From Robiginitomaculum sp. (GTDB taxonomy: Bacteria > Pseudomonadota > Alphaproteobacteria > Caulobacterales > Maricaulaceae), in contig NVXK01000004.1 in the NCBI GenBank assembly GCA_002733905.1, forward strand, positions 105,418 through 169,417: 64,000 nucleotides of DNA. The letters are read 5' to 3'. This document shows positions 1-64,000 of this stretch, piece by piece. Within the stretch, counting starts at the first letter, position 1; each line of letters begins with the position of its first letter. The notes under the pieces were generated by a model, which made no database searches, had not been told where the DNA came from, and worked only from the letters and a program-made list of their open reading frames with translations. Position numbers and translations under genes: made by a program.

Positions 1-1167
1 CGTATGAATAAACACGATACAGAAGCAAATTCAAAAGCAATCGATAGTCTTCTCAACTATGAAACCGTTAAATATTTCGGCGCAGAAAAGTTTGAAACCA
101 ACCGCTATGATATAGCCATGGAGGGCTACCAAAACGCGGCTATTAAATCACGTAATTCATTGGCAGCCGTAAACATAGGACAGTCGTTTTTGATGAATGC
201 TGGTATTGTGGCCATGATGCTCCTGACCGCGAATGAAATACTTGAAAACCAGATGAGCCTTGGTGATATGACGACAATCACGCTGGTGATGATGAATGTC
301 TATCGACCACTTAACATTCTTGGTTTTGCTTACCGTGAGATTAAACAGGCACTGACAGACATGGAAAAACTGTTTGCCTTGCTCGATATCAGCCCTGAAA
401 TCCAAGACAAAGCCGACGCACATGTTTTGACCAATGTTAAAGGCGATATTGAATTTAAAAACGTAGATTTCCATTATGACCAAGACCGTCCTATCCTCAA
501 AAATGTAAGCTTTTCAATCAAACAGGGCGAGACCGTCGCAATCGTAGGCCCAACTGGGGCAGGCAAGTCGACCTTGTCACGCATTCTGTTTCGTTTTTAC
601 GATATCAATAACGGCAGTGTCACCATTGATGGTCATGATATTCGCGATATTAGCCAAGAAAGCCTACGCGCCGCTATCGGGGTCGTACCACAAGACACGG
701 TTTTGTTTAATGACACGATTGGCTATAATATTGGCTACGCCAAAGGTGGCTCGACCCAAGACGAGATTGAACGGGCCGCGAAATCCGCACAAATTCATGA
801 CTTTATCCTGAAATTACCTGATGGGTATGACACGATGGTGGGAGAGCGCGGCCTTAAACTTTCGGGCGGAGAGAAACAACGCGTTGCAATCGCGAGAACT
901 CTTCTCAAAGACCCTGCAATCCTTATCCTCGACGAAGCCACGTCTGCACTGGACAGTGTGACCGAGAAGCATATCCAAGCCTCTCTCAACGACATTGCCC
1001 AACGCCACACAAGCCTCGTCATCGCCCACAGACTGTCCACAATTATCGACGCTGATAAAATCATCGTCATGGACGACGGCAAAGTCAAAGAAACCGGCAC
1101 TCACAAAGAACTGTTATCTCAAAAAGGGCTTTATCACACCCTGTGGACACAGCAAGAAGACGGGTAA
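1..1167 (+). CDS. Atm1/HMT1-type ABC exporter, 3' part
   Basis: This is the C-terminal part of a fused permease-ATPase ABC exporter; the 5' end lies outside the window and the frame is open from base 1. The visible N-terminal stretch (EANSKAIDSLLNYETVKYF) is characteristic of the Atm1/HMT1 group, mitochondrial-type exporters of glutathione-linked sulfur or metal compounds. The last transmembrane helices are followed by a full nucleotide-binding domain: Walker A GPTGAGKST, signature LSGGEKQR, Walker B ILILDEATSALD and the H-loop AHRLST. It would act as a homodimer in the inner membrane. The family assignment is firm; the exported substrate is not visible from sequence. Confidence 0.9.
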   Translation, partial: RMNKHDTEANSKAIDSLLNYETVKYFGAEKFETNRYDIAMEGYQNAAIKSRNSLAAVNIGQSFLMNAGIVAMMLLTANEILENQMSLGDMTTITLVMMNVYRPLNILGFAYREIKQALTDMEKLFALLDISPEIQDKADAHVLTNVKGDIEFKNVDFHYDQDRPILKNVSFSIKQGETVAIVGPTGAGKSTLSRILFRFYDINNGSVTIDGHDIRDISQESLRAAIGVVPQDTVLFNDTIGYNIGYAKGGSTQDEIERAAKSAQIHDFILKLPDGYDTMVGERGLKLSGGEKQRVAIARTLLKDPAILILDEATSALDSVTEKHIQASLNDIAQRHTSLVIAHRLSTIIDADKIIVMDDGKVKETGTHKELLSQKGLYHTLWTQQEDG

Positions 1168-1245
1168 TACTCGATTTTTTCCCTGTATGTTTTCCGATAG
1201 ATGTGACAAAAGGCCAAGTTCTAATAGAGAAGAGGCTAGCTCGTC

Positions 1246-2379
1246 ATGACATTTTCGCCAAACGCATCTGAGTTCGAGATATTTCTACCAACACCGCCAG
1301 GGTTGGAGGCTTTGCTGTTGCAAGAAGTCAAACAAGCTGGCTTTAAACGCGCAGAATCGATACGCGGTGGTGTAACGATTTGGGGTGGCTGGCCCGAAGT
1401 ATGGCGTGCGAATTTAACATTGCGCGGTGCGTCTAAAGTTCTTGCGCGTATTGGGACGTTTCGTGCCTTTCATCTTGCTCAACTTGATAAACGGTCTCGA
1501 AAATTCCCTTGGGGTGATATTCTCTCGCCCGGACTGATTGTGAAAGTCGAAGTCGTCACCAACAGAAAAAGTAAAATTTACCATGCTGGCGCCGCCGTAG
1601 AGAGGCTTGAGCGCGCAATCTCGGAAGAATTTGACGCGACCATAGCAAAATCTATGGACGAAGCTCAAATCGTATTCAAAGTCCGCATTGATGATAATAA
1701 TGTATTGATCTCGGTCGATACTTCTGGTGAAGTCTTGCACAAACGTGGCCATAAACAGGCAATGGGCAAAGCGCCAATGCGTGAAACCATGGCGGCGCTG
1801 TTATTACGGGCGTGTCAGTATAACGGCAATGAGCCTGTGCTTGACCCAATGTGTGGCTCTGGAACGTTTTTGATCGAGGCAGCGGAGATTTCGCGTAATA
1901 TGATGGCAGGCCGCGCCCGTGAATTTGCCTTTGAAAAACTTGCTACATATGATTCTGCCGCTGTGCAAAAAATACGTGACAATTGGAAAACACGCGAGAG
2001 CACACAGCATTTCTATGGCTCAGACCGTAATGTCAATGTTATCGGGTTTTCAAATGCCAATGCAGAACGTGCAGGCATTTCTGATATGTGCACATTTACG
2101 CCCGTGCCAATCAGCAAGCTTGAGCGCCCTGACGGCCCCGCTGGCCTTGTGATCGTCAACCCTCCTTATGGAGCGAGAATCGGCAAGAAAAAGGATTTGT
2201 TCGCCCTTTACGGTGCGTTTGGTGACGTCATGCGCGAACAGTTTAGAGGGTGGCGCGTAGGGATGGTGACATCGGACGCGCAATTGGCAAAAGCGACGAA
2301 ACTACCATGGTTGCCAATGGGCGATCCGATTGCTCACGGTGGTCTGAAAATCAATTTGTACCGTACCGATATACTATAG
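1246..2379 (+). CDS. THUMP-domain class I SAM-dependent RNA methyltransferase (RlmL/YcbY-like)
   Basis: The 377-residue product begins with the LPTPPGLEALLLQEV motif of THUMP-containing RNA methyltransferases. A THUMP RNA-binding region follows, then a Rossmann methyltransferase domain with the SAM-binding motif DPMCGSGTFLIEAAEI and the catalytic NPPYG motif typical of N-methylation of guanine or adenine. This is the architecture of the single-domain RlmL/Trm14 group that modifies rRNA or tRNA; it lacks the second RlmK-like domain of E. coli RlmKL. The ATG follows a GAGG at a rather long spacing. The gene stands alone after the ABC exporter. The target nucleoside cannot be told from sequence. 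Confidence 0.88.
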   Translation: MTFSPNASEFEIFLPTPPGLEALLLQEVKQAGFKRAESIRGGVTIWGGWPEVWRANLTLRGASKVLARIGTFRAFHLAQLDKRSRKFPWGDILSPGLIVKVEVVTNRKSKIYHAGAAVERLERAISEEFDATIAKSMDEAQIVFKVRIDDNNVLISVDTSGEVLHKRGHKQAMGKAPMRETMAALLLRACQYNGNEPVLDPMCGSGTFLIEAAEISRNMMAGRAREFAFEKLATYDSAAVQKIRDNWKTRESTQHFYGSDRNVNVIGFSNANAERAGISDMCTFTPVPISKLERPDGPAGLVIVNPPYGARIGKKKDLFALYGAFGDVMREQFRGWRVGMVTSDAQLAKATKLPWLPMGDPIAHGGLKINLYRTDIL

Positions 2380-2462
2380 TTTTATGGGTAATGAGTGGAA
2401 TACGTCGGATGATAAGCGTTGATTGTTGACGGAAAATAGCTAATGCTTCCAAAACGTAATGA

Positions 2463-2480
2463 GCAGTATTTATATACTGC
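2463..2480. promoter_or_regulatory. Inverted repeat upstream of the TetR gene, candidate autoregulatory operator
   Basis: A perfect inverted repeat with 7-base arms (GCAGTAT ... ATACTGC) and a 4-base spacer ends 30 bases before the TetR-family start codon. Spacing, symmetry and position are those of a TetR-family operator. This is inferred from geometry only. Confidence 0.45.
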
Positions 2481-2509
2481 GCCACAAATTCAATGTTAGG
2501 GCTTGAGTT

Positions 2510-3142
2510 ATGGTTGTTTTGACACAACGTGCGCCGATACAGGTGCCAAAGCAAAAACGTTCGCGTGAGACGTATGAGAATTTACTGTCTGCCGCTGGGA
2601 ATGTATTGCGTGAAGAAGGCTTTGAGAGTCTGACCACAAATACGATTGTTGAGAGGGCGGGCCTGACCCCACCCGCATTTTACCGCTATTTTGTTGATAA
2701 ATTTGATATTCTCACCGTACTCGGCAAACGTTTGATGGATGTGCAAAACACAGTGGTCGAGGATATTCTTGACGCAAGCGACGAGCCAGAGAATTTCGCC
2801 ACCACTGTAGCACAATTAGAAGATATTCTACGCCTGACATTGAAATGCACAGAGGATTTTGTTGGTGGCCCGTGGGTCATGCGGAGCCTACGTGCTGTTC
2901 CGTCTTTGCAAAACATTCGCACAGATTCACATATAAAAATGGCAAATGCGATTTGTGATGGGTATTTGAAATTTCATCCAAAAGCAAAGCGCTCTGAAAT
3001 ATATCACCAAGCGCGGCTTTCTATTGAAATCGGCTATGCGGCTCTAGAGCTTATCTTCGATGAACCAAATATTGATCGTGACTGTATCATCCAAAACACC
3101 GCAATTGCTATTGATGCGTTTTATTTAACCCCACCTTTATAA
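2510..3142 (+). CDS. TetR family transcriptional regulator
   Basis: The 210-residue protein has an N-terminal TetR helix-turn-helix (residues about 18-65: RETYENLLSAAGNVLREEGFESLTTNTIVERAGLTPPAFYRYFVDKFDIL), with the PAFYRYF recognition helix typical of the family. The C-terminal ligand-binding half is helical and shows no recognisable ligand class. A perfect inverted repeat lies 30 bases upstream, so autoregulation is likely. The neighbour downstream is a convergent nitroreductase gene, so its target is not obvious from context; the divergently or adjacently placed genes are housekeeping. The family call is firm and the regulon is unknown. Confidence 0.88.
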   Translation: MVVLTQRAPIQVPKQKRSRETYENLLSAAGNVLREEGFESLTTNTIVERAGLTPPAFYRYFVDKFDILTVLGKRLMDVQNTVVEDILDASDEPENFATTVAQLEDILRLTLKCTEDFVGGPWVMRSLRAVPSLQNIRTDSHIKMANAICDGYLKFHPKAKRSEIYHQARLSIEIGYAALELIFDEPNIDRDCIIQNTAIAIDAFYLTPPL

Positions 3143-3167
3143 CCCGACATTGTTAGGCTGAAATAAA

Positions 3168-3860
3168 TCACTCTGCTATTGTTGCAATTTCAGTCAATGG
3201 TTTCTTATATTTCGCGACTTTCGGAACCGTAGCATGCGGCGCAGGGTGACCCACAGCAATAATCATTGTTGGTTTCTCGGACTTGGGCCTATCAAACAAG
3301 ACGTTGAGGAATTTCATCGGGTTTGGCGTATGTGTCAGCGTTGAAAGCCCTGCATGATGCAGTGCTGCAAGCAAAAATCCCGTCGCGATTCCGACGCTCT
3401 CTGGCACATAGTAGTTTTTATAACGCGTGCCATCATCAAATTCGCCCCATTTTTGAGCAAAGACAAGAATAAGCCAAGGGGCAATATCGAGATGGGGCTT
3501 GTCAGCATTCGTGCCAATAGGCTCCAGTGCTTTAATCCACTCATCACTGGCCCCACCGTCATAAAAACGGCGCTCTTCTTCTTCAGCCGCCAGTCGGATT
3601 TTGTGTTTTAGCTCTGGGTTGGAAACGGCGACAAAATGCCACGGCTGATGATTAGCACCGCTTGGGGCCGTACCCGCCGTTCGAATACAGTCTTCAATCG
3701 TTGATCTTGGGATAGGGCGGTCAATGAAATCACGCACAGTATGGCGCGTTTTCATTCTCTTATAAAATGCTTTGGCCTCTGCAACGACTTGCACGTCCGA
3801 ATAATCAACACGGTCTGGTAAACCTATGGCTTCATAACTGATGTGTTCTTTGGCAAACAT
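3168..3860 (-). CDS. Nitroreductase family protein
   Basis: The product is an FMN-dependent nitroreductase-fold protein. The motifs RHTVRDFIDRPIPRSTIEDCIRTAGTAPSGANHQPWHFVAV (FMN-binding N-terminal region) and the C-terminal IIAVGHPAP are diagnostic. The ORF can open at 3941, but the internal ATG at 3860 (MFAKEHISYE) has a good AAGGGA ribosome-binding site 6-8 bases upstream, so I use the shorter form of about 230 residues. Such proteins reduce nitro compounds, quinones or enones with NAD(P)H in the cytoplasm. It is convergent with the TetR gene. The substrate is unknown. Confidence 0.88.
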   Translation of the reverse strand: MFAKEHISYEAIGLPDRVDYSDVQVVAEAKAFYKRMKTRHTVRDFIDRPIPRSTIEDCIRTAGTAPSGANHQPWHFVAVSNPELKHKIRLAAEEEERRFYDGGASDEWIKALEPIGTNADKPHLDIAPWLILVFAQKWGEFDDGTRYKNYYVPESVGIATGFLLAALHHAGLSTLTHTPNPMKFLNVLFDRPKSEKPTMIIAVGHPAPHATVPKVAKYKKPLTEIATIAE

Positions 3861-3980
3861 AGTATATCCCTTGTTCTTTTGGATAAGGCTATCATGTTTT
3901 TGGAGGAATGGCATTGTGTATAAATAGGCAATAGACGGCATATAAATACGGCGAGGCAGTATTCTGAAAGCCCTAAGGGG

Positions 3981-4532
3981 CTATTGCTTGTTTTCGGTTA
4001 GCCTTTTCACGACTAAAGTCGATACAATGATAACGATAATGATGAGGGAAACTCTCGGCATATAGGTTTTCACAGATTCGCCCATAACTTCACCAAGCAT
4101 ATGAAACCCTGCGAAAATCAAACTGATGAAAAGAATTGCCGAAAATGAAATGCTAAGCCAGTATTTAATATAGGGAACGCCAAAAAAACCTGCGGCTAAA
4201 TAAGTGGGGATGCGCGCGAAGGGAATAAACCTCACGCCGACAAGCGTTCTGACGCTATTTTCGACGATTGCTTTCTTTAGTTTTAGTGTACGCGCGTGAT
4301 TTGCATATTTTTTCGCCCATTTATGGTGTTTTGCCGCCCACCCAAGCCAATATTTCCACGAATCACTAGCAATAAGGCCAATGGAAATCGCAATAAAGAT
4401 AGGAATCCAGTGCTGAGATTGCGTAACAGAGAGGCTTGCAGCCCAAATTACAGCGCTATCCTCTTGTACAAATGGCGCGATGATCAGGCCAAAATAAAAC
4501 AGCCACATATGAGGATCAGTGAAAAACTCCAT
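3981..4532 (-). CDS. DedA family (SNARE-associated/VTT domain) membrane protein
   Basis: A 183-residue inner-membrane protein with several hydrophobic helices. The central VRTLVGVRFIPFARIPTYLAAGFFGVPYIKYW matches the conserved [FY]xRFxPxxR...AG segment of DedA/VTT proteins, and an acidic residue sits in the early membrane segment (APFVQEDSAVIWAA). DedA proteins are lipid scramblases or transporters involved in undecaprenyl-phosphate or phospholipid recycling and membrane homeostasis. The start is supported by GGGA eight bases upstream of the ATG. It is a monocistronic gene on the minus strand between a nitroreductase and tig. Which lipid it handles is not visible. Confidence 0.85.
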   Translation of the reverse strand: MEFFTDPHMWLFYFGLIIAPFVQEDSAVIWAASLSVTQSQHWIPIFIAISIGLIASDSWKYWLGWAAKHHKWAKKYANHARTLKLKKAIVENSVRTLVGVRFIPFARIPTYLAAGFFGVPYIKYWLSISFSAILFISLIFAGFHMLGEVMGESVKTYMPRVSLIIIVIIVSTLVVKRLTENKQ

Positions 4533-4736
4533 GTATTTCCCTTTTTAGGCCTTGTTTTGCGTCGTTTTTACCATGAAAGCTTGGCATATGTGAAAGGATT
4601 TGAAAAGCCCGTTGCACAATCGTTTAAGCCGTGACATAAGGCGCGACACAAAGGCCACATTTTATGTGGATATTATGGGTAATTATCGCTGTCATTATAT
4701 GTATATGTGCCAGCCAATTTAAATTTGGACGTGAAA

Positions 4737-6077
4737 ATGCAAGTAAAAGAACTTAAATCAGAAGGCTTAAGCCGCTCTTTCGCTATTACGATTTCTAAAG
4801 AAGATCTCGCGACAAAACTTGAAGCAAAGATCAAAGAAATGCAGCCTCAGGTGAATTTAAAAGGTTTCCGTAAAGGCAAAGTACCTACGAGCCATATCCG
4901 TAAAATGTTTGGTCAATCCATCATGAACGATATTGTGCAAGAATCTGTAACAGAAGCGACACAAAAAACGCTAGAAGATAATAAAATCCGTCCAGCGGGT
5001 CAGCCAGACATCGATCTGCGCGCGAACGGTGAAGACGTAACGAAAGGTAAAGCTGATCTTGAGTACACACTCAGTGTTGAAACTATTCCTGAATTCGAAC
5101 CTGTCGATCCAAAAACATTGAAATTCACACGTTTGGTAACAAAACTCGACGACAAAGCCGTTGACGAGCAACTTGCTGAACTTGCCAAAGGCCAAGTGAA
5201 CTACAAGAAAAAAGCAAAAACTGCGAAATCTAAGAAAGACGACGCTGTATTAATCAACTTTATTGGTCGTGTAGACGGCGAAGCGTTTGACGGCGGCACA
5301 ATGGACGGACATCAACTCGTTCTCGGTTCTGGTACATTTATCCCGGGGTTCGAAGATCAATTGATCGGCGTGAAAGCTGGCGATAAATTGGATGTTGCCG
5401 TTACTTTCCCTGCTGAATACCAAGTTGAAGCCCTTGCAGGCAAAGAAGCTGTGTTCGAAACTGAAGTTCTTGAAGTTCAAGGCGCAAAAGATGCAGAAAT
5501 TGACGATGAATTCGCTAAGAAATTCGGCATGGATGATCTCGCGGCTTTAAGAGAAGCTGTGAGCAAACAGGCTGAGGGTGAATTAGAACAACAAAGTGCA
5601 ATGAAGCTAAAACGCGCAATTCTTGACGAACTCGACAAGAAACATAAATTCGATCTTCCACCAAAAATGGTTGAAGCTGAATTTGCAAACATTTGGGCGC
5701 AAGTCGAAAAAGAAAAAGAAGCGGGTCAGCTTGACGAAGACGACGCTAAGAAATCTGAGAAAAAGCTTAAAGCTGATTATATGAAAATTGCTGAGCGTCG
5801 TGTACGCCTTGGTCTCGTGCTTGCGGAAATCGGCGCCAAAGCTGAAATTCAAATCACGAATGAAGAACTACAGCAATCGATTGTCGCTGAAGCGCGTCGT
5901 TACCCCGGCCAAGAACAGCAAGTTATTGAGTTCTATCAAAAGAACCCAGAAGCTGTCGCGCAAATGCGTGCACCGATCTTTGAAGAAAAATCAGTGGCTT
6001 TCATTATTGAAAATGCAAAAGTCACAGATAAAACAGTCAGCCGTGACGAGTTATTTGAAGACGACGACATGATCTAG
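4737..6077 (+). CDS. tig: Trigger factor, ribosome-associated chaperone and peptidyl-prolyl isomerase
   Basis: Trigger factor binds ribosomal protein uL23 at the exit tunnel and shields nascent chains. All three parts are present: the ribosome-binding N-domain with the GFRKGKVP signature (about residues 43-50), the FKBP-type PPIase domain (DGEAFDGGTMDGHQLVLGSGTFIPGFEDQLIG), and a long charged helical C-domain. Length (446 residues) is normal. The ORF track starts at a GTG at 4707, but the ATG at 4737 begins the usual MQVKELKSEGLSRSF and is preferred. It precedes clpP, clpX and lon in the same direction, the standard proteobacterial order, with its own terminator after it. Confidence 0.97.
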   Translation: MQVKELKSEGLSRSFAITISKEDLATKLEAKIKEMQPQVNLKGFRKGKVPTSHIRKMFGQSIMNDIVQESVTEATQKTLEDNKIRPAGQPDIDLRANGEDVTKGKADLEYTLSVETIPEFEPVDPKTLKFTRLVTKLDDKAVDEQLAELAKGQVNYKKKAKTAKSKKDDAVLINFIGRVDGEAFDGGTMDGHQLVLGSGTFIPGFEDQLIGVKAGDKLDVAVTFPAEYQVEALAGKEAVFETEVLEVQGAKDAEIDDEFAKKFGMDDLAALREAVSKQAEGELEQQSAMKLKRAILDELDKKHKFDLPPKMVEAEFANIWAQVEKEKEAGQLDEDDAKKSEKKLKADYMKIAERRVRLGLVLAEIGAKAEIQITNEELQQSIVAEARRYPGQEQQVIEFYQKNPEAVAQMRAPIFEEKSVAFIIENAKVTDKTVSRDELFEDDDMI

Positions 6078-6101
6078 GAGGCTAAGCCTCATATTTATAA
6101 A

Positions 6102-6131
6102 AGCCTCGCAATTCTTGCGGGGCTTTTTTTT
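6102..6131 (+). terminator. Rho-independent terminator after tig
   Basis: A 9-bp stem (AGCCTCGCA / TGCGGGGCT, one G-T wobble) with a 5-base loop is followed by a run of T. It separates tig transcription from clpP. Confidence 0.85.
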
Positions 6132-6278
6132 GCCTATTTTTCTTAAATAATAGGGTAGGGTCTTGAAATTTAATTTGGAATGTAAATATAGAAGTAACTT
6201 CTCTACTGGTATGTAGAGATCAAGAGATTCGTTTTGGTGGGCGGCTTGCCCGTACTGTACAGTTTAAGGAATATAAAT

Positions 6279-6899
6279 ATGCAAGATCCTCAAGAATTAT
6301 TGATGGGCCTCGTGCCAATGGTCGTTGAACAGTCATCACGCGGTGAGCGGAGCTATGATATTTTCTCTCGCCTTTTAAAAGACCGTATTATTTTTCTAAC
6401 AGGCCCAGTCGAAGATGGCATGGCGAGTTTGATTACGGCTCAGCTTTTATTCCTCGAATCTGAAAACCCGAAAAAAGAAATTTACATGTATATAAATTCG
6501 CCTGGTGGTCATGTGACGTCTGGCATGGCGATCTATGATACGATGCAGTATATTAAATCCCCAGTTTCGACTGTTTGTATCGGACAGGCAGCTTCTATGG
6601 GATCTCTGCTTTTGTGTGCAGGTGAAAAAGACATGCGCGTGGCACTACCAAATGCGCGCATCATGGTGCATCAACCTTCAGGCGGTTTCCGTGGTCAGGC
6701 ATCAGATATTGAACGTCACGCAGCTGATATTGTTGCTTTGAAAAGACGTCTTAACGAAATTTATGTCAAACATACAGGCAATAAATACGCAATGATCGAA
6801 AAGACATTGGACCGGGATCACTTTATGACAGCCGAAGAAACAAAAGCATTTGGTATAGTCGATCATGTGTACACAACACGCGAGGACGCGAAAACTTAG
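6279..6899 (+). CDS. clpP: ATP-dependent Clp protease proteolytic subunit ClpP
   Basis: ClpP forms the double-heptamer serine protease chamber that degrades proteins unfolded by ClpX or ClpA. The catalytic triad is readable: Ser in GQAASMGS, His in MVHQPSGG and Asp in the RDHFMTAEE region. The ORF opens at 6234, but the ATG at 6279 ([33 protein letters not shown]) has AAGGA eight bases upstream and gives the usual 206 residues. It is followed after about 160 bases by clpX, so the two are probably co-expressed or adjacently promoted. Confidence 0.97.
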
Positions 6900-6909
6900 G
6901 CCTATTTTG

Positions 6910-6921
6910 GCACATATGTGC
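6910..6921. promoter_or_regulatory. 12-bp perfect palindrome between clpP and clpX
   Basis: GCACATATGTGC is a perfect dyad 10 bases after the clpP stop. It could be a protein-binding site or part of a weak hairpin; it lacks a following T-run so it is not a clear terminator. Function is unknown. Confidence 0.25.
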
Positions 6922-7055
6922 ATAAAGATAGGATTTAATAAGGTTTTTGTAATAAAAAGGCTGTATCAGCACGTTAAAAATAAGCTGTAGGCGGCACGAC
7001 CCTTGCATATTGATTGAAAAGTCAGTCATAATGACGGGGTGAATTGGAGTGGATT

Positions 7056-8321
7056 ATGAGTAAATCAAGCGGAACAGATTCAAAGAACACATTATATTGT
7101 TCTTTCTGTGGTAAAAGTCAGCATGAAGTTAGAAAACTAATTGCTGGGCCAAGCGTGTTTATTTGTGATGAATGTGTCGAGCTTTGCATGGATATCATCC
7201 GTGAAGAAGGCAAGGCAAGTATTTCAAAAGACAGGGAAGGCGTACCAACACCGCAAGAAATTTGTGACACACTCGATGATTATGTTATCGGTCAATATCA
7301 TGCAAAACGTGTATTGTCAGTTGCCGTGCATAATCATTATAAACGCCTGCATCATGCAGGAAGTACAGGTGATGTAGAGCTTGCAAAATCAAACATTTTG
7401 CTCGTAGGGCCAACAGGTTGTGGTAAAACACTTCTTGCCCAAACACTTGCACGTATTTTGGATGTTCCTTTTACAATGGCTGACGCAACAACATTGACCG
7501 AAGCAGGTTATGTTGGTGAAGACGTTGAGAATATCATTCTTAAACTTCTCCAATCTGCGGATTATAATGTTGAGCGCGCGCAACGTGGTATTGTCTATAT
7601 TGATGAAGTTGATAAAATTAGTCGTAAATCTGATAATCCGTCAATTACACGCGATGTTTCAGGTGAGGGCGTGCAACAAGCTTTACTCAAGATTATGGAA
7701 GGTACTGTTGCCTCTGTACCGCCACAAGGCGGTCGTAAGCACCCACAACAAGAATTTTTACAGGTTGATACTACCAATATTTTGTTTGTCGTAGGCGGCG
7801 CATTTGCAGGCCTTGATAAAGTGATCGCAAAACGCGGTAATAAAGCCAGTATTGGTTTTGGTGGTGAGATTAAAGAGGCAGAAGAGCGCCTGACGGGGGA
7901 AATTCTTCAAGGCGTCGAGCCTGAAGATCTCGTGAAATTTGGCCTTATCCCTGAATTTGTAGGTCGTCTACCGGTAATCGCAACGTTGACCGATCTGGAC
8001 GAAGATGCGCTCGTAACTATTCTTAGTCAGCCGAAAAACGCGCTCGTGAAACAATATCAACTTTTGTTTGATATGGAAGGCGTTCGCCTTAGTTTTAACG
8101 AGGAAGCTCTTCGTGCGATTGCCAAAAAAGCGATTGCCCGTAAAACAGGCGCACGTGGATTGCGTTCTATTCTCGAAAATATTTTGCTTGATACAATGTA
8201 TGATCTTCCGACCTATGAAGGCGTAGAAGAGATTGTCATTAATGCTGAGGTTGTCAATGGCAGCGCGAAACCATTATTAATTTATGCAAAAAAACAAAAG
8301 AAGGCTGATAAAGCGTCTTAA
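7056..8321 (+). CDS. clpX: ATP-dependent Clp protease ATP-binding subunit ClpX
   Basis: ClpX is the AAA+ hexameric unfoldase that feeds ClpP. The N-terminal C4 zinc-binding domain is present (YCSFCGKSQ ... CDECVELC), followed by Walker A GPTGCGKT, Walker [11 protein letters not shown], the IGF-type loop for ClpP docking (IGFGGE) and the C-terminal small domain ([11 protein letters not shown]). I prefer the ATG at 7056, which follows GGAGTGG, over the upstream TTG at 7044. Length of about 421 residues is normal. It sits between clpP and lon. Confidence 0.97.
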
Positions 8322-8494
8322 TCGACAGTTTTAAGCCGAATTTCCCCATTTAATGCAGCGCAAAGGCTTGATATTAAGTGGGGGATGCCCATCTTGCTTA
8401 GACACATCTTGTACAAACAGGATGTGCTATTGGATAAGCCGAAATTGCTAAGAACAGTTTGTGAAAACCTATTCTTTTATATGGAAATCGTAAG

Positions 8495-10900
8495 ATGACA
8501 GAAACGCTAAAATTACCAGTTTTACCACTCCGTGATATCGTGGTTTTCCCGCATATGGTCGTGCCTTTATTCGTTGGTCGTGACAAATCTATCAATGCAC
8601 TCGAAGAGGTCATGAAAGCAGACAAAAAAATATTCTTGCTGACCCAAAAAGACCCTGCGATTGAAGACCCTAAGCTTGATGATATTCATGACCGTGGCTG
8701 TATTGCGACTATTTTACAATTGTTGAAATTGCCAGACGGTACAGTGCGAGTTCTTGTCGAGGGCGTTTCACGCGCACGGGTCAAAAAATTCACAGAAAAT
8801 GAAGAGTATTTCGAAGCCGAAGCTGAAATTGCCGAAGATATTGAAGCGAAGACCGATGAGGCTAAGGCCTTACGCCGTAGCGTGTTTGATCAATTTAAGA
8901 AATATGGCAAGCTAAACAGGAAAATCGCAGAAGATATTGTAACGGCGGTTTCTGATATGAAATCACCCGCAAAACTGTCTGATACAGTTTCTGTCCATTT
9001 GAATGTCGGCATAGAGAAAAAACAAGAGCTTTTAGCTGAAACAAGTGTACCAAAACGCCTTGAAGCCTTGTTCACTTTACTCGAAGGCGAACTCAGTGTT
9101 CTTAAAGTCGAAAAGAAAATCCGTGGCCGTGTAAAACGCCAAATGGAAAAGACACAACGTGATTATTACCTCAATGAGCAAATGAAGGCGATTCAGTCCG
9201 AGCTTGGTGGTGGCAATGACGGTAATGAAGAAATGACTGAACTTGCCGATAAAATCAAAGAGACAAAATTCTCCAAAGAAGCACGGAAAAAAGCTGAATC
9301 TGAAATGAAAAAGCTCAGTCAAATGAGCCCGATGTCTGCAGAGGCGAATGTCTCGCGTAATTATCTCGACTGGTTATTATCAGTGCCATGGGGCAAGAAA
9401 AAACGCGTACGTAAAGATCTGAAAGAAGCAAAAGAAATCCTCGACCGTGAACATTATGGTCTCGATAAGGTTAAAGAGCGTATTTTAGAGCATTTGGCAG
9501 TACAAACACGTACCAAAAAACTAAAAGGCCCGATTTTGTGCCTCGTAGGCCCTCCTGGTGTGGGTAAAACGTCACTTGGACGTTCAATCGCAGAAGCAAC
9601 AGGGCGTGATTTTGTACGTGTGTCGCTTGGTGGTATACGTGACGAGTCCGAGATACGTGGGCATCGTCGTACCTATATCGGTTCTATGCCTGGGCGTATT
9701 ATTCAGTCTATGAAAAAAGTTAAGCATTCAAACCCGCTTTTCCTTCTCGACGAGATTGATAAAATGGGTTCTGACATGCGCGGTGATCCGTCATCGGCTT
9801 TGTTAGAAGTTCTCGATCCAGAACAGAATGCAAACTTCAACGATCATTATCTCGAAGTTGATTATGATCTCTCTGATGTGATGTTCATCACGACTGCAAA
9901 TTCGCTTGATATGTCACAGCCACTTATGGACCGTATGGAAATCATCCATATTCCAGGCTATACAGAAGATGAAAAAATTGAAATTGCGAAACGCCATTTA
10001 AGCCCTAAACAGATCAAAGACCACGGTCTACGTACTGGCGAGATTGAAATCACTATTGAAGCAATCCGTGATATTATTCGTTATTATACCCGTGAAGCGG
10101 GCGTTCGGAGCCTTGAGCGCGAACTTGCAAAGCTATCGCGTAAAGTGCTTACCAAAATTGTTGCTGGTGAAGTCGAATCTGTAATTGTGGATTCAAGCAA
10201 TATTGAGGATTTCCTCGGCGTGAAGAAATTCCGCTTTGGGGAAACTGATGAAGTTGATCAGGTCGGTATTGTGACCGGTCTTGCGTGGACACCTGTTGGT
10301 GGAGACATTCTTACGATTGAAGCGATTAGCATGCCGGGTAAGGGTAAAATGACCATTACGGGCAATCTACGCGACGTTATGAAAGAATCAATTTCAGCCG
10401 CAAACTCTTACATACAGGCGAGGGCACCTGAATTTGGCATTAACCCTCGTAAATTCCGTAATACGGACATTCATGTTCATGTACCCGAAGGCGCGACACC
10501 AAAAGATGGTCCGTCTGCTGGTGTTGGCATGGTAACGGCTATGGTTTCTGTCTTGACGGGAATCAAAGTTCGCAATGATATTGCGATGACAGGCGAAATT
10601 ACCTTGCGTGGACGTGTTTTACCGATTGGTGGATTAAAAGAGAAACTCTTGGCGGCGCTTCGTGGCGGTGTGAAGACGGTTTTAATCCCCCTCGATAATG
10701 CAAAAGACCTCGCAGATGTGCCTGAAAACGTCAAATCAGCCCTTGAAATTATACCTGTGGGCACTGTGGACGAAGTTTTATCAAATGCGCTCATTTTACC
10801 TTTGACTCCTATCGAATGGACAGCTAAAGACGAGGCCGAACTCGCGGGAATTCTTTCTCAAACGGGTTCTAATGATCAAGGCGGCATTACGGCGCACTAG
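8495..10900 (+). CDS. lon: ATP-dependent protease Lon (La)
   Basis: Lon is a cytoplasmic AAA+ serine protease that degrades misfolded and regulatory proteins. The 801-residue product has the N-terminal LON substrate domain (LKLPVLPLRDIVVFPHMVVPLFVGR), Walker A GPPGVGKTSL, Walker B LFLLDEIDKM, and the C-terminal protease domain with the catalytic Ser in KDGPSAGVGM and catalytic Lys in GGLKEKLLAA. Length is typical. The ATG follows a purine-rich GGAAATCGTAAG. It completes the tig-clpP-clpX-lon series; the tRNA-Val gene begins 17 bases after its stop codon. Confidence 0.97.
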   Translation: MTETLKLPVLPLRDIVVFPHMVVPLFVGRDKSINALEEVMKADKKIFLLTQKDPAIEDPKLDDIHDRGCIATILQLLKLPDGTVRVLVEGVSRARVKKFTENEEYFEAEAEIAEDIEAKTDEAKALRRSVFDQFKKYGKLNRKIAEDIVTAVSDMKSPAKLSDTVSVHLNVGIEKKQELLAETSVPKRLEALFTLLEGELSVLKVEKKIRGRVKRQMEKTQRDYYLNEQMKAIQSELGGGNDGNEEMTELADKIKETKFSKEARKKAESEMKKLSQMSPMSAEANVSRNYLDWLLSVPWGKKKRVRKDLKEAKEILDREHYGLDKVKERILEHLAVQTRTKKLKGPILCLVGPPGVGKTSLGRSIAEATGRDFVRVSLGGIRDESEIRGHRRTYIGSMPGRIIQSMKKVKHSNPLFLLDEIDKMGSDMRGDPSSALLEVLDPEQNANFNDHYLEVDYDLSDVMFITTANSLDMSQPLMDRMEIIHIPGYTEDEKIEIAKRHLSPKQIKDHGLRTGEIEITIEAIRDIIRYYTREAGVRSLERELAKLSRKVLTKIVAGEVESVIVDSSNIEDFLGVKKFRFGETDEVDQVGIVTGLAWTPVGGDILTIEAISMPGKGKMTITGNLRDVMKESISAANSYIQARAPEFGINPRKFRNTDIHVHVPEGATPKDGPSAGVGMVTAMVSVLTGIKVRNDIAMTGEITLRGRVLPIGGLKEKLLAALRGGVKTVLIPLDNAKDLADVPENVKSALEIIPVGTVDEVLSNALILPLTPIEWTAKDEAELAGILSQTGSNDQGGITAH

Positions 10901-10917
10901 GTCACGAAAAGAAAAGT

Positions 10918-10993
10918 GGGTGATTAGCTCAGCTGGTAGAGCATTTCGTTTACACCGAAAGGGTCAGCGGTTCGAACCCGTTATCACCCACCA
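10918..10993 (+). tRNA. tRNA-Val (anticodon TAC)
   Basis: A full cloverleaf is readable: acceptor stem GGGTGAT/ATCACCC, D arm GCTCAGCTGGTAGAGC, anticodon stem TTTCG/CGAAA around TTTACAC (TAC anticodon), T arm with GGTTCGAACCC-type loop, and encoded CCA. It lies directly behind lon. Confidence 0.97.
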
Positions 10994-11180
10994 TTTTTCT
11001 TTTCCCTTTCACACTTAATAAACCCTGCTATTCCTCCCTATTTTGATTTCGTCAAAATGAGTGTTATCGTGTGACGACTCATTCATAAAGTAAAATGCGG
11101 AACGCGTTTCTTGAATGAGGGAAGTGCAGTAATAAACACTTCCTGATATCTATATGGTCGGGGGTTCTTTGGGGATAATT

Positions 11181-12929
11181 TTGAAATTGAATAGCGTTAA
11201 CAAGGCACGGCCCATTCTGGCTATGTTTGTCACAGCTTCAATTACGTTATTGGTTGCGTGTGGAGGAGAGGGCGGTTCCTCACCTTCGTCTCCACCACCA
11301 CCTCCTCCTCCTCCGCCACCGCCAGTTTCAGCAGGGTTTAAAACCGCAGAATCGACTGTACGTTTTCTAAATCGTGCCAGTTTTGGTGCACGTATCAGTG
11401 ACGTAGAGACTTACACAAATACCGAAGTTTCAAATTGGCTTATAAGTGAATTTAACAAACCTGTGACCCTGTATCGCTCTCGAATCACAGTGCTGGTAGA
11501 TGCATTACCACAAGACGAAATGCTGTTTTCCGAGAGTGTCACCAATATTTTTATTGATGAGGCGATTGCGGGAAATGACCAATTACGCCAGCGTATGGTA
11601 TTGGCGCTCTCAGAAATAATCGTTGTTTCATCAAGCAGTGACATTGAGAACTACCCCGAAATGCTCGCTTATTATATAGATATACTATCAAAAAATGCAT
11701 TTGGTAATTATCGGGATTTGCTAGAAGAGATAACCTACTCACCCGCCATGGGCTTATATTTAACCTATCTACAAAACAGAAAAGGCAATGTCGAAAAGGG
11801 GCGTATACCCGACGAAAACTATGCGCGTGAGCTCATGCAACTGTTTAGCATTGGTCTTAATGAATTAAATTTTGATGGCAGTGTGAAGCAAGATAGCGAA
11901 GGCAATGCGATCGAGACCTATGATAATACGGACATTACGGGTTTAGCCAAAGTTTTTACAGGGTTAAGCCTTGAGAATAGTGATTTTTATGATCTTTTCA
12001 ATGATTTAACAGCGCTCTATAAGCCTATGGAAATGTTTGATAATCAACATTCAAAGCTAGAAAAGAAATTCTTGGATATTACGATTCCTGCCAATACGAC
12101 AGGTGAAGACAGCATAGATTTAGCACTGGATGCCATTTTTGAACATCCAAACGTCGCCCCGTTTTTGTCACGCCAGCTCATTCAACGCTTTGTGACATCT
12201 CACCCGCAGCCAGACTATATCCAGCGCGTTTCAACCGCATTCGAAACTGGGCAATATACATTACCGAATGGCGCAAAGGTCGGCACAGGCCAGCGTGGAG
12301 ATTTAAAGGCCACCCTTGCAGCCGTCTTAATGGACGAAAATGCCTTACGGCTGCCCGAAAATATCCCTATAGCATTCGGAAAAATCCGAGAGCCAATGTT
12401 GCGATTTTTTCAGTTCGCACGTGCTTTCAATGTGACAAACCCAGATACATCTGATGAATATGAATTACACGATATGAGCTACGCAATCGGGCAACATCCA
12501 TTTCGTTCTCTCTCTGTGTTTAATTTTTTTAGGCCAGGATATATAGCGCCCAATTCGACGACTGGGGACGCGAAACTTACCGCACCTGAACTGCAAATCA
12601 TAAATGAGAGCAGTTCTATCGGTTATATTAATTTCATCAATTTATTTATTTATGGGTACGCGTCAAATGTCTCTGGAGATACAGATCGCGGTGTCGTTCC
12701 TGATTATAGCAGGCAATATGGACTTGCCCGTGACGCGAGTGCTTTAGTCAATGATCTTGATCTGATCTTAACTGGTAAAATGTTGAGCCAGCAAACCAAG
12801 GATAGCATTATTGCGCTGTTGACAGAAATCCCAATCTATACAGATAGCGCAAATGAAGATATTTATTCACGTGTTGTCGTGGCAATTTCGATGGTCATGA
12901 CATCACCTGAATATCTGGTGCAGAGATAG
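11181..12929 (+). CDS. DUF1800 family lipoprotein
   Basis: A large exported protein of the DUF1800 family, with typical motifs RFLNRASFGA near the N-terminus, ENYARELMQLFSIGL in the middle and SVFNFFRPGY near the end. The N-terminus carries a lipoprotein signal ending LLVAC, then an 11-proline tract as a flexible linker. The ORF opens with an ATG at 11154, but a TTG at 11181 follows GGGGA at ideal spacing and gives a normal-length signal peptide, so I use it. It is followed by a DUF1501 gene, the usual partner of DUF1800. The biochemical function of this pair is not established. Confidence 0.85.
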   Translation: MKLNSVNKARPILAMFVTASITLLVACGGEGGSSPSSPPPPPPPPPPPVSAGFKTAESTVRFLNRASFGARISDVETYTNTEVSNWLISEFNKPVTLYRSRITVLVDALPQDEMLFSESVTNIFIDEAIAGNDQLRQRMVLALSEIIVVSSSSDIENYPEMLAYYIDILSKNAFGNYRDLLEEITYSPAMGLYLTYLQNRKGNVEKGRIPDENYARELMQLFSIGLNELNFDGSVKQDSEGNAIETYDNTDITGLAKVFTGLSLENSDFYDLFNDLTALYKPMEMFDNQHSKLEKKFLDITIPANTTGEDSIDLALDAIFEHPNVAPFLSRQLIQRFVTSHPQPDYIQRVSTAFETGQYTLPNGAKVGTGQRGDLKATLAAVLMDENALRLPENIPIAFGKIREPMLRFFQFARAFNVTNPDTSDEYELHDMSYAIGQHPFRSLSVFNFFRPGYIAPNSTTGDAKLTAPELQIINESSSIGYINFINLFIYGYASNVSGDTDRGVVPDYSRQYGLARDASALVNDLDLILTGKMLSQQTKDSIIALLTEIPIYTDSANEDIYSRVVVAISMVMTSPEYLVQR

Positions 12930-12937
12930 GGGGCCGT

Positions 12938-14395
12938 ATGACAGACCGTAGACATTTCTTAAAAACCTCACTGGGCGCATCACTGGGCGCAGGCGCAATG
13001 TCATTTATAGGCGGTACGAGTATTCTCGGCGCGCTCGGAAGTGCAAAGGCTCATGCGGCCAACGTAGAGGGCTATAAAGCGCTTGTATGCGTGTTTTTGT
13101 TTGGTGGCCAAGATTGCCATGATACTATTCTGCCTTATGACCAAGCGTCCTATGACGGGTACGCAGCATTACGCACGGGGCTTATGTCTAGGTACGCCGC
13201 GCAAAATGGGGGCTCTACACGGGCTCGTGACAGATTGTTGCCCTTAAACCCCACCAATGCATCTCAATTCTCGGGTCGGCAATTTGCCATGCCCGAGCCA
13301 TTGGCACCGCTTAAGTCTTTATTCGACGCAGGGAATGTGGCTATTTTAGGCAATGTGGGGCCGCTTATTCACCCTCTGAACGCCGCGCAATTCGAAGAAA
13401 GTGTCATTGCACAACCAAAGCGGTTATTCTCACACAATGATCAACAATCCACATGGATGAGTTCTGCGCCTGAGGGGGAAATTCTGGGCTGGGGCGGTAA
13501 ATTCTCTGATGCGGCTCTGGCGGCCAAGGCTAATCAACAAGAAACTTTCACAGCCATTTCAACGTCTGGGAATACAGTGTTTTTAGCGGGTGAGAATACA
13601 ACTCAATACAGCATAAGCGCAGGAGGGCCACCACCTGTTGATGGGCTTCGTAATTATGCAAGCGAGCTTTTAGGCTCTGCTTCAGATTCTGAATTAGCAA
13701 TTAGCCTGCTTGAGAAACATTATGCAAGCACAACGCAATCTATGCAAAATTTATATGGACGTGATTTAATTGCAATAAATAAACGCGCCGCTGAATCAAA
13801 TACGATTTTCTCGGAAGCGCTTGAAAATGCACCTACTCTGCAAACTGTTTTCCCCAATACACGCATTGGCCAACAATTACGGGATATTGCAAACACTATT
13901 AATATCAAAAATGCTTTGGGTGTTGGGCGACAGGTTTTTTTCGCGTCACTAGGTGGTTTTGATACTCATGACAATCAAGTCAGAAACCTTAGCCGCAAAC
14001 AAAACCAATACGCTCAAGCGATTGCGGCATTTTACCAAGCGACGGCTGAAATGGGCGCGCAAAATGAGGTAACCTTATTCACTGCGTCCGATTTTGGGCG
14101 GTCGCTTGCTGAAAATGGTGACGGAACTGACCATGGTTGGGGCAGTCATCATTTCATTGTTGGTGGTGCCGTAAATGGCAATAAAATTTACGGCGATATT
14201 CCAAAGTATGAACTGGGCCATGCACAAGATGCAGGCAGTGGGCGCCTGATTCCCCAAACCTCGGTCGAACAATATGCCGCGACCCTTGGAAAATGGTTTG
14301 GATTATCAAATGGGGAGCTTAATGCAGCGCTTCCCGCATTGAAAAATTTTACGCAAAAAGATTTAGGCTTCATGAATGGTCCTGGAATCACCTAA
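12938..14395 (+). CDS. DUF1501 family protein with Tat-type signal
   Basis: The 485-residue product has an N-terminal twin-arginine-like signal (MTDRRHFLKTSLGASLGAGAMSF) and the DUF1501 alkaline-phosphatase-superfamily-like fold. Visible motifs include VFLFGGQDCHDTILPY, GGFDTHDNQ and FTASDFGRSLAENGDGTDHGWGSHHFIVGG, whose Asp/His residues resemble metal ligands. It is encoded 8 bases after the DUF1800 gene and is surely in the same operon. DUF1501/DUF1800 pairs are widespread in exported-protein operons of marine bacteria; whether they act as sulfatase-like hydrolases is an inference only. Confidence 0.88.
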   Translation: MTDRRHFLKTSLGASLGAGAMSFIGGTSILGALGSAKAHAANVEGYKALVCVFLFGGQDCHDTILPYDQASYDGYAALRTGLMSRYAAQNGGSTRARDRLLPLNPTNASQFSGRQFAMPEPLAPLKSLFDAGNVAILGNVGPLIHPLNAAQFEESVIAQPKRLFSHNDQQSTWMSSAPEGEILGWGGKFSDAALAAKANQQETFTAISTSGNTVFLAGENTTQYSISAGGPPPVDGLRNYASELLGSASDSELAISLLEKHYASTTQSMQNLYGRDLIAINKRAAESNTIFSEALENAPTLQTVFPNTRIGQQLRDIANTINIKNALGVGRQVFFASLGGFDTHDNQVRNLSRKQNQYAQAIAAFYQATAEMGAQNEVTLFTASDFGRSLAENGDGTDHGWGSHHFIVGGAVNGNKIYGDIPKYELGHAQDAGSGRLIPQTSVEQYAATLGKWFGLSNGELNAALPALKNFTQKDLGFMNGPGIT

Positions 14396-14550
14396 TATAC
14401 TGTGAAAGCCTGTAGTTTTCTGCGGAAAAAAGGGAATGTGTCCACACAAATTTTATTGGGTGGAAAAAAAATGAAAAAGAAGGATTAAAAGCGTTGACGC
14501 TTGTGAAAGAGCAGGCTACTAAACGCGCCTTGATAGCGGAAACGTTATAA

Positions 14551-14627
14551 GCGGGTGTAGCTCAGTTGGTTAGAGTGCTGGCCTGTCACGCCAGAGGTCG
14601 CGGGTTCGAGTCCCGTCACTCGCGCCA
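14551..14627 (+). tRNA. tRNA-Asp (anticodon GTC)
   Basis: Complete cloverleaf: acceptor GCGGGTG/CACTCGC (one G-T pair), D arm GCTCAGTTGGTTAGAGT, anticodon stem CTGGC/GCCAG around CTGTCAC (GTC), T arm GCGGGTTCGAGTCCCGT, discriminator G and encoded CCA. Confidence 0.97.
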
Positions 14628-14687
14628 TTCATTAATTTGAATGGCGCGTTGATTTCATTGAAGTTTTTATCTTAATAATGATATTGT

Positions 14688-14918
14688 TCAAGACTGTGGT
14701 GAACAGCCTTCAGGCTCAGGCCCTCCAATATTGATTTTCCCTTCGTCCTTTGCATCGCTAATTTCTGCGTTTTCGTTACTGTAGCTGGTGTGTATGAATC
14801 CTTCCAAAACGAAACCATATGCAAAGCTTTGACGAATATCCTTGCTCTGTTTTCTGCCCTCGGGCCGCCTAGGCGTCTCTACGTTTTCGGTTTGGGAATA
14901 TTCATAAGAAAACGCTTT
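14688..14918 (-). pseudogene. Possible decayed minus-strand coding fragment in the 14.6-15.2 kb gap
   Basis: The stretch of nearly 590 bases between tRNA-Asp and the WD40-like gene has no ORF in the track. On the minus strand one frame stays open for about 77 codons up to a TGA at 14688 and reads like protein (RKQSKDIRQSFAYGFVLEGF ... INIGGPEPEGCSPQS), but it has no start codon. An adjacent frame just upstream (LSDELKNDEKRFLMNIPKPK) also reads like protein before a stop. This pattern suggests a gene broken by frameshifts. I do not recognise the family and coding is not proven. Confidence 0.25.
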
Positions 14919-15213
14919 TCATCATTTTTTAGCTCATCACTGAGTGACGTGCAGCTAACCCTTTAGGGCAATGTCGCTTAGTATCAATCAACAGAAGTGA
15001 AAAAACTCTCCTTAGTGCAGGCTTAAATCTGACCATTGTATATGAAGTTGGGCAGACGCCTCACTTGAAATATCTGACAGTAGCACAACAAGGTAGGGCG
15101 GTCGTAGTTTAACGTAATTTAATCTATAATTGCGATTGTCGAGATATTCCCATCTATCGTTGAGAGTAAAATGTGTTAGATAATATATGAATAGAAAGTT
15201 CAGGATCTAAACC

Positions 15214-16419
15214 ATGAGTGCCGCACCAGTATCTCCAGCTTGCAAATTTATTCGACGTTTTCGTCATGATGAACCGCTTTGGTCTGGGCGGTTTTCTACT
15301 GATGGCACGCGGATTGTTGTTCAAGATACAAGCTTCACAAAAACTGGCGATGATTATTGTAACCGCGAATATATTTGGGATATTCAAACAGGCGACATGC
15401 TGTATGGCGGCTCCATTGCCCCACGTGGATGCGCGGTAAAATGCGACTATTATGTACCCGAAGCAGCTGATGACGATCTGGTACAACGAGTTTTTAAAGT
15501 TGGGTCATCGCACCCGGTTCTTGAGTTTGAAGGCCGTATTTGGTTCGATGCTTCACCCCATTTAGCTGTTTTACATAAGGAGCCGTATAAGCTTGCAAAT
15601 GGTAGCATTCTTTATAAAAGCCGACAGCTCTACAATTTCGAAAGTGGTAACATCATTTGCGATCTTGATTTTCTCTCCCAAATACAGCTTATAAAAGAAC
15701 TAAGCTATGACGGTGCATATTTGCTTTGCTCAACAGAAAAATCCAATGAAATGTCAGTATGGGATATTATGGCGCGCAAACGCATCGCGCATTTGGCACC
15801 TTCGGATAAACGCGCAATTAAGGGGCATCTAGACTCGATACGAAGGGCTATGTTCCTGCCAGGACGCCGTGACCGCGTTATGACGATCACGAACCCGCGT
15901 GTCTATTCGGACGGGCTTGACCCTATGGCCGCGATTATCTGGGATGTGCCAACAGCGCAACCCATAGCGCAGGTCTTATGTGGCGGTGACCGGACGCTTG
16001 CACCAAGCCCGCATTGTAATGCATGCGATATTGGTAGTTTCGCCTTTGCCAGTAATGGTACATGGATTGCTGCGTTGCGCGCAGATGGGTATACGGGGCC
16101 AACAGAGACGAAGATGCGTGTATTCCACACCCATACTGGTGATGAAGTTGCTCAGTTCGAGATTGGGCAAATGCCACACCATATCGCTGGTGCACCCAAT
16201 GCGCCCTATGTCGCGGCAACAACATTTCAGAGTCCAGTTGTGCGTATATTCGAGATTGGTTCCAATCAGGAGATTGCCCATTGTTCGGCGCCCGCATTTA
16301 TGAGCGATACGCCGACAACCGATGTCGCCTTTGCTCCAAGCTCGCCAGACGGTCAGTATATACTGACAACCCATGAAGATGGTGACGCTGTATTATGGCG
16401 AATGCCCCATTGGGTTTAA
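15214..16419 (+). CDS. WD40-like beta-propeller protein
   Basis: The 401-residue product has no signal peptide. It shows repeated blade-like strands ending in W-D or W-x: WSGRFSTDGTRIVVQ, YIWDIQTGD, MSVWDIMARKRIAHL, IIWDVPTAQPIAQVL and the final VLWRMP, consistent with a degenerate WD40 propeller and a likely scaffold role. The start follows AGGA at a suitable distance. It carries more Cys than its neighbours. The stop codon lies inside a 12-bp tandem repeat that leads into the next gene's ribosome-binding site, so the two are probably co-translated. No catalytic motif was seen; specific function unknown. Confidence 0.7.
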   Translation: MSAAPVSPACKFIRRFRHDEPLWSGRFSTDGTRIVVQDTSFTKTGDDYCNREYIWDIQTGDMLYGGSIAPRGCAVKCDYYVPEAADDDLVQRVFKVGSSHPVLEFEGRIWFDASPHLAVLHKEPYKLANGSILYKSRQLYNFESGNIICDLDFLSQIQLIKELSYDGAYLLCSTEKSNEMSVWDIMARKRIAHLAPSDKRAIKGHLDSIRRAMFLPGRRDRVMTITNPRVYSDGLDPMAAIIWDVPTAQPIAQVLCGGDRTLAPSPHCNACDIGSFAFASNGTWIAALRADGYTGPTETKMRVFHTHTGDEVAQFEIGQMPHHIAGAPNAPYVAATTFQSPVVRIFEIGSNQEIAHCSAPAFMSDTPTTDVAFAPSSPDGQYILTTHEDGDAVLWRMPHWV

Positions 16420-16444
16420 AGTTGGGTTTAAAGTTGGGTTTGAG
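16409..16444 (+). repeat. Three tandem 12-bp units over a stop codon and intergenic junction
   Basis: Three near-identical 12-bp units (ATTGGGTTTAAA, GTTGGGTTTAAA, GTTGGGTTTGAG) run across the end of the WD40-like gene. The TAA of that gene is in unit one and the third unit runs into the GAGGAGG of the next gene. The length is a multiple of three, so copy-number changes would keep the upstream-frame spacing. Confidence 0.85.
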
Positions 16445-16453
16445 GAGGCCATT

Positions 16454-16951
16454 TTGAAACTGACAACGAAAATATACAAGGCGTATTGGCTGTGTCATAG
16501 GCTTTGGAAGAAGGTTCTGGAGAAAATTGGACGAAAGTGCATGCCCGTGCCCGAATTGCTCACGACAACAAAGCGTCATGCGCCGCACGATGTTAAAAAA
16601 ACACGCTCAGTGACGATATTTAAATCGGACTCTTATATCGCATCAGACTCTTGCCATATGTACATTATGCTCGACTATACACAACATCACTATGGAGACA
16701 TTAGCATTAACGATAGTTATGAAGATGGTAGTTTGTCGCGCATTAATATTTTAGCAGATGAACGCTCGAGATTTGTGTCTGCTATATTCACAGCGTGTGA
16801 TTTGAGTGTACCAAAGAATGTAGACGACGACCTTATACTGCATCAGTGCTTGGCTTTGTTCGGACATTTGGAACGAAATCCATATGCGGAGATAAGAATG
16901 TTTTTGAAAGAAAATAATATTGTATTTACGGGTGAATATTGGCAGCCATGA
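16454..16951 (+). CDS. Hypothetical protein downstream of the WD40-like gene
   Basis: I do not recognise this protein. The ORF track opens at 16373 inside the upstream gene, but a TTG at 16454 has a near-perfect GAGGAGG six bases upstream and is the best start, giving about 165 residues. The N-terminal 30 residues are basic and aromatic (KIYKAYWLCHRLWKKVLEKIGRK), possibly membrane-associating. The remainder is a mixed globular region (SVTIFKSDSYIASDSCHMYIMLDYTQHHYGDISINDSY...). It probably shares an operon with the WD40-like protein, 34 bases apart. Function cannot be assigned. Confidence 0.6.
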   Translation: MKLTTKIYKAYWLCHRLWKKVLEKIGRKCMPVPELLTTTKRHAPHDVKKTRSVTIFKSDSYIASDSCHMYIMLDYTQHHYGDISINDSYEDGSLSRINILADERSRFVSAIFTACDLSVPKNVDDDLILHQCLALFGHLERNPYAEIRMFLKENNIVFTGEYWQP

Positions 16952-16966
16952 TGCAAATATGATTAG

Positions 16967-17062
16967 GCCTGAGAAAATGCGATCATCTGAGTGTCGTTGA
17001 ACAAAGATTTTCCCCTATTATTCTTGAAACATGCAGGCCTATTTTTTTGGGTTTTCTCAGGC
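16967..17062. repeat. Long-range inverted repeat in the 16.95-17.27 kb gap
   Basis: GCCTGAGAAAA at 16967-16977 is matched by its exact reverse complement TTTTCTCAGGC at 17052-17062. Just before and inside, TAGGCCT and AGGCCTA form a second pair. The roughly 315-base gap after the hypothetical gene otherwise holds only AT-rich sequence and presumably the promoter of the next gene. The arms could form a long stem or mark the ends of a small palindromic element. Confidence 0.4.
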
Positions 17063-17268
17063 TATGAACCTCACCGAAAAGGGGCCTGAATTTGTACATA
17101 TGGTCATATTTTATGAATGGAAAAACCAGCAACGCGGCGGGATGGGGGTTTAACTATATCAATATATCTCAATATGAGTATTATATAAATACAACTTGAG
17201 TGACTGCTTTTTGCATCATCAGCAAATAGTATGTTTGGGGCGCATAGTTAAGTGAGAGTAAATAGTAA

Positions 17269-19044
17269 ATGGTACCGAAAAAAAATATGAAGCTCATGTG
17301 TTTGGCGTTTTTAGCGGCAATGTTTTTCCCATCTACGCTATTGGCGCAAACGAACGATTCTAATTATGTTAAAGTTTGTAACAAAGGAAATGTGAACCTC
17401 GACTATGTTGCCTATGCAACAAAAAAATCCTTTCTGGGTGGCGCACAAGCAAAAGTATCAGGCTGGTATACAATAAAGCCCCGTAAATGTCAGGATGTGA
17501 ATTTGCGAGGATATCAAACCGTCGCTTTGGGATTTTTGCAAACAAACGCTAAAGGAATCCAGGGAAACCTTGTCTATAATGTTCGTAATGCCACTCATGC
17601 GGGCGGTGCTAAGTGGTCACCTCGTGTCATCTGTGTTTCGAAAACAGGAAGAATAAACGCTCAAAATAGTACGGGTGTTATCGCACAAAAATTCAAGCCG
17701 CCTTGCCATGACGGTAAGGTTGAATTGCGAATGTCTTTTGCGGTTAAACCAAATGATGCTTTCCCAACGTTTAATTTAAAACCACGCGGCAGTGATCAGC
17801 TTGTCCCATGGTTGCGTAAGGCGTCGAGTGGGGCACCTTCTTCTTCTTCACAAAATACCGGGATGAATGGTATTGAGGTTGCTGCTAGGATATTGCTGGG
17901 GGCTGCCCAAGGCCTTGAAGACGCGAAAATTAAAAAATTATCCTCAGCTTGTGAAAGCAGTGTGCTTGTATTCGCTTTCACTTTCAGCAAAGAAGGCCCT
18001 GTCGCGGCGTGCAAGTGTTTATCACAACAGATCGTTCGTTTCGAACCAGCCAATGTGGTTTCCGGCATTATATCAAGAATTGATGCAGGGGCTGACTATG
18101 AGACGGCCATGGAGAGTATACCAGAAGCGCATTTCGAAAAATATATGGGGGCTTGCGTTTCTACGTCTAAGCCAAAATCTACTTCGGTAAAAAAAATAGA
18201 ATTAACATTTGAGCAACAAGCGTTGGTGCTGTTTCCTGATCCCTCAAATAGTTTTTACAAAGGCGAACCTGCATTCAATGATCCTAAAAGAACACGTCGC
18301 ATACAAGGATATATGACGCGTTGGGAGCAATTAAGCGGCCTGAACTTCCTAACGGATCATTGGAGCATGAAACACAGAGTAGGGCGCAGTCCGCATGGTG
18401 TTCTCGCGCCAGTTAAGACCCTTTATGATGACTGGCCAAATTTATATACTGCATATGTGTCTGCTGAAGAAACGATTTTGAATAATTACAGGACGGAGTG
18501 GTTTCGGGTGGCAACGATTGCAGAAATGCAACAATGCATCAAACCACCCGCGCCCAAACGCCCTCGTGCATGTAACGACCCAAAACGTGCATTTACGATA
18601 CCTGAATGTTTTCAGTCATCAGATTGGAAGGAGCCAAAATGGTGTTATAATGGCTATGACCGTACGCCCCATATGACCTCGATTGTAAAAACCGCACATG
18701 CGAACCAAAACCTAAATGGTAGTTGTCTGGTGAAAGCAGGGTATTATCAAAGCCCTTTGCGGACAACACGAAATAATGGCAAAGAAATAAAAGGATATTT
18801 TTTTAAAGATAACCTTCTTAAAAATGCTTTTGTCAGTGTTGAATGTGGGCCCGTCTGGCGAGACTTTGCCACAGCTGTTTATAATGCTCGTACGGACCAA
18901 GAGTTCGTCACAGCAAACCCGTTACAAATTATTATATCCAACTTGAATGTGAAAGCCGCAAAAGACATAGCGGCATATAAGGCGCAAATGGTAAGTGTTA
19001 AGCGTCAGCGCATAAATTGGATTGCTTCGCAACGATCAAAATAG
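17269..19044 (+). CDS. Secreted protein with DUF1036-like N-terminal domain
   Basis: The 591-residue product begins with a clear Sec signal (MKLMCLAFLAAMFFPSTLLAQ). The first 170 residues (VKVCNKGNVNLDYVAYA ... SGWYTIKPRKCQDVNLRG) resemble DUF1036: a 'cytoplasmic/periplasmic CN-stretch' followed by GWY and a conserved Cys in the CxxV motif. The rest, rich in Cys, Trp and Pro (RPRACNDPKRAFTIPECFQSSDWKEPKWCYNGYD), is unrecognised and may form disulfides in the periplasm. It stands alone in an accessory region between unknown genes. The N-terminal match is from memory of the family pattern and moderately sure; function is unknown. Confidence 0.65.
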   Translation: MVPKKNMKLMCLAFLAAMFFPSTLLAQTNDSNYVKVCNKGNVNLDYVAYATKKSFLGGAQAKVSGWYTIKPRKCQDVNLRGYQTVALGFLQTNAKGIQGNLVYNVRNATHAGGAKWSPRVICVSKTGRINAQNSTGVIAQKFKPPCHDGKVELRMSFAVKPNDAFPTFNLKPRGSDQLVPWLRKASSGAPSSSSQNTGMNGIEVAARILLGAAQGLEDAKIKKLSSACESSVLVFAFTFSKEGPVAACKCLSQQIVRFEPANVVSGIISRIDAGADYETAMESIPEAHFEKYMGACVSTSKPKSTSVKKIELTFEQQALVLFPDPSNSFYKGEPAFNDPKRTRRIQGYMTRWEQLSGLNFLTDHWSMKHRVGRSPHGVLAPVKTLYDDWPNLYTAYVSAEETILNNYRTEWFRVATIAEMQQCIKPPAPKRPRACNDPKRAFTIPECFQSSDWKEPKWCYNGYDRTPHMTSIVKTAHANQNLNGSCLVKAGYYQSPLRTTRNNGKEIKGYFFKDNLLKNAFVSVECGPVWRDFATAVYNARTDQEFVTANPLQIIISNLNVKAAKDIAAYKAQMVSVKRQRINWIASQRSK

Positions 19045-19337
19045 GCTGTAGCGCTATTAGAGAGATAATGGCTTGGGGTGTGCGTTACTATATTTCTATG
19101 CTTAGACAAACCACAATGATAACCAGATTGGTTGCTTTACAAAGTGGCATATTTCCTTTTGACCTTGAAACAAACTTGCTCGCTCATCAAACGATGTATA
19201 GGCATCCATTTGCGCTTTTGTTTCTTTTTACCCAATATGGTTCTATTTCCTGACACGCAAATAAGCCAAAAAGTATTATTGAAATCAACAATTTCACACG
19301 AGCTAATTCCAGATGAACATTTACAAACAGGGCGAAA

Positions 19338-19911
19338 CTATCTCTTTCCCTTTAATTTGGCTAATTGAGTGAGCGCTGCGTTCACATCTTTGCCATAAGG
19401 TGGATGTTTTGCGGAGAGCTCGAACCAGTATCTAGCTTTTTCATAATCTCTTTTTACGCCGTGGCCATCTCTATATCTTTGCCCTAATATGTATTGGCCG
19501 AGATTATGTCCTGCTATAGCCGCGCGTTCATATGATTTTGCGGCGTGGGTATAATTTTGTTCTTTATCAGCGATTTTTGCTAATGCAAACATAGCCATGC
19601 TATCGCCCTTGGATGCTGTTAGTTCATAGAGCATTTTGGCTGAGCTTAAACTTTTTTGCACGCCCCATCCATTCTCAAAGCAGACTGCTGCTTTTGTCAT
19701 CGCCTTAACATGGTTTTTTTCTGCTGCGCGGCGAAAATACTCAAAAGCTTGCGCGTAATATTGATCTGCTTTTTGACCCGTAACGTATATTTTCGCTTTT
19801 CTGTCAAAGAGCAGTCCTAATTGATATAAAGCTCCGACATGCCCTTCATTTGCCGCGTACTTGAAATTTTGCTCTGCATTCTCCGCCCACTTATATCCTT
19901 TGTGTTTTTTT
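19338..19911 (-). CDS. Sel1-repeat C-terminal part, in -1 frame of the upstream ORF
   Basis: The track lists only 19338-19700, but the frame is open much further and reads Sel1/TPR-like repeats throughout: KYAANEGHVGALYQLGLLF, YAQAFEYFRRAAEKNHVKAMTKAAVCFENGWGVQKSLSSAKMLYELTASKGDSMAMFALAKIA, and AAKSYERAAIAGHNLGQYILGQRYRDGHGVKRDYEKARYWFELSAK. It has no start codon at its true N-terminus. It joins the upstream ORF by a -1 shift at the run of seven A (minus strand) at 19905-19911. The combined product would be about 342 residues. Sel1 proteins are solenoid adaptors. It may be a frameshifted pseudogene, a sequencing error or programmed frameshifting. Confidence 0.7.
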
Positions 19912-20365
19912 GTTCCAACCCATTCTGATATAGACGTTCTGCGTGTTGCTTAACTATGGACGCAGGAGACGTTTTGCGTTGAATTGGCGAAGAATTGGGT
20001 TTTACCGTTGTTTCTTTTTTTTGTTCAGATTTAGCGTATTTAGCATACAAAATTTTTCTTACCCGTAGCTCATCGTTTTTTTGTATGCGTACATATTTTT
20101 TATCAATCTCGCATATTTTAAAGAGGTTGTTTTTATGCGTGTTGAGGCTCGCTAAAGCTTTATTGACGAGTTCAGTTTTGCTGGATACGGTTTGGTAATT
20201 ATGATTACCCGGGGTGTTAAGTTTGCATCCCCTCAATCCGTTCTCAGCGTTGACGAACAAAACGATATAGGTGAATTTGAGTTTCCGTTTATCTTCTTTG
20301 ATCATCGCCAAGGTTTTTTCCACACCAAATATTTTTTCCAAATGTTCAGTAATACTTTCGAGCAA
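19817..20365 (-). CDS. N-terminal part of a Sel1-repeat protein, ends at the frameshift
   Basis: The frame opens with a TTG (an ATG at 20305 is an alternative; neither has a strong ribosome-binding site). Residues 1-150 form a region I do not recognise (LKFTYIVLFVNAENGLRGCKLNTPGNHNY...), ending in QHAERLYQNGLEQK, the beginning of a Sel1 repeat. After codon 152 the zero frame runs on as low-quality sequence to a stop at 19817, while the -1 frame continues the Sel1 repeats. The junction is exactly A_AAA_AAC in zero-frame phase (19910-19904). See the companion entry. Confidence 0.6.
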   Translation of the reverse strand: MLESITEHLEKIFGVEKTLAMIKEDKRKLKFTYIVLFVNAENGLRGCKLNTPGNHNYQTVSSKTELVNKALASLNTHKNNLFKICEIDKKYVRIQKNDELRVRKILYAKYAKSEQKKETTVKPNSSPIQRKTSPASIVKQHAERLYQNGLEQKNTKDISGRRMQSKISSTRQMKGMSELYIN

Positions 20366-20909
20366 GGCTAGAGTCAGGTGATTACGTTGAATCGAACTGT
20401 CTGACTGCTTAGGTAAAGTGTATTTGATGTAATTTATGCGGCCACGTTTCTTATGTGTGCTCTTCCATACGTCATATCTAGCGTAGTGGTGATAGGTAAT
20501 AAATATGGGTCTTCGTTATTGCCACCTGATTATTTAAACTAGGGAAATGTCTGCCTTTAAACATCAGCCTTATTCCCATTTCGCAATAGCTAATGCCAAT
20601 AATTGGGGGATACCATTTTTGGCATCAGCGATTAAGAGTAATCTTGGTATTGGGAAATTGACGAACCAGCGGAAAGTTTTATTCATGAGGCGTTGTTGAA
20701 ATGTGCCTATGTCGTGATGAAGCCATCATTTCAATTAAATATATGTGGTTTAGATATGCCATCGGGCTTGTGCTGGCGGATTTGATTTGGTACGAGTGAA
20801 AAAATGATGATAACACAACAATATCAGCGTTACGCCCTTGATATATGACGAAAATACGGTTTGAAACATTGCTTGTGGGAATAGAATTGCAGAAAACGGA
20901 GCCTAAATC
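20366..20909. other. Gap before ccmI with a possible minus-strand gene remnant
   Basis: No track ORF covers this 540-base stretch. On the minus strand, 20570-20725 is open for about 51 codons and reads like protein (HHDIGTFQQRLMNKTFRWFVNFPIPRLLLIADAKNGIPQLLALAIAKWE, quoted in parts), ending in TAA, with an internal ATG about a quarter of the way in. It may be a gene fragment left by deletion. The remainder looks non-coding and presumably includes the ccmI promoter. Confidence 0.3.
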
Positions 20910-21869
20910 ATGATTTGGTTATTAATGGGCATATTGGTTTTTGCCGTTCTCTTATTTATTACTAAACCGCTATATATGAAAAAGACACCGACACTGGTCG
21001 AAGATCGTGAAGTCGTCGATTATCTTGCACAAATAGACTTGCTTGATACACAAATTGCGGCCCAAAGCTCGAATAATAGCGGTGATGTAGAGGCGCTTAC
21101 AGCAAGTAAAAATACATTACAACGCGCACTCTTAAAGCATAAAGAGAATACGATTGCAAAACCGAGCGCCCCTTCTTCTTTAGTCTTGTCTTCAATATTT
21201 TTGCTCTTTGGATTCTTGACCCTTGGTATTTACACAATGATTGGACGTCCTGAATTGACCAAACAAGGCGCGCTAGAACGACCAACACTCGCGGCGGCGC
21301 AAAAATTAAGTCAAAACTCTGATCCTCGGCGCGGGAACAATCAATCCCTTAGCGAATTACTTACCCAACTTGAACAAAAATTAACGGGGGATGGTAATAC
21401 TGAGGAGGGATGGACACTATATGCGCGGACATTGATGAATCTTGGTCGTTATGACGAAGCCCTTATAGCCTATGAAAAAGTTGTAACGCTAACGGACGGC
21501 AAAGAAACAGTTTTGATAGAACAGCAGCAAGCCAAAGATTATATTGCACAGCGCCGTGGGGAGGCGAATGCCACTGTAGGAATGCCTGTACAACGCCCTA
21601 AAGGCCCCAATCAAGAGCAGATAAATGCGGCCGCGCAAATGAGTTCGCAAGACCGTGCGGCGATGATAGAGGGCATGGTCGCGCAGCTAGCGCAAAAACT
21701 TGAAGATAATTCTGACAACCCTGAAGGCTGGGTACGGTTATTACGCGCACGAAAAGTCCTTGCTCAAACAGATCAAGCACAGGCAGATATAATAACAGTG
21801 CGTGAAATTTATAAAGACAAACCTGAAATTATCTCGCAAATTTTGAATGCGAGTGGTTGGGGGGAATAG
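20910..21869 (+). CDS. ccmI: Cytochrome c-type biogenesis protein CcmI
   Basis: CcmI presents apocytochrome c to the haem-ligation machinery at the inner membrane. The 319-residue product matches its plan: an N-terminal membrane helix (MIWLLMGILVFAVLLFITKPL), a coiled cytoplasmic loop, a second helix (LVLSSIFLLFGFLTLGIYTMIGRPEL), then a periplasmic TPR region (GWTLYARTLMNLGRYDEALIAYEKVVTL, and GWVRLLRARKVLAQTDQAQADI). The start follows GGAG. Other ccm genes are not in the immediate neighbourhood, so this copy is isolated or at the edge of a ccm cluster that lies elsewhere. Confidence 0.85.
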   Translation: MIWLLMGILVFAVLLFITKPLYMKKTPTLVEDREVVDYLAQIDLLDTQIAAQSSNNSGDVEALTASKNTLQRALLKHKENTIAKPSAPSSLVLSSIFLLFGFLTLGIYTMIGRPELTKQGALERPTLAAAQKLSQNSDPRRGNNQSLSELLTQLEQKLTGDGNTEEGWTLYARTLMNLGRYDEALIAYEKVVTLTDGKETVLIEQQQAKDYIAQRRGEANATVGMPVQRPKGPNQEQINAAAQMSSQDRAAMIEGMVAQLAQKLEDNSDNPEGWVRLLRARKVLAQTDQAQADIITVREIYKDKPEIISQILNASGWGE

Positions 21870-22010
21870 ATAATAAAATATTTCCCTAAACAGGGTTGAT
21901 GTGTTTTCATCCTGTAAGGGCTCAGGCCACAATGACAATACGTGCCGCGCAGAGTTGACACTCCTCATAAATTTACCATACAATTTGCATACATAATATT
22001 TTGGAGTTTT

Positions 22011-22394
22011 ATGGCTATGAGTGCCTCATCACTGCGATCAGCTCTTTTTACCAATGCGGTTTTTTCCACATTGACAGGATTGTCGCTTTTATTTTTTCCC
22101 AAAAATGTATCTGGTATACTTGGCTTTGATCATCCCGGCATCTTTCGTCTATTAGGTATATCGCTTTTGTTTCATGCGGTCATGTTGGCATGGATGAGAA
22201 ATAGACCGACTATTCGAGGTTGGACAAAAATCAACCTTGGCATCATTACGCCTTATCCTATCATTATACTGACGCTCATATCTTTCGGACATATTATAGG
22301 CACGGCGGGCATCGTCTTGGCCGGAACCGACGGATTGGTCGTGGGCCTTATCGCGGTTTGGCAATATCACGCATTAAAGAAAAACATGCTGTAG
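22011..22394 (+). CDS. Small four-helix membrane protein, unknown
   Basis: The product is about 128 residues with four predicted hydrophobic helices (FTNAVFSTLTGLSLLFF, IFRLLGISLLFHAVMLAWM, IITPYPIIILTLISFGHII, IVLAGTDGLVVGLIAVWQYHAL). I set the start at the ATG at 22011, four bases after GGAG; the next ATG at 22017 is equally possible, and the track start at 21942 is unlikely. It resembles small integral membrane proteins of unknown function common in proteobacteria. It lies between ccmI and a convergent lipoprotein gene. Confidence 0.65.
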   Translation: MAMSASSLRSALFTNAVFSTLTGLSLLFFPKNVSGILGFDHPGIFRLLGISLLFHAVMLAWMRNRPTIRGWTKINLGIITPYPIIILTLISFGHIIGTAGIVLAGTDGLVVGLIAVWQYHALKKNML

Positions 22395-22412
22395 GTCTGA
22401 CATACTATTTTT

Positions 22413-23411
22413 TTATTTACGTGTATCAACCTCATTGATTTTTTCGCTAGCATAAATACGACTAATGAAAACAATGCGGTTTTTGGCACTATCAATCATG
22501 GCGATAACCCCGTCACTAAAAGCCGCACCGCCAAAATTTGCGCTTGTGGCATGTACATAGTCGGTTTTGTCCATGCCTTGTATGCTCAGCCCATCATTGA
22601 TTGTGTAGCTTAGGCTTGTATTGGGGGCAGAGGTATGCGGTGTCATTTTTTGCAAGCTTTGATGCCCATTGCCTGAAATAGCAATATAGCTGTCTTCAGC
22701 GAAGTCTATGGCATTAATATGAATGCTGTTGTTCGTGTTCGCGATTGTTTTCCATTTCCCATCTATGAGGGTTTTAACAGCCGATTGTGATTTCGCATTC
22801 TGGATGAGAACGGTGAGGGTGTCACCGCTAAACACACACGCAATAGTATTTTTAGGAATGCTTTGGCTGTCCTGTGACAATATTTCCACAAGGTCGTCCT
22901 TCACCTCTACGGACAGGCTCACAATTTTATTGGCTGTCATCAAAAGTTTTAGGCTGTTTTTTGCAGGTTCAGTGCTCTGGCAAAATACCAGTGGCGCGAG
23001 GAGAGGGGCGGTAACTGTTATGGGCGTAAAACTACCATCATCATCGGATTCAACAAAACTGACAAGTTTGTTATCCTCTGTAACCGCTAGAAACACCCCC
23101 GGCGCATTGTCACGTGAAAGACCAAGTGTATCCCGATAGGTGTTCGTATCAATTGCAATAGGGCTACGCCCTTCAATGTCCGTAGAGAAAATTTTTCCGT
23201 CTGTACCCATAAGAATCACGCGACCTAACCACGGCGCAACATTGTTAGGAACATAGCTTAACGATTGAACCTGCATATCCGTATCAAATGCATGGGTTGT
23301 CACCATTGAGATCTTCATTTGGGGCTCAGCGTTTTCGTCTGAGTTATCAGCACACGCGTAAAGGCTGAGAACAGCCGTCGAAACGCATAGAGATTTAAGA
23401 ATTGAGCGCAT
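22413..23411 (-). CDS. Hypothetical lipoprotein
   Basis: The 332-residue product has a lipoprotein signal (MRSILKSLCVSTAVLSLYAC) and is otherwise unrecognised. The body is rich in short strands with alternating hydrophobic residues (RVILMGTDGKIFSTDIEGRSP, GVFLAVTEDNKLVSFVESD, IACVFSGDTLTVLIQNAKSQ, YIAISGNGHQSLQKM), consistent with a beta-propeller fold on the periplasmic face of a membrane. It is convergent with the small membrane protein gene, leaving 18 bases between stops. Function is unknown. Confidence 0.7.
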   Translation of the reverse strand: MRSILKSLCVSTAVLSLYACADNSDENAEPQMKISMVTTHAFDTDMQVQSLSYVPNNVAPWLGRVILMGTDGKIFSTDIEGRSPIAIDTNTYRDTLGLSRDNAPGVFLAVTEDNKLVSFVESDDDGSFTPITVTAPLLAPLVFCQSTEPAKNSLKLLMTANKIVSLSVEVKDDLVEILSQDSQSIPKNTIACVFSGDTLTVLIQNAKSQSAVKTLIDGKWKTIANTNNSIHINAIDFAEDSYIAISGNGHQSLQKMTPHTSAPNTSLSYTINDGLSIQGMDKTDYVHATSANFGGAAFSDGVIAMIDSAKNRIVFISRIYASEKINEVDTRK

Positions 23412-23644
23412 ATTTTATCCATTTCGTATCTGTATTTTTCCTGCTAATTCACCCTGTGGATAAATGCCAGTGAATAATGCCGCATTTTGGCGGTATTATA
23501 ATACCTCTCTCTTAACGCATTGTTTTTATGAGGAAAATAGATAAAGTACAGAAAAGAGTTGACCAAGCCCTTACACGCTCCTAAGAGAACCAAGTTATTC
23601 CATATAGGCGTGAATTTTTTCGTCTATGATCACAAGGTTAAGTC

Positions 23645-24115
23645 ATGAAAACTACAAAATTTCTAACGACGGCTGAGATTGAAAAGAAATGGATCATTAT
23701 CGACGCTGAAAACGTTGTTACTGGTCGTCTTGCTTCTTTTATCGCAATGCGTCTTCGCGGCAAGCATTTGCCAACATATACTCCACATAATGATTGCGGT
23801 GACCATGTTGTCGTTATCAATGCTGAAAAAGTGCATCTCACAGGTAAAAAGCTTAAAAACAAAGTTTATTATCGCCATACTGGTTATCCAGGTGGTTTGA
23901 AAGAAACAACAGCAGGTAAAATTCTTGAAGGTCGTTTCCCAGAGCGCGTTATGCGTAAAGCGGTACAACGTATGTTGCCAAAAGAAAGCCCACTTGCACG
24001 CCAACAGCTTTCAAATTTACATGTATATGCGGGACCAGATCACAAGCATACGGCACAACAGCCAGAGCTTATCGATTTCGCGTCACATAATCCTAAAAAC
24101 GTACGTAGAAACTAG
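23645..24115 (+). CDS. rplM: 50S ribosomal protein L13 (uL13)
   Basis: L13 is an early-assembly protein of the large ribosomal subunit. The sequence has the conserved core [32 protein letters not shown]-type motif, and the [59 protein letters not shown] tail. Length (156 residues) is normal. The ATG follows AGG at good spacing. It is followed by rpsI after 11 bases, the conserved two-gene operon. Confidence 0.97.
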
Positions 24116-24126
24116 GGGACACAGAT

Positions 24127-24630
24127 ATGTCTGAAACAAAAACACTAGAAGACTTAAAAGAAGTCATGGGCGACGCACCTGTCGTAACTGCGGACGGTAC
24201 AGTCGTAGAAGCTGCTGCACTTCCAGAGCCAAAGATCGATGATCTTGGTCGTGCATATGCAACAGGTAAACGTAAAAACTCAATTGCTCGCGTTTGGATC
24301 AAACCAGGTAGCGGCAAAATCATCATCAATGGCCGTGAACAAGAAGTTTACTTCGCGCGTCCAGTGCTTCGTCTTATCATTCGTCAGCCTTTCGAAGCTG
24401 CGGAACGTGTAGACAGCTATGACGTTATGGCAACAGTAAAAGGCGGCGGTTTGTCTGGCCAAGCTGGTGCAGTTCGTCACGGCATTTCTAAAGCACTTAC
24501 ATATTACGAGCCAGCGCTGCGTACAGCGTTGAAAGCCGGTGGCTTTATGACACGCGATAGTCGTGTTGTTGAACGTAAAAAATACGGTCGTGCTAAGGCG
24601 CGTAAGAGCTTCCAGTTCTCGAAACGTTAA
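24127..24630 (+). CDS. rpsI: 30S ribosomal protein S9 (uS9)
   Basis: S9 contacts P-site tRNA through its C-terminal tail. The core is standard ([28 protein letters not shown] ... [21 protein letters not shown]) and the tail ends in [17 protein letters not shown]. The protein is 167 residues, with an N-terminal extension of roughly 35 acidic/alanine-rich residues ([19 protein letters not shown]...) before the conserved core, as is seen in many alphaproteobacteria. It is the second gene of the rplM-rpsI operon, with a clear terminator after it. Confidence 0.97.
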
Positions 24631-24663
24631 GCAAAAAGACAGACATTTATGTCTATTTATTGT

Positions 24664-24692
24664 GGACGCTCTTCGGGGCGTCCATTTTTTTT
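24664..24692 (+). terminator. Rho-independent terminator after rpsI
   Basis: An 8-bp stem GGACGCTC/GGGCGTCC with a TTCG tetraloop is followed by A and eight T. It ends the rplM-rpsI operon. Confidence 0.92.
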
Positions 24693-24717
24693 GGAATTTT
24701 ATACAATTGGGTGAGTC

Positions 24718-25755
24718 ATGCAGAAACTAAAAACCGCAATTCTTGGCGCGTCAGGCTATACAGGCGCCGAAGCCGTTCGCCTGATCAACAATCATCCAAA
24801 GCTGACGATTTCCGCACTCACTGCTAACCGCCATGCGGGTAAAGCCTACGGCGAAGTTTACCCTCATCTTGCCCATTCAGGCTATCCAAAGCTTGCCAAA
24901 TGGGAAGATGTGAAATGGGACGAGATCGATGTTGTCTTCGCCTGCCTGCCACACGGCGCAAGCGAAGAAACAATTGCAATCGTCTCTAACAATGTCTCCA
25001 AAATCGTTGATTTATCAGCAGATTTCCGCCTCAAGGACGCAGACCTTTACGCCCGTACTTATGGCCGTACACATACTGCGCCCAAATTACTCGACAAAGC
25101 AATCTATGGCCTGAGCGAATACGCACGCGACGACCTTGCAGGTGCGAGCCTTACGGCCTGTCCGGGGTGTTATCCAACGGCGAGCCTGCTCGCGCTCTTG
25201 CCTGCCATGCCGCATATCGACCCGTCCAACATCATTATTGACGCGAAAACAGGAATTAGTGGCGCAGGGCGCAAAGAAAACCTCGCATTCCTCTACCCTG
25301 AAAGCGCAGAGGGCGCACATGCTTACGCCATAGGCAATCACCGTCACGGCCCCGAAATTGACCAAATGCTCACCAATGCGATTGGCCAAAATGTCGAAGT
25401 CAGCTTCACCCCCCATCTTGTCCCGATGAATAGAGGCATGATCGCCACATGTTATGTGAAACTCAACGACGGCATGAACCTCGCCGATCTCCGCGCTGTC
25501 TATGAAACACGCTACAAGGATGAACCCTTCGTCCATGTCGAAGCAGAGGGCATTGTACCGCACACACGCCATGTTCGCGCCTCAAACCAGTGTCGCATAG
25601 GCATATTCGCAGATCGCCGCGCAGGGCACGCTATCATCATCTCTGTCATAGACAATTTGACCAAGGGCAGCTCTGGCCAAGCCCTCCAAAACCTCAACCT
25701 GATGATGGAGTGGGACGAAACCCTCGGCCTCGACATGGTACCTGTATTCCCATAG
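24718..25755 (+). CDS. argC: N-acetyl-gamma-glutamyl-phosphate reductase
   Basis: ArgC reduces N-acetylglutamyl phosphate to the semialdehyde with NADPH in arginine biosynthesis. The N-terminal Rossmann motif GASGYTGAEAVRLI and the active-site Cys in ACPGCYPTASLLALLP are diagnostic, with GNHRHGPEI near the middle containing the conserved His. Length (345 residues) fits the alphaproteobacterial form. The ATG is preceded by GGGTGAG. Codon use is more C-rich than in most neighbours. It follows the rpsI terminator and has its own start region. Confidence 0.96.
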   Translation: MQKLKTAILGASGYTGAEAVRLINNHPKLTISALTANRHAGKAYGEVYPHLAHSGYPKLAKWEDVKWDEIDVVFACLPHGASEETIAIVSNNVSKIVDLSADFRLKDADLYARTYGRTHTAPKLLDKAIYGLSEYARDDLAGASLTACPGCYPTASLLALLPAMPHIDPSNIIIDAKTGISGAGRKENLAFLYPESAEGAHAYAIGNHRHGPEIDQMLTNAIGQNVEVSFTPHLVPMNRGMIATCYVKLNDGMNLADLRAVYETRYKDEPFVHVEAEGIVPHTRHVRASNQCRIGIFADRRAGHAIIISVIDNLTKGSSGQALQNLNLMMEWDETLGLDMVPVFP

Positions 25756-25764
25756 TCTTTGGCT

Positions 25765-25944
25765 ATGAAATTCACGCACTGCATAGCCACGCTCGACGAT
25801 GCCTCGGCGATTAAAACGCTCATGGCGCTCTCAATGGCAAAGCTCTTGCCTGATGTGCTGAGTAAAGAACAAGCGGAGAAATCCGAAGCCTCTATGGGCG
25901 CAACGCCGTCAAAGTCCCCACAATTTTCATGCGGAAAACGCTAA
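25765..25944 (+). pseudogene. Truncated GNAT acetyltransferase N-terminus
   Basis: The first 45 residues (MKFTHCIATLDDASAIKTLMALSMAKLLPDVLSKEQAEKSEASMG) match the start of a GNAT N-acetyltransferase (DDAxAIxxLMxxSIxxLLPxFLSxEQxxAS). The expected acetyl-CoA-binding core is missing; after residue 45 the frame runs 15 unrelated residues into a stop. It lies between argC and a convergent HIRAN gene, so the rest of the gene was probably lost by deletion. No plausible ribosome-binding site is present. Confidence 0.55.
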
Positions 25945-26334
25945 TTACGCCGAATAAATATCAAGATGTGCCTTAGGCGGCGTAGCAGACATTTTTGTCA
26001 ACGCAGCAAATAACCGTTCCGCGTTCACGCCATCGTCTTTAAGTTTACGTGCGATAGGTTTCGGTAGAAAACCAATGTGGAAAGTCGAGACAACACTCGG
26101 ATTGCCAATGATTTCAATATAGCCCATGACCTTAATCGCGTTCGGATCATAATCATTATTGAGGTCTTTGACTAATCTAAGCCCGATAATGTCTTCTTCT
26201 GTCTCAACTTTGTCAATCGCGTCAAGAAACTCTTTGAAATTATCAGCGCGAAATTTAAGCCCCGCAATAAGAACATTAGACTCCATAAGGCGCGCAGATC
26301 GCTCAGCCTGTTCAGTAGGTTTTAATGTATACAT
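25945..26334 (-). CDS. HIRAN domain protein
   Basis: The protein is about 129 residues and essentially one HIRAN domain, with the expected pattern VLIAGLKFRADNFKEFLD ... GLRLVKDLNNDYDPNAIKVMG ... HIGFLPKPIARKLKDDG. HIRAN domains bind single-stranded or damaged DNA ends and often accompany nucleases or SNF2 helicases, but stand-alone copies occur. The track start (26349) is a GTG that is part of the ribosome-binding site; the ATG at 26334 is preferred (GTGGAG upstream). Nothing around it points to a partner. Confidence 0.8.
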   Translation of the reverse strand: MYTLKPTEQAERSARLMESNVLIAGLKFRADNFKEFLDAIDKVETEEDIIGLRLVKDLNNDYDPNAIKVMGYIEIIGNPSVVSTFHIGFLPKPIARKLKDDGVNAERLFAALTKMSATPPKAHLDIYSA

Positions 26335-26612
26335 TGATCGACACTCCACGTTAACGATGAACGCACGCTATAACGCCTAAGATTACCAAGTCAATCTAAG
26401 TTAGTCAGAAGGGCACAAATGAAATTTGGGGGCAAGACGATCGAATTAACTAACTGTAGATATATTGGCTAAAGGCTATCGCCCCATATCCCAACCCCAC
26501 ATTTGCCAACTGTTCTAAGTAAAGTTTCATATCAGTTTGTCAAAATAATTGTTGCACCTTATAAAGGCTATGCCAAGTTAGTTTAAAATATCTATCCTTA
26601 TTTTCCAGCGAC

Positions 26613-27047
26613 CTATGGCGCGGAGGGATGATCAAACGCAGGCACTAGGACCATGTTTCCGCCGTCTGTTAATTCATTTCTGATCTCAATATAGGGCTTA
26701 TATTCTTCTGAAGAATACCATTCTTTCACCACAGACATAGACGGAAACTTAATGATTACTGTTGACTTGTGATCCCATTTCCCTTCCAAAACTTGCGGAT
26801 CGGGAGATATAGCCACAATATTTGCGCCGATACTCTGCAAATGCTCTACTACTGGGATCGCGTACTGGGTTGTATAGGGGGCAGAATCTGGGATGGTAAG
26901 TTGTACGATTAAATATACGGGACTCTGTGGGTTGGCCCTTTCCACGGTCTCAGATTCGTTATGTTGTTGTGCAGTCAATTTATGGTTGTTTTCAGCACAC
27001 CCAAACAACGGAATAAAAATACAGGCCGTTAATAATAATGTTTTCAT
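26613..27047 (-). CDS. DUF1330 domain lipoprotein
   Basis: The 144-residue product starts with a lipoprotein signal (MKTLLLTACIFIPLFGC). The rest is a ferredoxin-like DUF1330 domain: PVYLIVQLTIPDSAPYTTQYAIPVVEHLQSIGANIVAISPDPQVLEGKW and FPSMSVVKEWYSSEEYKPYIEIRNELTDGGNMVLVPAF. DUF1330 proteins are usually cytoplasmic, so a lipid-anchored form is uncommon. The ATG follows GAGGGA. It is monocistronic and the function is unknown. Confidence 0.82.
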   Translation of the reverse strand: MKTLLLTACIFIPLFGCAENNHKLTAQQHNESETVERANPQSPVYLIVQLTIPDSAPYTTQYAIPVVEHLQSIGANIVAISPDPQVLEGKWDHKSTVIIKFPSMSVVKEWYSSEEYKPYIEIRNELTDGGNMVLVPAFDHPSAP

Positions 27048-27404
27048 GAATTAAATCCCTCTGTTTTATTTATTACACCACATATATGCGAATGAATTCA
27101 ATATACATTTTCAAGCTCTTCACGCTATTATTACATTTCCATTTTTGTATTGATATTGGCAATGTTAAATTTTAAACTGTGGTAATTTGCAAATGTTTGG
27201 ATGGTTTTGTACCATTGTGTTTTTCGTTTTTACGGAAAATTTACTGGTGTCATGAAGGCTCCCTTTTGTGACGTATACAATAGAGGCCTACCCGTAAAAA
27301 GCAAGAGAGATGATTTGCAGTGTTTTGGTCTAGACCCGTATCGTGGCAATGTGTATATGCCTAAGTAAATATAAGTATGTGAATATGACGAAGGCTAGAA
27401 AAAC
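27048..27404. other. Intergenic stretch, no gene seen
   Basis: About 355 AT-rich bases without a credible ORF on either strand. It should contain the promoters of the flanking divergent genes, but I could not pick out a convincing -35/-10 pair. Confidence 0.5.
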
Positions 27405-27683
27405 ATGGTTTGGAATAGGAATAGGGCGGTTGCGCTAAATGATGATCTCGATATTTTATTGGGGGATTTGTTTAATGAGTGGGGGCTGGAGAATTTGCCC
27501 GACGGCGAAGCCATGCTTAAAAAATATCTGCCCTTGCGTTCACTGGATTTCACCAATGAAATTGTTGTATGTGCAGGCATGAAAGTAGAAGACGAAACCA
27601 ATTTGGCGCGCCGCATTAAACGCAAATTCGTGCAACGCTATGGCCAAACCGTCTCGACCGCCAGTTATGGGCGCGAATATTAG
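27405..27683 (+). CDS. Small conserved-looking hypothetical protein
   Basis: A 92-residue protein with reasonable codon use and an AAGG eight bases before the ATG. It is acidic in the first half (LNDDLDILLGDLFNEWGLENLPDGEAML) and basic in the second (ARRIKRKFVQRYGQT). A pattern of Trp/Phe and a charged tail suggests a soluble globular protein. I do not recognise the family and no neighbour suggests a role. Confidence 0.55.
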   Translation: MVWNRNRAVALNDDLDILLGDLFNEWGLENLPDGEAMLKKYLPLRSLDFTNEIVVCAGMKVEDETNLARRIKRKFVQRYGQTVSTASYGREY

Positions 27684-27883
27684 GCGCATATTTACGCGTC
27701 CTTATTAATTAATCCACGTTTTGCCAAACACCCCTATATTACAAATGTTCCTTCATTAAAGGCATCAATCGTACGTTAGTTTGAGGTGAAGGAAAATGTC
27801 AGCATATGTGTTGTGGAATGTGACGTCCCACACATATTATGTCGCGGCACCCCAAGGGCACTTCCTCGCTATGCTCAGGGCGC

Positions 27884-28140
27884 GTGTGCTAAGAGTTGGC
27901 CGTCGCGCTTGAGGTGAGAGCGAAGTTTCGTAATCTTGCTAAGAGGAACGTATAAAAAATGACATTTCCGTACCCCAAGGGTATTCCGTCGTGCATGTGG
28001 TTTTAGCTATCACGAAACATTTATACACTCCCACGGTATCCGGTGAAGGTCGGAGCCACGCGGACAGGCCTTGCTAAAAGGTTGAGAATACAAGCAAAAC
28101 GTCGAAGGGAGACCTTGTGGCGATAATTGTGTTGGCGCGT
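27884..28140 (+). ncRNA. Candidate group II intron 5' domain fragment
   Basis: The 550-base gap between the 92-residue gene and the next lipoprotein has no ORF but is full of structured-RNA-like sequence. From a GTGTG (the usual group II intron 5' end) it shows motifs remembered from bacterial group II intron domain I: GAGGTGAGAGC, then CCGGTGAAGGTCGGAGCC, GCGGACAGGCC, AAAAGGTTGAGAATACAAGC, AAAACGTCGAAGGGAGACC. No reverse transcriptase ORF and no domain V hairpin follow, so it would be a truncated relic. The call is from pattern memory only; an unrelated structured RNA is possible. Confidence 0.35.
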
Positions 28141-28234
28141 TCGTATAAAAGTTTAATGCAAATTTCACGTGACCGAGTGCAAGATTTCGCGCATATTCAA
28201 ATTTCTTTAAAATATGCGAATCTAGCAGGGTGTT

Positions 28235-28585
28235 ATGAAACCAAAAATCGGCCTTAAAATTTTATGTCTCAGCATGGTTGTCGCACTGTCTGCTTGTACG
28301 ACGGTAAAGCAAAAGATTTCTGACTTGGATTTCATCAAATTACCAGAATTTCGCGAAGACGCCGAAAATATTGGCAATTATCTCAGCGTAGCAAATGCGC
28401 CGCAAACGCCGACAGATGTGCGTTCGGATGCGGCTTGGGATAATTCTGTACGCGAACTCATAGCCGTTGGGAATTCATTTAAGGTACCAGACGGCGAACC
28501 TGTCCTCAGCGAAACCGAGATTGAACAAAAAATGCAAATGCTACGTGCCCAAGTCGACGAATATAAGCGCGACGACCCGCAATAA
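28235..28585 (+). CDS. Small hypothetical lipoprotein
   Basis: A 116-residue product with a clear lipoprotein signal (MKPKIGLKILCLSMVVALSAC) preceded by AGGG. The mature part contains helical, charged sequence (EFREDAENIGNYLSVANAPQTPTDVRSDAAWDNSVRELIAVGNSF, EIEQKMQMLRAQVDEYKRDDPQ) that could form a coiled coil. recJ begins two bases after its stop codon, so the two genes form a translationally coupled pair. The function is not recognised. Confidence 0.75.
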   Translation: MKPKIGLKILCLSMVVALSACTTVKQKISDLDFIKLPEFREDAENIGNYLSVANAPQTPTDVRSDAAWDNSVRELIAVGNSFKVPDGEPVLSETEIEQKMQMLRAQVDEYKRDDPQ

Positions 28586-28587
28586 AA

Positions 28588-30363
28588 GTGACAAACTTTG
28601 TATCAAATGCGCCACTGCTCGATGTGCAAGATTCTGTACGTGGGCGGAAATGGGTTTTGCGCTGTGGTGATGACGATAAAATCATCGCCCTTACACGCAC
28701 TGGCCTTTCACAAACAAGCGCGCAGCTCTTGGCAGGGCGAGGGATAACACCGCAAGACGCGCAGAATTTCCTCAACCCAACACTTCGCAATCTCTTGCCA
28801 GATCCGTCGTCTCTCCAAGACATGGACAAAGCCGCGAAACATATTCTGGACGCAGTCCAAGCCCGTAAAAAAATCACAGTCTTCGCCGACTATGACGTTG
28901 ACGGCGGCACAAGCGCCGCCCAACTCATCCGCTGGGCAAGAGCGATTGGCATAACATTCGGCCTCTATGTACCAGACCGTATCAAAGAAGGTTATGGGCC
29001 AAGCGAACAGGCCTTTCGCCAACTTAAGGACGAGGGCAATGACCTCGTCATAACAGTAGATTGCGGCGCGTCCGCGACACAGGCATTACACACAGCCGCC
29101 GAAATCGAACTGCCCGTCATCGTCATTGATCACCATATGATGGTCGGCGATTTACCGCCGACATTGGCGCTCGTAAATCCAAACCGCGCAGACGACACAT
29201 CGGGGCTAGGGCATTTGGCGGCGGCAGGCGTGACATTCGTTCTGCTCGTGGCGCTGAACAGAGAAGCCAAGGCGAGGGGAATGCAAAACACGCCCAACTT
29301 GCTCGACTTTCTTGACTTGACCGCGCTTGGGACGATTTGTGACGTTGTACCGCTCAAAGGCCTTAACCGCGCATTTGTGGCGCAAGGGCTAAAAGTCCTA
29401 ACGGCCAACCCAAATTTCGGTTTAGCGGCTTTAGCCGATGTAGCAGGGGTAAGCGCGCCGTTCACGACCTATCACGGCGGCTTTATACTCGGGCCACGCA
29501 TCAATGCGGGTGGACGTATTGGGCAGGCCGATATGGGCGCAAAACTATTGTCCAGTGATGACGAGGCAGAAGTCATTGGCTACGCGCAAGAACTTGATAA
29601 AATTAACGCCGAGCGCAAATTGCTCCAAGACCGTATTTTGGAAGAAGCAAAGGCAAAAGCCGCAAGCCTCCCCAAAGACCACAAGGTGACGATTGTGGCT
29701 ATGGAGGGCTGGCACGCAGGGGTTATCGGCATTGTGGCAGGACGGCTGAAAGATTTGTATGGACGGCCTGCGATTGTCATTGGCGTTGATGAATATGGAG
29801 CAGGTAAAGGCTCTGGACGGTCATTATCCGGGGTTAACCTTGGCGCGGCTATTCATTTGGCCAAAGAGAAGGGGCTGATTGAGGCTGGCGGCGGTCACGA
29901 GATGGCGGCAGGGCTGACGGTTCATAAAGATAAAATTGAGGCTTTTAGTCAATTCATGGAAATGCATTTGGCGGCTGAAGTCGAGCAAGCCCGTAAAAAC
30001 TCGACGTTCAAAGTCGATGTGCTTTTGCATCCATCTGCGGTGAATGCCGCACTGATAGAAGAAATAGAATCCGTAGGGCCGTATGGTGCCAATATGCCAG
30101 AACCCGTTTTCGCATTTGCCAATATGCGTATCAGCTACGCAAAACGGTTGAATGGGGGACATGTGAGATGTGCTTTTGAAGATAATTCAGGGGTGCGTTT
30201 ATCGGGAATCGCTTTTCGCGCAGAGGAAAACGGCATGGCGGACATACTTTTAACGCCCAACCCACCAATCGTGCATGTGGCTGCGCGACTTAAACAAGAT
30301 AGTTGGCAAGGTAGGACACGTATAGATGTACAATTAGTGGACTTAGCGCTTGTGGATAAATAA
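28588..30363 (+). CDS. recJ: Single-stranded-DNA-specific exonuclease RecJ
   Basis: RecJ is a 5'-3' single-strand exonuclease used in recombination and mismatch repair. The DHH phosphoesterase motifs are readable: FADYDVDGGTSAAQLIRW, ITVDCGAS, VIVIDHHMM and the DLTALGTICDVVPL segment, followed by the DHHA1 region (GWHAGVIGIVAGRLKDLYGRPAIVIG, GAGKGSGRSLSGVNLG, GGHEMAAG). The C-terminal OB-like region ends the protein. Length is normal (591 residues). The start is a GTG two bases after the preceding lipoprotein stop, consistent with coupling. Confidence 0.96.
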   Translation: MTNFVSNAPLLDVQDSVRGRKWVLRCGDDDKIIALTRTGLSQTSAQLLAGRGITPQDAQNFLNPTLRNLLPDPSSLQDMDKAAKHILDAVQARKKITVFADYDVDGGTSAAQLIRWARAIGITFGLYVPDRIKEGYGPSEQAFRQLKDEGNDLVITVDCGASATQALHTAAEIELPVIVIDHHMMVGDLPPTLALVNPNRADDTSGLGHLAAAGVTFVLLVALNREAKARGMQNTPNLLDFLDLTALGTICDVVPLKGLNRAFVAQGLKVLTANPNFGLAALADVAGVSAPFTTYHGGFILGPRINAGGRIGQADMGAKLLSSDDEAEVIGYAQELDKINAERKLLQDRILEEAKAKAASLPKDHKVTIVAMEGWHAGVIGIVAGRLKDLYGRPAIVIGVDEYGAGKGSGRSLSGVNLGAAIHLAKEKGLIEAGGGHEMAAGLTVHKDKIEAFSQFMEMHLAAEVEQARKNSTFKVDVLLHPSAVNAALIEEIESVGPYGANMPEPVFAFANMRISYAKRLNGGHVRCAFEDNSGVRLSGIAFRAEENGMADILLTPNPPIVHVAARLKQDSWQGRTRIDVQLVDLALVDK

Positions 30364-30447
30364 AGGAGCGAAATAATTTGGCGTTTCTTACGTTTTGCTC
30401 TTGCAAGCACAAGAATACGCCTATATATCCTCATTTCGCAAAGCAGT

Positions 30448-30522
30448 GCGCCCTTCGTCTATCGGTTAGGACGCCAGGTTTTCAACCTGGAAAGAGGGGT
30501 TCGATTCCCCTAGGGCGTACCA
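30448..30522 (+). tRNA. tRNA-Glu (anticodon TTC)
   Basis: Cloverleaf with acceptor GCGCCCT/AGGGCGT (a G-T at the end), D arm CGTCTATCGGTTAGGACG, anticodon stem CCAGG/CCTGG around TTTTCAA (TTC), T arm GAGGGGTTCGATTCCCCT and encoded CCA. Confidence 0.96.
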
Positions 30523-30624
30523 TTTAGCTCGCGACCAAACACTTCCACGATATGAACTGCAAAAACTGGTGGAAATGCCTATCAATGAATTGCATCTGCG
30601 GAAGGGTTCGGTTACATACTGATT

Positions 30625-31104
30625 ATGAAAAAAATATACACAACACTGACATCTCTCCTTGTTCTTGCGAGCGCGCATATTGCGAATGCTGATGAAATGC
30701 CGTCAGCAATGAATTTTGGCCCACGAGAAACACTCACAATCGTTTCTGGTGACAAAACACACAGCTTTAATATCGAAGTAGCAGACACACGTGCCGAGCG
30801 TGCGCGCGGCTATATGTTCCGTGATACAGTCGCTGTAGATGAAGGCATGTTATTTGAATTTGAAGAGGTTGAAGTCGCTTCAATTTGGATGAAAAACACA
30901 AGTGTATTTCTGGATGTGCTATTCGTACAGCCCAATGGCAGTATTTTGAAAATTGAACATTCCGCCAAGCCGTATTCGCTACGGTCTATGACATCCGAAG
31001 CCCCTGTTGCCGCTGTTCTAGAACTCGCGGGCGGTCAAACAAATGCGCGTGGGATCAAAGCCGGCGATATTGTTCAGCACGAATTCTTTACGTCTAAAAA
31101 ATAA
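30625..31104 (+). CDS. DUF192 family periplasmic protein
   Basis: The 159-residue product carries a Sec signal (MKKIYTTLTSLLVLASAHIANA) and a DUF192 domain with the family motifs FNIEVADTRAERARGYMFRD, GMLFEFEEVEVASIWMKNTSVFLDVLFV and ELAGGQTNARGIKAGD. DUF192 proteins are small exported beta-sandwich proteins of uncertain role, often near acetyltransferase or cold-shock genes. It sits between tRNA-Glu and tRNA-Pro and appears monocistronic. Confidence 0.9.
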   Translation: MKKIYTTLTSLLVLASAHIANADEMPSAMNFGPRETLTIVSGDKTHSFNIEVADTRAERARGYMFRDTVAVDEGMLFEFEEVEVASIWMKNTSVFLDVLFVQPNGSILKIEHSAKPYSLRSMTSEAPVAAVLELAGGQTNARGIKAGDIVQHEFFTSKK

Positions 31105-31220
31105 AATAAATTAATTGCGATTTTGTGCAAACTTTCTTCTTTTGGGGCTTGCGTAATCTGAATTAGCAGTTAAAACACCAATTCCCAAACGGCAATGCTT
31201 CACAGCTTTGTCACTCGTGT

Positions 31221-31300
<80 letters not shown>

Positions 31301-31426
31301 TCTCTTTAAATATCAATATCATTGTCTTTAAGCGTAACATTGTTAGCGATGTTTCGTGGAATTCATATGGAATAAGGTTTTGGTAAGTATTTAGAACCAT
31401 GATCAAGGTAATAGAGAATCAGAGTA

Positions 31427-33460
31427 ATGTGGGACTTTGAAATGACGCCTGAACATATCGTGGACCAAGAAAACATGCAAAACCAAGTTGCAAATAACAC
31501 GCTTACAAGAGCGGAAAGACCAATTGAGGTTGGTCGTGTTATTTCTGTTGGTTCGTCAATGGTGAAAGTGTTTGTTAACAAGACGATTATTGGGCGCAAT
31601 CAACTACATCTCGTGCAATTGGGAACGATTTTAAATGTTATCACTAATGATTCTGTCGTCGTGGCAATGGTCTCCTCATTAGAACTTGGTGGAAAAGATG
31701 AGGAAGGTTTTCGTGATGGCTGTGTCGCCCAGCTAAATATCCTCGGTGAAATAACCACAAACGCAACAACACGTGAAACTAAATTTTTTAGAGGAGTACG
31801 AACATTTCCTGTTTTAAATCAACCAGTGCTCACAATGTTGCCAAAAGACTTAGGGCTTATTTTTTCAATCGGGCAAGCACCCCGCATCTCAATCGGGCGT
31901 TTACAACAAGACAATTCAATTGTTGCTCAAGTAAAGACCAATGATCTTCTCTCTAAACATTTTGCGATCATAGGGTCTACGGGTTCAGGGAAATCATGTA
32001 CAGTAGCATTGATACTTCAGGCTATTTTGGACGAGAATCCAGACGCCCACGTAGTTTTATTCGATCCTCATAATGAATATTCAAAAAGCTTTGGAGACTT
32101 GGCCGCTGTCATCACGCAAAATGATTTGGATTTACCTGTTTGGTTATTTGACTTTGATGAGGCCATCGAATTGCTAACATCAGACATTCATGATCATAAA
32201 CACGAAGAAATTGAATTATTATCAAATTTGATTGTAAAGGCAAAACAGCTTTATGACCGTGCGATGAAAGACGTAAATGTAAGTACGCAAGTGAAACTGG
32301 AAGATGTGGAAAAAGATTTACATCGGGCAGCGTCTCATATTTCCCTAGACTCGCCTGTCCCTTATCGTATGCGCGATGTCTTGCGTTTAATAAATTATTA
32401 TATGGGGCTCCTTGATAATGCTAATAATTTAGAACCATATAAACGTTTGAAACGCCGCATTGAAGTTTTAATGGCTGATCAACGGTATAATTTCATCTTT
32501 AAAAATCAAGCCTCTGCAAGGTCAATCAAAGATATTACGGGTGAAATTTTTAGAATACCTGTGGCAGGGAAACCGATTTGTATTCTCGATTTTTCTGGCA
32601 TTCCATCGGAAGCCTTGAATATTGTCGTCTCGGTAGTCAGTCGCTTGGCGTTTGAATTGGCCATGTGGAGTAAACGTAAAATTCCAATTTTACTGGTTTG
32701 CGAAGAAGCTCATAGATATATTCCGGCGGATAAAACCCTTGGCTTCCACGCGACACGACGTTCTATTTCACGTATCGCAAAAGAGGGGCGCAAATACGGC
32801 GTATCTTTAGCAATTATTTCGCAAAGACCTTCTGAATTGGAACCCTCAACATTATCACAATGTAGTACGATATTTTCTATGCGTCTCAGTAATGAACGTG
32901 ACCAAAATTTCGTTCGTGCCGCGATTCCTGACGGAAGTGCTGAACTACTTTCCTTTTTGCCGTCTTTAGGTACGGCCGAAGCAATGGTGTTCGGTGAAAG
33001 TGTGAATTTGCCTATGCGTGTTGTACTCAACACACTGGCAGTAGAACGTCGACCGCATAGCTCAAGTGCTGAGTTTACAGAGTTGTGGAATGCAGGTGAG
33101 GTATCGGATCAATTTATGGACGAGGTCATAACAAATTGGCGCAACCGCAGTCATCATGGCTCTACGACGCCGTCTCATACACAAGATGTTCAGCAGGGCC
33201 AGAGCCCTTCAATGCTAAGACAGGCGCACGCCCCACAAACACAAGTTCCACCAATGCAAGCGGCTTCAAATTTTACACCGGGAATTAGGCGTTCTATGCA
33301 AGAGGCTGGCGTTCGCGCTGCAACTCAAGCCTCCGCGCACGCAAATTCGGTTGCAAGTGCTGTCGCCTTACAGGCGCAAAACGCCCACGCAAAGTCAAAA
33401 TCAGGGTCACTTCCCGATGTGAAGCGCATGTTAAATGCTGCTTTTCACAAAAATATCTAA
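31427..33460 (+). CDS. HerA-like (DUF87) hexameric ATPase
   Basis: The 677-residue product belongs to the HerA/FtsK superfamily. It has an N-terminal HAS-barrel-like beta region (VGRVISVGSSMVKVFVN), a P-loop GSTGSGKSCTVALIL, DPHNEYSKSFGD, a Walker B ILLVCEEAHRYIP, and a sensor-like IISQRPSELEPSTLSQCSTIFSMRLSNERD. These motors pump or translocate DNA and in archaea work with the NurA nuclease in end resection. The last 100 residues are Ala/Gln/His-rich and probably disordered. A second start at 31442 is possible. No NurA or nuclease gene is adjacent. Confidence 0.88.
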   Translation: MWDFEMTPEHIVDQENMQNQVANNTLTRAERPIEVGRVISVGSSMVKVFVNKTIIGRNQLHLVQLGTILNVITNDSVVVAMVSSLELGGKDEEGFRDGCVAQLNILGEITTNATTRETKFFRGVRTFPVLNQPVLTMLPKDLGLIFSIGQAPRISIGRLQQDNSIVAQVKTNDLLSKHFAIIGSTGSGKSCTVALILQAILDENPDAHVVLFDPHNEYSKSFGDLAAVITQNDLDLPVWLFDFDEAIELLTSDIHDHKHEEIELLSNLIVKAKQLYDRAMKDVNVSTQVKLEDVEKDLHRAASHISLDSPVPYRMRDVLRLINYYMGLLDNANNLEPYKRLKRRIEVLMADQRYNFIFKNQASARSIKDITGEIFRIPVAGKPICILDFSGIPSEALNIVVSVVSRLAFELAMWSKRKIPILLVCEEAHRYIPADKTLGFHATRRSISRIAKEGRKYGVSLAIISQRPSELEPSTLSQCSTIFSMRLSNERDQNFVRAAIPDGSAELLSFLPSLGTAEAMVFGESVNLPMRVVLNTLAVERRPHSSSAEFTELWNAGEVSDQFMDEVITNWRNRSHHGSTTPSHTQDVQQGQSPSMLRQAHAPQTQVPPMQAASNFTPGIRRSMQEAGVRAATQASAHANSVASAVALQAQNAHAKSKSGSLPDVKRMLNAAFHKNI

Positions 33461-33556
33461 TGTTGCAACACATTCGAATTTACACATGCACTTGTCCAAA
33501 GTAGAGTGCAAAGAACTTAGCGAGTCCCGTAGGGATAAAAGAGTCAAGAGGTCAAC

Positions 33557-33862
33557 ATGTTTGCACTAATTCATCAACCTGCGCCTAATGCAATGCAGTC
33601 AGGTAGTCATGGTTATAATAAGTGGGTTATTGATTTTCCTAAAAGCATGAAGACAGCAACTGATCCGTTAACGGGTACGGCCAGTAGCATTGATATGCTC
33701 AAAGAATTAAACTTGCATTTTGAAACCAAAGAGGCCGCAATAGCTTATGCTAAGAGCAAAGGCATGGCATACCGTGTTGTTGAAAAACCTGCTCATAAAC
33801 CTGTCGGTCGAAGTTACGCCGATAATTTTTCATATGGCCGTAAATTCCCTTGGACGCATTAA
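33557..33862 (+). CDS. NDUFS4-like accessory subunit of complex I (ETC complex I subunit family)
   Basis: A 101-residue protein with the ETC complex I subunit signature: IHQPAPNAMQSGSHGYNKWVIDFPKSMKTATDPLTGTASSIDMLKELNLHFETKEAAIAYAKSKGMAYRVVE ... SYADNFSYGRKFPWTH. This is the bacterial counterpart of the mitochondrial 18-kDa NDUFS4 subunit, restricted largely to alphaproteobacteria, where it stabilises NADH:quinone oxidoreductase. The nuo operon is not in the window, which is usual for this gene. A GAGG lies before the ATG. Confidence 0.9.
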   Translation: MFALIHQPAPNAMQSGSHGYNKWVIDFPKSMKTATDPLTGTASSIDMLKELNLHFETKEAAIAYAKSKGMAYRVVEKPAHKPVGRSYADNFSYGRKFPWTH

Positions 33863-33959
33863 TCTTACCTATAATCACCGCTAAACAATAGCCTATTATA
33901 TCAGTGGACATGCGTGAGTGGGGCGTTATAAGCCATATCATCATTGCATCTAAGCGAAT

Positions 33960-34036
<77 letters not shown>

Positions 34037-34423
34037 TTTCATCAACAATAACAATGAGTTATGAGGTTTTTTGACTAAAGGACTTTTTGAAATTAGTGTG
34101 ATGTACCTATGTCACACTTTACACGTGATAAAACAATTGAGCTTGAGACGTGGGGGAGTGCCGACTCATAGCTATTCAGTAGGGACTGTGAACCTCCACA
34201 AATGCGATAGAAGCCGTTTTTGGCCGCGCGTGAGTTTGCCGAAAATTGGCTATTGGAAACTGCGCGGCAAACATATTCTAGCTAGGAGCAACGACATTCC
34301 AAGCGGATGATCGCATGTTTTCTCTTCTTTAGATATGAACTTGTCAGGAACCGGACATCAGAAAACCACTTCCAGTGGAGGCATATTTAACTCCAACAAT
34401 AATTTCACTCTCCTGAAGTGAAC
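34037..34423. other. Stretch after tRNA-Arg without a convincing gene
   Basis: One track ORF (34071-34310) lies here, but its sequence is low in protein-like character and lacks a good start, so I discount it. No integrase or attachment-site duplication was seen at the tRNA-Arg 3' end. A short inverted pair GTTTGCCG...CGGCAAAC occurs around 34227-34271. Confidence 0.4.
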
Positions 34424-35620
34424 CTATTCCGGAATGATATTTCCTGAGCTGTCTGAAAGGCGATAGCTAATTGTTGTCGCAATGTTTTTTCTGTTCTTGG
34501 GGGCGACATTTGGTTCAAGCTTTGAATATTTCCATTTTCCGACGGATTGAATGGCAGATTTCTCAAACATAGAATTTGAAGAACTTACAACATGTATGTT
34601 CTCAGGCTTTCCCTCGTCATTAACATCAAACTTTACATAGACATGTCCGGATCTACGGGCCGAGGATGGCATTTTAGGTGGCACGCGTTTGAGCGGGACA
34701 GCCTTGTCTTTATAATTCTCATATGGCCAACACTCGCACAGTCCGGCATTTTCAGCTTTTTCCAACATATCCGCGTTTGCAATATCTGAACGTATTTTCA
34801 TCCAGCTTACAAATGCTGAACGGACGAATGGGTGCTTTGCAGGAAGTAGCCCCTGTAAATTTTGCATAACGATTTGAAACTCAAGGGCAGCTTTAATTTT
34901 TTCATCGATATCATTTGTTTTAACCGACAGATCGTAATGACTATTGCCTTTATAAAGGTAGATTAAATACGCATATTTTGTGAAATAATCATCTGTTCGA
35001 CTTTCATAAACACGGATCGCTTTTTCAGCATGCTCAATTGCTCTTTTGGGGTTATCATTGAGCTGATAATACCGTGTAAATAGGACCTGTAGATCACCAT
35101 CAAACGTGGAGCCTTGCAGGCTGTGGGTTTTGATGGCTCTTTCAACTTGATCTATCGTGTTTAAATTACCGGTTTTCTTTCTATTTGATATATGACTGCC
35201 GGTACGACTATATTTGAACCGGGCTACTGTAAGATCCAGATCAGCAAGGGCTATGCGTCGCTCGACCTCTATTACCCCGGATTCTTCTTTGTAAAAGCTT
35301 GATAGTTTTATGCCCCTATGAAATGCCTTTTCCCGTTGCACATAATTTTTGTATGGGTTTTTCTCTTTGCCCGTCGGATTTATATTTGCGTAGTTAATGG
35401 CTAGGTCACCGGTCGTTTTATGATCCCCTAAATGCTTTTCTGCCGCTTTCCATGCTTTGAGGGCATTTTCTTTGGCGGCGATATTGTCATCCTCTTTGAG
35501 AGCTGCTCTATAGGCTTTGTAAGGCGTGAGTACTTCATCGGGCAACTTAGCAAACGTGTCAGGGGACAATAGAAAAGAGAGCAAACCCGTCAAAACAAGT
35601 AGTTTTATCATCCTAAACAT
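34424..35620 (-). CDS. TonB C-terminal domain protein with helical repeat region
   Basis: The product (about 398 residues) has a Sec signal (MIKLLVLTGLLSFLLSPDTFA), a long helical region with TPR-like elements (EDNIAAKENALKAWKAAEKHLGDHKTTGDLAINYANI; LQVLFTRYYQLNDNPKRAIEHAEKAIRVYESRTDDYFTKYAYLIYLYKGNSHYDL), and a C-terminal TonB domain (ARRSGHVYVKFDVNDEGKPENIHVVSSSNSMFEKSAIQSVGKWKYSKL). Unlike true TonB it lacks an obvious N-terminal anchor plus Pro-rich linker, so it is probably a periplasmic TonB-like adaptor. The ATG at 35620 follows GAGGTG. Confidence 0.8.
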   Translation of the reverse strand: MFRMIKLLVLTGLLSFLLSPDTFAKLPDEVLTPYKAYRAALKEDDNIAAKENALKAWKAAEKHLGDHKTTGDLAINYANINPTGKEKNPYKNYVQREKAFHRGIKLSSFYKEESGVIEVERRIALADLDLTVARFKYSRTGSHISNRKKTGNLNTIDQVERAIKTHSLQGSTFDGDLQVLFTRYYQLNDNPKRAIEHAEKAIRVYESRTDDYFTKYAYLIYLYKGNSHYDLSVKTNDIDEKIKAALEFQIVMQNLQGLLPAKHPFVRSAFVSWMKIRSDIANADMLEKAENAGLCECWPYENYKDKAVPLKRVPPKMPSSARRSGHVYVKFDVNDEGKPENIHVVSSSNSMFEKSAIQSVGKWKYSKLEPNVAPKNRKNIATTISYRLSDSSGNIIPE

Positions 35621-36173
35621 GGTCACCTCTATCAGTTTAAAGTTGTTCCACTTATAGTAGAAGTTATTCGACCCGTGTCAAACTAACATTAACCCTTGAA
35701 TTTAATTCCAATAACAATTGTTTCGTCACACGTCGCCGCAACACCTTAACGTTTGAGACATGGTAGCTTTTACAAGCTGTTCTTGGTTGGTGTCACGTGT
35801 ATATCTACCAACCTCGGATGATGTTTATGTCCTGTAATATACATGATTTGTTTGTTGGTTACGTACAATCAGCCAAGCACCAAGAAGAAGTTTTTCTAAG
35901 CCTATGTGTGGTGAATCCTATAAGTCCTTCGATACGTGCCGACTTGGCAAATGCTGAAAGCCTTTGGTAGAGCAGGTGGCTTTGTCACGACTTGCTACAA
36001 AGGTTAAATTGGTTTTCCATTTATCCAATTCATTTCGCAAGGTGTCTACATTATCTAGGGGCATATCAAATTTTGTCTGGATTGTGACGTTTAAGAATGT
36101 CCTCTGGTGTTACAAGTGAGTTTATCGTATGTTAGATTTTCGATAAATTCGCAAACAAAATAACAGTTGGTAA
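35621..36173. other. Stretch upstream of the AraC gene without a gene
   Basis: About 550 bases with no ORF in the track and no frame that reads convincingly on either strand. It separates the minus-strand TonB-domain gene from the plus-strand AraC gene and should contain both promoters. Confidence 0.5.
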
Positions 36174-37226
36174 ATGAATACGAAGCAGAAACAACAAAGT
36201 CGCGATATATTTAGTGTATCGCAACGAGATATTAAACCGCTTTTGGATATGAATCCTGTGGCGTCTTCTGCTAAATTGTTTCACAAATACGCCGACAATA
36301 AAAAAAGAATGTCACATAATCAACTCATGCCTTTGTCGGATTATTTTCGAATTTTGAGGGAGTTGTCTGTTGCCTTACAAGACGAAACTATACATTTGTC
36401 GCCTCGCCATTTAATTCCAGGTACGACTGGTTATATCATTTCAAACATTGCGAACTGCCAAAACCTTGAGACCGCGATGCGGTTGATTGCGAAATCTTAT
36501 AATGTGCTTCATGGCGGTTCTTATAATCGTGTGGAAATCAAGAATGGGTATTTATTATATATCATTGATGATACAATGTTCCCTTATGTGATGAAAAGTG
36601 AAGATTATATCCATATCACAATGGAGTGTGTTTTAATCTATTTGCAGGGACTTTTATCATACAGTACGTCATGTGATTTATTGCCATTATTACGCAAGGT
36701 TTACACAAAACGTACAAGAGGGCCGTTAAATAGCAATCACATGTCCTATTGGAATGTCCCCATACGGTATCAGGCTGGCAAATACGCACTCATGTATGAT
36801 CTATCTGCGGCAAAGCTGCCGATCACTATTGACCCCGATCATGTGTCATCCTCGGCGGACATATATGAACATGTGATTACCATGATTTCTCAAATCGATG
36901 ATACTCACAAAACAATGGTGGATATTAAGGGGCGTATATCTTTGGCACTAGAGCAGGGCATTGTTAAACAAGATGAGGTGGCAAAATATCTGGGGTATAG
37001 TGTCGCGACCCTAAAGCGACGATTAGCTGTTGAGAACACTACATTTAGGCAACACGTTGCTGATGTTCTTAATGAAAAGGCTAAAGTGTTAATGTCTCAA
37101 GGCATGCATATAAATGATGTTGCGGACGAGTTAGGGTTTTCAGACTTTAGAAGTTTTATTCGTGCGTTTAAAAACTGGAATACGATTACACCCACAATGT
37201 ATTTGAAAACCATAGACATAAAATAA
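36174..37226 (+). CDS. AraC family regulator with arabinose-binding-type N-terminal domain
   Basis: The 350-residue protein has an N-terminal sensor region of the AraC_binding-2 / Arabinose_bd type (SDYFRILRELSVALQDETIHLSPRHLIPGTTGYIISNIANCQNLETAMRLIAKSYNVLHGG) and a C-terminal AraC helix-turn-helix pair (KQDEVAKYLGYSVATLKRRLAVENTTF, HINDVADELGFSDFRSFIRAFKNWNTITPTMYLK). It stands 145 bases before a TonB receptor on the same strand and is the likely regulator of the receptor/esterase unit that follows. The ligand is unknown. Confidence 0.87.
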   Translation: MNTKQKQQSRDIFSVSQRDIKPLLDMNPVASSAKLFHKYADNKKRMSHNQLMPLSDYFRILRELSVALQDETIHLSPRHLIPGTTGYIISNIANCQNLETAMRLIAKSYNVLHGGSYNRVEIKNGYLLYIIDDTMFPYVMKSEDYIHITMECVLIYLQGLLSYSTSCDLLPLLRKVYTKRTRGPLNSNHMSYWNVPIRYQAGKYALMYDLSAAKLPITIDPDHVSSSADIYEHVITMISQIDDTHKTMVDIKGRISLALEQGIVKQDEVAKYLGYSVATLKRRLAVENTTFRQHVADVLNEKAKVLMSQGMHINDVADELGFSDFRSFIRAFKNWNTITPTMYLKTIDIK

Positions 37227-37371
37227 TATTATACATATGGATGAGCTATATTGTACACTAAAATTGATCTTAAACATCATATCGTATTGGCTTCATTTTC
37301 TTCTATTATGATAAACTAGGGGAATAATAATGTCTCCGAAAATTTATCAAAGATAATAAGAGGGGATCAAA

Positions 37372-39609
37372 ATGAATAATAAAATTATACGCCATATGGT
37401 CAACGCATCTAGTCTGACTGCGCTTGTCATTAGTTTGTCGGCAATTCCTAGCTTTGCACAGGAGACTTCCGAAAAAGTGAGCCTAGATGAAGTGATCGTT
37501 ACCGCACGTCGACAAAGCGAAAATTTACAAACGACGCCTCTTGCAGTGAGTACATTCAGCGCCGATGAACTTTTCAGTGACAGAATAGAGAACTTAGGAA
37601 ATTTGCAGGCCCATGTGCCGAATTTAAGCTTACATGTAGGAGACGCTGCGAATGCGGTTATTTACCTACGTGGGGTGGGGCAGATAGATTCAATCTCGTT
37701 TAATGATCCTGGCGTAGGCGTGTATGTTGACGATGTTTATATGGGGCGTGCACAAGGATCATTTCTTGATGTAATGGACCCAGAGCGCATTGAAGTATTA
37801 CGGGGGCCACAAGGAACGCTGTACGGGCGCAATACGATTGGCGGGGCGATAAAATTTGTTAGTGCGCGTCCAACAAATGAGCAAGAAGGGTATATTGAAG
37901 CGGGATACGGAAATTATAACGACTTCCGCATTAAAGCCTCAATGAGCGGCGCTCTTGTTGAAGATGTATTGATGGTTAAGGCGGCAGTGGCGCATAGTTC
38001 TCGTGATGGATATTCACAAAACCTGTTTGATGGGGAAGATGATTTTGATAAAGAAACCCTGAGTTGGCGCGCAAGCGCATTGCTGACGCCGGATGAAAAT
38101 CTGTCCTTTTATTTAGTCCTTGATGGTTCAGAGAATAGCCCTGATCATTCGCGAACTCCACATAAAGAGACACCAATTTTTTCAGTGCCGAGCAATGGTT
38201 TTATTAATCCAAGCAATGATCCCTTTATTGTAAATGCGAATTTTAACACGCTGGAAAACTTGAAGACTTTTGGCGTTGCGCTGACATCGGAATATAGTGT
38301 CGACAAGTTGACATTTAAGTCGATTACCTCTTTTCGAGAAATGGATTATCGCACCAAGATCGATCTTGATGGGACGGTAGACTCATCTTTTGGTATCTAT
38401 GATTTTGAGGATCAGCAGCAATTCAGCCAGGAATTGCAATTCATATATTCAGGCGATAAAGTCTCTCTCGTAAGTGGTCTCTATTATTTCAAAGAAGACG
38501 ATGTGACATTTGCTGGTGCTATTGCCCCTGACTTTTTTGTCGTACTGCCTGTTATTGGCGTATTTCCTTTTCCGATTGTTAATGCGGGTCGTAGGGATCA
38601 AACGAACATTAGCAAGGCTGCCTATGCTCAATTTAAATATGCGGCAAGTAGTGATTTGAATCTCACATTAGGACTGCGCTATACGGAAGAAACCAAAGAT
38701 GTAAAAAGTGAAGGCGAAGATTTTTTTGGCACTGGTATTACCACACCCGAAGAAATGGAAGCCGCCTTTGGCACTGGGGTTGGATATGGACTCACAAGTT
38801 TTACGGCTGATGACAAGTGGAAAAGTTTCTCACCAAGATTTGGATTGGACTATATCGTTAATGATGATGTGATGGTTTACGCCAGCGCGAGTAGGGGGTT
38901 CAAAAGTGGAGGGTTTAACGGGCGTTTGACCAATCGCGCGCAATCCTTCGATCCTGAAACCTTGTGGAGCTATGAAGCTGGCTTCAAGTCAACATGGAAT
39001 GATAGTCGGGTGCGTTTAAATGTAGCTGCATTTTACAATGATTATAAGAATTTCCAATTAAGCCGTTTCTCGGCTAACCCAGACACGGGTGCCTTTGAAT
39101 CTGTATTTGAAAACGCGGGTAAAGCGACTATTTGGGGCGCGGAAATGGAATTGACGGCCTTGCTTACGGATTCCCTAACATTGGACATGAATGCGGGCTA
39201 CTTAAACAGTGGTTACGACGAATTCTTTGGTGATTTTGGTATTGATGTTAGCGAGAGCAGACATTTGGTCAATGCACCTGATTTTACTTCTCGTGCGAGC
39301 TTGAATTATAGCCATGATCTTGTCAATTCGGGAACACTCAACTTTAATGGTGCGGTGAGTTATAGATCCAAAACCTATCTCACTGTATCAAGCAGTGAAG
39401 TCTTGGCGCAGGACGGTTATGGCCTTCTCGAAGCTTCAATCCATTTTGCATCGGCTGATGAACATTGGAATGTAATTTTGGCAGGACAGAATTTGACAGA
39501 CAAACAATACCGTGAACATGGGTTTGATTTAAGCGCGGCACCGGGCGTGCAATTGGGATATTATGGGACCCCGCGCACCTATAGTTTGACTGTACGGTAT
39601 AATTTTTAA
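37372..39609 (+). CDS. TonB-dependent receptor (ligand unknown)
   Basis: A 745-residue outer-membrane receptor. It has a signal peptide (ALVISLSAIPSFAQ), a TonB box-like DEVIVTARRQ, a plug domain (LGNLQAHVPNLSLHVGDAANAVIYLRGVGQ ... RIEVLRGPQGTLYGRNTIGGAIKFVSARP), and a C-terminal barrel with repeated GLRYTEE, ASRGFKSGGFNGRL and a final Phe (YSLTVRYNF). GAGGGG precedes the ATG. It is followed after 23 bases by an alpha/beta hydrolase gene and preceded by an AraC regulator, suggesting uptake of a carboxyl ester or related small molecule that is hydrolysed after import. Confidence 0.93.
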   Translation: MNNKIIRHMVNASSLTALVISLSAIPSFAQETSEKVSLDEVIVTARRQSENLQTTPLAVSTFSADELFSDRIENLGNLQAHVPNLSLHVGDAANAVIYLRGVGQIDSISFNDPGVGVYVDDVYMGRAQGSFLDVMDPERIEVLRGPQGTLYGRNTIGGAIKFVSARPTNEQEGYIEAGYGNYNDFRIKASMSGALVEDVLMVKAAVAHSSRDGYSQNLFDGEDDFDKETLSWRASALLTPDENLSFYLVLDGSENSPDHSRTPHKETPIFSVPSNGFINPSNDPFIVNANFNTLENLKTFGVALTSEYSVDKLTFKSITSFREMDYRTKIDLDGTVDSSFGIYDFEDQQQFSQELQFIYSGDKVSLVSGLYYFKEDDVTFAGAIAPDFFVVLPVIGVFPFPIVNAGRRDQTNISKAAYAQFKYAASSDLNLTLGLRYTEETKDVKSEGEDFFGTGITTPEEMEAAFGTGVGYGLTSFTADDKWKSFSPRFGLDYIVNDDVMVYASASRGFKSGGFNGRLTNRAQSFDPETLWSYEAGFKSTWNDSRVRLNVAAFYNDYKNFQLSRFSANPDTGAFESVFENAGKATIWGAEMELTALLTDSLTLDMNAGYLNSGYDEFFGDFGIDVSESRHLVNAPDFTSRASLNYSHDLVNSGTLNFNGAVSYRSKTYLTVSSSEVLAQDGYGLLEASIHFASADEHWNVILAGQNLTDKQYREHGFDLSAAPGVQLGYYGTPRTYSLTVRYNF

Positions 39610-39632
39610 TCTAAGCGTTAGAGAGTCTATTA

Positions 39633-40595
39633 ATGGCAATTGATGAGGAGACGGCTGCCCTCTTGGGGCAGCTTAATAGCCCTGAGGTATTGCTTAATGA
39701 GGCATTGCCTAATGAGGCGAGCCCTATTGTGAATGCTAGGGCTGGTGCAGATATATTTTTTTCAAAATTTGCAGGGGAAAACAAACGTAAGTGTTCGGTA
39801 GAGGATCTGGAGGTTAATCGATCATCTCATAGAGTACCTATTCGGATTTATCATCCTAAAACAACAAAAACGTCCTCCTTACTGCCAATCATAGTCTTCT
39901 TTCATGGTGGCGGCTGGTCTCTGGGCGATGTGAAATCGTATGATAGTCTTGTGAGTTCTTTATGTGACCTTAGCGAAGTCATATATATTAGTGTTGATTA
40001 CAGGCTTGCTCCCGAATGCAAATTCCCGACGGGTCTCAATGATTGTCTGGCTGTAACGGAGTGGGCATTAGCGCATGGTGCGGAGTTTGGCGGTGACACA
40101 TCAAGAATCGCGGTAATGGGAGACAGCGCAGGCGGAAATTTCGCAGCTGTGATTGCTTATAAACTCAATGTTGAAAAGCCTAATCAGATAAAAGCACAAT
40201 TTTTGCTCTATCCTGTGATGGATAATTCACATCCTCATGACCACTATAATTCGCGCATGGTTTTTGGAAATGGCGAATACCTTCTTTCTCGGGACGGGAT
40301 TGACGCTGCCGTTGAATGGCATCTGAACCCAAGTGATGATCGTGCGGACCCAACTATATCACCTGGCTTGCAGAATGACTTAAACGTTTTGCCGCCAACG
40401 GTAATTATCGTCGGTGGGTATGATCCTTTATTGGACGAAGTGAAAAAATACCATTCAGACCTAAAGGCATCAGGTGTCAGCTCTATTTTGAACGTGTATG
40501 AAACAACCATTCATGCGTTTTTATCCTTTGGGGTTTTGGGGGTTGCTAAAGAAGCGCGCCGTTATTTAGCAGATCAAGTCCGACGCTTACTCTAA
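39633..40595 (+). CDS. Alpha/beta hydrolase fold-3 (hormone-sensitive lipase type) esterase
   Basis: The 320-residue enzyme has the HSL-family oxyanion HGGGW (about residue 91) and nucleophile GDSAGG (about 167), with YRLAPE and a C-terminal His in TTIHAFLSFG that completes the triad with Asp. Such enzymes cleave short-chain carboxyl esters. No signal peptide is visible. The N-terminus has a small internal repeat (LLNEALPNEASP). It follows the TonB receptor and shares its transcript. Confidence 0.9.
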   Translation: MAIDEETAALLGQLNSPEVLLNEALPNEASPIVNARAGADIFFSKFAGENKRKCSVEDLEVNRSSHRVPIRIYHPKTTKTSSLLPIIVFFHGGGWSLGDVKSYDSLVSSLCDLSEVIYISVDYRLAPECKFPTGLNDCLAVTEWALAHGAEFGGDTSRIAVMGDSAGGNFAAVIAYKLNVEKPNQIKAQFLLYPVMDNSHPHDHYNSRMVFGNGEYLLSRDGIDAAVEWHLNPSDDRADPTISPGLQNDLNVLPPTVIIVGGYDPLLDEVKKYHSDLKASGVSSILNVYETTIHAFLSFGVLGVAKEARRYLADQVRRLL

Positions 40596-40699
40596 CTTTG
40601 TAATTATTTTCTGTGCCATCATATTTTGTCGCGATTGTTCAAGATCACTTTCTCGCAAGCTTCTATATTCGAAAAATATTTTGAACTTAGGAGATAAAA

Positions 40700-41086
40700 A
40701 TGATTCTTAGATACACGATTTTATATGTCGAAAATGTTCCTGCAACACTCGCGTTTTTCAACCAAGCTTTTGGAGTTGAAACAGAATTTTTGACTGAGTC
40801 CCATGATTATGGAAATCTGAAAACGGGAGATATGAAGTTGGCTTTTTCGTCTGTTTCCCTGATGAAATCGCTTGGTAAAAACCCTAGCCCCGCAGATGCA
40901 GACGCACCAACATTTGAGATTGCGTTCGAAACGGATGATGTTGCGGCGGCTTTCCAACGTGCCAAGAATGCGGGCGCAAAAGTTATACAAGAACCCCGTG
41001 ACGAACCTTGGGGACAAACAACTGCATATGTGTCGGATATTAATGGCTATTTAGTCGAGATATGCTCAGCTGTTGCAGGTGCCTAA
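40700..41086 (+). CDS. VOC (vicinal oxygen chelate) family protein
   Basis: The 128-residue product has the glyoxalase/VOC fold: LRYTILYVENVPATLAFFNQAFGVETEFLTESHDYGNLKTGDMKLAFSS and IAFETDDVAAAFQRAKNAGAKVIQEPRDEPWGQTTAYVSDINGYLVEICSAV. The metal ligand positions of glyoxalase are only partly matched, so the reaction could be lactoylglutathione lyase-like, dioxygenase-like or binding-only. AGGAG precedes the ATG. Its 3' end overlaps the convergent AraC gene by 21 bases. It may or may not belong to the receptor/esterase unit. Confidence 0.88.
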   Translation: MILRYTILYVENVPATLAFFNQAFGVETEFLTESHDYGNLKTGDMKLAFSSVSLMKSLGKNPSPADADAPTFEIAFETDDVAAAFQRAKNAGAKVIQEPRDEPWGQTTAYVSDINGYLVEICSAVAGA

Positions 41087-41716
41087 CCCTGATTGGATGA
41101 TGTTTTCGTGAGCAGAATTGCTTTGCCGTAAATGCCCTGGTGTGAGTTGAAACCATCGCTGAAATTCTCGCGTCATATGGGCCTGATCCGCGTAACCTTC
41201 AAGATAAGCTATTTCTGCGAGCTGTGTTGTGCTTCGCACATGACAGGCCGCGCGCCGTGCCCGTGCCAAAAGCAACCAAAATTCAGGTGGTTCAATACGC
41301 CAGTTTTGAAAACTTCTTTGCAGGGTGCGCTGGCTTACCCCAAGCATTGCTGCCGCCGCAGATACCGACTTAATTCTGCCCGACAGACATTGTATTGCGT
41401 CATGCACGGCATTTGAATGTGTGCTGTGCTCTTCAATAATGCCCTCTATATCTGCAATGTTTTCAAGGGTGTTGTTGAGGTGTTTTATAATGGATGTCTT
41501 ATTGGAAATCACGCCAGGCTGAAGTCTGTATCCGGTCAATGTTACACCCGCCTCTAAATCAACTTGATATGACATATGGTCAATATCGGAAATGAAACAG
41601 TGGGGTTTTCTTTTTGGATGATATGCGAGAATGACATCATAACACCCATCTGGGAAAACAATAGCTGTAGAGACATTATCAGAATAATGTGTCCATTTTT
41701 CCAATATGGAATTCAT
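41066..41716 (-). CDS. AraC family regulator (short form)
   Basis: The product of about 216 residues has an N-terminal cupin-like region (SILEKWTHYSDNVSTAIVFPDGCYDVILAYHPKRKP) and a C-terminal AraC helix-turn-helix (SVSAAAAMLGVSQRTLQRSFQNW, QLAEIAYLEGYADQAHMTREFQRWFQLTPGHLR). The ATG at 41716 is preferred over the TTG at 41719 because AAAGG lies at the right distance. It is convergent with the VOC gene and upstream on the same strand runs the NhaC gene. Its target is unknown; the NhaC transporter gene is the nearest candidate. Confidence 0.85.
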   Translation of the reverse strand: MNSILEKWTHYSDNVSTAIVFPDGCYDVILAYHPKRKPHCFISDIDHMSYQVDLEAGVTLTGYRLQPGVISNKTSIIKHLNNTLENIADIEGIIEEHSTHSNAVHDAIQCLSGRIKSVSAAAAMLGVSQRTLQRSFQNWRIEPPEFWLLLARARRAACHVRSTTQLAEIAYLEGYADQAHMTREFQRWFQLTPGHLRQSNSAHENIIQSGLGTCNS

Positions 41717-41742
41717 CAAAACATACCTTTTACCAGATGTAT

Positions 41743-43119
41743 TTATATCATCACTATGCTGGCGATAACATAGAGCACGATTGTTATGGCGCCTGCCAAA
41801 AGGGCATAGGGGAGTTGGGTTTTGACGTGTTCAAGCAAGTCACAGCCGCTGGCAATTGCTGAGACTGCGGTCGTGTCTGAAATCGGAGAGCAATGGTCGC
41901 CAAATACGCCGCCGCCTAAAATGGCTGACAAGACGAGTGAAGGCGGTAAGCCTAAATTGTGAATGAGCGGAACGCCAATCGGGATAAGGATCGCAAATGT
42001 TCCCCATGAAGTTCCCGTGGTAAATGACATCAAACCACCCGCGATAAATAGAATGGGGACGACGAGGACCAAGGGCAAATAATCGCTTACCATGCCTGCA
42101 ATGAAGAGACCCGTTCCGAGTTCTTTTAGGCTTGCGCCAAGTGCGAGTGAAAACAAAACAATTGTGACGAGCGGTAATAATTCCCCCATGCCTTTAAAGC
42201 CCGTTTCTACGAGTTGAACATGGCTGAATTTTCGGCTCATAAGCATCATAATATAGGCGACCAAGCAGGCAAGTGCCGTTGCATATAGAACTGATTTGGA
42301 GCCACTGCCTTTGGCCATGTCGCCGCCGCCTGTCCACAACATAAACCCAATCATTCCCAGCACCATCGTTGCCAAGGGAAGAACCATATATATGGATTTT
42401 GTCGGTGGGTATTCGTGTACATAATCTTCTGTAACGGGGGCCGCTTTGATTTCTGCATGTTTTAAAGGGCCATGAACCTTGGTGGTGATAACTGTATAAA
42501 AAACAATGATCAATGTTACGATGGCGTAGAAGTTTAGCGGCACTGTGCCCCATAATATTTGTGCAGCAGATTGTTCAAGTTCATAATCACTGAGCAAAGC
42601 CAATACATATGCACCCCACCCGTTGAGCAAAATCAAGATGCAAATAGGGGCGCTTGTACTATCAATAATATAGGCAAGGCGCGCGCGGCTCATGCCGTAT
42701 TTATCAAAAAGCCCTCGTGCTAAAATTCCAGATGTGAGCACGCTTAAGTTTGATTCTATGAAGATAATGATCCCTGTTAACATTGTGAGGAGGCCAACTG
42801 AAACGCGGCCCTTTGCAAGCCCGCTGCGTATTAGTTTTTCGACCATAGCCGTTACGCCGCCTGAAACGCGAATAAAGGCGAGCAGTGCGCCGACCATTAG
42901 AGAAAAGATCAATATCCGAGCATTGCCAGCATCGGTGAAGACTGCTGTTATCCGCTCCAAGCTGTTGATAAAACCAGTTAAAGGAAGCGAGACACTTGGT
43001 TGAGAAATTAAAAGTAACTCCGAGGTCAAAATTGCTAGAAATAGTGCGAGTATCACTTCTTTGCGCCATAATACGATTATGATCGCTACAATCGGTGGTA
43101 ATATCGTGAGCCAACTCAT
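41743..43119 (-). CDS. NhaC family Na+/H+ antiporter-type transporter
   Basis: The product of about 458 residues is a polytopic membrane protein with roughly a dozen helices and NhaC-family motifs: FLAILTSELLL, GVTAMVEKLIR, GTSWGTFAILIPIGVPLIHNLG and a GGGVFGDHCSPISDTTAVSAIASGCDLLEHVKTQLPYAL segment carrying conserved Asp residues. NhaC transporters exchange Na+ for H+; some members carry organic anions or malate. The start at 43119 (MSWLTILPP) has AGGGGAA upstream, better than the track start. It is divergent from the SSS symporter and shares the region with a perfect 20-bp inverted repeat. Confidence 0.88.
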   Translation of the reverse strand: MSWLTILPPIVAIIIVLWRKEVILALFLAILTSELLLISQPSVSLPLTGFINSLERITAVFTDAGNARILIFSLMVGALLAFIRVSGGVTAMVEKLIRSGLAKGRVSVGLLTMLTGIIIFIESNLSVLTSGILARGLFDKYGMSRARLAYIIDSTSAPICILILLNGWGAYVLALLSDYELEQSAAQILWGTVPLNFYAIVTLIIVFYTVITTKVHGPLKHAEIKAAPVTEDYVHEYPPTKSIYMVLPLATMVLGMIGFMLWTGGGDMAKGSGSKSVLYATALACLVAYIMMLMSRKFSHVQLVETGFKGMGELLPLVTIVLFSLALGASLKELGTGLFIAGMVSDYLPLVLVVPILFIAGGLMSFTTGTSWGTFAILIPIGVPLIHNLGLPPSLVLSAILGGGVFGDHCSPISDTTAVSAIASGCDLLEHVKTQLPYALLAGAITIVLYVIASIVMI

Positions 43120-43211
43120 CTCTGCATTCCCCTTTAATCGTATTCTCAAAATAGCGCATTCAATGGCGCGTAAGAGTATTAGATTGCTATAATGATAAGG
43201 GCTTTATTGCA

Positions 43212-43231
43212 ATACCAATTTGAATTGGTAT
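43212..43231. promoter_or_regulatory. Perfect 20-bp inverted repeat, candidate NagR-type operator
   Basis: ATACCAATT-TG-AATTGGTAT: two 9-base arms with a two-base centre, 60 bases before the SSS symporter start and in the divergent gap with NhaC. Its half-site ATTGGTAT also occurs upstream of the large TonB receptor (53251, 53313) and before the deaminase gene (59120). It resembles NagR/DasR-type GntR operators (half-site TGGTAT/TGGTCT). Confidence 0.5.
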
Positions 43232-43290
43232 ATATACAAGTCATAAAAGTATAAATGTTTTTAAGCGTATGAATTTGGGGAATGATAAGA

Positions 43291-44862
43291 ATGGCCGAGA
43301 GCTTTACATTATTAGATTGGATTATAATAGGCGGTTATGTGGGACTGCTCTTTGCTGTGGGGTGGCTGTTCTCTCGGCGGAAGTCTGAGAATGCGCGAGA
43401 TTATTTTTTAGGCGGGAATACGATGCCGTATTGGGTTGTGGCCATTTCTGTTTTGGCGACGTCTCAATCCGCAGCCACATTTTTAGGAGGGCCAGACCAA
43501 GGGTATCGTGGAAATTATACGTATTTAGCAACAAATATTGGTACGATTATTGCTGCACTTTTCGTTGCTAAAATACTCATCCCAAAATTTTATCAGCTTA
43601 AAGTGACAACAGTTTATGAGCTTCTCGCAGACAGGTTTAATGAAAACACCAAACGGGCCGCAGGAGGGATGTATTTAATCGGGCGTGTATTTGCCAGTGG
43701 TTCCAGATTGTACTTGGCAGCGATTGCGGTTTCTATGATTTTGTTTTCAAATATTGATGCCAGTAGCATCGTTATTTCCGCATTCCTTATGATGGTTTTA
43801 GGGTTTCTGATAACATTTTCAGGGGGCATAAAATCTGTTATCTGGAGCGATTTAATCCAGTTTGTTATTTATGGCGGTACGGCGCTGGCTGTTTTAATTA
43901 TCCTTTGGAATTCTATTCCTGCGAGTGGAACTGAAATTCTCAATGGATTAAAACATGCACCAGACGGGCAAAATAAACTTAAGTTTTTTGATTTTAGTTT
44001 CGATTTTTCAAAACCTTTTGCGCTGATGTCCATTCTGACGGGTATGACCTTATTGTCGATTGCAAGTTTTGGCATGGATCAAGATATGACCCAACGTGTG
44101 CTGAGTTGTAAAAATGAAAAAGAAGGTGGACGGGCTCTGTTGATCGCGGCCTTTATTACAATCCCCGTGGTTTGGGTGTTTGTGTCTATTGGTCAGCTTT
44201 TGCATGTATTTTATGAACGCCCTGATTTGATGGGCGAGGGTATTACCAGTGCAGCGGGGCGCACGTTTGAGGGCGAAAAAATTACGGTTTTCATGCACTA
44301 TATTCTTGGTGAGCTTCCTGCTGGAATGAGGGGACTTGTCACGGTCGGTGTTATCGCGGCGGCGGTTTCAACCATTAATTCAGGGCTGAATTCCATGTCA
44401 TCGGTTATTGTTGAAGATTTTTACCGCCCGTGGCGGAATAGACGCGGTATAGATACGGCAGAAAAACATTTTGTACGCGCAGGGCAAGTGTCTATGGGCG
44501 TGGTAGGCTTAGCTCTATTCCTTATGTCCGTTTTGTGCTTTTATTGGCAAAGGTATTCAGAAATGCCGCTCCTCGATTTTGCACTCTCTGTGATGGTATT
44601 CTCTTATTCTGGGCTTTTAGGCGTTTATTTCACCGTGATTTTTACAAAACGAGGCTCGCATTTGTCTGTGCTTTTAGCTTTGGCGGTAGGTTTTTTGGTG
44701 ACGCTTCTCTTGCAAGATTACATCATTGATACGCTGCACCTGCCCGAGAGTTGGAAGCATTTGGCTTTCTCATGGAAGCTTTGTATCGGTACGCTTATCG
44801 CGTTTTTGGTATGTGTGGCTGGTAATGATCAGCAAGTGAAGAGTTTGGGGGATGTAAAATGA
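43291..44862 (+). CDS. Sodium:solute symporter (SSS family)
   Basis: The 523-residue product has about 13 hydrophobic helices and SSS motifs: DWIIIGGYVGLLFAVGWLFSRRKSENARDYFLGGNTMPYWVVAISVLATSQSAATFLGGPDQGY, GGMYLIGRVFASGSRLYLA and FSGGIKSVIWSDLIQFVIYGGTALAVL. The family imports sugars, amino acids or organic acids with Na+. The ATG at 43291 follows GGGGA; the track ATG at 43282 lies in that ribosome-binding site. It is followed by, and overlaps by ATGA, a class C serine hydrolase gene, and has the palindrome in its promoter, so it is a candidate importer for the salvage locus. Confidence 0.9.
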   Translation: MAESFTLLDWIIIGGYVGLLFAVGWLFSRRKSENARDYFLGGNTMPYWVVAISVLATSQSAATFLGGPDQGYRGNYTYLATNIGTIIAALFVAKILIPKFYQLKVTTVYELLADRFNENTKRAAGGMYLIGRVFASGSRLYLAAIAVSMILFSNIDASSIVISAFLMMVLGFLITFSGGIKSVIWSDLIQFVIYGGTALAVLIILWNSIPASGTEILNGLKHAPDGQNKLKFFDFSFDFSKPFALMSILTGMTLLSIASFGMDQDMTQRVLSCKNEKEGGRALLIAAFITIPVVWVFVSIGQLLHVFYERPDLMGEGITSAAGRTFEGEKITVFMHYILGELPAGMRGLVTVGVIAAAVSTINSGLNSMSSVIVEDFYRPWRNRRGIDTAEKHFVRAGQVSMGVVGLALFLMSVLCFYWQRYSEMPLLDFALSVMVFSYSGLLGVYFTVIFTKRGSHLSVLLALAVGFLVTLLLQDYIIDTLHLPESWKHLAFSWKLCIGTLIAFLVCVAGNDQQVKSLGDVK

Positions 44863-46493
44863 GACAGTATATAGGTTTTCGCCATTTCATTACTTTGCTC
44901 GCCTTCGGCGGCGCTGTGACGGGCGTGTCTGCATATGCACAGCTCGCACAACCTGTAGAATCTCCGCCTAAATCAATTTCGGGATTAAGTGACGCGAAGC
45001 TTAGGGCGATTGCGAATGGCGCGGTGCAGGCATTTGACACGCCTGGCTTGGCGCTTGGGATTGTGCAAGGGGGGCAGGTTAGGTTTGTTGATGGTTTTGG
45101 TCAGCGTGATATTGAACATAACAAATCGGTCGACGCAGATACATTGTTTCGTATTGCCTCAACCACCAAAGCATTCACATCTGCGGCCTTGGCGATTTTG
45201 GTTGATGAGGGTATTTTGCATTGGGATGATAAAGTCATCGATTTCCTGCCGGGGTTTCGGATGTCCGATGCATGGGTAACGCGAGAATTTACGATACGTG
45301 ATTTGCTTACGCATCGCAGTGGACTTGGGCGCGGAGCGGGCGATCTTATGCTTTGGCCAGAACCATCAGGATTTACGCGCGATGAAATCATATTTAATTT
45401 GCGTTACCTTAAACCTGTGACAAGTTTTCGGAGCCGATATGCCTATGATAATTTATTGTATATTGTCGCGGGTGAAGTCGTGGCAAAGGCCAGTAAAAGC
45501 ACATGGGAAGAATTTGTGCAGACACGAATTTTAGATCCCTTGCATATGAAGTGTTTTTCGGGAAAAATTCGAAAGTCAAAGCTTGAAAATGTGGCTATAC
45601 CTTATGGATTTATTGAAGAGAAAATTCAATCTATACCCCGTAATAAAATTGATGGGTCAGTGACAGCCTCTGCTCCTGCGGGCGGGTTGGTTTGCAATGT
45701 ACGTGGCATGAATACATGGATGCTTACTATGCTTGGGGGCGGGGCTGGGCCTAATGGCCAACGTATCTTTAGCAAAGCCGTTCGTGATGAAATGTGGAAA
45801 TCTCAAACGATACTGAGTGTATCTGCCTCTGAGAGAAAGTTGGATAACACCCATTTCAAAACCTATGCTTTGGGATGGCGTAAAGAAGACATGCATGGCT
45901 ATGAGGTCATATCACACACAGGTACATTATCGGGTATGCAGGCCTATTTGGCTCTGGTGCCAGAGCTTGATTTAGGGGTGATTATTTTAAATAATGGTTC
46001 CAATTATGGTGCGCGTAATTCTGTTATGCAAAGCGTGTTGAAAGCTTATATGGGGCAAGAAAAGCAAGATTGGGTTGACTATTATGCTACGCGTCAGAAA
46101 GACGCCGCTGAACGCCGCAAACTGGTCGCAAGTAATGATAATGCTTCTGACGGAGGTAGTTGGAAAGGTTCTGGAAAAGTCCTGCGGCCACTTACTGACT
46201 ATAGTGGTCTTTATCAAGATGCGTGGTTTGGTAAAGTTGACATAAAAAACGGGGCAAATGGTTTACGTTTTCGTTCTCACAAGTCAAAAAACATGGTGGG
46301 TAGGCTTGAGCCTTTCGATCAAAATACATTCATTGTACGCTGGGATAACAGAGGGTTTGGCGCGGATGCCTATGCACGGTTTGAGACGAATTTTAAAGGT
46401 GTGATTTCTGGTATCACGATGCGCCATGTTGATCCAAATGCAGACTTTAGCTTTGACTTTCAAGATTTGAATTTCGAGCGACTTAGTGAATGA
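44859..46493 (+). CDS. Class C beta-lactamase-type serine hydrolase with C-terminal DUF3471-like domain
   Basis: A 544-residue exported protein with a signal peptide (LLAFGGAVTGVSAYAQ). It has the SxxK active-site motif in RIASTTKAFTSAA and YxN-type YAYDNLLY, then a beta-lactamase-fold core (LDLLTHRSGLGRGAGD region). The last 150 residues form a DUF3471/lipocalin-like beta domain (DYSGLYQDAWFGKVDIKNGANGLRFRSH). Such proteins include esterases, D-aminopeptidases and D,D-peptidases. It overlaps the symporter stop codon (ATGA), so the two are coupled. D-amino acid peptide substrates fit the neighbourhood. Confidence 0.88.
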   Translation: MRQYIGFRHFITLLAFGGAVTGVSAYAQLAQPVESPPKSISGLSDAKLRAIANGAVQAFDTPGLALGIVQGGQVRFVDGFGQRDIEHNKSVDADTLFRIASTTKAFTSAALAILVDEGILHWDDKVIDFLPGFRMSDAWVTREFTIRDLLTHRSGLGRGAGDLMLWPEPSGFTRDEIIFNLRYLKPVTSFRSRYAYDNLLYIVAGEVVAKASKSTWEEFVQTRILDPLHMKCFSGKIRKSKLENVAIPYGFIEEKIQSIPRNKIDGSVTASAPAGGLVCNVRGMNTWMLTMLGGGAGPNGQRIFSKAVRDEMWKSQTILSVSASERKLDNTHFKTYALGWRKEDMHGYEVISHTGTLSGMQAYLALVPELDLGVIILNNGSNYGARNSVMQSVLKAYMGQEKQDWVDYYATRQKDAAERRKLVASNDNASDGGSWKGSGKVLRPLTDYSGLYQDAWFGKVDIKNGANGLRFRSHKSKNMVGRLEPFDQNTFIVRWDNRGFGADAYARFETNFKGVISGITMRHVDPNADFSFDFQDLNFERLSE

Positions 46494-46511
46494 TCTAAGT
46501 CAGATCGAGTG

Positions 46512-48080
46512 TCAGTCATTCCTATGTTTTCGCAAACTACGCCCATAATTGGGGGTTGTGGATTTTTCGGATGTATCGGCAATTTTCCCATTGACGATTA
46601 CGGCGTCAAAGCCTGAAGGTTGCGCGTAAATATCTGTCCAATTAGTGCCTGCTTTTACATGCTTAAGGTCGATCACTAAAATATCTGCGGCCAAACCTGC
46701 TTTTAAAATTCCGCGCGATTTTAGCCCGAATGTTTGCGCTGTAAGGCTGCTCATTTTATGTATGGCCAATTCGATAGAGAGGAGCTTGTCGCGCACGACA
46801 TATTCTTCGAGTATTTTGGGAAATGATCCAAATGAACGCGGATGACGCATGGTTGGGCTGCCATCTGAGGAAATGGAAATATCGGGCGCTGTAATAAATG
46901 CATTTTGTGTTTCTTTGGTCATAATGAAATGTGCCGTTGATGGGCCGCTATGTCCAAAATCTATGATAAGCTCTTCTGGGCGCTTTCCTGTAATGTTCGC
47001 AACATCTTGCAGGGTTTTTCCTGCGTATTGACCTCTGGAAATGAGAATGGCGTCAGGGCCGTTACGGCGTTTGATTTTTGCGCGTAGGAAAAGTTCAAAC
47101 TCTTCACGACGGTTTTTTACGGCCTCGTTAAATTCGCTCTTTCGTTTGGCCCATTCAGGGTAGAGGTAAATCATACTGCCAAAGCTTGCGAGATAAGGAT
47201 AGACATCAGCGCTAACGGTCATGCCGTCTTGTCTTGCATCTCTAATTTGCTTTAGAATATCCTCCCCCTGTGTACGGGTTTTACCGTATACGACTTTAAT
47301 ATGGGTGATGTTTACACGTGCAAAACGGCCTTGTTTAATGACTTCCTCAACAGATTGCGCGACTTTGTCATCATCTTCGTTACGTATATGGCTTGAGATA
47401 ATTCCGTCATATGCGCCTACAATTTTTGCTAAACCATTTAGCTCGTTTTCGTCTGCATAGCGGCCTGGTAAATATTCAAGCCCTGTGCTCAACCCATAGG
47501 CGCCTTGCTCCATCGCGCTCTTGAGTAGTGCTTCCATCTTGCCTTGTTCTTGCTGGGTGACTTTGTTTTTTTCGCCACCACCAGACCGTAGCCGAAGTGA
47601 TCCATGCCCAACTAAAGCTGCAATATTGGGCCCCGTGCCATGGTTGTCTATGGCAGCAAGCCAGTTCGTAAAGCTCATTTCGTTGTTCGGGCTAGAACCG
47701 TCTTGGCCTAAAATAACGGTCGTGACGCCTTGGCGTAAAAAGTTCTTTAAGTAATCATTGTTGTCTTGCAAAGGGGCCCCGTGGGCGTGAGCATCGATAA
47801 ACCCAGGTGTGACAATTTTATGTTTGGCGTCTAATATCTGTATGGCTCGGGTTTTAGTTTGATCCGTTTTACCTACAAATGCGATCTGGCTATCGCGTAC
47901 AAGCACATCGCCTTTATATGGAGGTTTTCCTGTACCGTCTACAATCATACCACCATGAATGTAGAGGTCATATTCAAGCGCGTAATTGGGCGTGTTTCGC
48001 TCTACTGCTATGTCCTTTTGACTACATGAGCTGAGGGAAAATAATCCTAAAAATACCAGAGTTTGAAGTATGAATTTCAT
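46512..48080 (-). CDS. N-acyl-D-amino-acid deacylase (amidohydrolase), lipoprotein
   Basis: The 522-residue product begins with a lipoprotein signal (LVFLGLFSLSSC). The amidohydrolase motifs are clear: YDLYIHGGMIVDGTGKPPYKGDVLVRDSQIAFVG, GFIDAHAHGAP (metal-binding HxH), RQGVTTVILGQDGSSP, GLSTGLEYLPGRYADENEL, ISSHIRNEDD, and the C-terminal KSRGILKAGLAADILVIDL. This is the D-aminoacylase group, which removes acyl groups from N-acyl-D-amino acids. It is on the minus strand 26 bases after the NlpC/P60 gene. Lipid anchoring implies periplasmic processing of D-amino-acid compounds from peptidoglycan. Confidence 0.9.
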   Translation of the reverse strand: MKFILQTLVFLGLFSLSSCSQKDIAVERNTPNYALEYDLYIHGGMIVDGTGKPPYKGDVLVRDSQIAFVGKTDQTKTRAIQILDAKHKIVTPGFIDAHAHGAPLQDNNDYLKNFLRQGVTTVILGQDGSSPNNEMSFTNWLAAIDNHGTGPNIAALVGHGSLRLRSGGGEKNKVTQQEQGKMEALLKSAMEQGAYGLSTGLEYLPGRYADENELNGLAKIVGAYDGIISSHIRNEDDDKVAQSVEEVIKQGRFARVNITHIKVVYGKTRTQGEDILKQIRDARQDGMTVSADVYPYLASFGSMIYLYPEWAKRKSEFNEAVKNRREEFELFLRAKIKRRNGPDAILISRGQYAGKTLQDVANITGKRPEELIIDFGHSGPSTAHFIMTKETQNAFITAPDISISSDGSPTMRHPRSFGSFPKILEEYVVRDKLLSIELAIHKMSSLTAQTFGLKSRGILKAGLAADILVIDLKHVKAGTNWTDIYAQPSGFDAVIVNGKIADTSEKSTTPNYGRSLRKHRND

Positions 48081-48105
48081 GAATAAACTCTCTCGTCATG
48101 CAAAA

Positions 48106-49521
48106 TTATTTTATGGTCTTAATTGTAGAGGCGCGGTCTAAATATGAGTGTTCTGGATTACTCTGTAAGGGGAGTAGCGGTGTGACAGATACGCCGTTCA
48201 ATATCCCTTTATAGAGTGTGCCGTCAGCTTGCAAATACCCCATCCCATGTACATCGTGAATGACATAGGGCTTTCCATCCGAATGCCCCAATAGCATCAT
48301 AACATGGCCAGGAATGTAAATCAGATCACCAGGTTGGCCTTGTTTTAATCTGTCAATTTTGTCTTGGCGTAGAGCGTCTTTGTCATAGCGCGCATTGATG
48401 CCAATTTCGCTACGGCCTTGGTCACCAGAGTTTCGGGGGAGTTTTATCCCAAATGATTTGTAAACTTCGGAAACGAACCCTGTGCAATCACGGCCATTAA
48501 AGCGGTGTCCCCAACCATAACGCTCCCCTAGGAATTTGAATGATTGTTTGAGGATATTTTCTTGTGTAAAGGGTAAATAGCCTACATGCACATCGTCTTT
48601 GCGGGCAATCAGTGCGTGTTTAAAATCCAAACTTCCATCGTCATTGCGTATAGGCAGAAGTACCATATGGCTTAGATACGGATTTTGGCCATATAGGTTA
48701 TGTTGTAAACTCTCTGGGCGTGATAAAGGAATTTTTGTTCCCATATCCAACTGTAATTCCGAAACTTTGGCGACTTCAGGGTTGTAAACTGTCGAGACTT
48801 TATCACCCGTGATGATGAGGAATGTATCGGAATTTGCATATTTGAAAACCTGTTCACGTGAACCCATAGCAATGTCTTCGACGGGGGCCCAAGCAATATA
48901 ATTATAGGATTGAACAAGAACCCATTTCCCGTCGTTGCTTTCATGCAATACGGCAAGGGCGTCTCCGGGGAAAAGAACGCTTTCTTGAAAGCGCTCAATG
49001 TCACGGTCATCTGCATTTTCGCTAAATAACAAATCAGACGTGGGGTAGGTACGAATGGAGGTACGCCGTACTGTCAAAGCAAATTTGACGGGGTTGGTGG
49101 GGTGAATGGCGTCCAAATTTAATGCGTCTTCGTAACGTGCAAAATCAATGTCGGTTACAGGTGTGCCATCTGTGAAAATACGGGGAAATTTCGGGACGTT
49201 ACTGATAGAGCGTATGCGCGATATGAGTTCGTCTTTTGAGAGCGTGCTTGGTTGGGATTCAATGTCATATAATGATGGGTCTTGCGCCGTGTTGGTTTCG
49301 TTGAACGTTTGGATGTCCTGTGCACTCATGATCACATTTCGTATAGTGAGCTTGTCAATCCAATAATCTGCTGACAGATGTTTTTCAGAGACGCCAATGA
49401 CGTCTGACACAAAGCTATCTTCAAAACCTAAATCACTTGTTTGGGGGTGATGGGAAGAGGGCGCACATGACGTCATTAGCATAGCCATAGTCCCGCACAG
49501 AAAACCGATTTTTATGTTCAT
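48106..49521 (-). CDS. SH3-domain NlpC/P60 (C40) peptidase, YkfC-like lipoprotein
   Basis: The product of about 471 residues has a lipoprotein signal (IGFLCGTMAMLMTSC), an NLPC_P60 N-terminal/SH3b region (FALTVRRTSIRTYPTSDLLFSENADDRDIERFQESVLFPGDALAVLHESNDGKWVLVQSYNYIAWAPVEDIAM) and a C-terminal NlpC/P60 domain with catalytic Cys in RDCTGFVSEVYKSFGIKLPRNS and His in PGHVMMLLGHSDGKPYVIHDVHG. The architecture is that of gamma-D-glutamyl-L-diamino acid endopeptidases. I use the ATG at 49521, which follows GAGG; another ATG (49533) overlaps the previous stop as ATGA, so coupling is likely. The track start is too early. Confidence 0.9.
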   Translation of the reverse strand: MNIKIGFLCGTMAMLMTSCAPSSHHPQTSDLGFEDSFVSDVIGVSEKHLSADYWIDKLTIRNVIMSAQDIQTFNETNTAQDPSLYDIESQPSTLSKDELISRIRSISNVPKFPRIFTDGTPVTDIDFARYEDALNLDAIHPTNPVKFALTVRRTSIRTYPTSDLLFSENADDRDIERFQESVLFPGDALAVLHESNDGKWVLVQSYNYIAWAPVEDIAMGSREQVFKYANSDTFLIITGDKVSTVYNPEVAKVSELQLDMGTKIPLSRPESLQHNLYGQNPYLSHMVLLPIRNDDGSLDFKHALIARKDDVHVGYLPFTQENILKQSFKFLGERYGWGHRFNGRDCTGFVSEVYKSFGIKLPRNSGDQGRSEIGINARYDKDALRQDKIDRLKQGQPGDLIYIPGHVMMLLGHSDGKPYVIHDVHGMGYLQADGTLYKGILNGVSVTPLLPLQSNPEHSYLDRASTIKTIK

Positions 49522-49529
49522 AATAGGCC

Positions 49530-50693
49530 TCATGATAATGATAGTAATATTTTGCCAATCAACAAACCGCCACCAGTACCAATAATATATCCCAACATCG
49601 CCATCAGTACGCCAATCGGGATGAGGGCGCGTGAATAGGCTGCCGCAAGAATGGGCGCGGACGCAACGCCGCCTATATTCGCCAGTGAAGCCACGCCACA
49701 TGAAAACAAATCAAGCTTGAAGAGTTTGGCCGCAATAAGCATAACGATCCCGTGGATCGTTAAAATCATGAAACCTGCCATAATAAACAAGGGTGCTTGA
49801 CCAAGCTCTGCAAAATTTGCGCGTGACGCTATAAGGGCGATAATTCCGTATAACAATATATTGCCGAGTTCACTTGATCCTGCCACGCTGCCAATGCGGG
49901 TCATGGCCGCGAGCGAGCCAAGTATTGTGACAATCAATACGGTCCATGTGGTTTTAGAAAAGAATTCGGTTACAGGTAAGAAATTTGCAAAGTATTGGGC
50001 GAGTGCAGAAACGCCGAGTGCGAGCCCAATCAAAAACAAAAGCGAAGATGTTGTGATGTTCGCAGGCGTTCCTTGCGAATCCGCCTCTAATTTTGCGCCG
50101 ATTTCATCAATAAGTTTAGTATTGCTCTTCGTCCATTTATTGAACTTCGGTGCCAGTGGAACGAATGAGAGAAGTAAAACCACCCATATGGCATAATCAA
50201 TAGAATCCATGAGTAGGGAATATCCCATGCTCGCATCGGGGATATTAAGTGCGCCTTGCACGGCAACCATATTGCCCGTTCCCCCCATCCAACTCCCACT
50301 TAGCGCTGCAAATGTCATCCAACTTCCTTCAGGAAGCCATGTTTTGAGCACTAAAAATGTAATGATAAACCCTAGGCCGATACTCAAACTGGCCGTAATG
50401 AAGGCAATGAGCATTTTGGGGCCAAGAGCCGCAATTTTTCGAATGTCGCCTTTGAGTAAAAGGAGAAAAATCATTGAGGGAAGTAGATTGCCCTTGAGGC
50501 TGCTATACGCTGTATTAACACTGTCCGTTTTTGTCCATGCCCCAAATGTGGAGAGAAGCATGATGACGAAATATAGAATAACAATACCGGGTATGATTTT
50601 GAAAATTCTATATTTTTGCGTAGATTCCAGCGCACTTAAGCCGCCGCAAATCGCAAATAAAATGGCAATATATGCAAATCCACTCGTAATCAT
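49530..50693 (-). CDS. DUF819 family membrane protein (YjcL-like)
   Basis: The 387-residue product has about ten hydrophobic helices and the DUF819 signature GSWMTFAALSGSWMGGTGNMVAVQGALNIPDASMGYSLLMDSIDYAIWVVLL and a closing ANIGGVASAPILAAAYSRALIPIGVLMAMLGYIIGTGGGLL. DUF819 transporters are uncharacterised but often stand next to dipeptide epimerases and dipeptidases. AAGG precedes the ATG. It lies between the dipeptidase and the NlpC/P60 gene, so it is a candidate importer of muropeptide-derived dipeptides. Confidence 0.87.
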   Translation of the reverse strand: MITSGFAYIAILFAICGGLSALESTQKYRIFKIIPGIVILYFVIMLLSTFGAWTKTDSVNTAYSSLKGNLLPSMIFLLLLKGDIRKIAALGPKMLIAFITASLSIGLGFIITFLVLKTWLPEGSWMTFAALSGSWMGGTGNMVAVQGALNIPDASMGYSLLMDSIDYAIWVVLLLSFVPLAPKFNKWTKSNTKLIDEIGAKLEADSQGTPANITTSSLLFLIGLALGVSALAQYFANFLPVTEFFSKTTWTVLIVTILGSLAAMTRIGSVAGSSELGNILLYGIIALIASRANFAELGQAPLFIMAGFMILTIHGIVMLIAAKLFKLDLFSCGVASLANIGGVASAPILAAAYSRALIPIGVLMAMLGYIIGTGGGLLIGKILLSLS

Positions 50694-50779
50694 AATGTTG
50701 CCTTGTATACTTAAATTGGGTTCGGTATTTTTCTTCGCAAATACACTTCAGTCAAAAACCTTCACGACCAGAGTGATGC

Positions 50780-52024
50780 TTATTTATGTGCGTAGGCTTG
50801 TGTTTTTTCTAAAACGCGCAGTATATTACCACCCCATATTTTCCCGATGTCTTCTTGGCTATAGCCGCGTTTTATGAGTTCATTTGTAACATTCATCGTT
50901 TCAGAGGCATCCATCCATCCCTCGATTTTACCGCCACCATCAAAGTCAGAAGAAATGCCGACATAGTCAATGCCAACAGTTTTAACCACATGGTCAATGT
51001 GGTGAACAAGGTCGGATACATTCGCTGCGGGGGATAATTTGTTAGCAGCTTCCATTTTCTTGTCATAGGCGTTTTCTGTCGCGCTATCCATTGATAAGAA
51101 TGCCATATCATCTAATAGCCCCATCTCGTCACGTACTTTCGCTTTAAAGGCCTCTTGTTCAGGTGTCAGGTTTTTAAGGTATGGGCCGTAAGCGACAATC
51201 TGGACGACACCACCCGTTTTTGCCAATGCATGTAATTGTTCATCATCGAGGTTTCGCACATTATCAGCGACACCTCGCGCACCAGAATGAGAGGCGATGA
51301 CAGGCACTTTAGACAGAGCCACAGCCTGCATCATTGTCTCTTTTCCTGCGTGTGATACATCAACCATGATACCGGCTTCATTCATTGCGATAATTAAGTT
51401 CTTTCCAAGTGGCGATAATCCGCCGTGTTGGCTTTGCGTTTCGCCTTTACTATAGCTTGGGTTAGAACTGTCACCGAATTGATTGTGGCCTACATGGGTG
51501 ATGCCCATATAGCGTACGCCGCGTTTAGCCCACATATCAACATCAGCAACAGAGTGACCAAGGGGGAAGGCGTTTTCTAACCCGATAAAAGCAATGCGTT
51601 TTCCTGATTTGTGTATGCGGCGCGCATCTTCAGCGGTCAAAGCCAACTCGATTTCATTACTATATTTCTCAGTGAGGCGTTTTATGGCGTGATAGCGTGT
51701 TTCGGCAATGTCTGCGGCCTTGGCAATGGCGTCTTTGGTATCGTCACCTTGTGGAGAAAATACAATGAGAAATGCGCCGTCCATGCCGCCAGATTTCATT
51801 TTTGCTAAATCGACACGGCTCTTTCCACTTGCCCATGGATCCATGTCTTCTGCTATCAAGTCTAGTTCCAAATCAATATGGCTATCTAGAACGAGTGTGG
51901 TTTCATGAATGGATTGCGGGGTAGGTGGCTGAGAAACGCTGGCGTCATTCTCTTGCGGGGCACAGGATTCGAGCGCCAATATAAGGGTAAGTATAGCGAC
52001 ACTTGTTTTGAATTTATGAGTATA
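50780..52024 (-). CDS. Membrane dipeptidase (M19 family), lipoprotein
   Basis: The product of about 414 residues starts at the ATG at 52024 (MYTHKFKTSVAILTLILALESC, lipoprotein signal), preceded by GGAA. Metal-binding motifs of the renal dipeptidase family are visible: LVLDSHIDLELDL, GLENAFPLG, RYMGITHVGHNQFGDS, GIMVDVSHAGKETM, PVIASHSGARGV and GISSDFDGGG. M19 enzymes cleave dipeptides, including those with D-amino acids. It follows the amidase by 50 bases and precedes DUF819. In this context the likely substrate is L-Ala-D-Glu or D-Ala-D-Ala. Confidence 0.93.
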   Translation of the reverse strand, partial: YTHKFKTSVAILTLILALESCAPQENDASVSQPPTPQSIHETTLVLDSHIDLELDLIAEDMDPWASGKSRVDLAKMKSGGMDGAFLIVFSPQGDDTKDAIAKAADIAETRYHAIKRLTEKYSNEIELALTAEDARRIHKSGKRIAFIGLENAFPLGHSVADVDMWAKRGVRYMGITHVGHNQFGDSSNPSYSKGETQSQHGGLSPLGKNLIIAMNEAGIMVDVSHAGKETMMQAVALSKVPVIASHSGARGVADNVRNLDDEQLHALAKTGGVVQIVAYGPYLKNLTPEQEAFKAKVRDEMGLLDDMAFLSMDSATENAYDKKMEAANKLSPAANVSDLVHHIDHVVKTVGIDYVGISSDFDGGGKIEGWMDASETMNVTNELIKRGYSQEDIGKIWGGNILRVLEKTQAYAHK

Positions 52025-52073
52025 CATAATATATTTCCTTAACGCGATATTTGATCTCTTGTTCAGATTGATA

Positions 52074-53129
52074 TTAGCCGCCAATTTTCAAAAGCTTATT
52101 GAGTTGGTTCGGGTGGTATTTTTCTATGAGCGCGAATAATATCGCCGTACTTTCGAGCGTGGGTTCGCCGTTCACGTTTAATGGTCTGAAATGCAGTTGA
52201 AACGCTCGTAAAACATTGCGAGTTTGCGCGTCTACTATGCCTGTTGGCTCAATTTTGTAACCGTAGGTGCCGAGTGCTCTTTGGATGTTAATAATCGGCA
52301 TGGGTTTGATGGTGAACTCTTCCCAATATTTCACAACTGTATCATTATCAAACCATGCACCAATGCCAAGCTGATAAAGGCGTTCCCATGGAAAGCGGGG
52401 GCCTGGGTCGATTTTACGGCTAGGGGCAATGTCTGAATGGCCAATAATATTGGTGGGTTTTATATGTGGGTGCCGCTCTAAAATTCCATCAAGTAGTTTT
52501 ATGAGGATCTCCATTTGGGATTCTGCAAAATCCGGGTAAAAACATAAGCGTGGCGGTTTGTTATGGGTGACACTTGACGTTTTGCAATATGTTTGATTCA
52601 CGACTTCTATGCCAATGGATTGATCGTTTAATCCACTTTTCCCTGCCCAATAACTGCGCCCTGCATGCCATGCACGCTCTGATTCTGGTACAAGTTCAAA
52701 TACTTTTAGTTTTTTGTGTGGGTATGATTTGTCACTTGGGTCAGGGACGAGGTAATGAGAGCTTACTGGCCGAGAAGATTTTTTTGTGAGAATGTCTACA
52801 GAGTCTTTAAAATTCGCAGAGGTGTGATGAATGACAATAATGCTGACGCGGCTATTATAGTTTACCGAAGGGAGTGTGTTTGTTTTTCCTATGTTGTTCA
52901 TCGTGCTACAGGCGGAAATACTCAGTAATCCGAGCATTAAAATACTATAGCGAGCTGAGTGACGGAGTATTGCGCTTGTAAAGCCTTTGGCCTGTGAAAT
53001 TTGGGCCAGTGAATCTTTGGCCAGTGAATCTTGGGCACTTGAAGCTTTGGCCCGTAAACCTTGGACTCTTGAAGATCGTTGGAACGCAGTAAATACTGTC
53101 ATACAAAAGCCTGAGTTGGTAAGATTCAT
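52074..53129 (-). CDS. N-acetylmuramoyl-L-alanine amidase, AmiD-like
   Basis: The enzyme cuts the bond between MurNAc and L-Ala. Zinc ligands are visible in IVIHHTSANF, IIGHSDIAPSRKIDPGPRFPW, and the substrate loop AWHAGRSYWAGKSGLNDQSIGIEVVN; a peptidoglycan-binding domain ends the protein (IQRALGTYGYKIEPTGIVDAQTRNVLRAFQLHF). The architecture (Amidase_2 plus PG_binding) is that of AmiD. A lipobox ILMLGLLSISAC lies unusually far in (about residue 74), after an Ala/Ser/Lys-rich segment encoded by tandem 15-bp repeats. The true start is unclear. It heads the amidase-dipeptidase-DUF819-NlpC-deacylase operon. Confidence 0.92.
   Translation of the reverse strand: MNLTNSGFCMTVFTAFQRSSRVQGLRAKASSAQDSLAKDSLAQISQAKGFTSAILRHSARYSILMLGLLSISACSTMNNIGKTNTLPSVNYNSRVSIIVIHHTSANFKDSVDILTKKSSRPVSSHYLVPDPSDKSYPHKKLKVFELVPESERAWHAGRSYWAGKSGLNDQSIGIEVVNQTYCKTSSVTHNKPPRLCFYPDFAESQMEILIKLLDGILERHPHIKPTNIIGHSDIAPSRKIDPGPRFPWERLYQLGIGAWFDNDTVVKYWEEFTIKPMPIINIQRALGTYGYKIEPTGIVDAQTRNVLRAFQLHFRPLNVNGEPTLESTAILFALIEKYHPNQLNKLLKIGG
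52985..53074. repeat. Six tandem 15-bp units inside the amidase N-terminus
   Basis: Six imperfect 15-bp units (consensus CTTTGGCCAGTGAAT on the plus strand) lie end to end over 90 bases. In the amidase frame they encode five-residue repeats of the AKDSL/AQISQ type. The repeat also creates a long ORF on the opposite strand, which I do not accept as a gene. Confidence 0.85.
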
Positions 53130-53250
53130 CGTTCAAATCATTTTATGTGTCGCGTTGTTTCGTGAGTTTGTTGATTCACACTCTTTCTGTCTAGCAAAAA
53201 CGTGAAATAAAACAAGTGTAAACACGTCCGATTTTTCAAAGAGGTAATGC

Positions 53251-53351
53251 ATTGGTATTAGTATTTTTCGTAATTGTGGCAAAAATGTCGCTAAATTGCG
53301 AAAAAAACTTCGAATTGGTATTTGACTTTGCAAATAGGTTGGAAGTATCGT
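53251..53351 (+). promoter_or_regulatory. ATTGGTAT motifs and promoter candidate before the TonB receptor
   Basis: ATTGGTAT occurs at 53251-53258 (followed by TAGTAT) and in GAATTGGTAT at 53312-53321. The second copy abuts TTGACT (53322), which is 18 bases from TATCGT (53346), a fair -35/-10 pair. The motif matches the half-site of the inverted repeat at 43212. It lies in the divergent gap between the amidase and the TonB receptor, so it may control both. Confidence 0.4.
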
Positions 53352-53434
53352 ATTTGTAATTCTGATGTACAGGCACGTCTTGCAGGCACGCCTTGTTGCA
53401 GATAATTATAAATAAAAAGAGGGTATACACACAA

Positions 53435-56404
53435 ATGGCAAATATTTCGCATAAATCGAGAAAAGCTTATCTTAAATACAATAAGATATTAACTGGCGCC
53501 GTTCTGGCCGCCAGTATGAGCGTAATAGCAGTTCCTGCTGTTGCTCAACAGGTAGGTGGTGTCACTGGCCATGTTGTTAATGACACAGGCGCGGCGATAT
53601 CTGGCGTAACAGTAGAAGCACGAAGTCCAGTTTTGCCTGGCGTAAGAACAGCAGTTTCTTCTGCAAATGGCCGTTATCAATTGCCATTACTCCCACCAGG
53701 TGAATACGAATTAACGTTTAAGAACCCTGACGGTACTGTTCTCAAACGTAATGCATTTGTTTTGTTACAACAAAAAATAAAAGTGAATGTAGCTTTTAAC
53801 AGCGCGATAGATGAGATTGTTGTTGTTGGTAGAAAAATGTATGTGGATTCAGGGAAAGCATCCTTGAAGAGCACAATCAACTCTGATGCTATCGAGGGTG
53901 TTCCTGTCGGGCAAGAATACCGTGATTTAATTAAGCTTATTCCTGGTGTTCAATATTCAGAAGACACAGTACGTGGGCCAAGTGCAGGCGGTAGTGGTCA
54001 GGATAATAATTATCAATTTGACGGCGTGGATGTATCTCTCCCTTTATTCGGTACGCTCTCAGCTGAACCATCAACGCATGATATTGATCAAGTTTCAGTC
54101 GTTCGCGGTGGCGCAACCGCTATTGGGTTTAACAGATCAGCTGGTTTTACTGTCAATACAATCAGTAAACGCGGGACGAATGAAGTTCACGGCGAAATTG
54201 GTTATAAATTGGAAACACCAAAGCTGACATCTGACCGTGATAGTGCGAGTTCAGTTGTGGATTTTGATGAAAATAAACGTTGGATTACAGCAAATCTTGG
54301 TGGCCCTATCATCAAAGATAAATTGTTTGCCTATGCATCTTATTACCGTCCAACGATTACGCGTGAAAACCGTAGTAATGCACTTGGTACGGTTCCTGAT
54401 TTTAAAAGCGAGCGTAATGAATATTTTGGCAAGCTAACATATGCGCCAGCTAGCAATCTTTTACTTGATGTGAGTTACCGTACATCTGACCGTACATTCC
54501 AAGGGTCCGGTGTTGGTGCATTTGACTCACCTACTTTAGCTACAGGCGGAAACGCTAGCCAAGATATTATTATTGCTGAAGGTTCGTGGATTATTGATGA
54601 TAAAAGTTCGTTTAATTTTAAATTTACTAACTTTAATAATAAGACATTCTCTGGCCCTGACACACTCTTTGATGTTCCTGTCACATTTGGCGGTGCGCTT
54701 CCTGTTGGGATGCTTGATCAGGTCGGACGTCTTTCTGTCCCAACTCTTCGTACTGGGGAAACAGCCTACAATGCCTTTGTTCAACCAATTATTGATCAAT
54801 ATGGGTTTTCAGAAAACGGTGTGCAAACTGGTGGCGGCACAGTAGGTGGCAACAACCAAATAAACAGACAGGACTTTACTCGTACTGCTTTTGAAGTCGG
54901 TTATGACCGCACCTTTATTACAGGTGATTCTTCTCATGATATTCATATTGGTTATCAATACCAAGAAATCGGTGAAGATCTTGAACGTACATCAAATGGC
55001 TTTGGTCGTATTTCAGTCATCGGCGGTCGTTCTTTCGCTGACGATGGTGTTACGCCAGTGTTTTATGAAGCACGTGTTTACCAAACAGGTATTGTCGACG
55101 GAAATGGCTCTACGATCGTTCCGCAGTCAATTGATACCTCATCAACACAACAAAGTTTTGAGATTAATGATACGTATGAAAATGGCGATTGGACATTTAA
55201 TCTAGGCCTATTGATTAGTAATGACGTATTGTACGGCCAAGGTTTACGTGAAAAATCTGGTACGATTTCTGGGTTCGAAACTGCGCCTGGTAATAAATAC
55301 AAAATGTATGAGGTTGATTGGAAAGACATGATCCAGCCGCGTTTTGGTGTGAATTGGGATTATTCAGATACAGCTGCTGTGTATGCAAATTTTGCACGAT
55401 ACACCCCGTCTACGTCATCTTTGTCACGTGCCGCGTCTTGGGACAGAAACCTTTCTCGTGAACTTAGATTGCGTTATGACGCGAACGGTAATTTTATTGA
55501 AAGTTCTGCTGTTAGATCATCTTCTGGTAAGTTTTTTGCAGACAATTTAAAACCACGCCAAATCAAAGAATATTTGGTCGGGTGGAATAAACAAGTGAAC
55601 GACCAATTGACCGTTCGTGCCCATGCGCGTCATCGTGCTGGTTCTAATTTCTGGGAAGATACGAACAATACGGCGCGTTTATTTGCGACTGCACCAGCTG
55701 AAATTCAAGCGCTAGGTCTATATATTCCAAATTTAGCCGATGTGCGTGCGGAAATCGGCGGATCTTCTTATGTGATTGCTCAGCTTGATACAGCCCATAC
55801 AGAGTATTATGAAGCTGGACTTGAGGCCGAATACTTTGGCGATAATTTCTTTATTTCCGGTTCATATACTTGGTCACGTTACACAGGTAATTTTGACCAA
55901 GACAATACGACAACGACTAATGATGGGAACCGCTTTATTGGGTCTTCTTTCATTGCCGATGGTATTGGTCGTCAGGTTTGGGATAATAGAGAAGGTACAT
56001 TACGTGGCGATAAACCTCATCAGTTGAAGGTTTTTGGCTATTATGAAATGCCTTGGAAGGGCCGTGTTGGCGCCTATGCAAATTACCAATCTGGTCAACC
56101 ATGGGAAGCTTGGGACGTCGAAGTTTATCGTGCCTTCACGGGAAGTAGCAGTGATACAAGCCGTTTTGCTGAGGCCGCTGGTTCTCGTAGAACGAAAGCG
56201 CATTTTCAGTTTGACTTGAATTACTCTCAAGAGTTTAAAGTTGTGAGTGGATATAATATCGAATTACGGGCTGAATTGTTCAATGTATTTAATAGCCAAA
56301 CTGGTTATAATATACAGAACAAGGTCAATAGCGCAGGTTTCGGTACCGCTCGTACTCTTTACAACCCACGTAGACTTCAATTGTCTGGAAAAGTTAAGTT
56401 CTAA
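53435..56404 (+). CDS. TonB-dependent receptor with carboxypeptidase-regulatory-like N-terminal domain
   Basis: A 989-residue outer-membrane receptor. After a signal peptide (LAASMSVIAVPAVAQQ) comes a CarboxypepD_reg-like beta domain (GGVTGHVVNDTGAAISGVTVEARSPVLPGVRTAVSSANGRYQLPLLPPGEYELTF), an IDEIVVVGRKM TonB-box-like segment, a plug (YRDLIKLIPGVQYSED ... GQDNNYQFDGVDVSLPLFGTL), then a large barrel ending RRLQLSGKVKF. The architecture is that of Oar/SusC-like receptors. The start at 53435 follows AAGAGGG. It has its own promoter region and terminator. Given the surrounding enzymes it could import muropeptides or amino sugars. Confidence 0.93.
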   Translation: MANISHKSRKAYLKYNKILTGAVLAASMSVIAVPAVAQQVGGVTGHVVNDTGAAISGVTVEARSPVLPGVRTAVSSANGRYQLPLLPPGEYELTFKNPDGTVLKRNAFVLLQQKIKVNVAFNSAIDEIVVVGRKMYVDSGKASLKSTINSDAIEGVPVGQEYRDLIKLIPGVQYSEDTVRGPSAGGSGQDNNYQFDGVDVSLPLFGTLSAEPSTHDIDQVSVVRGGATAIGFNRSAGFTVNTISKRGTNEVHGEIGYKLETPKLTSDRDSASSVVDFDENKRWITANLGGPIIKDKLFAYASYYRPTITRENRSNALGTVPDFKSERNEYFGKLTYAPASNLLLDVSYRTSDRTFQGSGVGAFDSPTLATGGNASQDIIIAEGSWIIDDKSSFNFKFTNFNNKTFSGPDTLFDVPVTFGGALPVGMLDQVGRLSVPTLRTGETAYNAFVQPIIDQYGFSENGVQTGGGTVGGNNQINRQDFTRTAFEVGYDRTFITGDSSHDIHIGYQYQEIGEDLERTSNGFGRISVIGGRSFADDGVTPVFYEARVYQTGIVDGNGSTIVPQSIDTSSTQQSFEINDTYENGDWTFNLGLLISNDVLYGQGLREKSGTISGFETAPGNKYKMYEVDWKDMIQPRFGVNWDYSDTAAVYANFARYTPSTSSLSRAASWDRNLSRELRLRYDANGNFIESSAVRSSSGKFFADNLKPRQIKEYLVGWNKQVNDQLTVRAHARHRAGSNFWEDTNNTARLFATAPAEIQALGLYIPNLADVRAEIGGSSYVIAQLDTAHTEYYEAGLEAEYFGDNFFISGSYTWSRYTGNFDQDNTTTTNDGNRFIGSSFIADGIGRQVWDNREGTLRGDKPHQLKVFGYYEMPWKGRVGAYANYQSGQPWEAWDVEVYRAFTGSSSDTSRFAEAAGSRRTKAHFQFDLNYSQEFKVVSGYNIELRAELFNVFNSQTGYNIQNKVNSAGFGTARTLYNPRRLQLSGKVKF

Positions 56405-56426
56405 AATAGAGCGCTAAAATGATATT

Positions 56427-56463
56427 AAAAAGGCCTGTTCTCAATTCGAGAGCAGGCCTTTTT
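56427..56463. terminator. Bidirectional terminator between the TonB receptor and the sulfotransferase gene
   Basis: A 16-bp stem AAAAAGGCCTGTTCTC/GAGAGCAGGCCTTTTT with a 5-base loop, A-run on the left and T-run on the right. It can end transcription from either side, as required for these convergent genes. Confidence 0.9.
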
Positions 56464-56484
56464 GTTATCTAAATATAATGGGGT

Positions 56485-58047
56485 TTATTGGGCTGTTTTC
56501 CCTAATTCAGCCCTTAGTGCATCAAGCTTATGGCCATATTTCTTCCAACGCCCAATCGAACCGCTATAGAGTGGTTGACGAACTTGGACTGAGCTTGCTG
56601 TTGCGGTAGGGGATGTGTTTTCGTGAAAACGCATACAACTTTCATCCCATTCAAGTTCACAGAACGATAAAAGCTTGCGAGTTTGGTTTTTTTGATCATG
56701 GATAATGTCTTCATAGGCGATTTCCATGAATCTGTTAGGCGGTATGTTCTTGCGCCAATGTGACATCAGCCCATCGAATTCATTGTAGAAAATCGCTGTA
56801 TCTTCTAAGTCGAAAGCGTAATCATGATTATTATTATGGGACGCGAAAAGCTGGCGGTAATTAGACAGGCAGCTATCCATCGCCCCGCGACGAAGCACGA
56901 TAATTCTGGCATTGGGGAGGGCGCGATGTATCAGGCCTGCATAAAGAAAGTTGAAGGGCATTTTGTCGATCAAATGATCCGCGCCTTGCATGAGGGTTTG
57001 TGTCGTGGCGATATAGTTTTTACCTATATCCGATAAATTAATTTGGTTTGTTTTTAGGAATGTATCGCAATCTAATTGCGTATCTATTGGTAGAGCAGAT
57101 GCTGCCTTTATCAGTTTGGAAAAAACCGTGAGTTCACCTGCTGAGTGAACGCGTGGGTGCGATGATAGAATTCGGTCTACAAGGGTTGTTCCTGTACGCG
57201 GTAATCCCACAATGAATATTGGCGCAGCATTTGAAAATTTATCTGCGTCACTATGCTTATCCAACATGTCCAGCGTTATGGTCGTTTTAGCAGCGTCGAA
57301 GACCTTTGCCATGGCTTGCCTGTTGTATTGGATTTGTTTTCGCTTGGTGCTTTTCGCCTTTTTTAGCCAATCAAAACTATCTTCATATTCGCCTAAGTCT
57401 TCAAGTGTTTTGGCAATCGTATGCCCAAGAAGCAAATGCGAATCTGTTGTGTCTACTGCCCCGTTAACAGTGAGCTCATTAAAAAGAGTTTTCAGTTTCT
57501 CGAGATGATTGTTACCTGATGTTTGTTTTTCGAGTGCCACCAATGAAAACCAAGCTAGGTAAAATTTGGGATTTATAGAGAGGGTGTTTGTATAGGCAGA
57601 TTTTGCTTTTGCAAAATCACCGATAAATTCTGCGGACGCACCAAGGTTGAAGTGAAACTTCGCCCATTTTGGATTTTTCTTTACTGCCTGTTCGAAAAAA
57701 GGGATGGCAAGGTTATGATGCTCTGTACGGCTATAGATAACACCAATCATGTCGGATAAAAGGGCGTCATTTGTGCCAATTGTTGCAGCTATGTCGGCTC
57801 GGGCCTTAGCCTGGTTGTGATCTCCTAATGCCATAAGTGTATTGGCGTGATATGTTTGGTAACGCACATTCTTTGGGGCGTGTTCAGTTGCTTTTGCAAA
57901 GAACTCTAATGCCTTGACCGTATTGCCTGTGTCTGAGGCGAGAACGCCTAACAGGAAAAAGGGAAGGGGGTTCGTCTCGTTCTGCCGCAAAGCTTCGATC
58001 GACTGTTTGTAAACCGTTTCATACGCTCTTGATCTGAGGAGCTTCAT
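56485..58047 (-). CDS. Tetratricopeptide repeat sulfotransferase family protein
   Basis: The product (about 520 residues from the ATG at 58047) has an N-terminal TPR region (FFLLGVLASDTGNTVKALEFFAKATEHAPKNVRYQTYHANTLMALGDHNQAKARADIAATIGTNDALLSDMIGVIYSRTEHHNLAIPFFEQAVKKNP) and a C-terminal sulfotransferase domain with the PAPS-binding loop PIFIVGLPRTGTTLVDRILSSHP, plus RALPNARIIVLRRGAMDSCLSNYRQLF. It follows the BadF-type kinase by 35 bases on the same strand. The track start at 58203 overlaps that gene and is unlikely. The acceptor of the sulfate group is not visible. Confidence 0.85.
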   Translation of the reverse strand: MKLLRSRAYETVYKQSIEALRQNETNPLPFFLLGVLASDTGNTVKALEFFAKATEHAPKNVRYQTYHANTLMALGDHNQAKARADIAATIGTNDALLSDMIGVIYSRTEHHNLAIPFFEQAVKKNPKWAKFHFNLGASAEFIGDFAKAKSAYTNTLSINPKFYLAWFSLVALEKQTSGNNHLEKLKTLFNELTVNGAVDTTDSHLLLGHTIAKTLEDLGEYEDSFDWLKKAKSTKRKQIQYNRQAMAKVFDAAKTTITLDMLDKHSDADKFSNAAPIFIVGLPRTGTTLVDRILSSHPRVHSAGELTVFSKLIKAASALPIDTQLDCDTFLKTNQINLSDIGKNYIATTQTLMQGADHLIDKMPFNFLYAGLIHRALPNARIIVLRRGAMDSCLSNYRQLFASHNNNHDYAFDLEDTAIFYNEFDGLMSHWRKNIPPNRFMEIAYEDIIHDQKNQTRKLLSFCELEWDESCMRFHENTSPTATASSVQVRQPLYSGSIGRWKKYGHKLDALRAELGKTAQ

Positions 58048-58081
58048 ACCTGTCGTCAGTGTTATGATGGTCAATCCCCGT

Positions 58082-58945
58082 TTATTGGTCAGTTTGTTGA
58101 CGTGCAAGCAGGAGTGCTCCTTCAAGAGCGTCACCATCAGGAGGAACGATTTCTGCGCGAATGTCGGGAGCAAGCCAAGGTTCAATACTTGCGGCCAGCC
58201 CACCTAATAAAGAACACCGTGGCACACCTGAATTATAAAGGCTGCGTACCATAGAATCGATATGGTTTGCTGAATGCCGTGTAATGAGACGCCCATGCCT
58301 GTCACCCGTTTCTGCGGCTTGTAGGACGATTGGGGCTAATGATGCGTAATCAGGCGCTGTCGCCTTGTCCATCCAACTCACTATTTCGTGGGTCTGGCAA
58401 TTAAATTTTTCGAAAAGGTGGCGGGTGAGATCCGAATGGCTTATGCGACCATCGGAAGTGCGTAATGTAATTCGGATTGCCTGCAATCCAATATAGGCGC
58501 CACTTCCTTCGTCAGAGATAGGGAAGCCATAGCCGCCAACCCGTACATCTTTACCTTTTATACGTCCAATCGCAATACTGCCTGTGCCGACGATAACAAT
58601 GCCGCCATCTTGGCCTGAATGTGCTCCTACATTGGCAATAAAAGCATCGTTGTAAATATGTGTAGAGTGAAACGGGAATGGTTGCGCCAGTAATTCTTCT
58701 TTTGCCCCTTCACGACCAATGCCGGCAATTCCCATGCTTGCTCGAATGGATGAAATATCTTGAGCCTCTAACTTGGCAGCCGTAATCGCTTGTTGATATG
58801 CGTCTTGGATAGCGGCAAAGACATTTGATATGCCTGTATTCGCATTGGCAGAACCAGATAAGCCCTGTCCAATAATGCGTCCCGACTTATCCGTAAGTCG
58901 CGCTCTACATTTCGTACCACCTGCATCAATTCCTAAAAAATACAT
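58082..58945 (-). CDS. BadF/BadG-type amino sugar kinase (N-acetylglucosamine / MurNAc kinase candidate)
   Basis: The 287-residue product has the ASKHA kinase fold of the BadF/BadG/BcrA/BcrD-type N-acetylglucosamine kinases: YFLGIDAGGTKCRARLTD (phosphate-1 loop), GLSGSANANTG, GIVIVGTGSIAIG and VGGYGFPISDEGSGAYIGLQAIR. Eukaryotic NAGK and bacterial MurK belong here. AGGG lies before the ATG. It is divergent from the SIS deaminase/nagA operon with candidate NagR half-sites in between. A MurQ gene is in the same block and requires MurNAc-6-phosphate, so this kinase may use MurNAc as well as GlcNAc; that is inference. Confidence 0.88.
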   Translation of the reverse strand: MYFLGIDAGGTKCRARLTDKSGRIIGQGLSGSANANTGISNVFAAIQDAYQQAITAAKLEAQDISSIRASMGIAGIGREGAKEELLAQPFPFHSTHIYNDAFIANVGAHSGQDGGIVIVGTGSIAIGRIKGKDVRVGGYGFPISDEGSGAYIGLQAIRITLRTSDGRISHSDLTRHLFEKFNCQTHEIVSWMDKATAPDYASLAPIVLQAAETGDRHGRLITRHSANHIDSMVRSLYNSGVPRCSLLGGLAASIEPWLAPDIRAEIVPPDGDALEGALLLARQQTDQ

Positions 58946-59119
58946 AAACTAGCCCTATGAACTGGTTTCTACTTAATGAGAGGGAATTGGTAGCTTTGTT
59001 AAAACTGGCTATAAATGCCTTCTAATTATTGTTCAGCCCTTAAAATATAGACATTACTTGTATCTAAATGAATTTCAAGCCGCTTGTAAAGCTATAGCAA
59101 GAATAATGAAATTGTCTAT

Positions 59120-59138
59120 ATTGGTATTACATAGGTAT
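59120..59138. promoter_or_regulatory. ATTGGTAT and AGGTAT motifs before the deaminase-nagA operon
   Basis: ATTGGTATTACATAGGTAT: one full half-site and a second GGTAT in direct orientation, 56 bases before the deaminase start, in the divergent gap with the kinase. It matches the half-site at 43212 and 53251-53321, so it may be a site for the GntR/UTRA regulator. Confidence 0.4.
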
Positions 59139-59193
59139 TGTTTAATTTGTTGGTGGTGTTATATCCTTTGGTGTTAATATAAAGGAAGGCATA

Positions 59194-60234
59194 ATGAAGT
59201 CGCGAAGTGAGCCGCAGACCTTGATGTACGCAGAAGCGCGAGAGGCTCCTGATCGCGTTTGCAAACAATTGAAAGCTAATAAAGTACTGATTGAAGAACT
59301 GGCCGTGCGCTTGCGCAAAAACCCGCCAAACCTGATTGTGACATGTGCACGTGGGAGTTCTAATAATGTGGCGACTTATGCTAAATATCTAATTGAAACC
59401 CATATTGGTACGCCGGTTCTCTCATCTGCGCCTTCTGTAAGCTCGGTATATATGGCACCGCAAAAAATTAAGGGTGCGTTGTTTTTAGCGATTTCTCAAT
59501 CAGGTCAAAGTCCAGACCTCCTTATGACCGCGCGTGCAGCTAAAGAGAGCGGCGCCTTTATCGTTTCTATTGTGAATGACAGTACGTCGCCTCTAGCGAA
59601 TATGTCGGATTTTGTGATTCCTATTCATGCTGGTGCAGAAAAAAGTGTTGCTGCAACCAAGACCTTTATTTGCTCTCTGAGTGCGGTCATACATTTGGTC
59701 GCCGTGTGGAAGCAGAATGATGCTTTGATGGCAGGCCTTGAAAACATGCCTTCATTACTTGAATCTGCGTGTGAGCTGGATTGGCCTTCGGGTTTGGAGA
59801 AATTGATACCTGTTCATAACCTTTTTGTTGTTAGCCGTGGTTTAGGGCTTGGTATTGCACAAGAAGCAGCATTAAAGCTGAAAGAAACCTGTGGAATTCA
59901 TGCAGAGGCCTTTAGTGCGGCTGAAGTCAAACATGGGCCTATGACGATCGTGCAAAAGGGAAGCCCTGTGTTCATGTATTCTCCACAAGATCAAACACAA
60001 GAGAGCATGAATGATGTTGTCTCAGATTTTTTATCAAGGGGGGCGCAAGTGCTCTCGGCTGGTCACTCTTATGATCAGGCACTTAATCTCGACACCGCAT
60101 TTTGCCCCTTCAAAGAATTGCGGCCACTTTTATTTATCCAGTCTTTTTATATTTTCGTTAATGCGCTTTCCGTATTACGCGGTTATGATCCCGATAGGCC
60201 ACCCTATTTAAGTAAGGTAACGGAGACCGTATAA
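59194..60234 (+). CDS. SIS-domain glucosamine-6-phosphate deaminase (NagB-II type)
   Basis: The 346-residue protein resembles the isomerase half of GlmS without the glutaminase half. SIS motifs are visible: VTCARGSSNNVATYAKYLIE, LAISQSGQSPDLLMTARAAKESGAFIVSIVN, SVAATKTF and a C-terminal FSAAEVKHGPMTI. Such proteins (NagB-II) deaminate glucosamine-6-phosphate to fructose-6-phosphate and ammonia. GGAAGG precedes the ATG. The stop codon overlaps the nagA start by one base (TAATG), so they form an operon. Confidence 0.9.
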   Translation: MKSRSEPQTLMYAEAREAPDRVCKQLKANKVLIEELAVRLRKNPPNLIVTCARGSSNNVATYAKYLIETHIGTPVLSSAPSVSSVYMAPQKIKGALFLAISQSGQSPDLLMTARAAKESGAFIVSIVNDSTSPLANMSDFVIPIHAGAEKSVAATKTFICSLSAVIHLVAVWKQNDALMAGLENMPSLLESACELDWPSGLEKLIPVHNLFVVSRGLGLGIAQEAALKLKETCGIHAEAFSAAEVKHGPMTIVQKGSPVFMYSPQDQTQESMNDVVSDFLSRGAQVLSAGHSYDQALNLDTAFCPFKELRPLLFIQSFYIFVNALSVLRGYDPDRPPYLSKVTETV

Positions 60235-61373
60235 TGCAAGCTCTTGTCAACGCACGTGTCTTAACGCCTAAGGGGTATAAAGATAAGCAAAGTGTCGTGT
60301 TTAAAGACGGTGTAATTGTTGCTGTATGCGATGATGAAGTGCGTTCTGCAAATGCCACGATCCTACAAGACCTTGGTGGGGGAGAATTAATTCCCGGCTT
60401 TGTTGATGTACAGGTAAACGGTGGCGGCGGTGTTTTGTTTAATGACTACCCTACTGTCGAGGGAATAAAAACCATTGGGGAAGCGCACCGAAAATTCGGC
60501 ACGACTGGGTTTTTTCCTACTTTAATTAGTGATGATTTGGATGTTATGGCGCGTGCAATCGAGGCGGTTGATATGGCCATTCAGCAAGGCGTACCCGGTG
60601 TTCTTGGAATCCATTTGGAAGGTCCATTCTTGAATGTAGAAAAAAAAGGGGTGCATGATCCGTCAAAAATTAAAACAATTGGCGCAAATGAATTAGCGCT
60701 AATGTCTAGTCTTAAAGCTGGGAAAACGATCATTACGCTCGCGCCAGAAAAAACAACGCCAGATATTATCAGTGCTTTGCATGCACGAGGTATTATTGTT
60801 TGCGCGGGTCATACGCAGGCAAGTTATGACGAAACGATGATTGCAATGGATGCTGGTTTGACTGGATTTACGCATTTGTTTAATGCGATGCGGGCAATGG
60901 AAAGTCGGCGACCGGGTATTATTGCGGCTGCATTAGAGGACAAGCGTGGTTGGTGTGGTATTATTGCAGATGGCCATCATGTACACTGGGCAATGTTACG
61001 TTTAGCTCTACGGGCAAAAGTCGGAGACCAAGTTTTTCTTGTCACAGATGCCATGCCAAGTGTTGGGGCCATGCAAAAGGAATTTTCTATCGGTGGGGAC
61101 GCTATTATTGTGAATGATGGAAAATGCATGACTGTTGATGGTCGACTTGCAGGGTCAGATTTGGATATGATCGGCGCTGTATTGAATGCTGTTGACCATT
61201 TGAACGTCGATTTCCCTCAAGCTGTACGCATGGCCAGTATCTTGCCCGCCCGATTTGTTAATATGCAAGATAGGTTAGGGGAGATACGCGTGGGGCTTCA
61301 GGCCGATCTCATACTTCTTTCTGTAGACCAGAAGGTTGAGAAAACATGGATTAAGGGGCAGGCTATAAGCTAG
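60234..61373 (+). CDS. nagA: N-acetylglucosamine-6-phosphate deacetylase
   Basis: NagA deacetylates GlcNAc-6-P to GlcN-6-P. Motifs are clear: GGGELIPGFVDVQVNGGGGVLFND, GTTGFFPTLISDD, GVLGIHLEGPFLNVEKKGVHDP (catalytic metal-site Glu), AGHTQASYDETM, GFTHLFNAMRAMESRRPGI, GIIADGHHVHWAM, VTDAMPSVGA and the closing LQADLILLSVD. Length of 379 residues is normal. It overlaps the deaminase by one base and is followed convergently by the GntR gene with only 15 bases between stops. Confidence 0.96.
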   Translation: MQALVNARVLTPKGYKDKQSVVFKDGVIVAVCDDEVRSANATILQDLGGGELIPGFVDVQVNGGGGVLFNDYPTVEGIKTIGEAHRKFGTTGFFPTLISDDLDVMARAIEAVDMAIQQGVPGVLGIHLEGPFLNVEKKGVHDPSKIKTIGANELALMSSLKAGKTIITLAPEKTTPDIISALHARGIIVCAGHTQASYDETMIAMDAGLTGFTHLFNAMRAMESRRPGIIAAALEDKRGWCGIIADGHHVHWAMLRLALRAKVGDQVFLVTDAMPSVGAMQKEFSIGGDAIIVNDGKCMTVDGRLAGSDLDMIGAVLNAVDHLNVDFPQAVRMASILPARFVNMQDRLGEIRVGLQADLILLSVDQKVEKTWIKGQAIS

Positions 61374-61388
61374 AATGTAATTTGACGG

Positions 61389-62132
61389 TTAATCCAGCTC
61401 GTTGATATCTAGGTTCATAACAATGTCATAGCAATCACCGCGGTACGCTGATCTGGTAAGCTCCACGGGGGTGCCATCTTGCAGGGTTGATCGCCGTTCG
61501 ATACGCAGTATTTCGCTATTTACGTCAATGGCTAAAAGACCTGCTTCTGTCGGGTTTGCCAGTGAGGCACGGACTTTTTGTGTTCCTTTAACAGGATTGT
61601 TACCCTTTGTTTTTAGGGCCTCGTACAGAGATTGTGTTATCTCGGAAATGTCAGGCAATAATGATGCAGGAATGACGGCATGTTCAATCGCTAGAGGCTG
61701 GCCATCTGATAAGCGAACGCGCCCAAGCCGCACGACCTTGTCTGTTTGGCTAATGTTTAAAATTTCAGCTTCTTCCGTTGTTGGTGTACCGTAAGCTTTC
61801 ATAATCCAAATGGCCTGCGGGTTGTGACCATGGGTGTGCATATTGCTCGTGAAGCCGCGTAAACCAGACCCCAGATGGGAAATTGGAGGCAGTACAAATG
61901 TGCCAGACCCATGCTTACGCTGAACGATTTTGTCTTCTGAAAGAATGTTTAGGGCCTTACGAATAGTTACCCGTGAAGCGCCTGTCATTAGGCAAAGCTC
62001 ACGCTCGGAAGGTAGGGCCTCTCCCGCGTCGACATTGTTTTCAAAAATATAGGTGCGTATGTTTTTTGCAATTAGCATGTAATGAGGCATTGATGAAGTT
62101 TTATCCCTGCTAATCTTGTCTAACTTCATCAT
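61389..62132 (-). CDS. GntR/HutC family regulator with UTRA domain, NagR/NagQ type
   Basis: The 247-residue protein has an N-terminal GntR winged helix (YMLIAKNIRTYIFENNVDAGEALPSERELCLMTGASRVTIRKALNILSEDKIVQRKHGSGTFV) and a C-terminal UTRA ligand-binding domain (FTSNMHTHGHNPQAIWIMKAYGTPTTEEAEIL...KVVRLGRVRLSDGQPLAIEHAVIP...VELTRSAYRGDCYDIVMNL). NagR/DasR regulators of this type bind glucosamine-6-P or GlcNAc-6-P. AGGA precedes the ATG. Its candidate operator half-site ATTGGTAT lies before three operons of the block. Confidence 0.9.
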   Translation of the reverse strand: MMKLDKISRDKTSSMPHYMLIAKNIRTYIFENNVDAGEALPSERELCLMTGASRVTIRKALNILSEDKIVQRKHGSGTFVLPPISHLGSGLRGFTSNMHTHGHNPQAIWIMKAYGTPTTEEAEILNISQTDKVVRLGRVRLSDGQPLAIEHAVIPASLLPDISEITQSLYEALKTKGNNPVKGTQKVRASLANPTEAGLLAIDVNSEILRIERRSTLQDGTPVELTRSAYRGDCYDIVMNLDINELD

Positions 62133-62291
62133 GATATTCCTGTAAATAAACCGTATGTTTTGTGGTCGCTTTTCCTAATCACTGTTTTGATTATATTATC
62201 ATACTTTTATACAGAGTATTTAATTAATATGTGGAAATAAAGCGTATGATCTTCGTTTCGATTTTATGAGGGTAATGTATACGACAAGCCG

Positions 62292-63668
62292 TTAGTCAAT
62301 AACAACACCCGGGTTTAATATCTTACGCGGATCGAGAGTGTTTTTTAACAATTTCATCAAAGCAATTTCTTCGGCGCTTCTTGTTTGAGAAAGCCATTTT
62401 TTTTTCTCATGCCCAATGCCGTGTTCTGCTGATACCGAACCGTTATATGCTTGCAAAGGTTCATATATGGTGCAGTCAGAAAGATGCCGAGTGTTGTTCG
62501 CGCTCGACCCCGGTTGAACAAAAAAATGTAAGTTCCCGTCTCCAATATGGCCGAGGACATAACATTTGGATTGTGGCAAGAGCCGATTTAGTTGCTCTTG
62601 AACGTTTTTAACATAATCATCCATTGAGGAAATAGGGAGGCTCACATCATAGAGGTAGACAGGTTTTGGGTGAAGAATAGGCTCGAAATCGTCTCGGATA
62701 GCCCATAGCGCTTGCCGTTCATTTTCAGATTTTGGTAGTACAGCGTCTACAATTAACCCCTTTGTATATACGGTTTCGATAACTTCCATAAACCGTTCAT
62801 CATCACGTATTGGGTCATTACCATCGCATTCAAAAAGGACATAGAATGGATAGGTATTTTTAAAGGGCGCGCGGTGAGCCCCTGGCTGTGTAACTGCTGA
62901 AACATATTCTCCCCACATGACTTCATACGCAGAAAGATTTGTACCTATATTGGCTTTTAAATATGTGAGCAATTTTATTACGGATTGAAAGTCAGGAAGG
63001 GCAACAAGTGCTGTGTTCTTGGTGGTTGATAAAGGCATTAATTTAACTACGGCGCGGGTGATAATACCTAGTGTACCTTCCGAGCCAATGAATAATTGTT
63101 TTAAATCATAGCCTGCATTATCTTTTAGCACTTTATTTAATGAAGAAATGATAGTCCCATCGGGCAATACGGCCTCAAGGCCAAGTACCATGGATCGTGC
63201 CATGCCGTAACGCAGAACATTTACGCCGCCAGCATTGGTGGCTAAATTACCCCCAATTGTACAAGATCCACGGGCCCCAAGGTCAAGGGGGAGAAATAGG
63301 CCTTTTGCTTTTACCGTCGTTTGTACGGTTTCCAAAATAGCGCCAGCTTCTATCATGGCGGTACCTGTGACGGGGTCAATTTCAGTAATGGCGGTCATGC
63401 GCTCCAGAGAAATGATGATATCATTATCCGTACTGCGCGTGCCTTGAACACAGGTCGTATTCCCGCCGTGTACGATAACCGTTTGGTTGTGCTCATGGCA
63501 TAGTTTTAAAATTTTAGAAATTTGCAACGTCGTCGTTGGTCGTAAAAGTGCTTTGGCGTGTAGAGGGGAGCTGTCCCAATAGCTCACAGCCCTCATTGCG
63601 ATGTCCGCATGGGGGAGCATTACGTCTTCGCCAATGTTTTGCTTTAAAATATCAATAATGTTTGGCAT
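62292..63668 (-). CDS. FAD-binding oxidase, D-lactate dehydrogenase candidate
   Basis: The 458-residue enzyme has a PCMH FAD-binding domain (TVIVHGGNTTCVQGTRSTDNDIIISLERM, PLDLGARGSCTIGGNLATNAGGVNVLRYGMARSMVLGLEAVLPDGTII, and KLKGSEGTLGIITRAVVKL-type region IGSEGTLGIITR) and a C-terminal FAD-oxidase_C domain (YVLGHIGDGNLHFFV, GSVSAEHGIGHEKKKWL, DPRKILNPGVV). The family includes D-lactate dehydrogenase, glycolate oxidase GlcD and D-2-hydroxyglutarate dehydrogenase. Its place directly behind murQ, whose reaction releases D-lactate, favours D-lactate. GGGTGA precedes the ATG. Confidence 0.85.
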   Translation of the reverse strand: MPNIIDILKQNIGEDVMLPHADIAMRAVSYWDSSPLHAKALLRPTTTLQISKILKLCHEHNQTVIVHGGNTTCVQGTRSTDNDIIISLERMTAITEIDPVTGTAMIEAGAILETVQTTVKAKGLFLPLDLGARGSCTIGGNLATNAGGVNVLRYGMARSMVLGLEAVLPDGTIISSLNKVLKDNAGYDLKQLFIGSEGTLGIITRAVVKLMPLSTTKNTALVALPDFQSVIKLLTYLKANIGTNLSAYEVMWGEYVSAVTQPGAHRAPFKNTYPFYVLFECDGNDPIRDDERFMEVIETVYTKGLIVDAVLPKSENERQALWAIRDDFEPILHPKPVYLYDVSLPISSMDDYVKNVQEQLNRLLPQSKCYVLGHIGDGNLHFFVQPGSSANNTRHLSDCTIYEPLQAYNGSVSAEHGIGHEKKKWLSQTRSAEEIALMKLLKNTLDPRKILNPGVVID

Positions 63669-63685
63669 ATTTTATCACCCAGAAT

Positions 63686-63700
63686 CATACTAATAGTATG
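63686..63700. promoter_or_regulatory. CATACTAATAGTATG palindrome between murQ and the D-lactate dehydrogenase gene
   Basis: A 15-base dyad with 7-base arms around one central base, 18 bases before the dehydrogenase start. It has no T-run, so it is more like an operator than a terminator. Its sequence differs from the ATTGGTAT motif. Confidence 0.35.
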
Positions 63701-63713
63701 CAACATTGCTATA

Positions 63714-64000
63714 TTAATCAGTCTTGGCTTTAAGCAGGGTGAACGCGGCTCGTAGGTTGCCATTTGCTTGATTTATGATGCGTTCTGCGCTTTCGAGGTC
63801 ATGCCCTAATGCAATTAAGGTCGCTGTTTTTATGTTTTCATTTGCACTCTTGAGAGACGCGCGCGCTGTTGCGGTTGAGCACTGGGTAATGTCGCAAATC
63901 ATATTTAGGGCGCGGCCTTCCAGTTTTTTATTAGACACAACCATGTCAACCATAAAGCCTTTATAGACATGCCCGAGCCGTGTCATAATCGCGGTAGAGA
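63714..64000 (-). CDS. murQ: N-acetylmuramic acid 6-phosphate etherase, C-terminal part
   Basis: MurQ cleaves the ether of MurNAc-6-P to give GlcNAc-6-P and D-lactate. Only the last 95 residues are in the window; the gene continues beyond base 64000. The visible segment has the MurQ C-terminal pattern: STAIMTRLGHVYKGFMVDMVVSNKKLEGRALNMICDITQCSTATARASLKSANENIKTATLIALGHDLESAERIINQANGNLRAAF. The track ORF starts at an internal ATG and is a truncation. It lies 45 bases upstream of the dehydrogenase gene on the same strand, so they are likely one operon. Confidence 0.88.
   Translation of the reverse strand, partial: STAIMTRLGHVYKGFMVDMVVSNKKLEGRALNMICDITQCSTATARASLKSANENIKTATLIALGHDLESAERIINQANGNLRAAFTLLKAKTD

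Follow-up and report, generated by a model that had tools for sequence, protein, structure and literature searches.

A BadF/NAGK-type kinase of an alphaproteobacterial peptidoglycan-catabolism locus as a putative dual GlcNAc/MurNAc 6-kinase feeding MurQ

A locus that encodes the MurNAc-6-P etherase MurQ raises the question of which enzyme supplies it with MurNAc-6-P. In an alphaproteobacterium near Robiginitomaculum, a BadF/NAGK-type kinase gene lies about 5 kb from murQ in a peptidoglycan-catabolism locus of approximately 28 kb, which extends beyond the 64,000-nucleotide stretch of DNA analysed here (the window), and the first-pass annotation put the kinase forward as a possible source of MurNAc-6-P for MurQ. 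Judging from gene neighbourhood, phylogenetic distribution and predicted structure, this enzyme is probably a dual GlcNAc/MurNAc 6-kinase feeding MurQ.

Gene content of the kinase locus

The features of the locus that bear on this question are as follows:

43282–44862, plus strand: Na+/solute symporter (SSF; PF00474), candidate MurT-like MurNAc importer
48106–49701, minus strand: NlpC/P60 + SH3 endopeptidase, lipoprotein (PF00877, PF12913)
50780–52084, minus strand: M19 dipeptidase, lipoprotein (PF01244)
52074–53129, minus strand: AmpD-type lipoprotein amidase with a peptidoglycan-binding domain (PF01510, PF01471; lipobox)
53242–53259, plus strand: another tandem site of the NagQ-like type, located between the genes of the amidase and the TonB-dependent receptor (2 mismatches)
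53393–56404, plus strand: TonB-dependent-receptor-like outer-membrane protein, candidate for wall-fragment uptake (CarboxypepD_reg PF13620 only; a conserved neighbour in nearly all loci)
58082–58945, minus strand: BadF/NAGK-type amino-sugar kinase, putative dual GlcNAc/MurNAc 6-kinase, MurK-like (PF01869, NagK_SO3507, fold matches)
59122–59139, plus strand: tandem NagQ-like operator-like site TGGTATT-N4-AGGTATT, between the kinase gene and nagB-II (1 mismatch in 14 specified bases)
59194–60234, plus strand: nagB-II, SIS-type GlcN-6-P deaminase (NF046059, 359.7 bits, under the cut-off of 430; SIS domain PF01380)
60234–61373, plus strand: nagA, GlcNAc-6-P deacetylase (TIGR00221, 304.7 bits, cut-off 225.65)
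61389–62132, minus strand: GntR/UTRA regulator, NagQ-like by context (PF07702, PF00392; encoded at every murQ locus in the family)
62292–63668, minus strand: FAD-linked GlcD-type 2-hydroxyacid dehydrogenase, candidate D-lactate oxidiser (PF02913, PF01565)
63714–64000, minus strand: murQ, MurNAc-6-P etherase, C-terminal part (NF003915, TIGR00274)
L002:10257–11582, beyond the window, directly upstream of murQ: NamZ exo-N-acetylmuramidase, lipoprotein with a lipobox (PF07075, 271 bits; PF20732, 99 bits)

The kinase gene is divergent to nagB-II and nagA, and these two genes, followed by those of the GntR/UTRA regulator and the GlcD-type dehydrogenase, separate it from murQ. The window holds the last 94 codons of murQ; the complete gene (G000:C7:169131-170021) scores 357.8 bits against NF003915 (cut-off 168) and 293 bits against TIGR00274, just below 302. 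On the other side of the kinase gene, the TonB-receptor-like protein, the AmpD-type amidase, the M19 dipeptidase, a DUF819 membrane protein, the NlpC/P60 endopeptidase, an amidohydrolase, a beta-lactamase-fold protein and the SSF symporter are encoded in succession. Since several of the hydrolases bear lipobox or signal sequences, wall breakdown is probably extracytoplasmic. The DUF819 protein (49530-50693) is conserved across wall-catabolism loci and represents a possible transporter.

Related loci show the same elements in varying arrangements. Homologues of the SSF symporter are found next to the BadF gene in four genomes (G034, G088, G220, G248) and next to murQ in loci L178, L183 and L212. 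The GlcD-type dehydrogenase gene adjoins murQ in the window genome and in G108, G117, G115, G123 and G135, while a Dld-type D-lactate dehydrogenase (PF09330; NF008387, 772 bits in G088) is encoded near murQ in G088, as is its homologue in G034, and further homologues occur in sphingomonad loci; that murQ is accompanied by dehydrogenases of two distinct families agrees with D-lactate being a product of MurQ. Two NamZ genes are present in the G117 locus (L080), and in G117, G116 and G005 (L081, L086, L090) the kinase gene and nagA are kept, with nagB-II gone from between them.

Family, fold and sugar pocket of the kinase

The kinase gene is an intact open reading frame of 287 codons, and its product matches Pfam PF01869 over profile positions 1-271 of 271 (E=1.4e-37, 130.2 bits, cut-off 31.5), having thus passed the gathering cut-off as a member of the BadF/BadG/BcrA/BcrD ATPase family. 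Among the NCBIfam models it matches only NagK_SO3507 (NF046058), a model for GlcNAc kinases, where 253 bits fall short of the curated cut-off of 370 bits that confers equivalog status. The AlphaFold2 model built from 46 relatives has a mean pLDDT of 93.4, and 11 further intact homologues with 41–88% identity exist in the family, which together argue against a chance reading frame. The gene recognised in the first-pass annotation as a BadF/NAGK-type kinase is therefore real, intact and conserved; its product is an additional member of a known enzyme family, within a well-conserved gene cluster. In the draft genome G135, the kinase gene (L096:11342-12191) is split into two frames, as are other genes of that draft, possibly due to assembly errors. 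Downstream of the kinase gene on the same strand lies a TPR-sulfotransferase gene (56485-58203), the longest frame of which overlaps the kinase 3′ end; it is kept with the kinase in most relatives and has no evident role in wall catabolism.

By sequence, the closest solved proteins are NAGK from C. violaceum (1zc6), the S. tokodaii hexokinase and MurK from C. acetobutylicum (8zo3). Foldseek comparison of the model gave TM values of 0.90, 0.80-0.86 and 0.82 for these three, respectively, 0.75-0.79 for human NAGK and 0.68-0.74 for T. forsythia MurK.

The catalytic aspartate (D95 in T. forsythia) corresponds to Asp100 and is invariant in the 46 relatives. According to the alignment, the lactyl-facing positions are Gly137-Gly138-Tyr139; the corresponding residues are Gly-Gly-Trp in both human NAGK and C. 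acetobutylicum MurK. In T. forsythia MurK, S133-P134-L135 accommodate the lactyl group, and Glu or His is common in MurNAc-rejecting kinases (PMC10465942). Human NAGK phosphorylates MurNAc about equally to GlcNAc (PMC9477735), and C. acetobutylicum MurK is active on both sugars (PMC5790795). Because the Gly-Gly pair is common to these two MurNAc-phosphorylating enzymes, the pocket of the window kinase may be expected to be open to MurNAc. Such small residues are compatible with MurNAc use, not diagnostic of it.

Two neighbouring positions have been considered as specificity marks. The strict Tannerella-type signature of MurK, a Thr before the catalytic Asp (Thr94 in T. forsythia), is absent from the window kinase, which has Asn99, as does C. 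acetobutylicum MurK at the equivalent position. Six of the 12 family members, the G034 and G088 copies included, have Thr; as the residue varies within one and the same gene neighbourhood, it was rejected as a marker of specificity. Position 139 is Tyr in the window kinase and Trp in 1zc6 and in the MurQ-free nagKBA copy of G160, so that Tyr139 might mark the MurQ-linked clade, which is suggestive only, being confounded by ancestry. The pattern used in the contig scan itself contained this Tyr, and the order-level set alone is unbiased in this respect; in L202, a Trp-bearing kinase copy yet adjoins murQ.

Co-occurrence of the kinase with MurQ, NamZ and AnmK

Among 137 genomes of the family, BadF was found in 13, true MurQ in 13, NamZ in 16 and AnmK in 124. 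All 13 genomes with BadF also have NamZ (both, BadF only, NamZ only, neither: 13/0/3/121), and 12 of the 13 have MurQ (likewise 12/1/1/123), with a Fisher p of about 1e-15 for either pair, a statistic that ignores ancestry. The single genome in which BadF is not accompanied by MurQ is 87% complete and assembled in 470 contigs. MurQ is accompanied by NamZ in 13/13 cases, and in the same set AnmK, which occurs without MurQ in 113 genomes, shows no association with BadF or with MurQ. AnmK alone as an explanation of MurQ is weakened by its being nearly universal in the family and unassociated with MurQ.

The kinase–NamZ–MurQ module is patchy inside several genera, being gained or lost together, and the kinase tree requires linkage to NamZ to have arisen twice independently. 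In G034 and G088, BadF, MurQ and NamZ are present and AnmK gave no match; with assemblies 90–91% complete, its true absence from both is likely but not certain. In these two genomes, the BadF gene neighbours namZ and adjoins a co-oriented gene for a MurT-like SSF symporter. In G059 (100% complete), BadF is missing and namZ is reduced to a remnant, with murQ and anmK kept.

At the level of the order (398 genomes), where BadF and MurQ were searched for, 29 genomes have both, 12 BadF only and nine MurQ only. Nine of the 12 BadF-only genomes (family f3 or G244) probably carry other BadF classes. In several families of the order, BadF and murQ are immediate divergent neighbours, and in genus f4/g22 MurQ occurs without BadF in eight genomes. 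In these f4/g22 loci (L191-L194, L226-L229), the surroundings of the main murQ copy revealed neither NamZ nor NagA nor AnmK.

Among the 80 nearest homologues in GTDB, murQ lies within 10 kb of the kinase gene in 69 and within 1.5 kb in 52, and anmK is nearby in 53; in Rhizobiales, an operon combines BadF, MurQ, an SBP_bac_5 ABC importer and AnmK. By such gene context, the kinase clade is shown to serve wall-sugar use, and the Rhizobiales case would fit a GlcNAc kinase and a MurNAc kinase equally. In the tree, a clade of 74 rows, mostly MurQ/AnmK-linked (support 97/96), stands apart from a NagK-like group of six rows without linked murQ, which includes the G160 nagKBA copy; several rows have long branches, and deep placements are unsure. 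No publication dealing with this kinase clade of Alphaproteobacteria came up in a literature search, and a comparative study has taken MurQ together with the GlcNAc pathway as a predictor of MurNAc use (PMC5507952).

Supply of MurNAc-6-P and the probable role of the kinase

Enzymes of the NamZ family release free MurNAc. The substrate of AnmK is anhydro-MurNAc, which it converts to MurNAc-6-P, and the product of AmgK is MurNAc-1-P. The first-pass annotation saw no MurP, AnmK or AmgK, which is true of the window but not of the genome: AnmK is encoded on contig C2 and an AmgK–MurU pair on contig C9, the latter both under the NCBIfam cut-offs, yet adjacent and best matched to those models. The genome-wide search for alternatives covered ROK, PTS EIIC, BadF, PF01636 and AnmK; no ROK kinase, no PTS EIIC and no second BadF protein were found. 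PF01636 had five clear matches, namely the AmgK beside MurU and four other APH-type proteins, which were set aside as alternative MurNAc kinases. The implied premise that MurQ has no other source of MurNAc-6-P thus fails, since AnmK makes this compound from anhydro-MurNAc. The proposal that the kinase feeds MurQ survives nevertheless, because neither AnmK nor AmgK gives MurNAc-6-P from free MurNAc, and for this step the BadF kinase is the sole candidate found in these searches.

The pathway may be envisaged as follows. The secreted and lipoprotein hydrolases (AmpD-like amidase, NlpC/P60 endopeptidase, M19 dipeptidase and NamZ) would dismantle wall debris outside the cytoplasm, with free MurNAc released by NamZ and the sugar presumably imported by the SSF symporter. 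In the cytoplasm, the BadF/NAGK kinase would convert MurNAc to MurNAc-6-P and also GlcNAc to GlcNAc-6-P; cleavage of MurNAc-6-P by MurQ would give D-lactate and GlcNAc-6-P, the latter would be carried on to fructose-6-P by NagA and NagB-II, and the GlcD-type dehydrogenase would oxidise the D-lactate.

Several observations argue for such a dual 6-kinase: the product of namZ, beside murQ, should supply MurNAc in its free form, on which AnmK does not act; BadF co-occurs with NamZ and MurQ and shows no association with AnmK; G034 and G088 combine BadF, MurQ and NamZ with no AnmK match, the kinase there standing beside the symporter; and G059, which lacks BadF, has its namZ reduced. The murQ linkage of most of the nearest homologues, their separate clade, the Gly137-Gly138 pocket and a genome without a ROK kinase or PTS EIIC match point in the same direction. 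Against it stand the eight f4/g22 genomes, the incompleteness of the G034 and G088 assemblies, and Asn99 in place of the Tannerella Thr, though this Asn is shared with C. acetobutylicum MurK. A further objection, that the nearest named model and structure (NagK_SO3507; 1zc6) are GlcNAc kinases, leads to the main rival, in which the enzyme is a NagK acting on GlcNAc only, freed by glucosaminidases, while AnmK feeds MurQ and the MurNAc from NamZ is reused through AmgK–MurU. The encoded AnmK and AmgK–MurU, the divergence of the kinase gene to nagB-II and nagA, and the Rhizobiales loci, where BadF, MurQ and AnmK stand together with an ABC importer and a GlcNAc-only BadF would suffice, favour this explanation. 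We nonetheless consider it rather unlikely, given that AnmK is so often found without MurQ and MurQ always with NamZ in the family, that G034 and G088 gave no AnmK match, and that every characterised homologue found with this type of pocket accepts MurNAc (PMC9477735, PMC10465942, PMC5790795).

A strict MurNAc kinase with little activity on GlcNAc, like that of T. forsythia, would share the neighbourhood logic of murQ, symporter and namZ, and the Thr of the G034 and G088 copies would agree with it; it is very improbable for the window protein, with its Asn at this position, its identity to T. forsythia MurK of just 17-19% at a TM of 0.68-0.74, and a genome in which the ROK and PTS EIIC searches revealed no other GlcNAc kinase. 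As to a function outside wall amino-sugar phosphorylation, as a 2-hydroxyacyl-CoA dehydratase activator or a glucosamine kinase, PF01869 is broad and dehydratase activators do match the model weakly (TM about 0.5), but sugar-kinase homologues score far higher and amino-sugar enzymes are encoded in the locus, so that its probability is negligible.

The proposed dual 6-kinase resembles several known systems in part. With C. acetobutylicum MurK it shares the fold, the Asn before the catalytic Asp, the Gly-Gly pair and, as proposed here, dual substrate use, whereas identity is only 25%, that enzyme has Trp instead of Tyr at 139 and Asp instead of Gly at 77, and organism and gene context differ. 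The murTKQ system of T. forsythia likewise ties a BadF-type kinase with small residues at the lactyl positions to murQ and an SSF-type MurNAc transporter; it differs in Ser-Pro-Leu for Gly-Gly-Tyr and in Thr94, and the window locus in turn has NagA and NagB-II and no sign of MurNAc auxotrophy. The Shewanella-type NagK (SO3507) and C. violaceum NAGK are the best family and structure matches, and the nagK/nagB-II/nagA neighbourhood is common to them; the window kinase differs from the NagK types in its sub-threshold score and in belonging to the MurQ-linked clade with Tyr139. In B. subtilis, peptidoglycan catabolism proceeds through NamZ, NagZ, MurP and MurQ, MurNAc being phosphorylated by the PTS transporter MurP. 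Release of MurNAc by NamZ and the end at MurQ are alike in the two bacteria, but no PTS EIIC was found in the window genome, and a cytosolic kinase would be needed.

More tentatively, it is quite possible that a large alphaproteobacterial BadF clade, now matched to GlcNAc kinase models, comprises MurNAc-phosphorylating wall-sugar kinases serving MurQ, in some lineages as part of a transferable peptidoglycan-degrading module that also includes NamZ, a D-lactate dehydrogenase and a MurT-like symporter, and with Tyr for Trp as its mark in the lactyl pocket. If the dual-kinase reading is right, the missing step from free MurNAc to MurNAc-6-P would be filled in PTS-free, NamZ-using digesters of wall debris, and the likely annotation of many alphaproteobacterial "GlcNAc kinase" genes would be corrected. 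Such cells would also put MurNAc to two uses, recycling by AnmK, AmgK and MurU and catabolism by the BadF kinase and MurQ, while the alphaproteobacterial model Caulobacter crescentus has the recycling route only (AnmK, MupP, AmgK and MurU, no MurQ; PMC13046382).

Finally, the gene set might be controlled by the GntR regulator acting on tandem sites; NagQ motifs of Proteobacteria have been described as tandem repeats (PMC5343134). A window-wide search with the pattern TGGTATT-N4-TGGTATT found nine sites versus 8.06 expected, which is not above chance, and the sole convincing one, judged by its conserved position, is that between the kinase gene and nagB-II, with 0-1 mismatches at the equivalent position in nine relatives. 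The site between the amidase and receptor genes has 0-2 mismatches at the equivalent position in most relatives, and weaker tandem sites lie upstream of murQ; this suggests a single GntR regulon that may span the kinase, the receptor and murQ.
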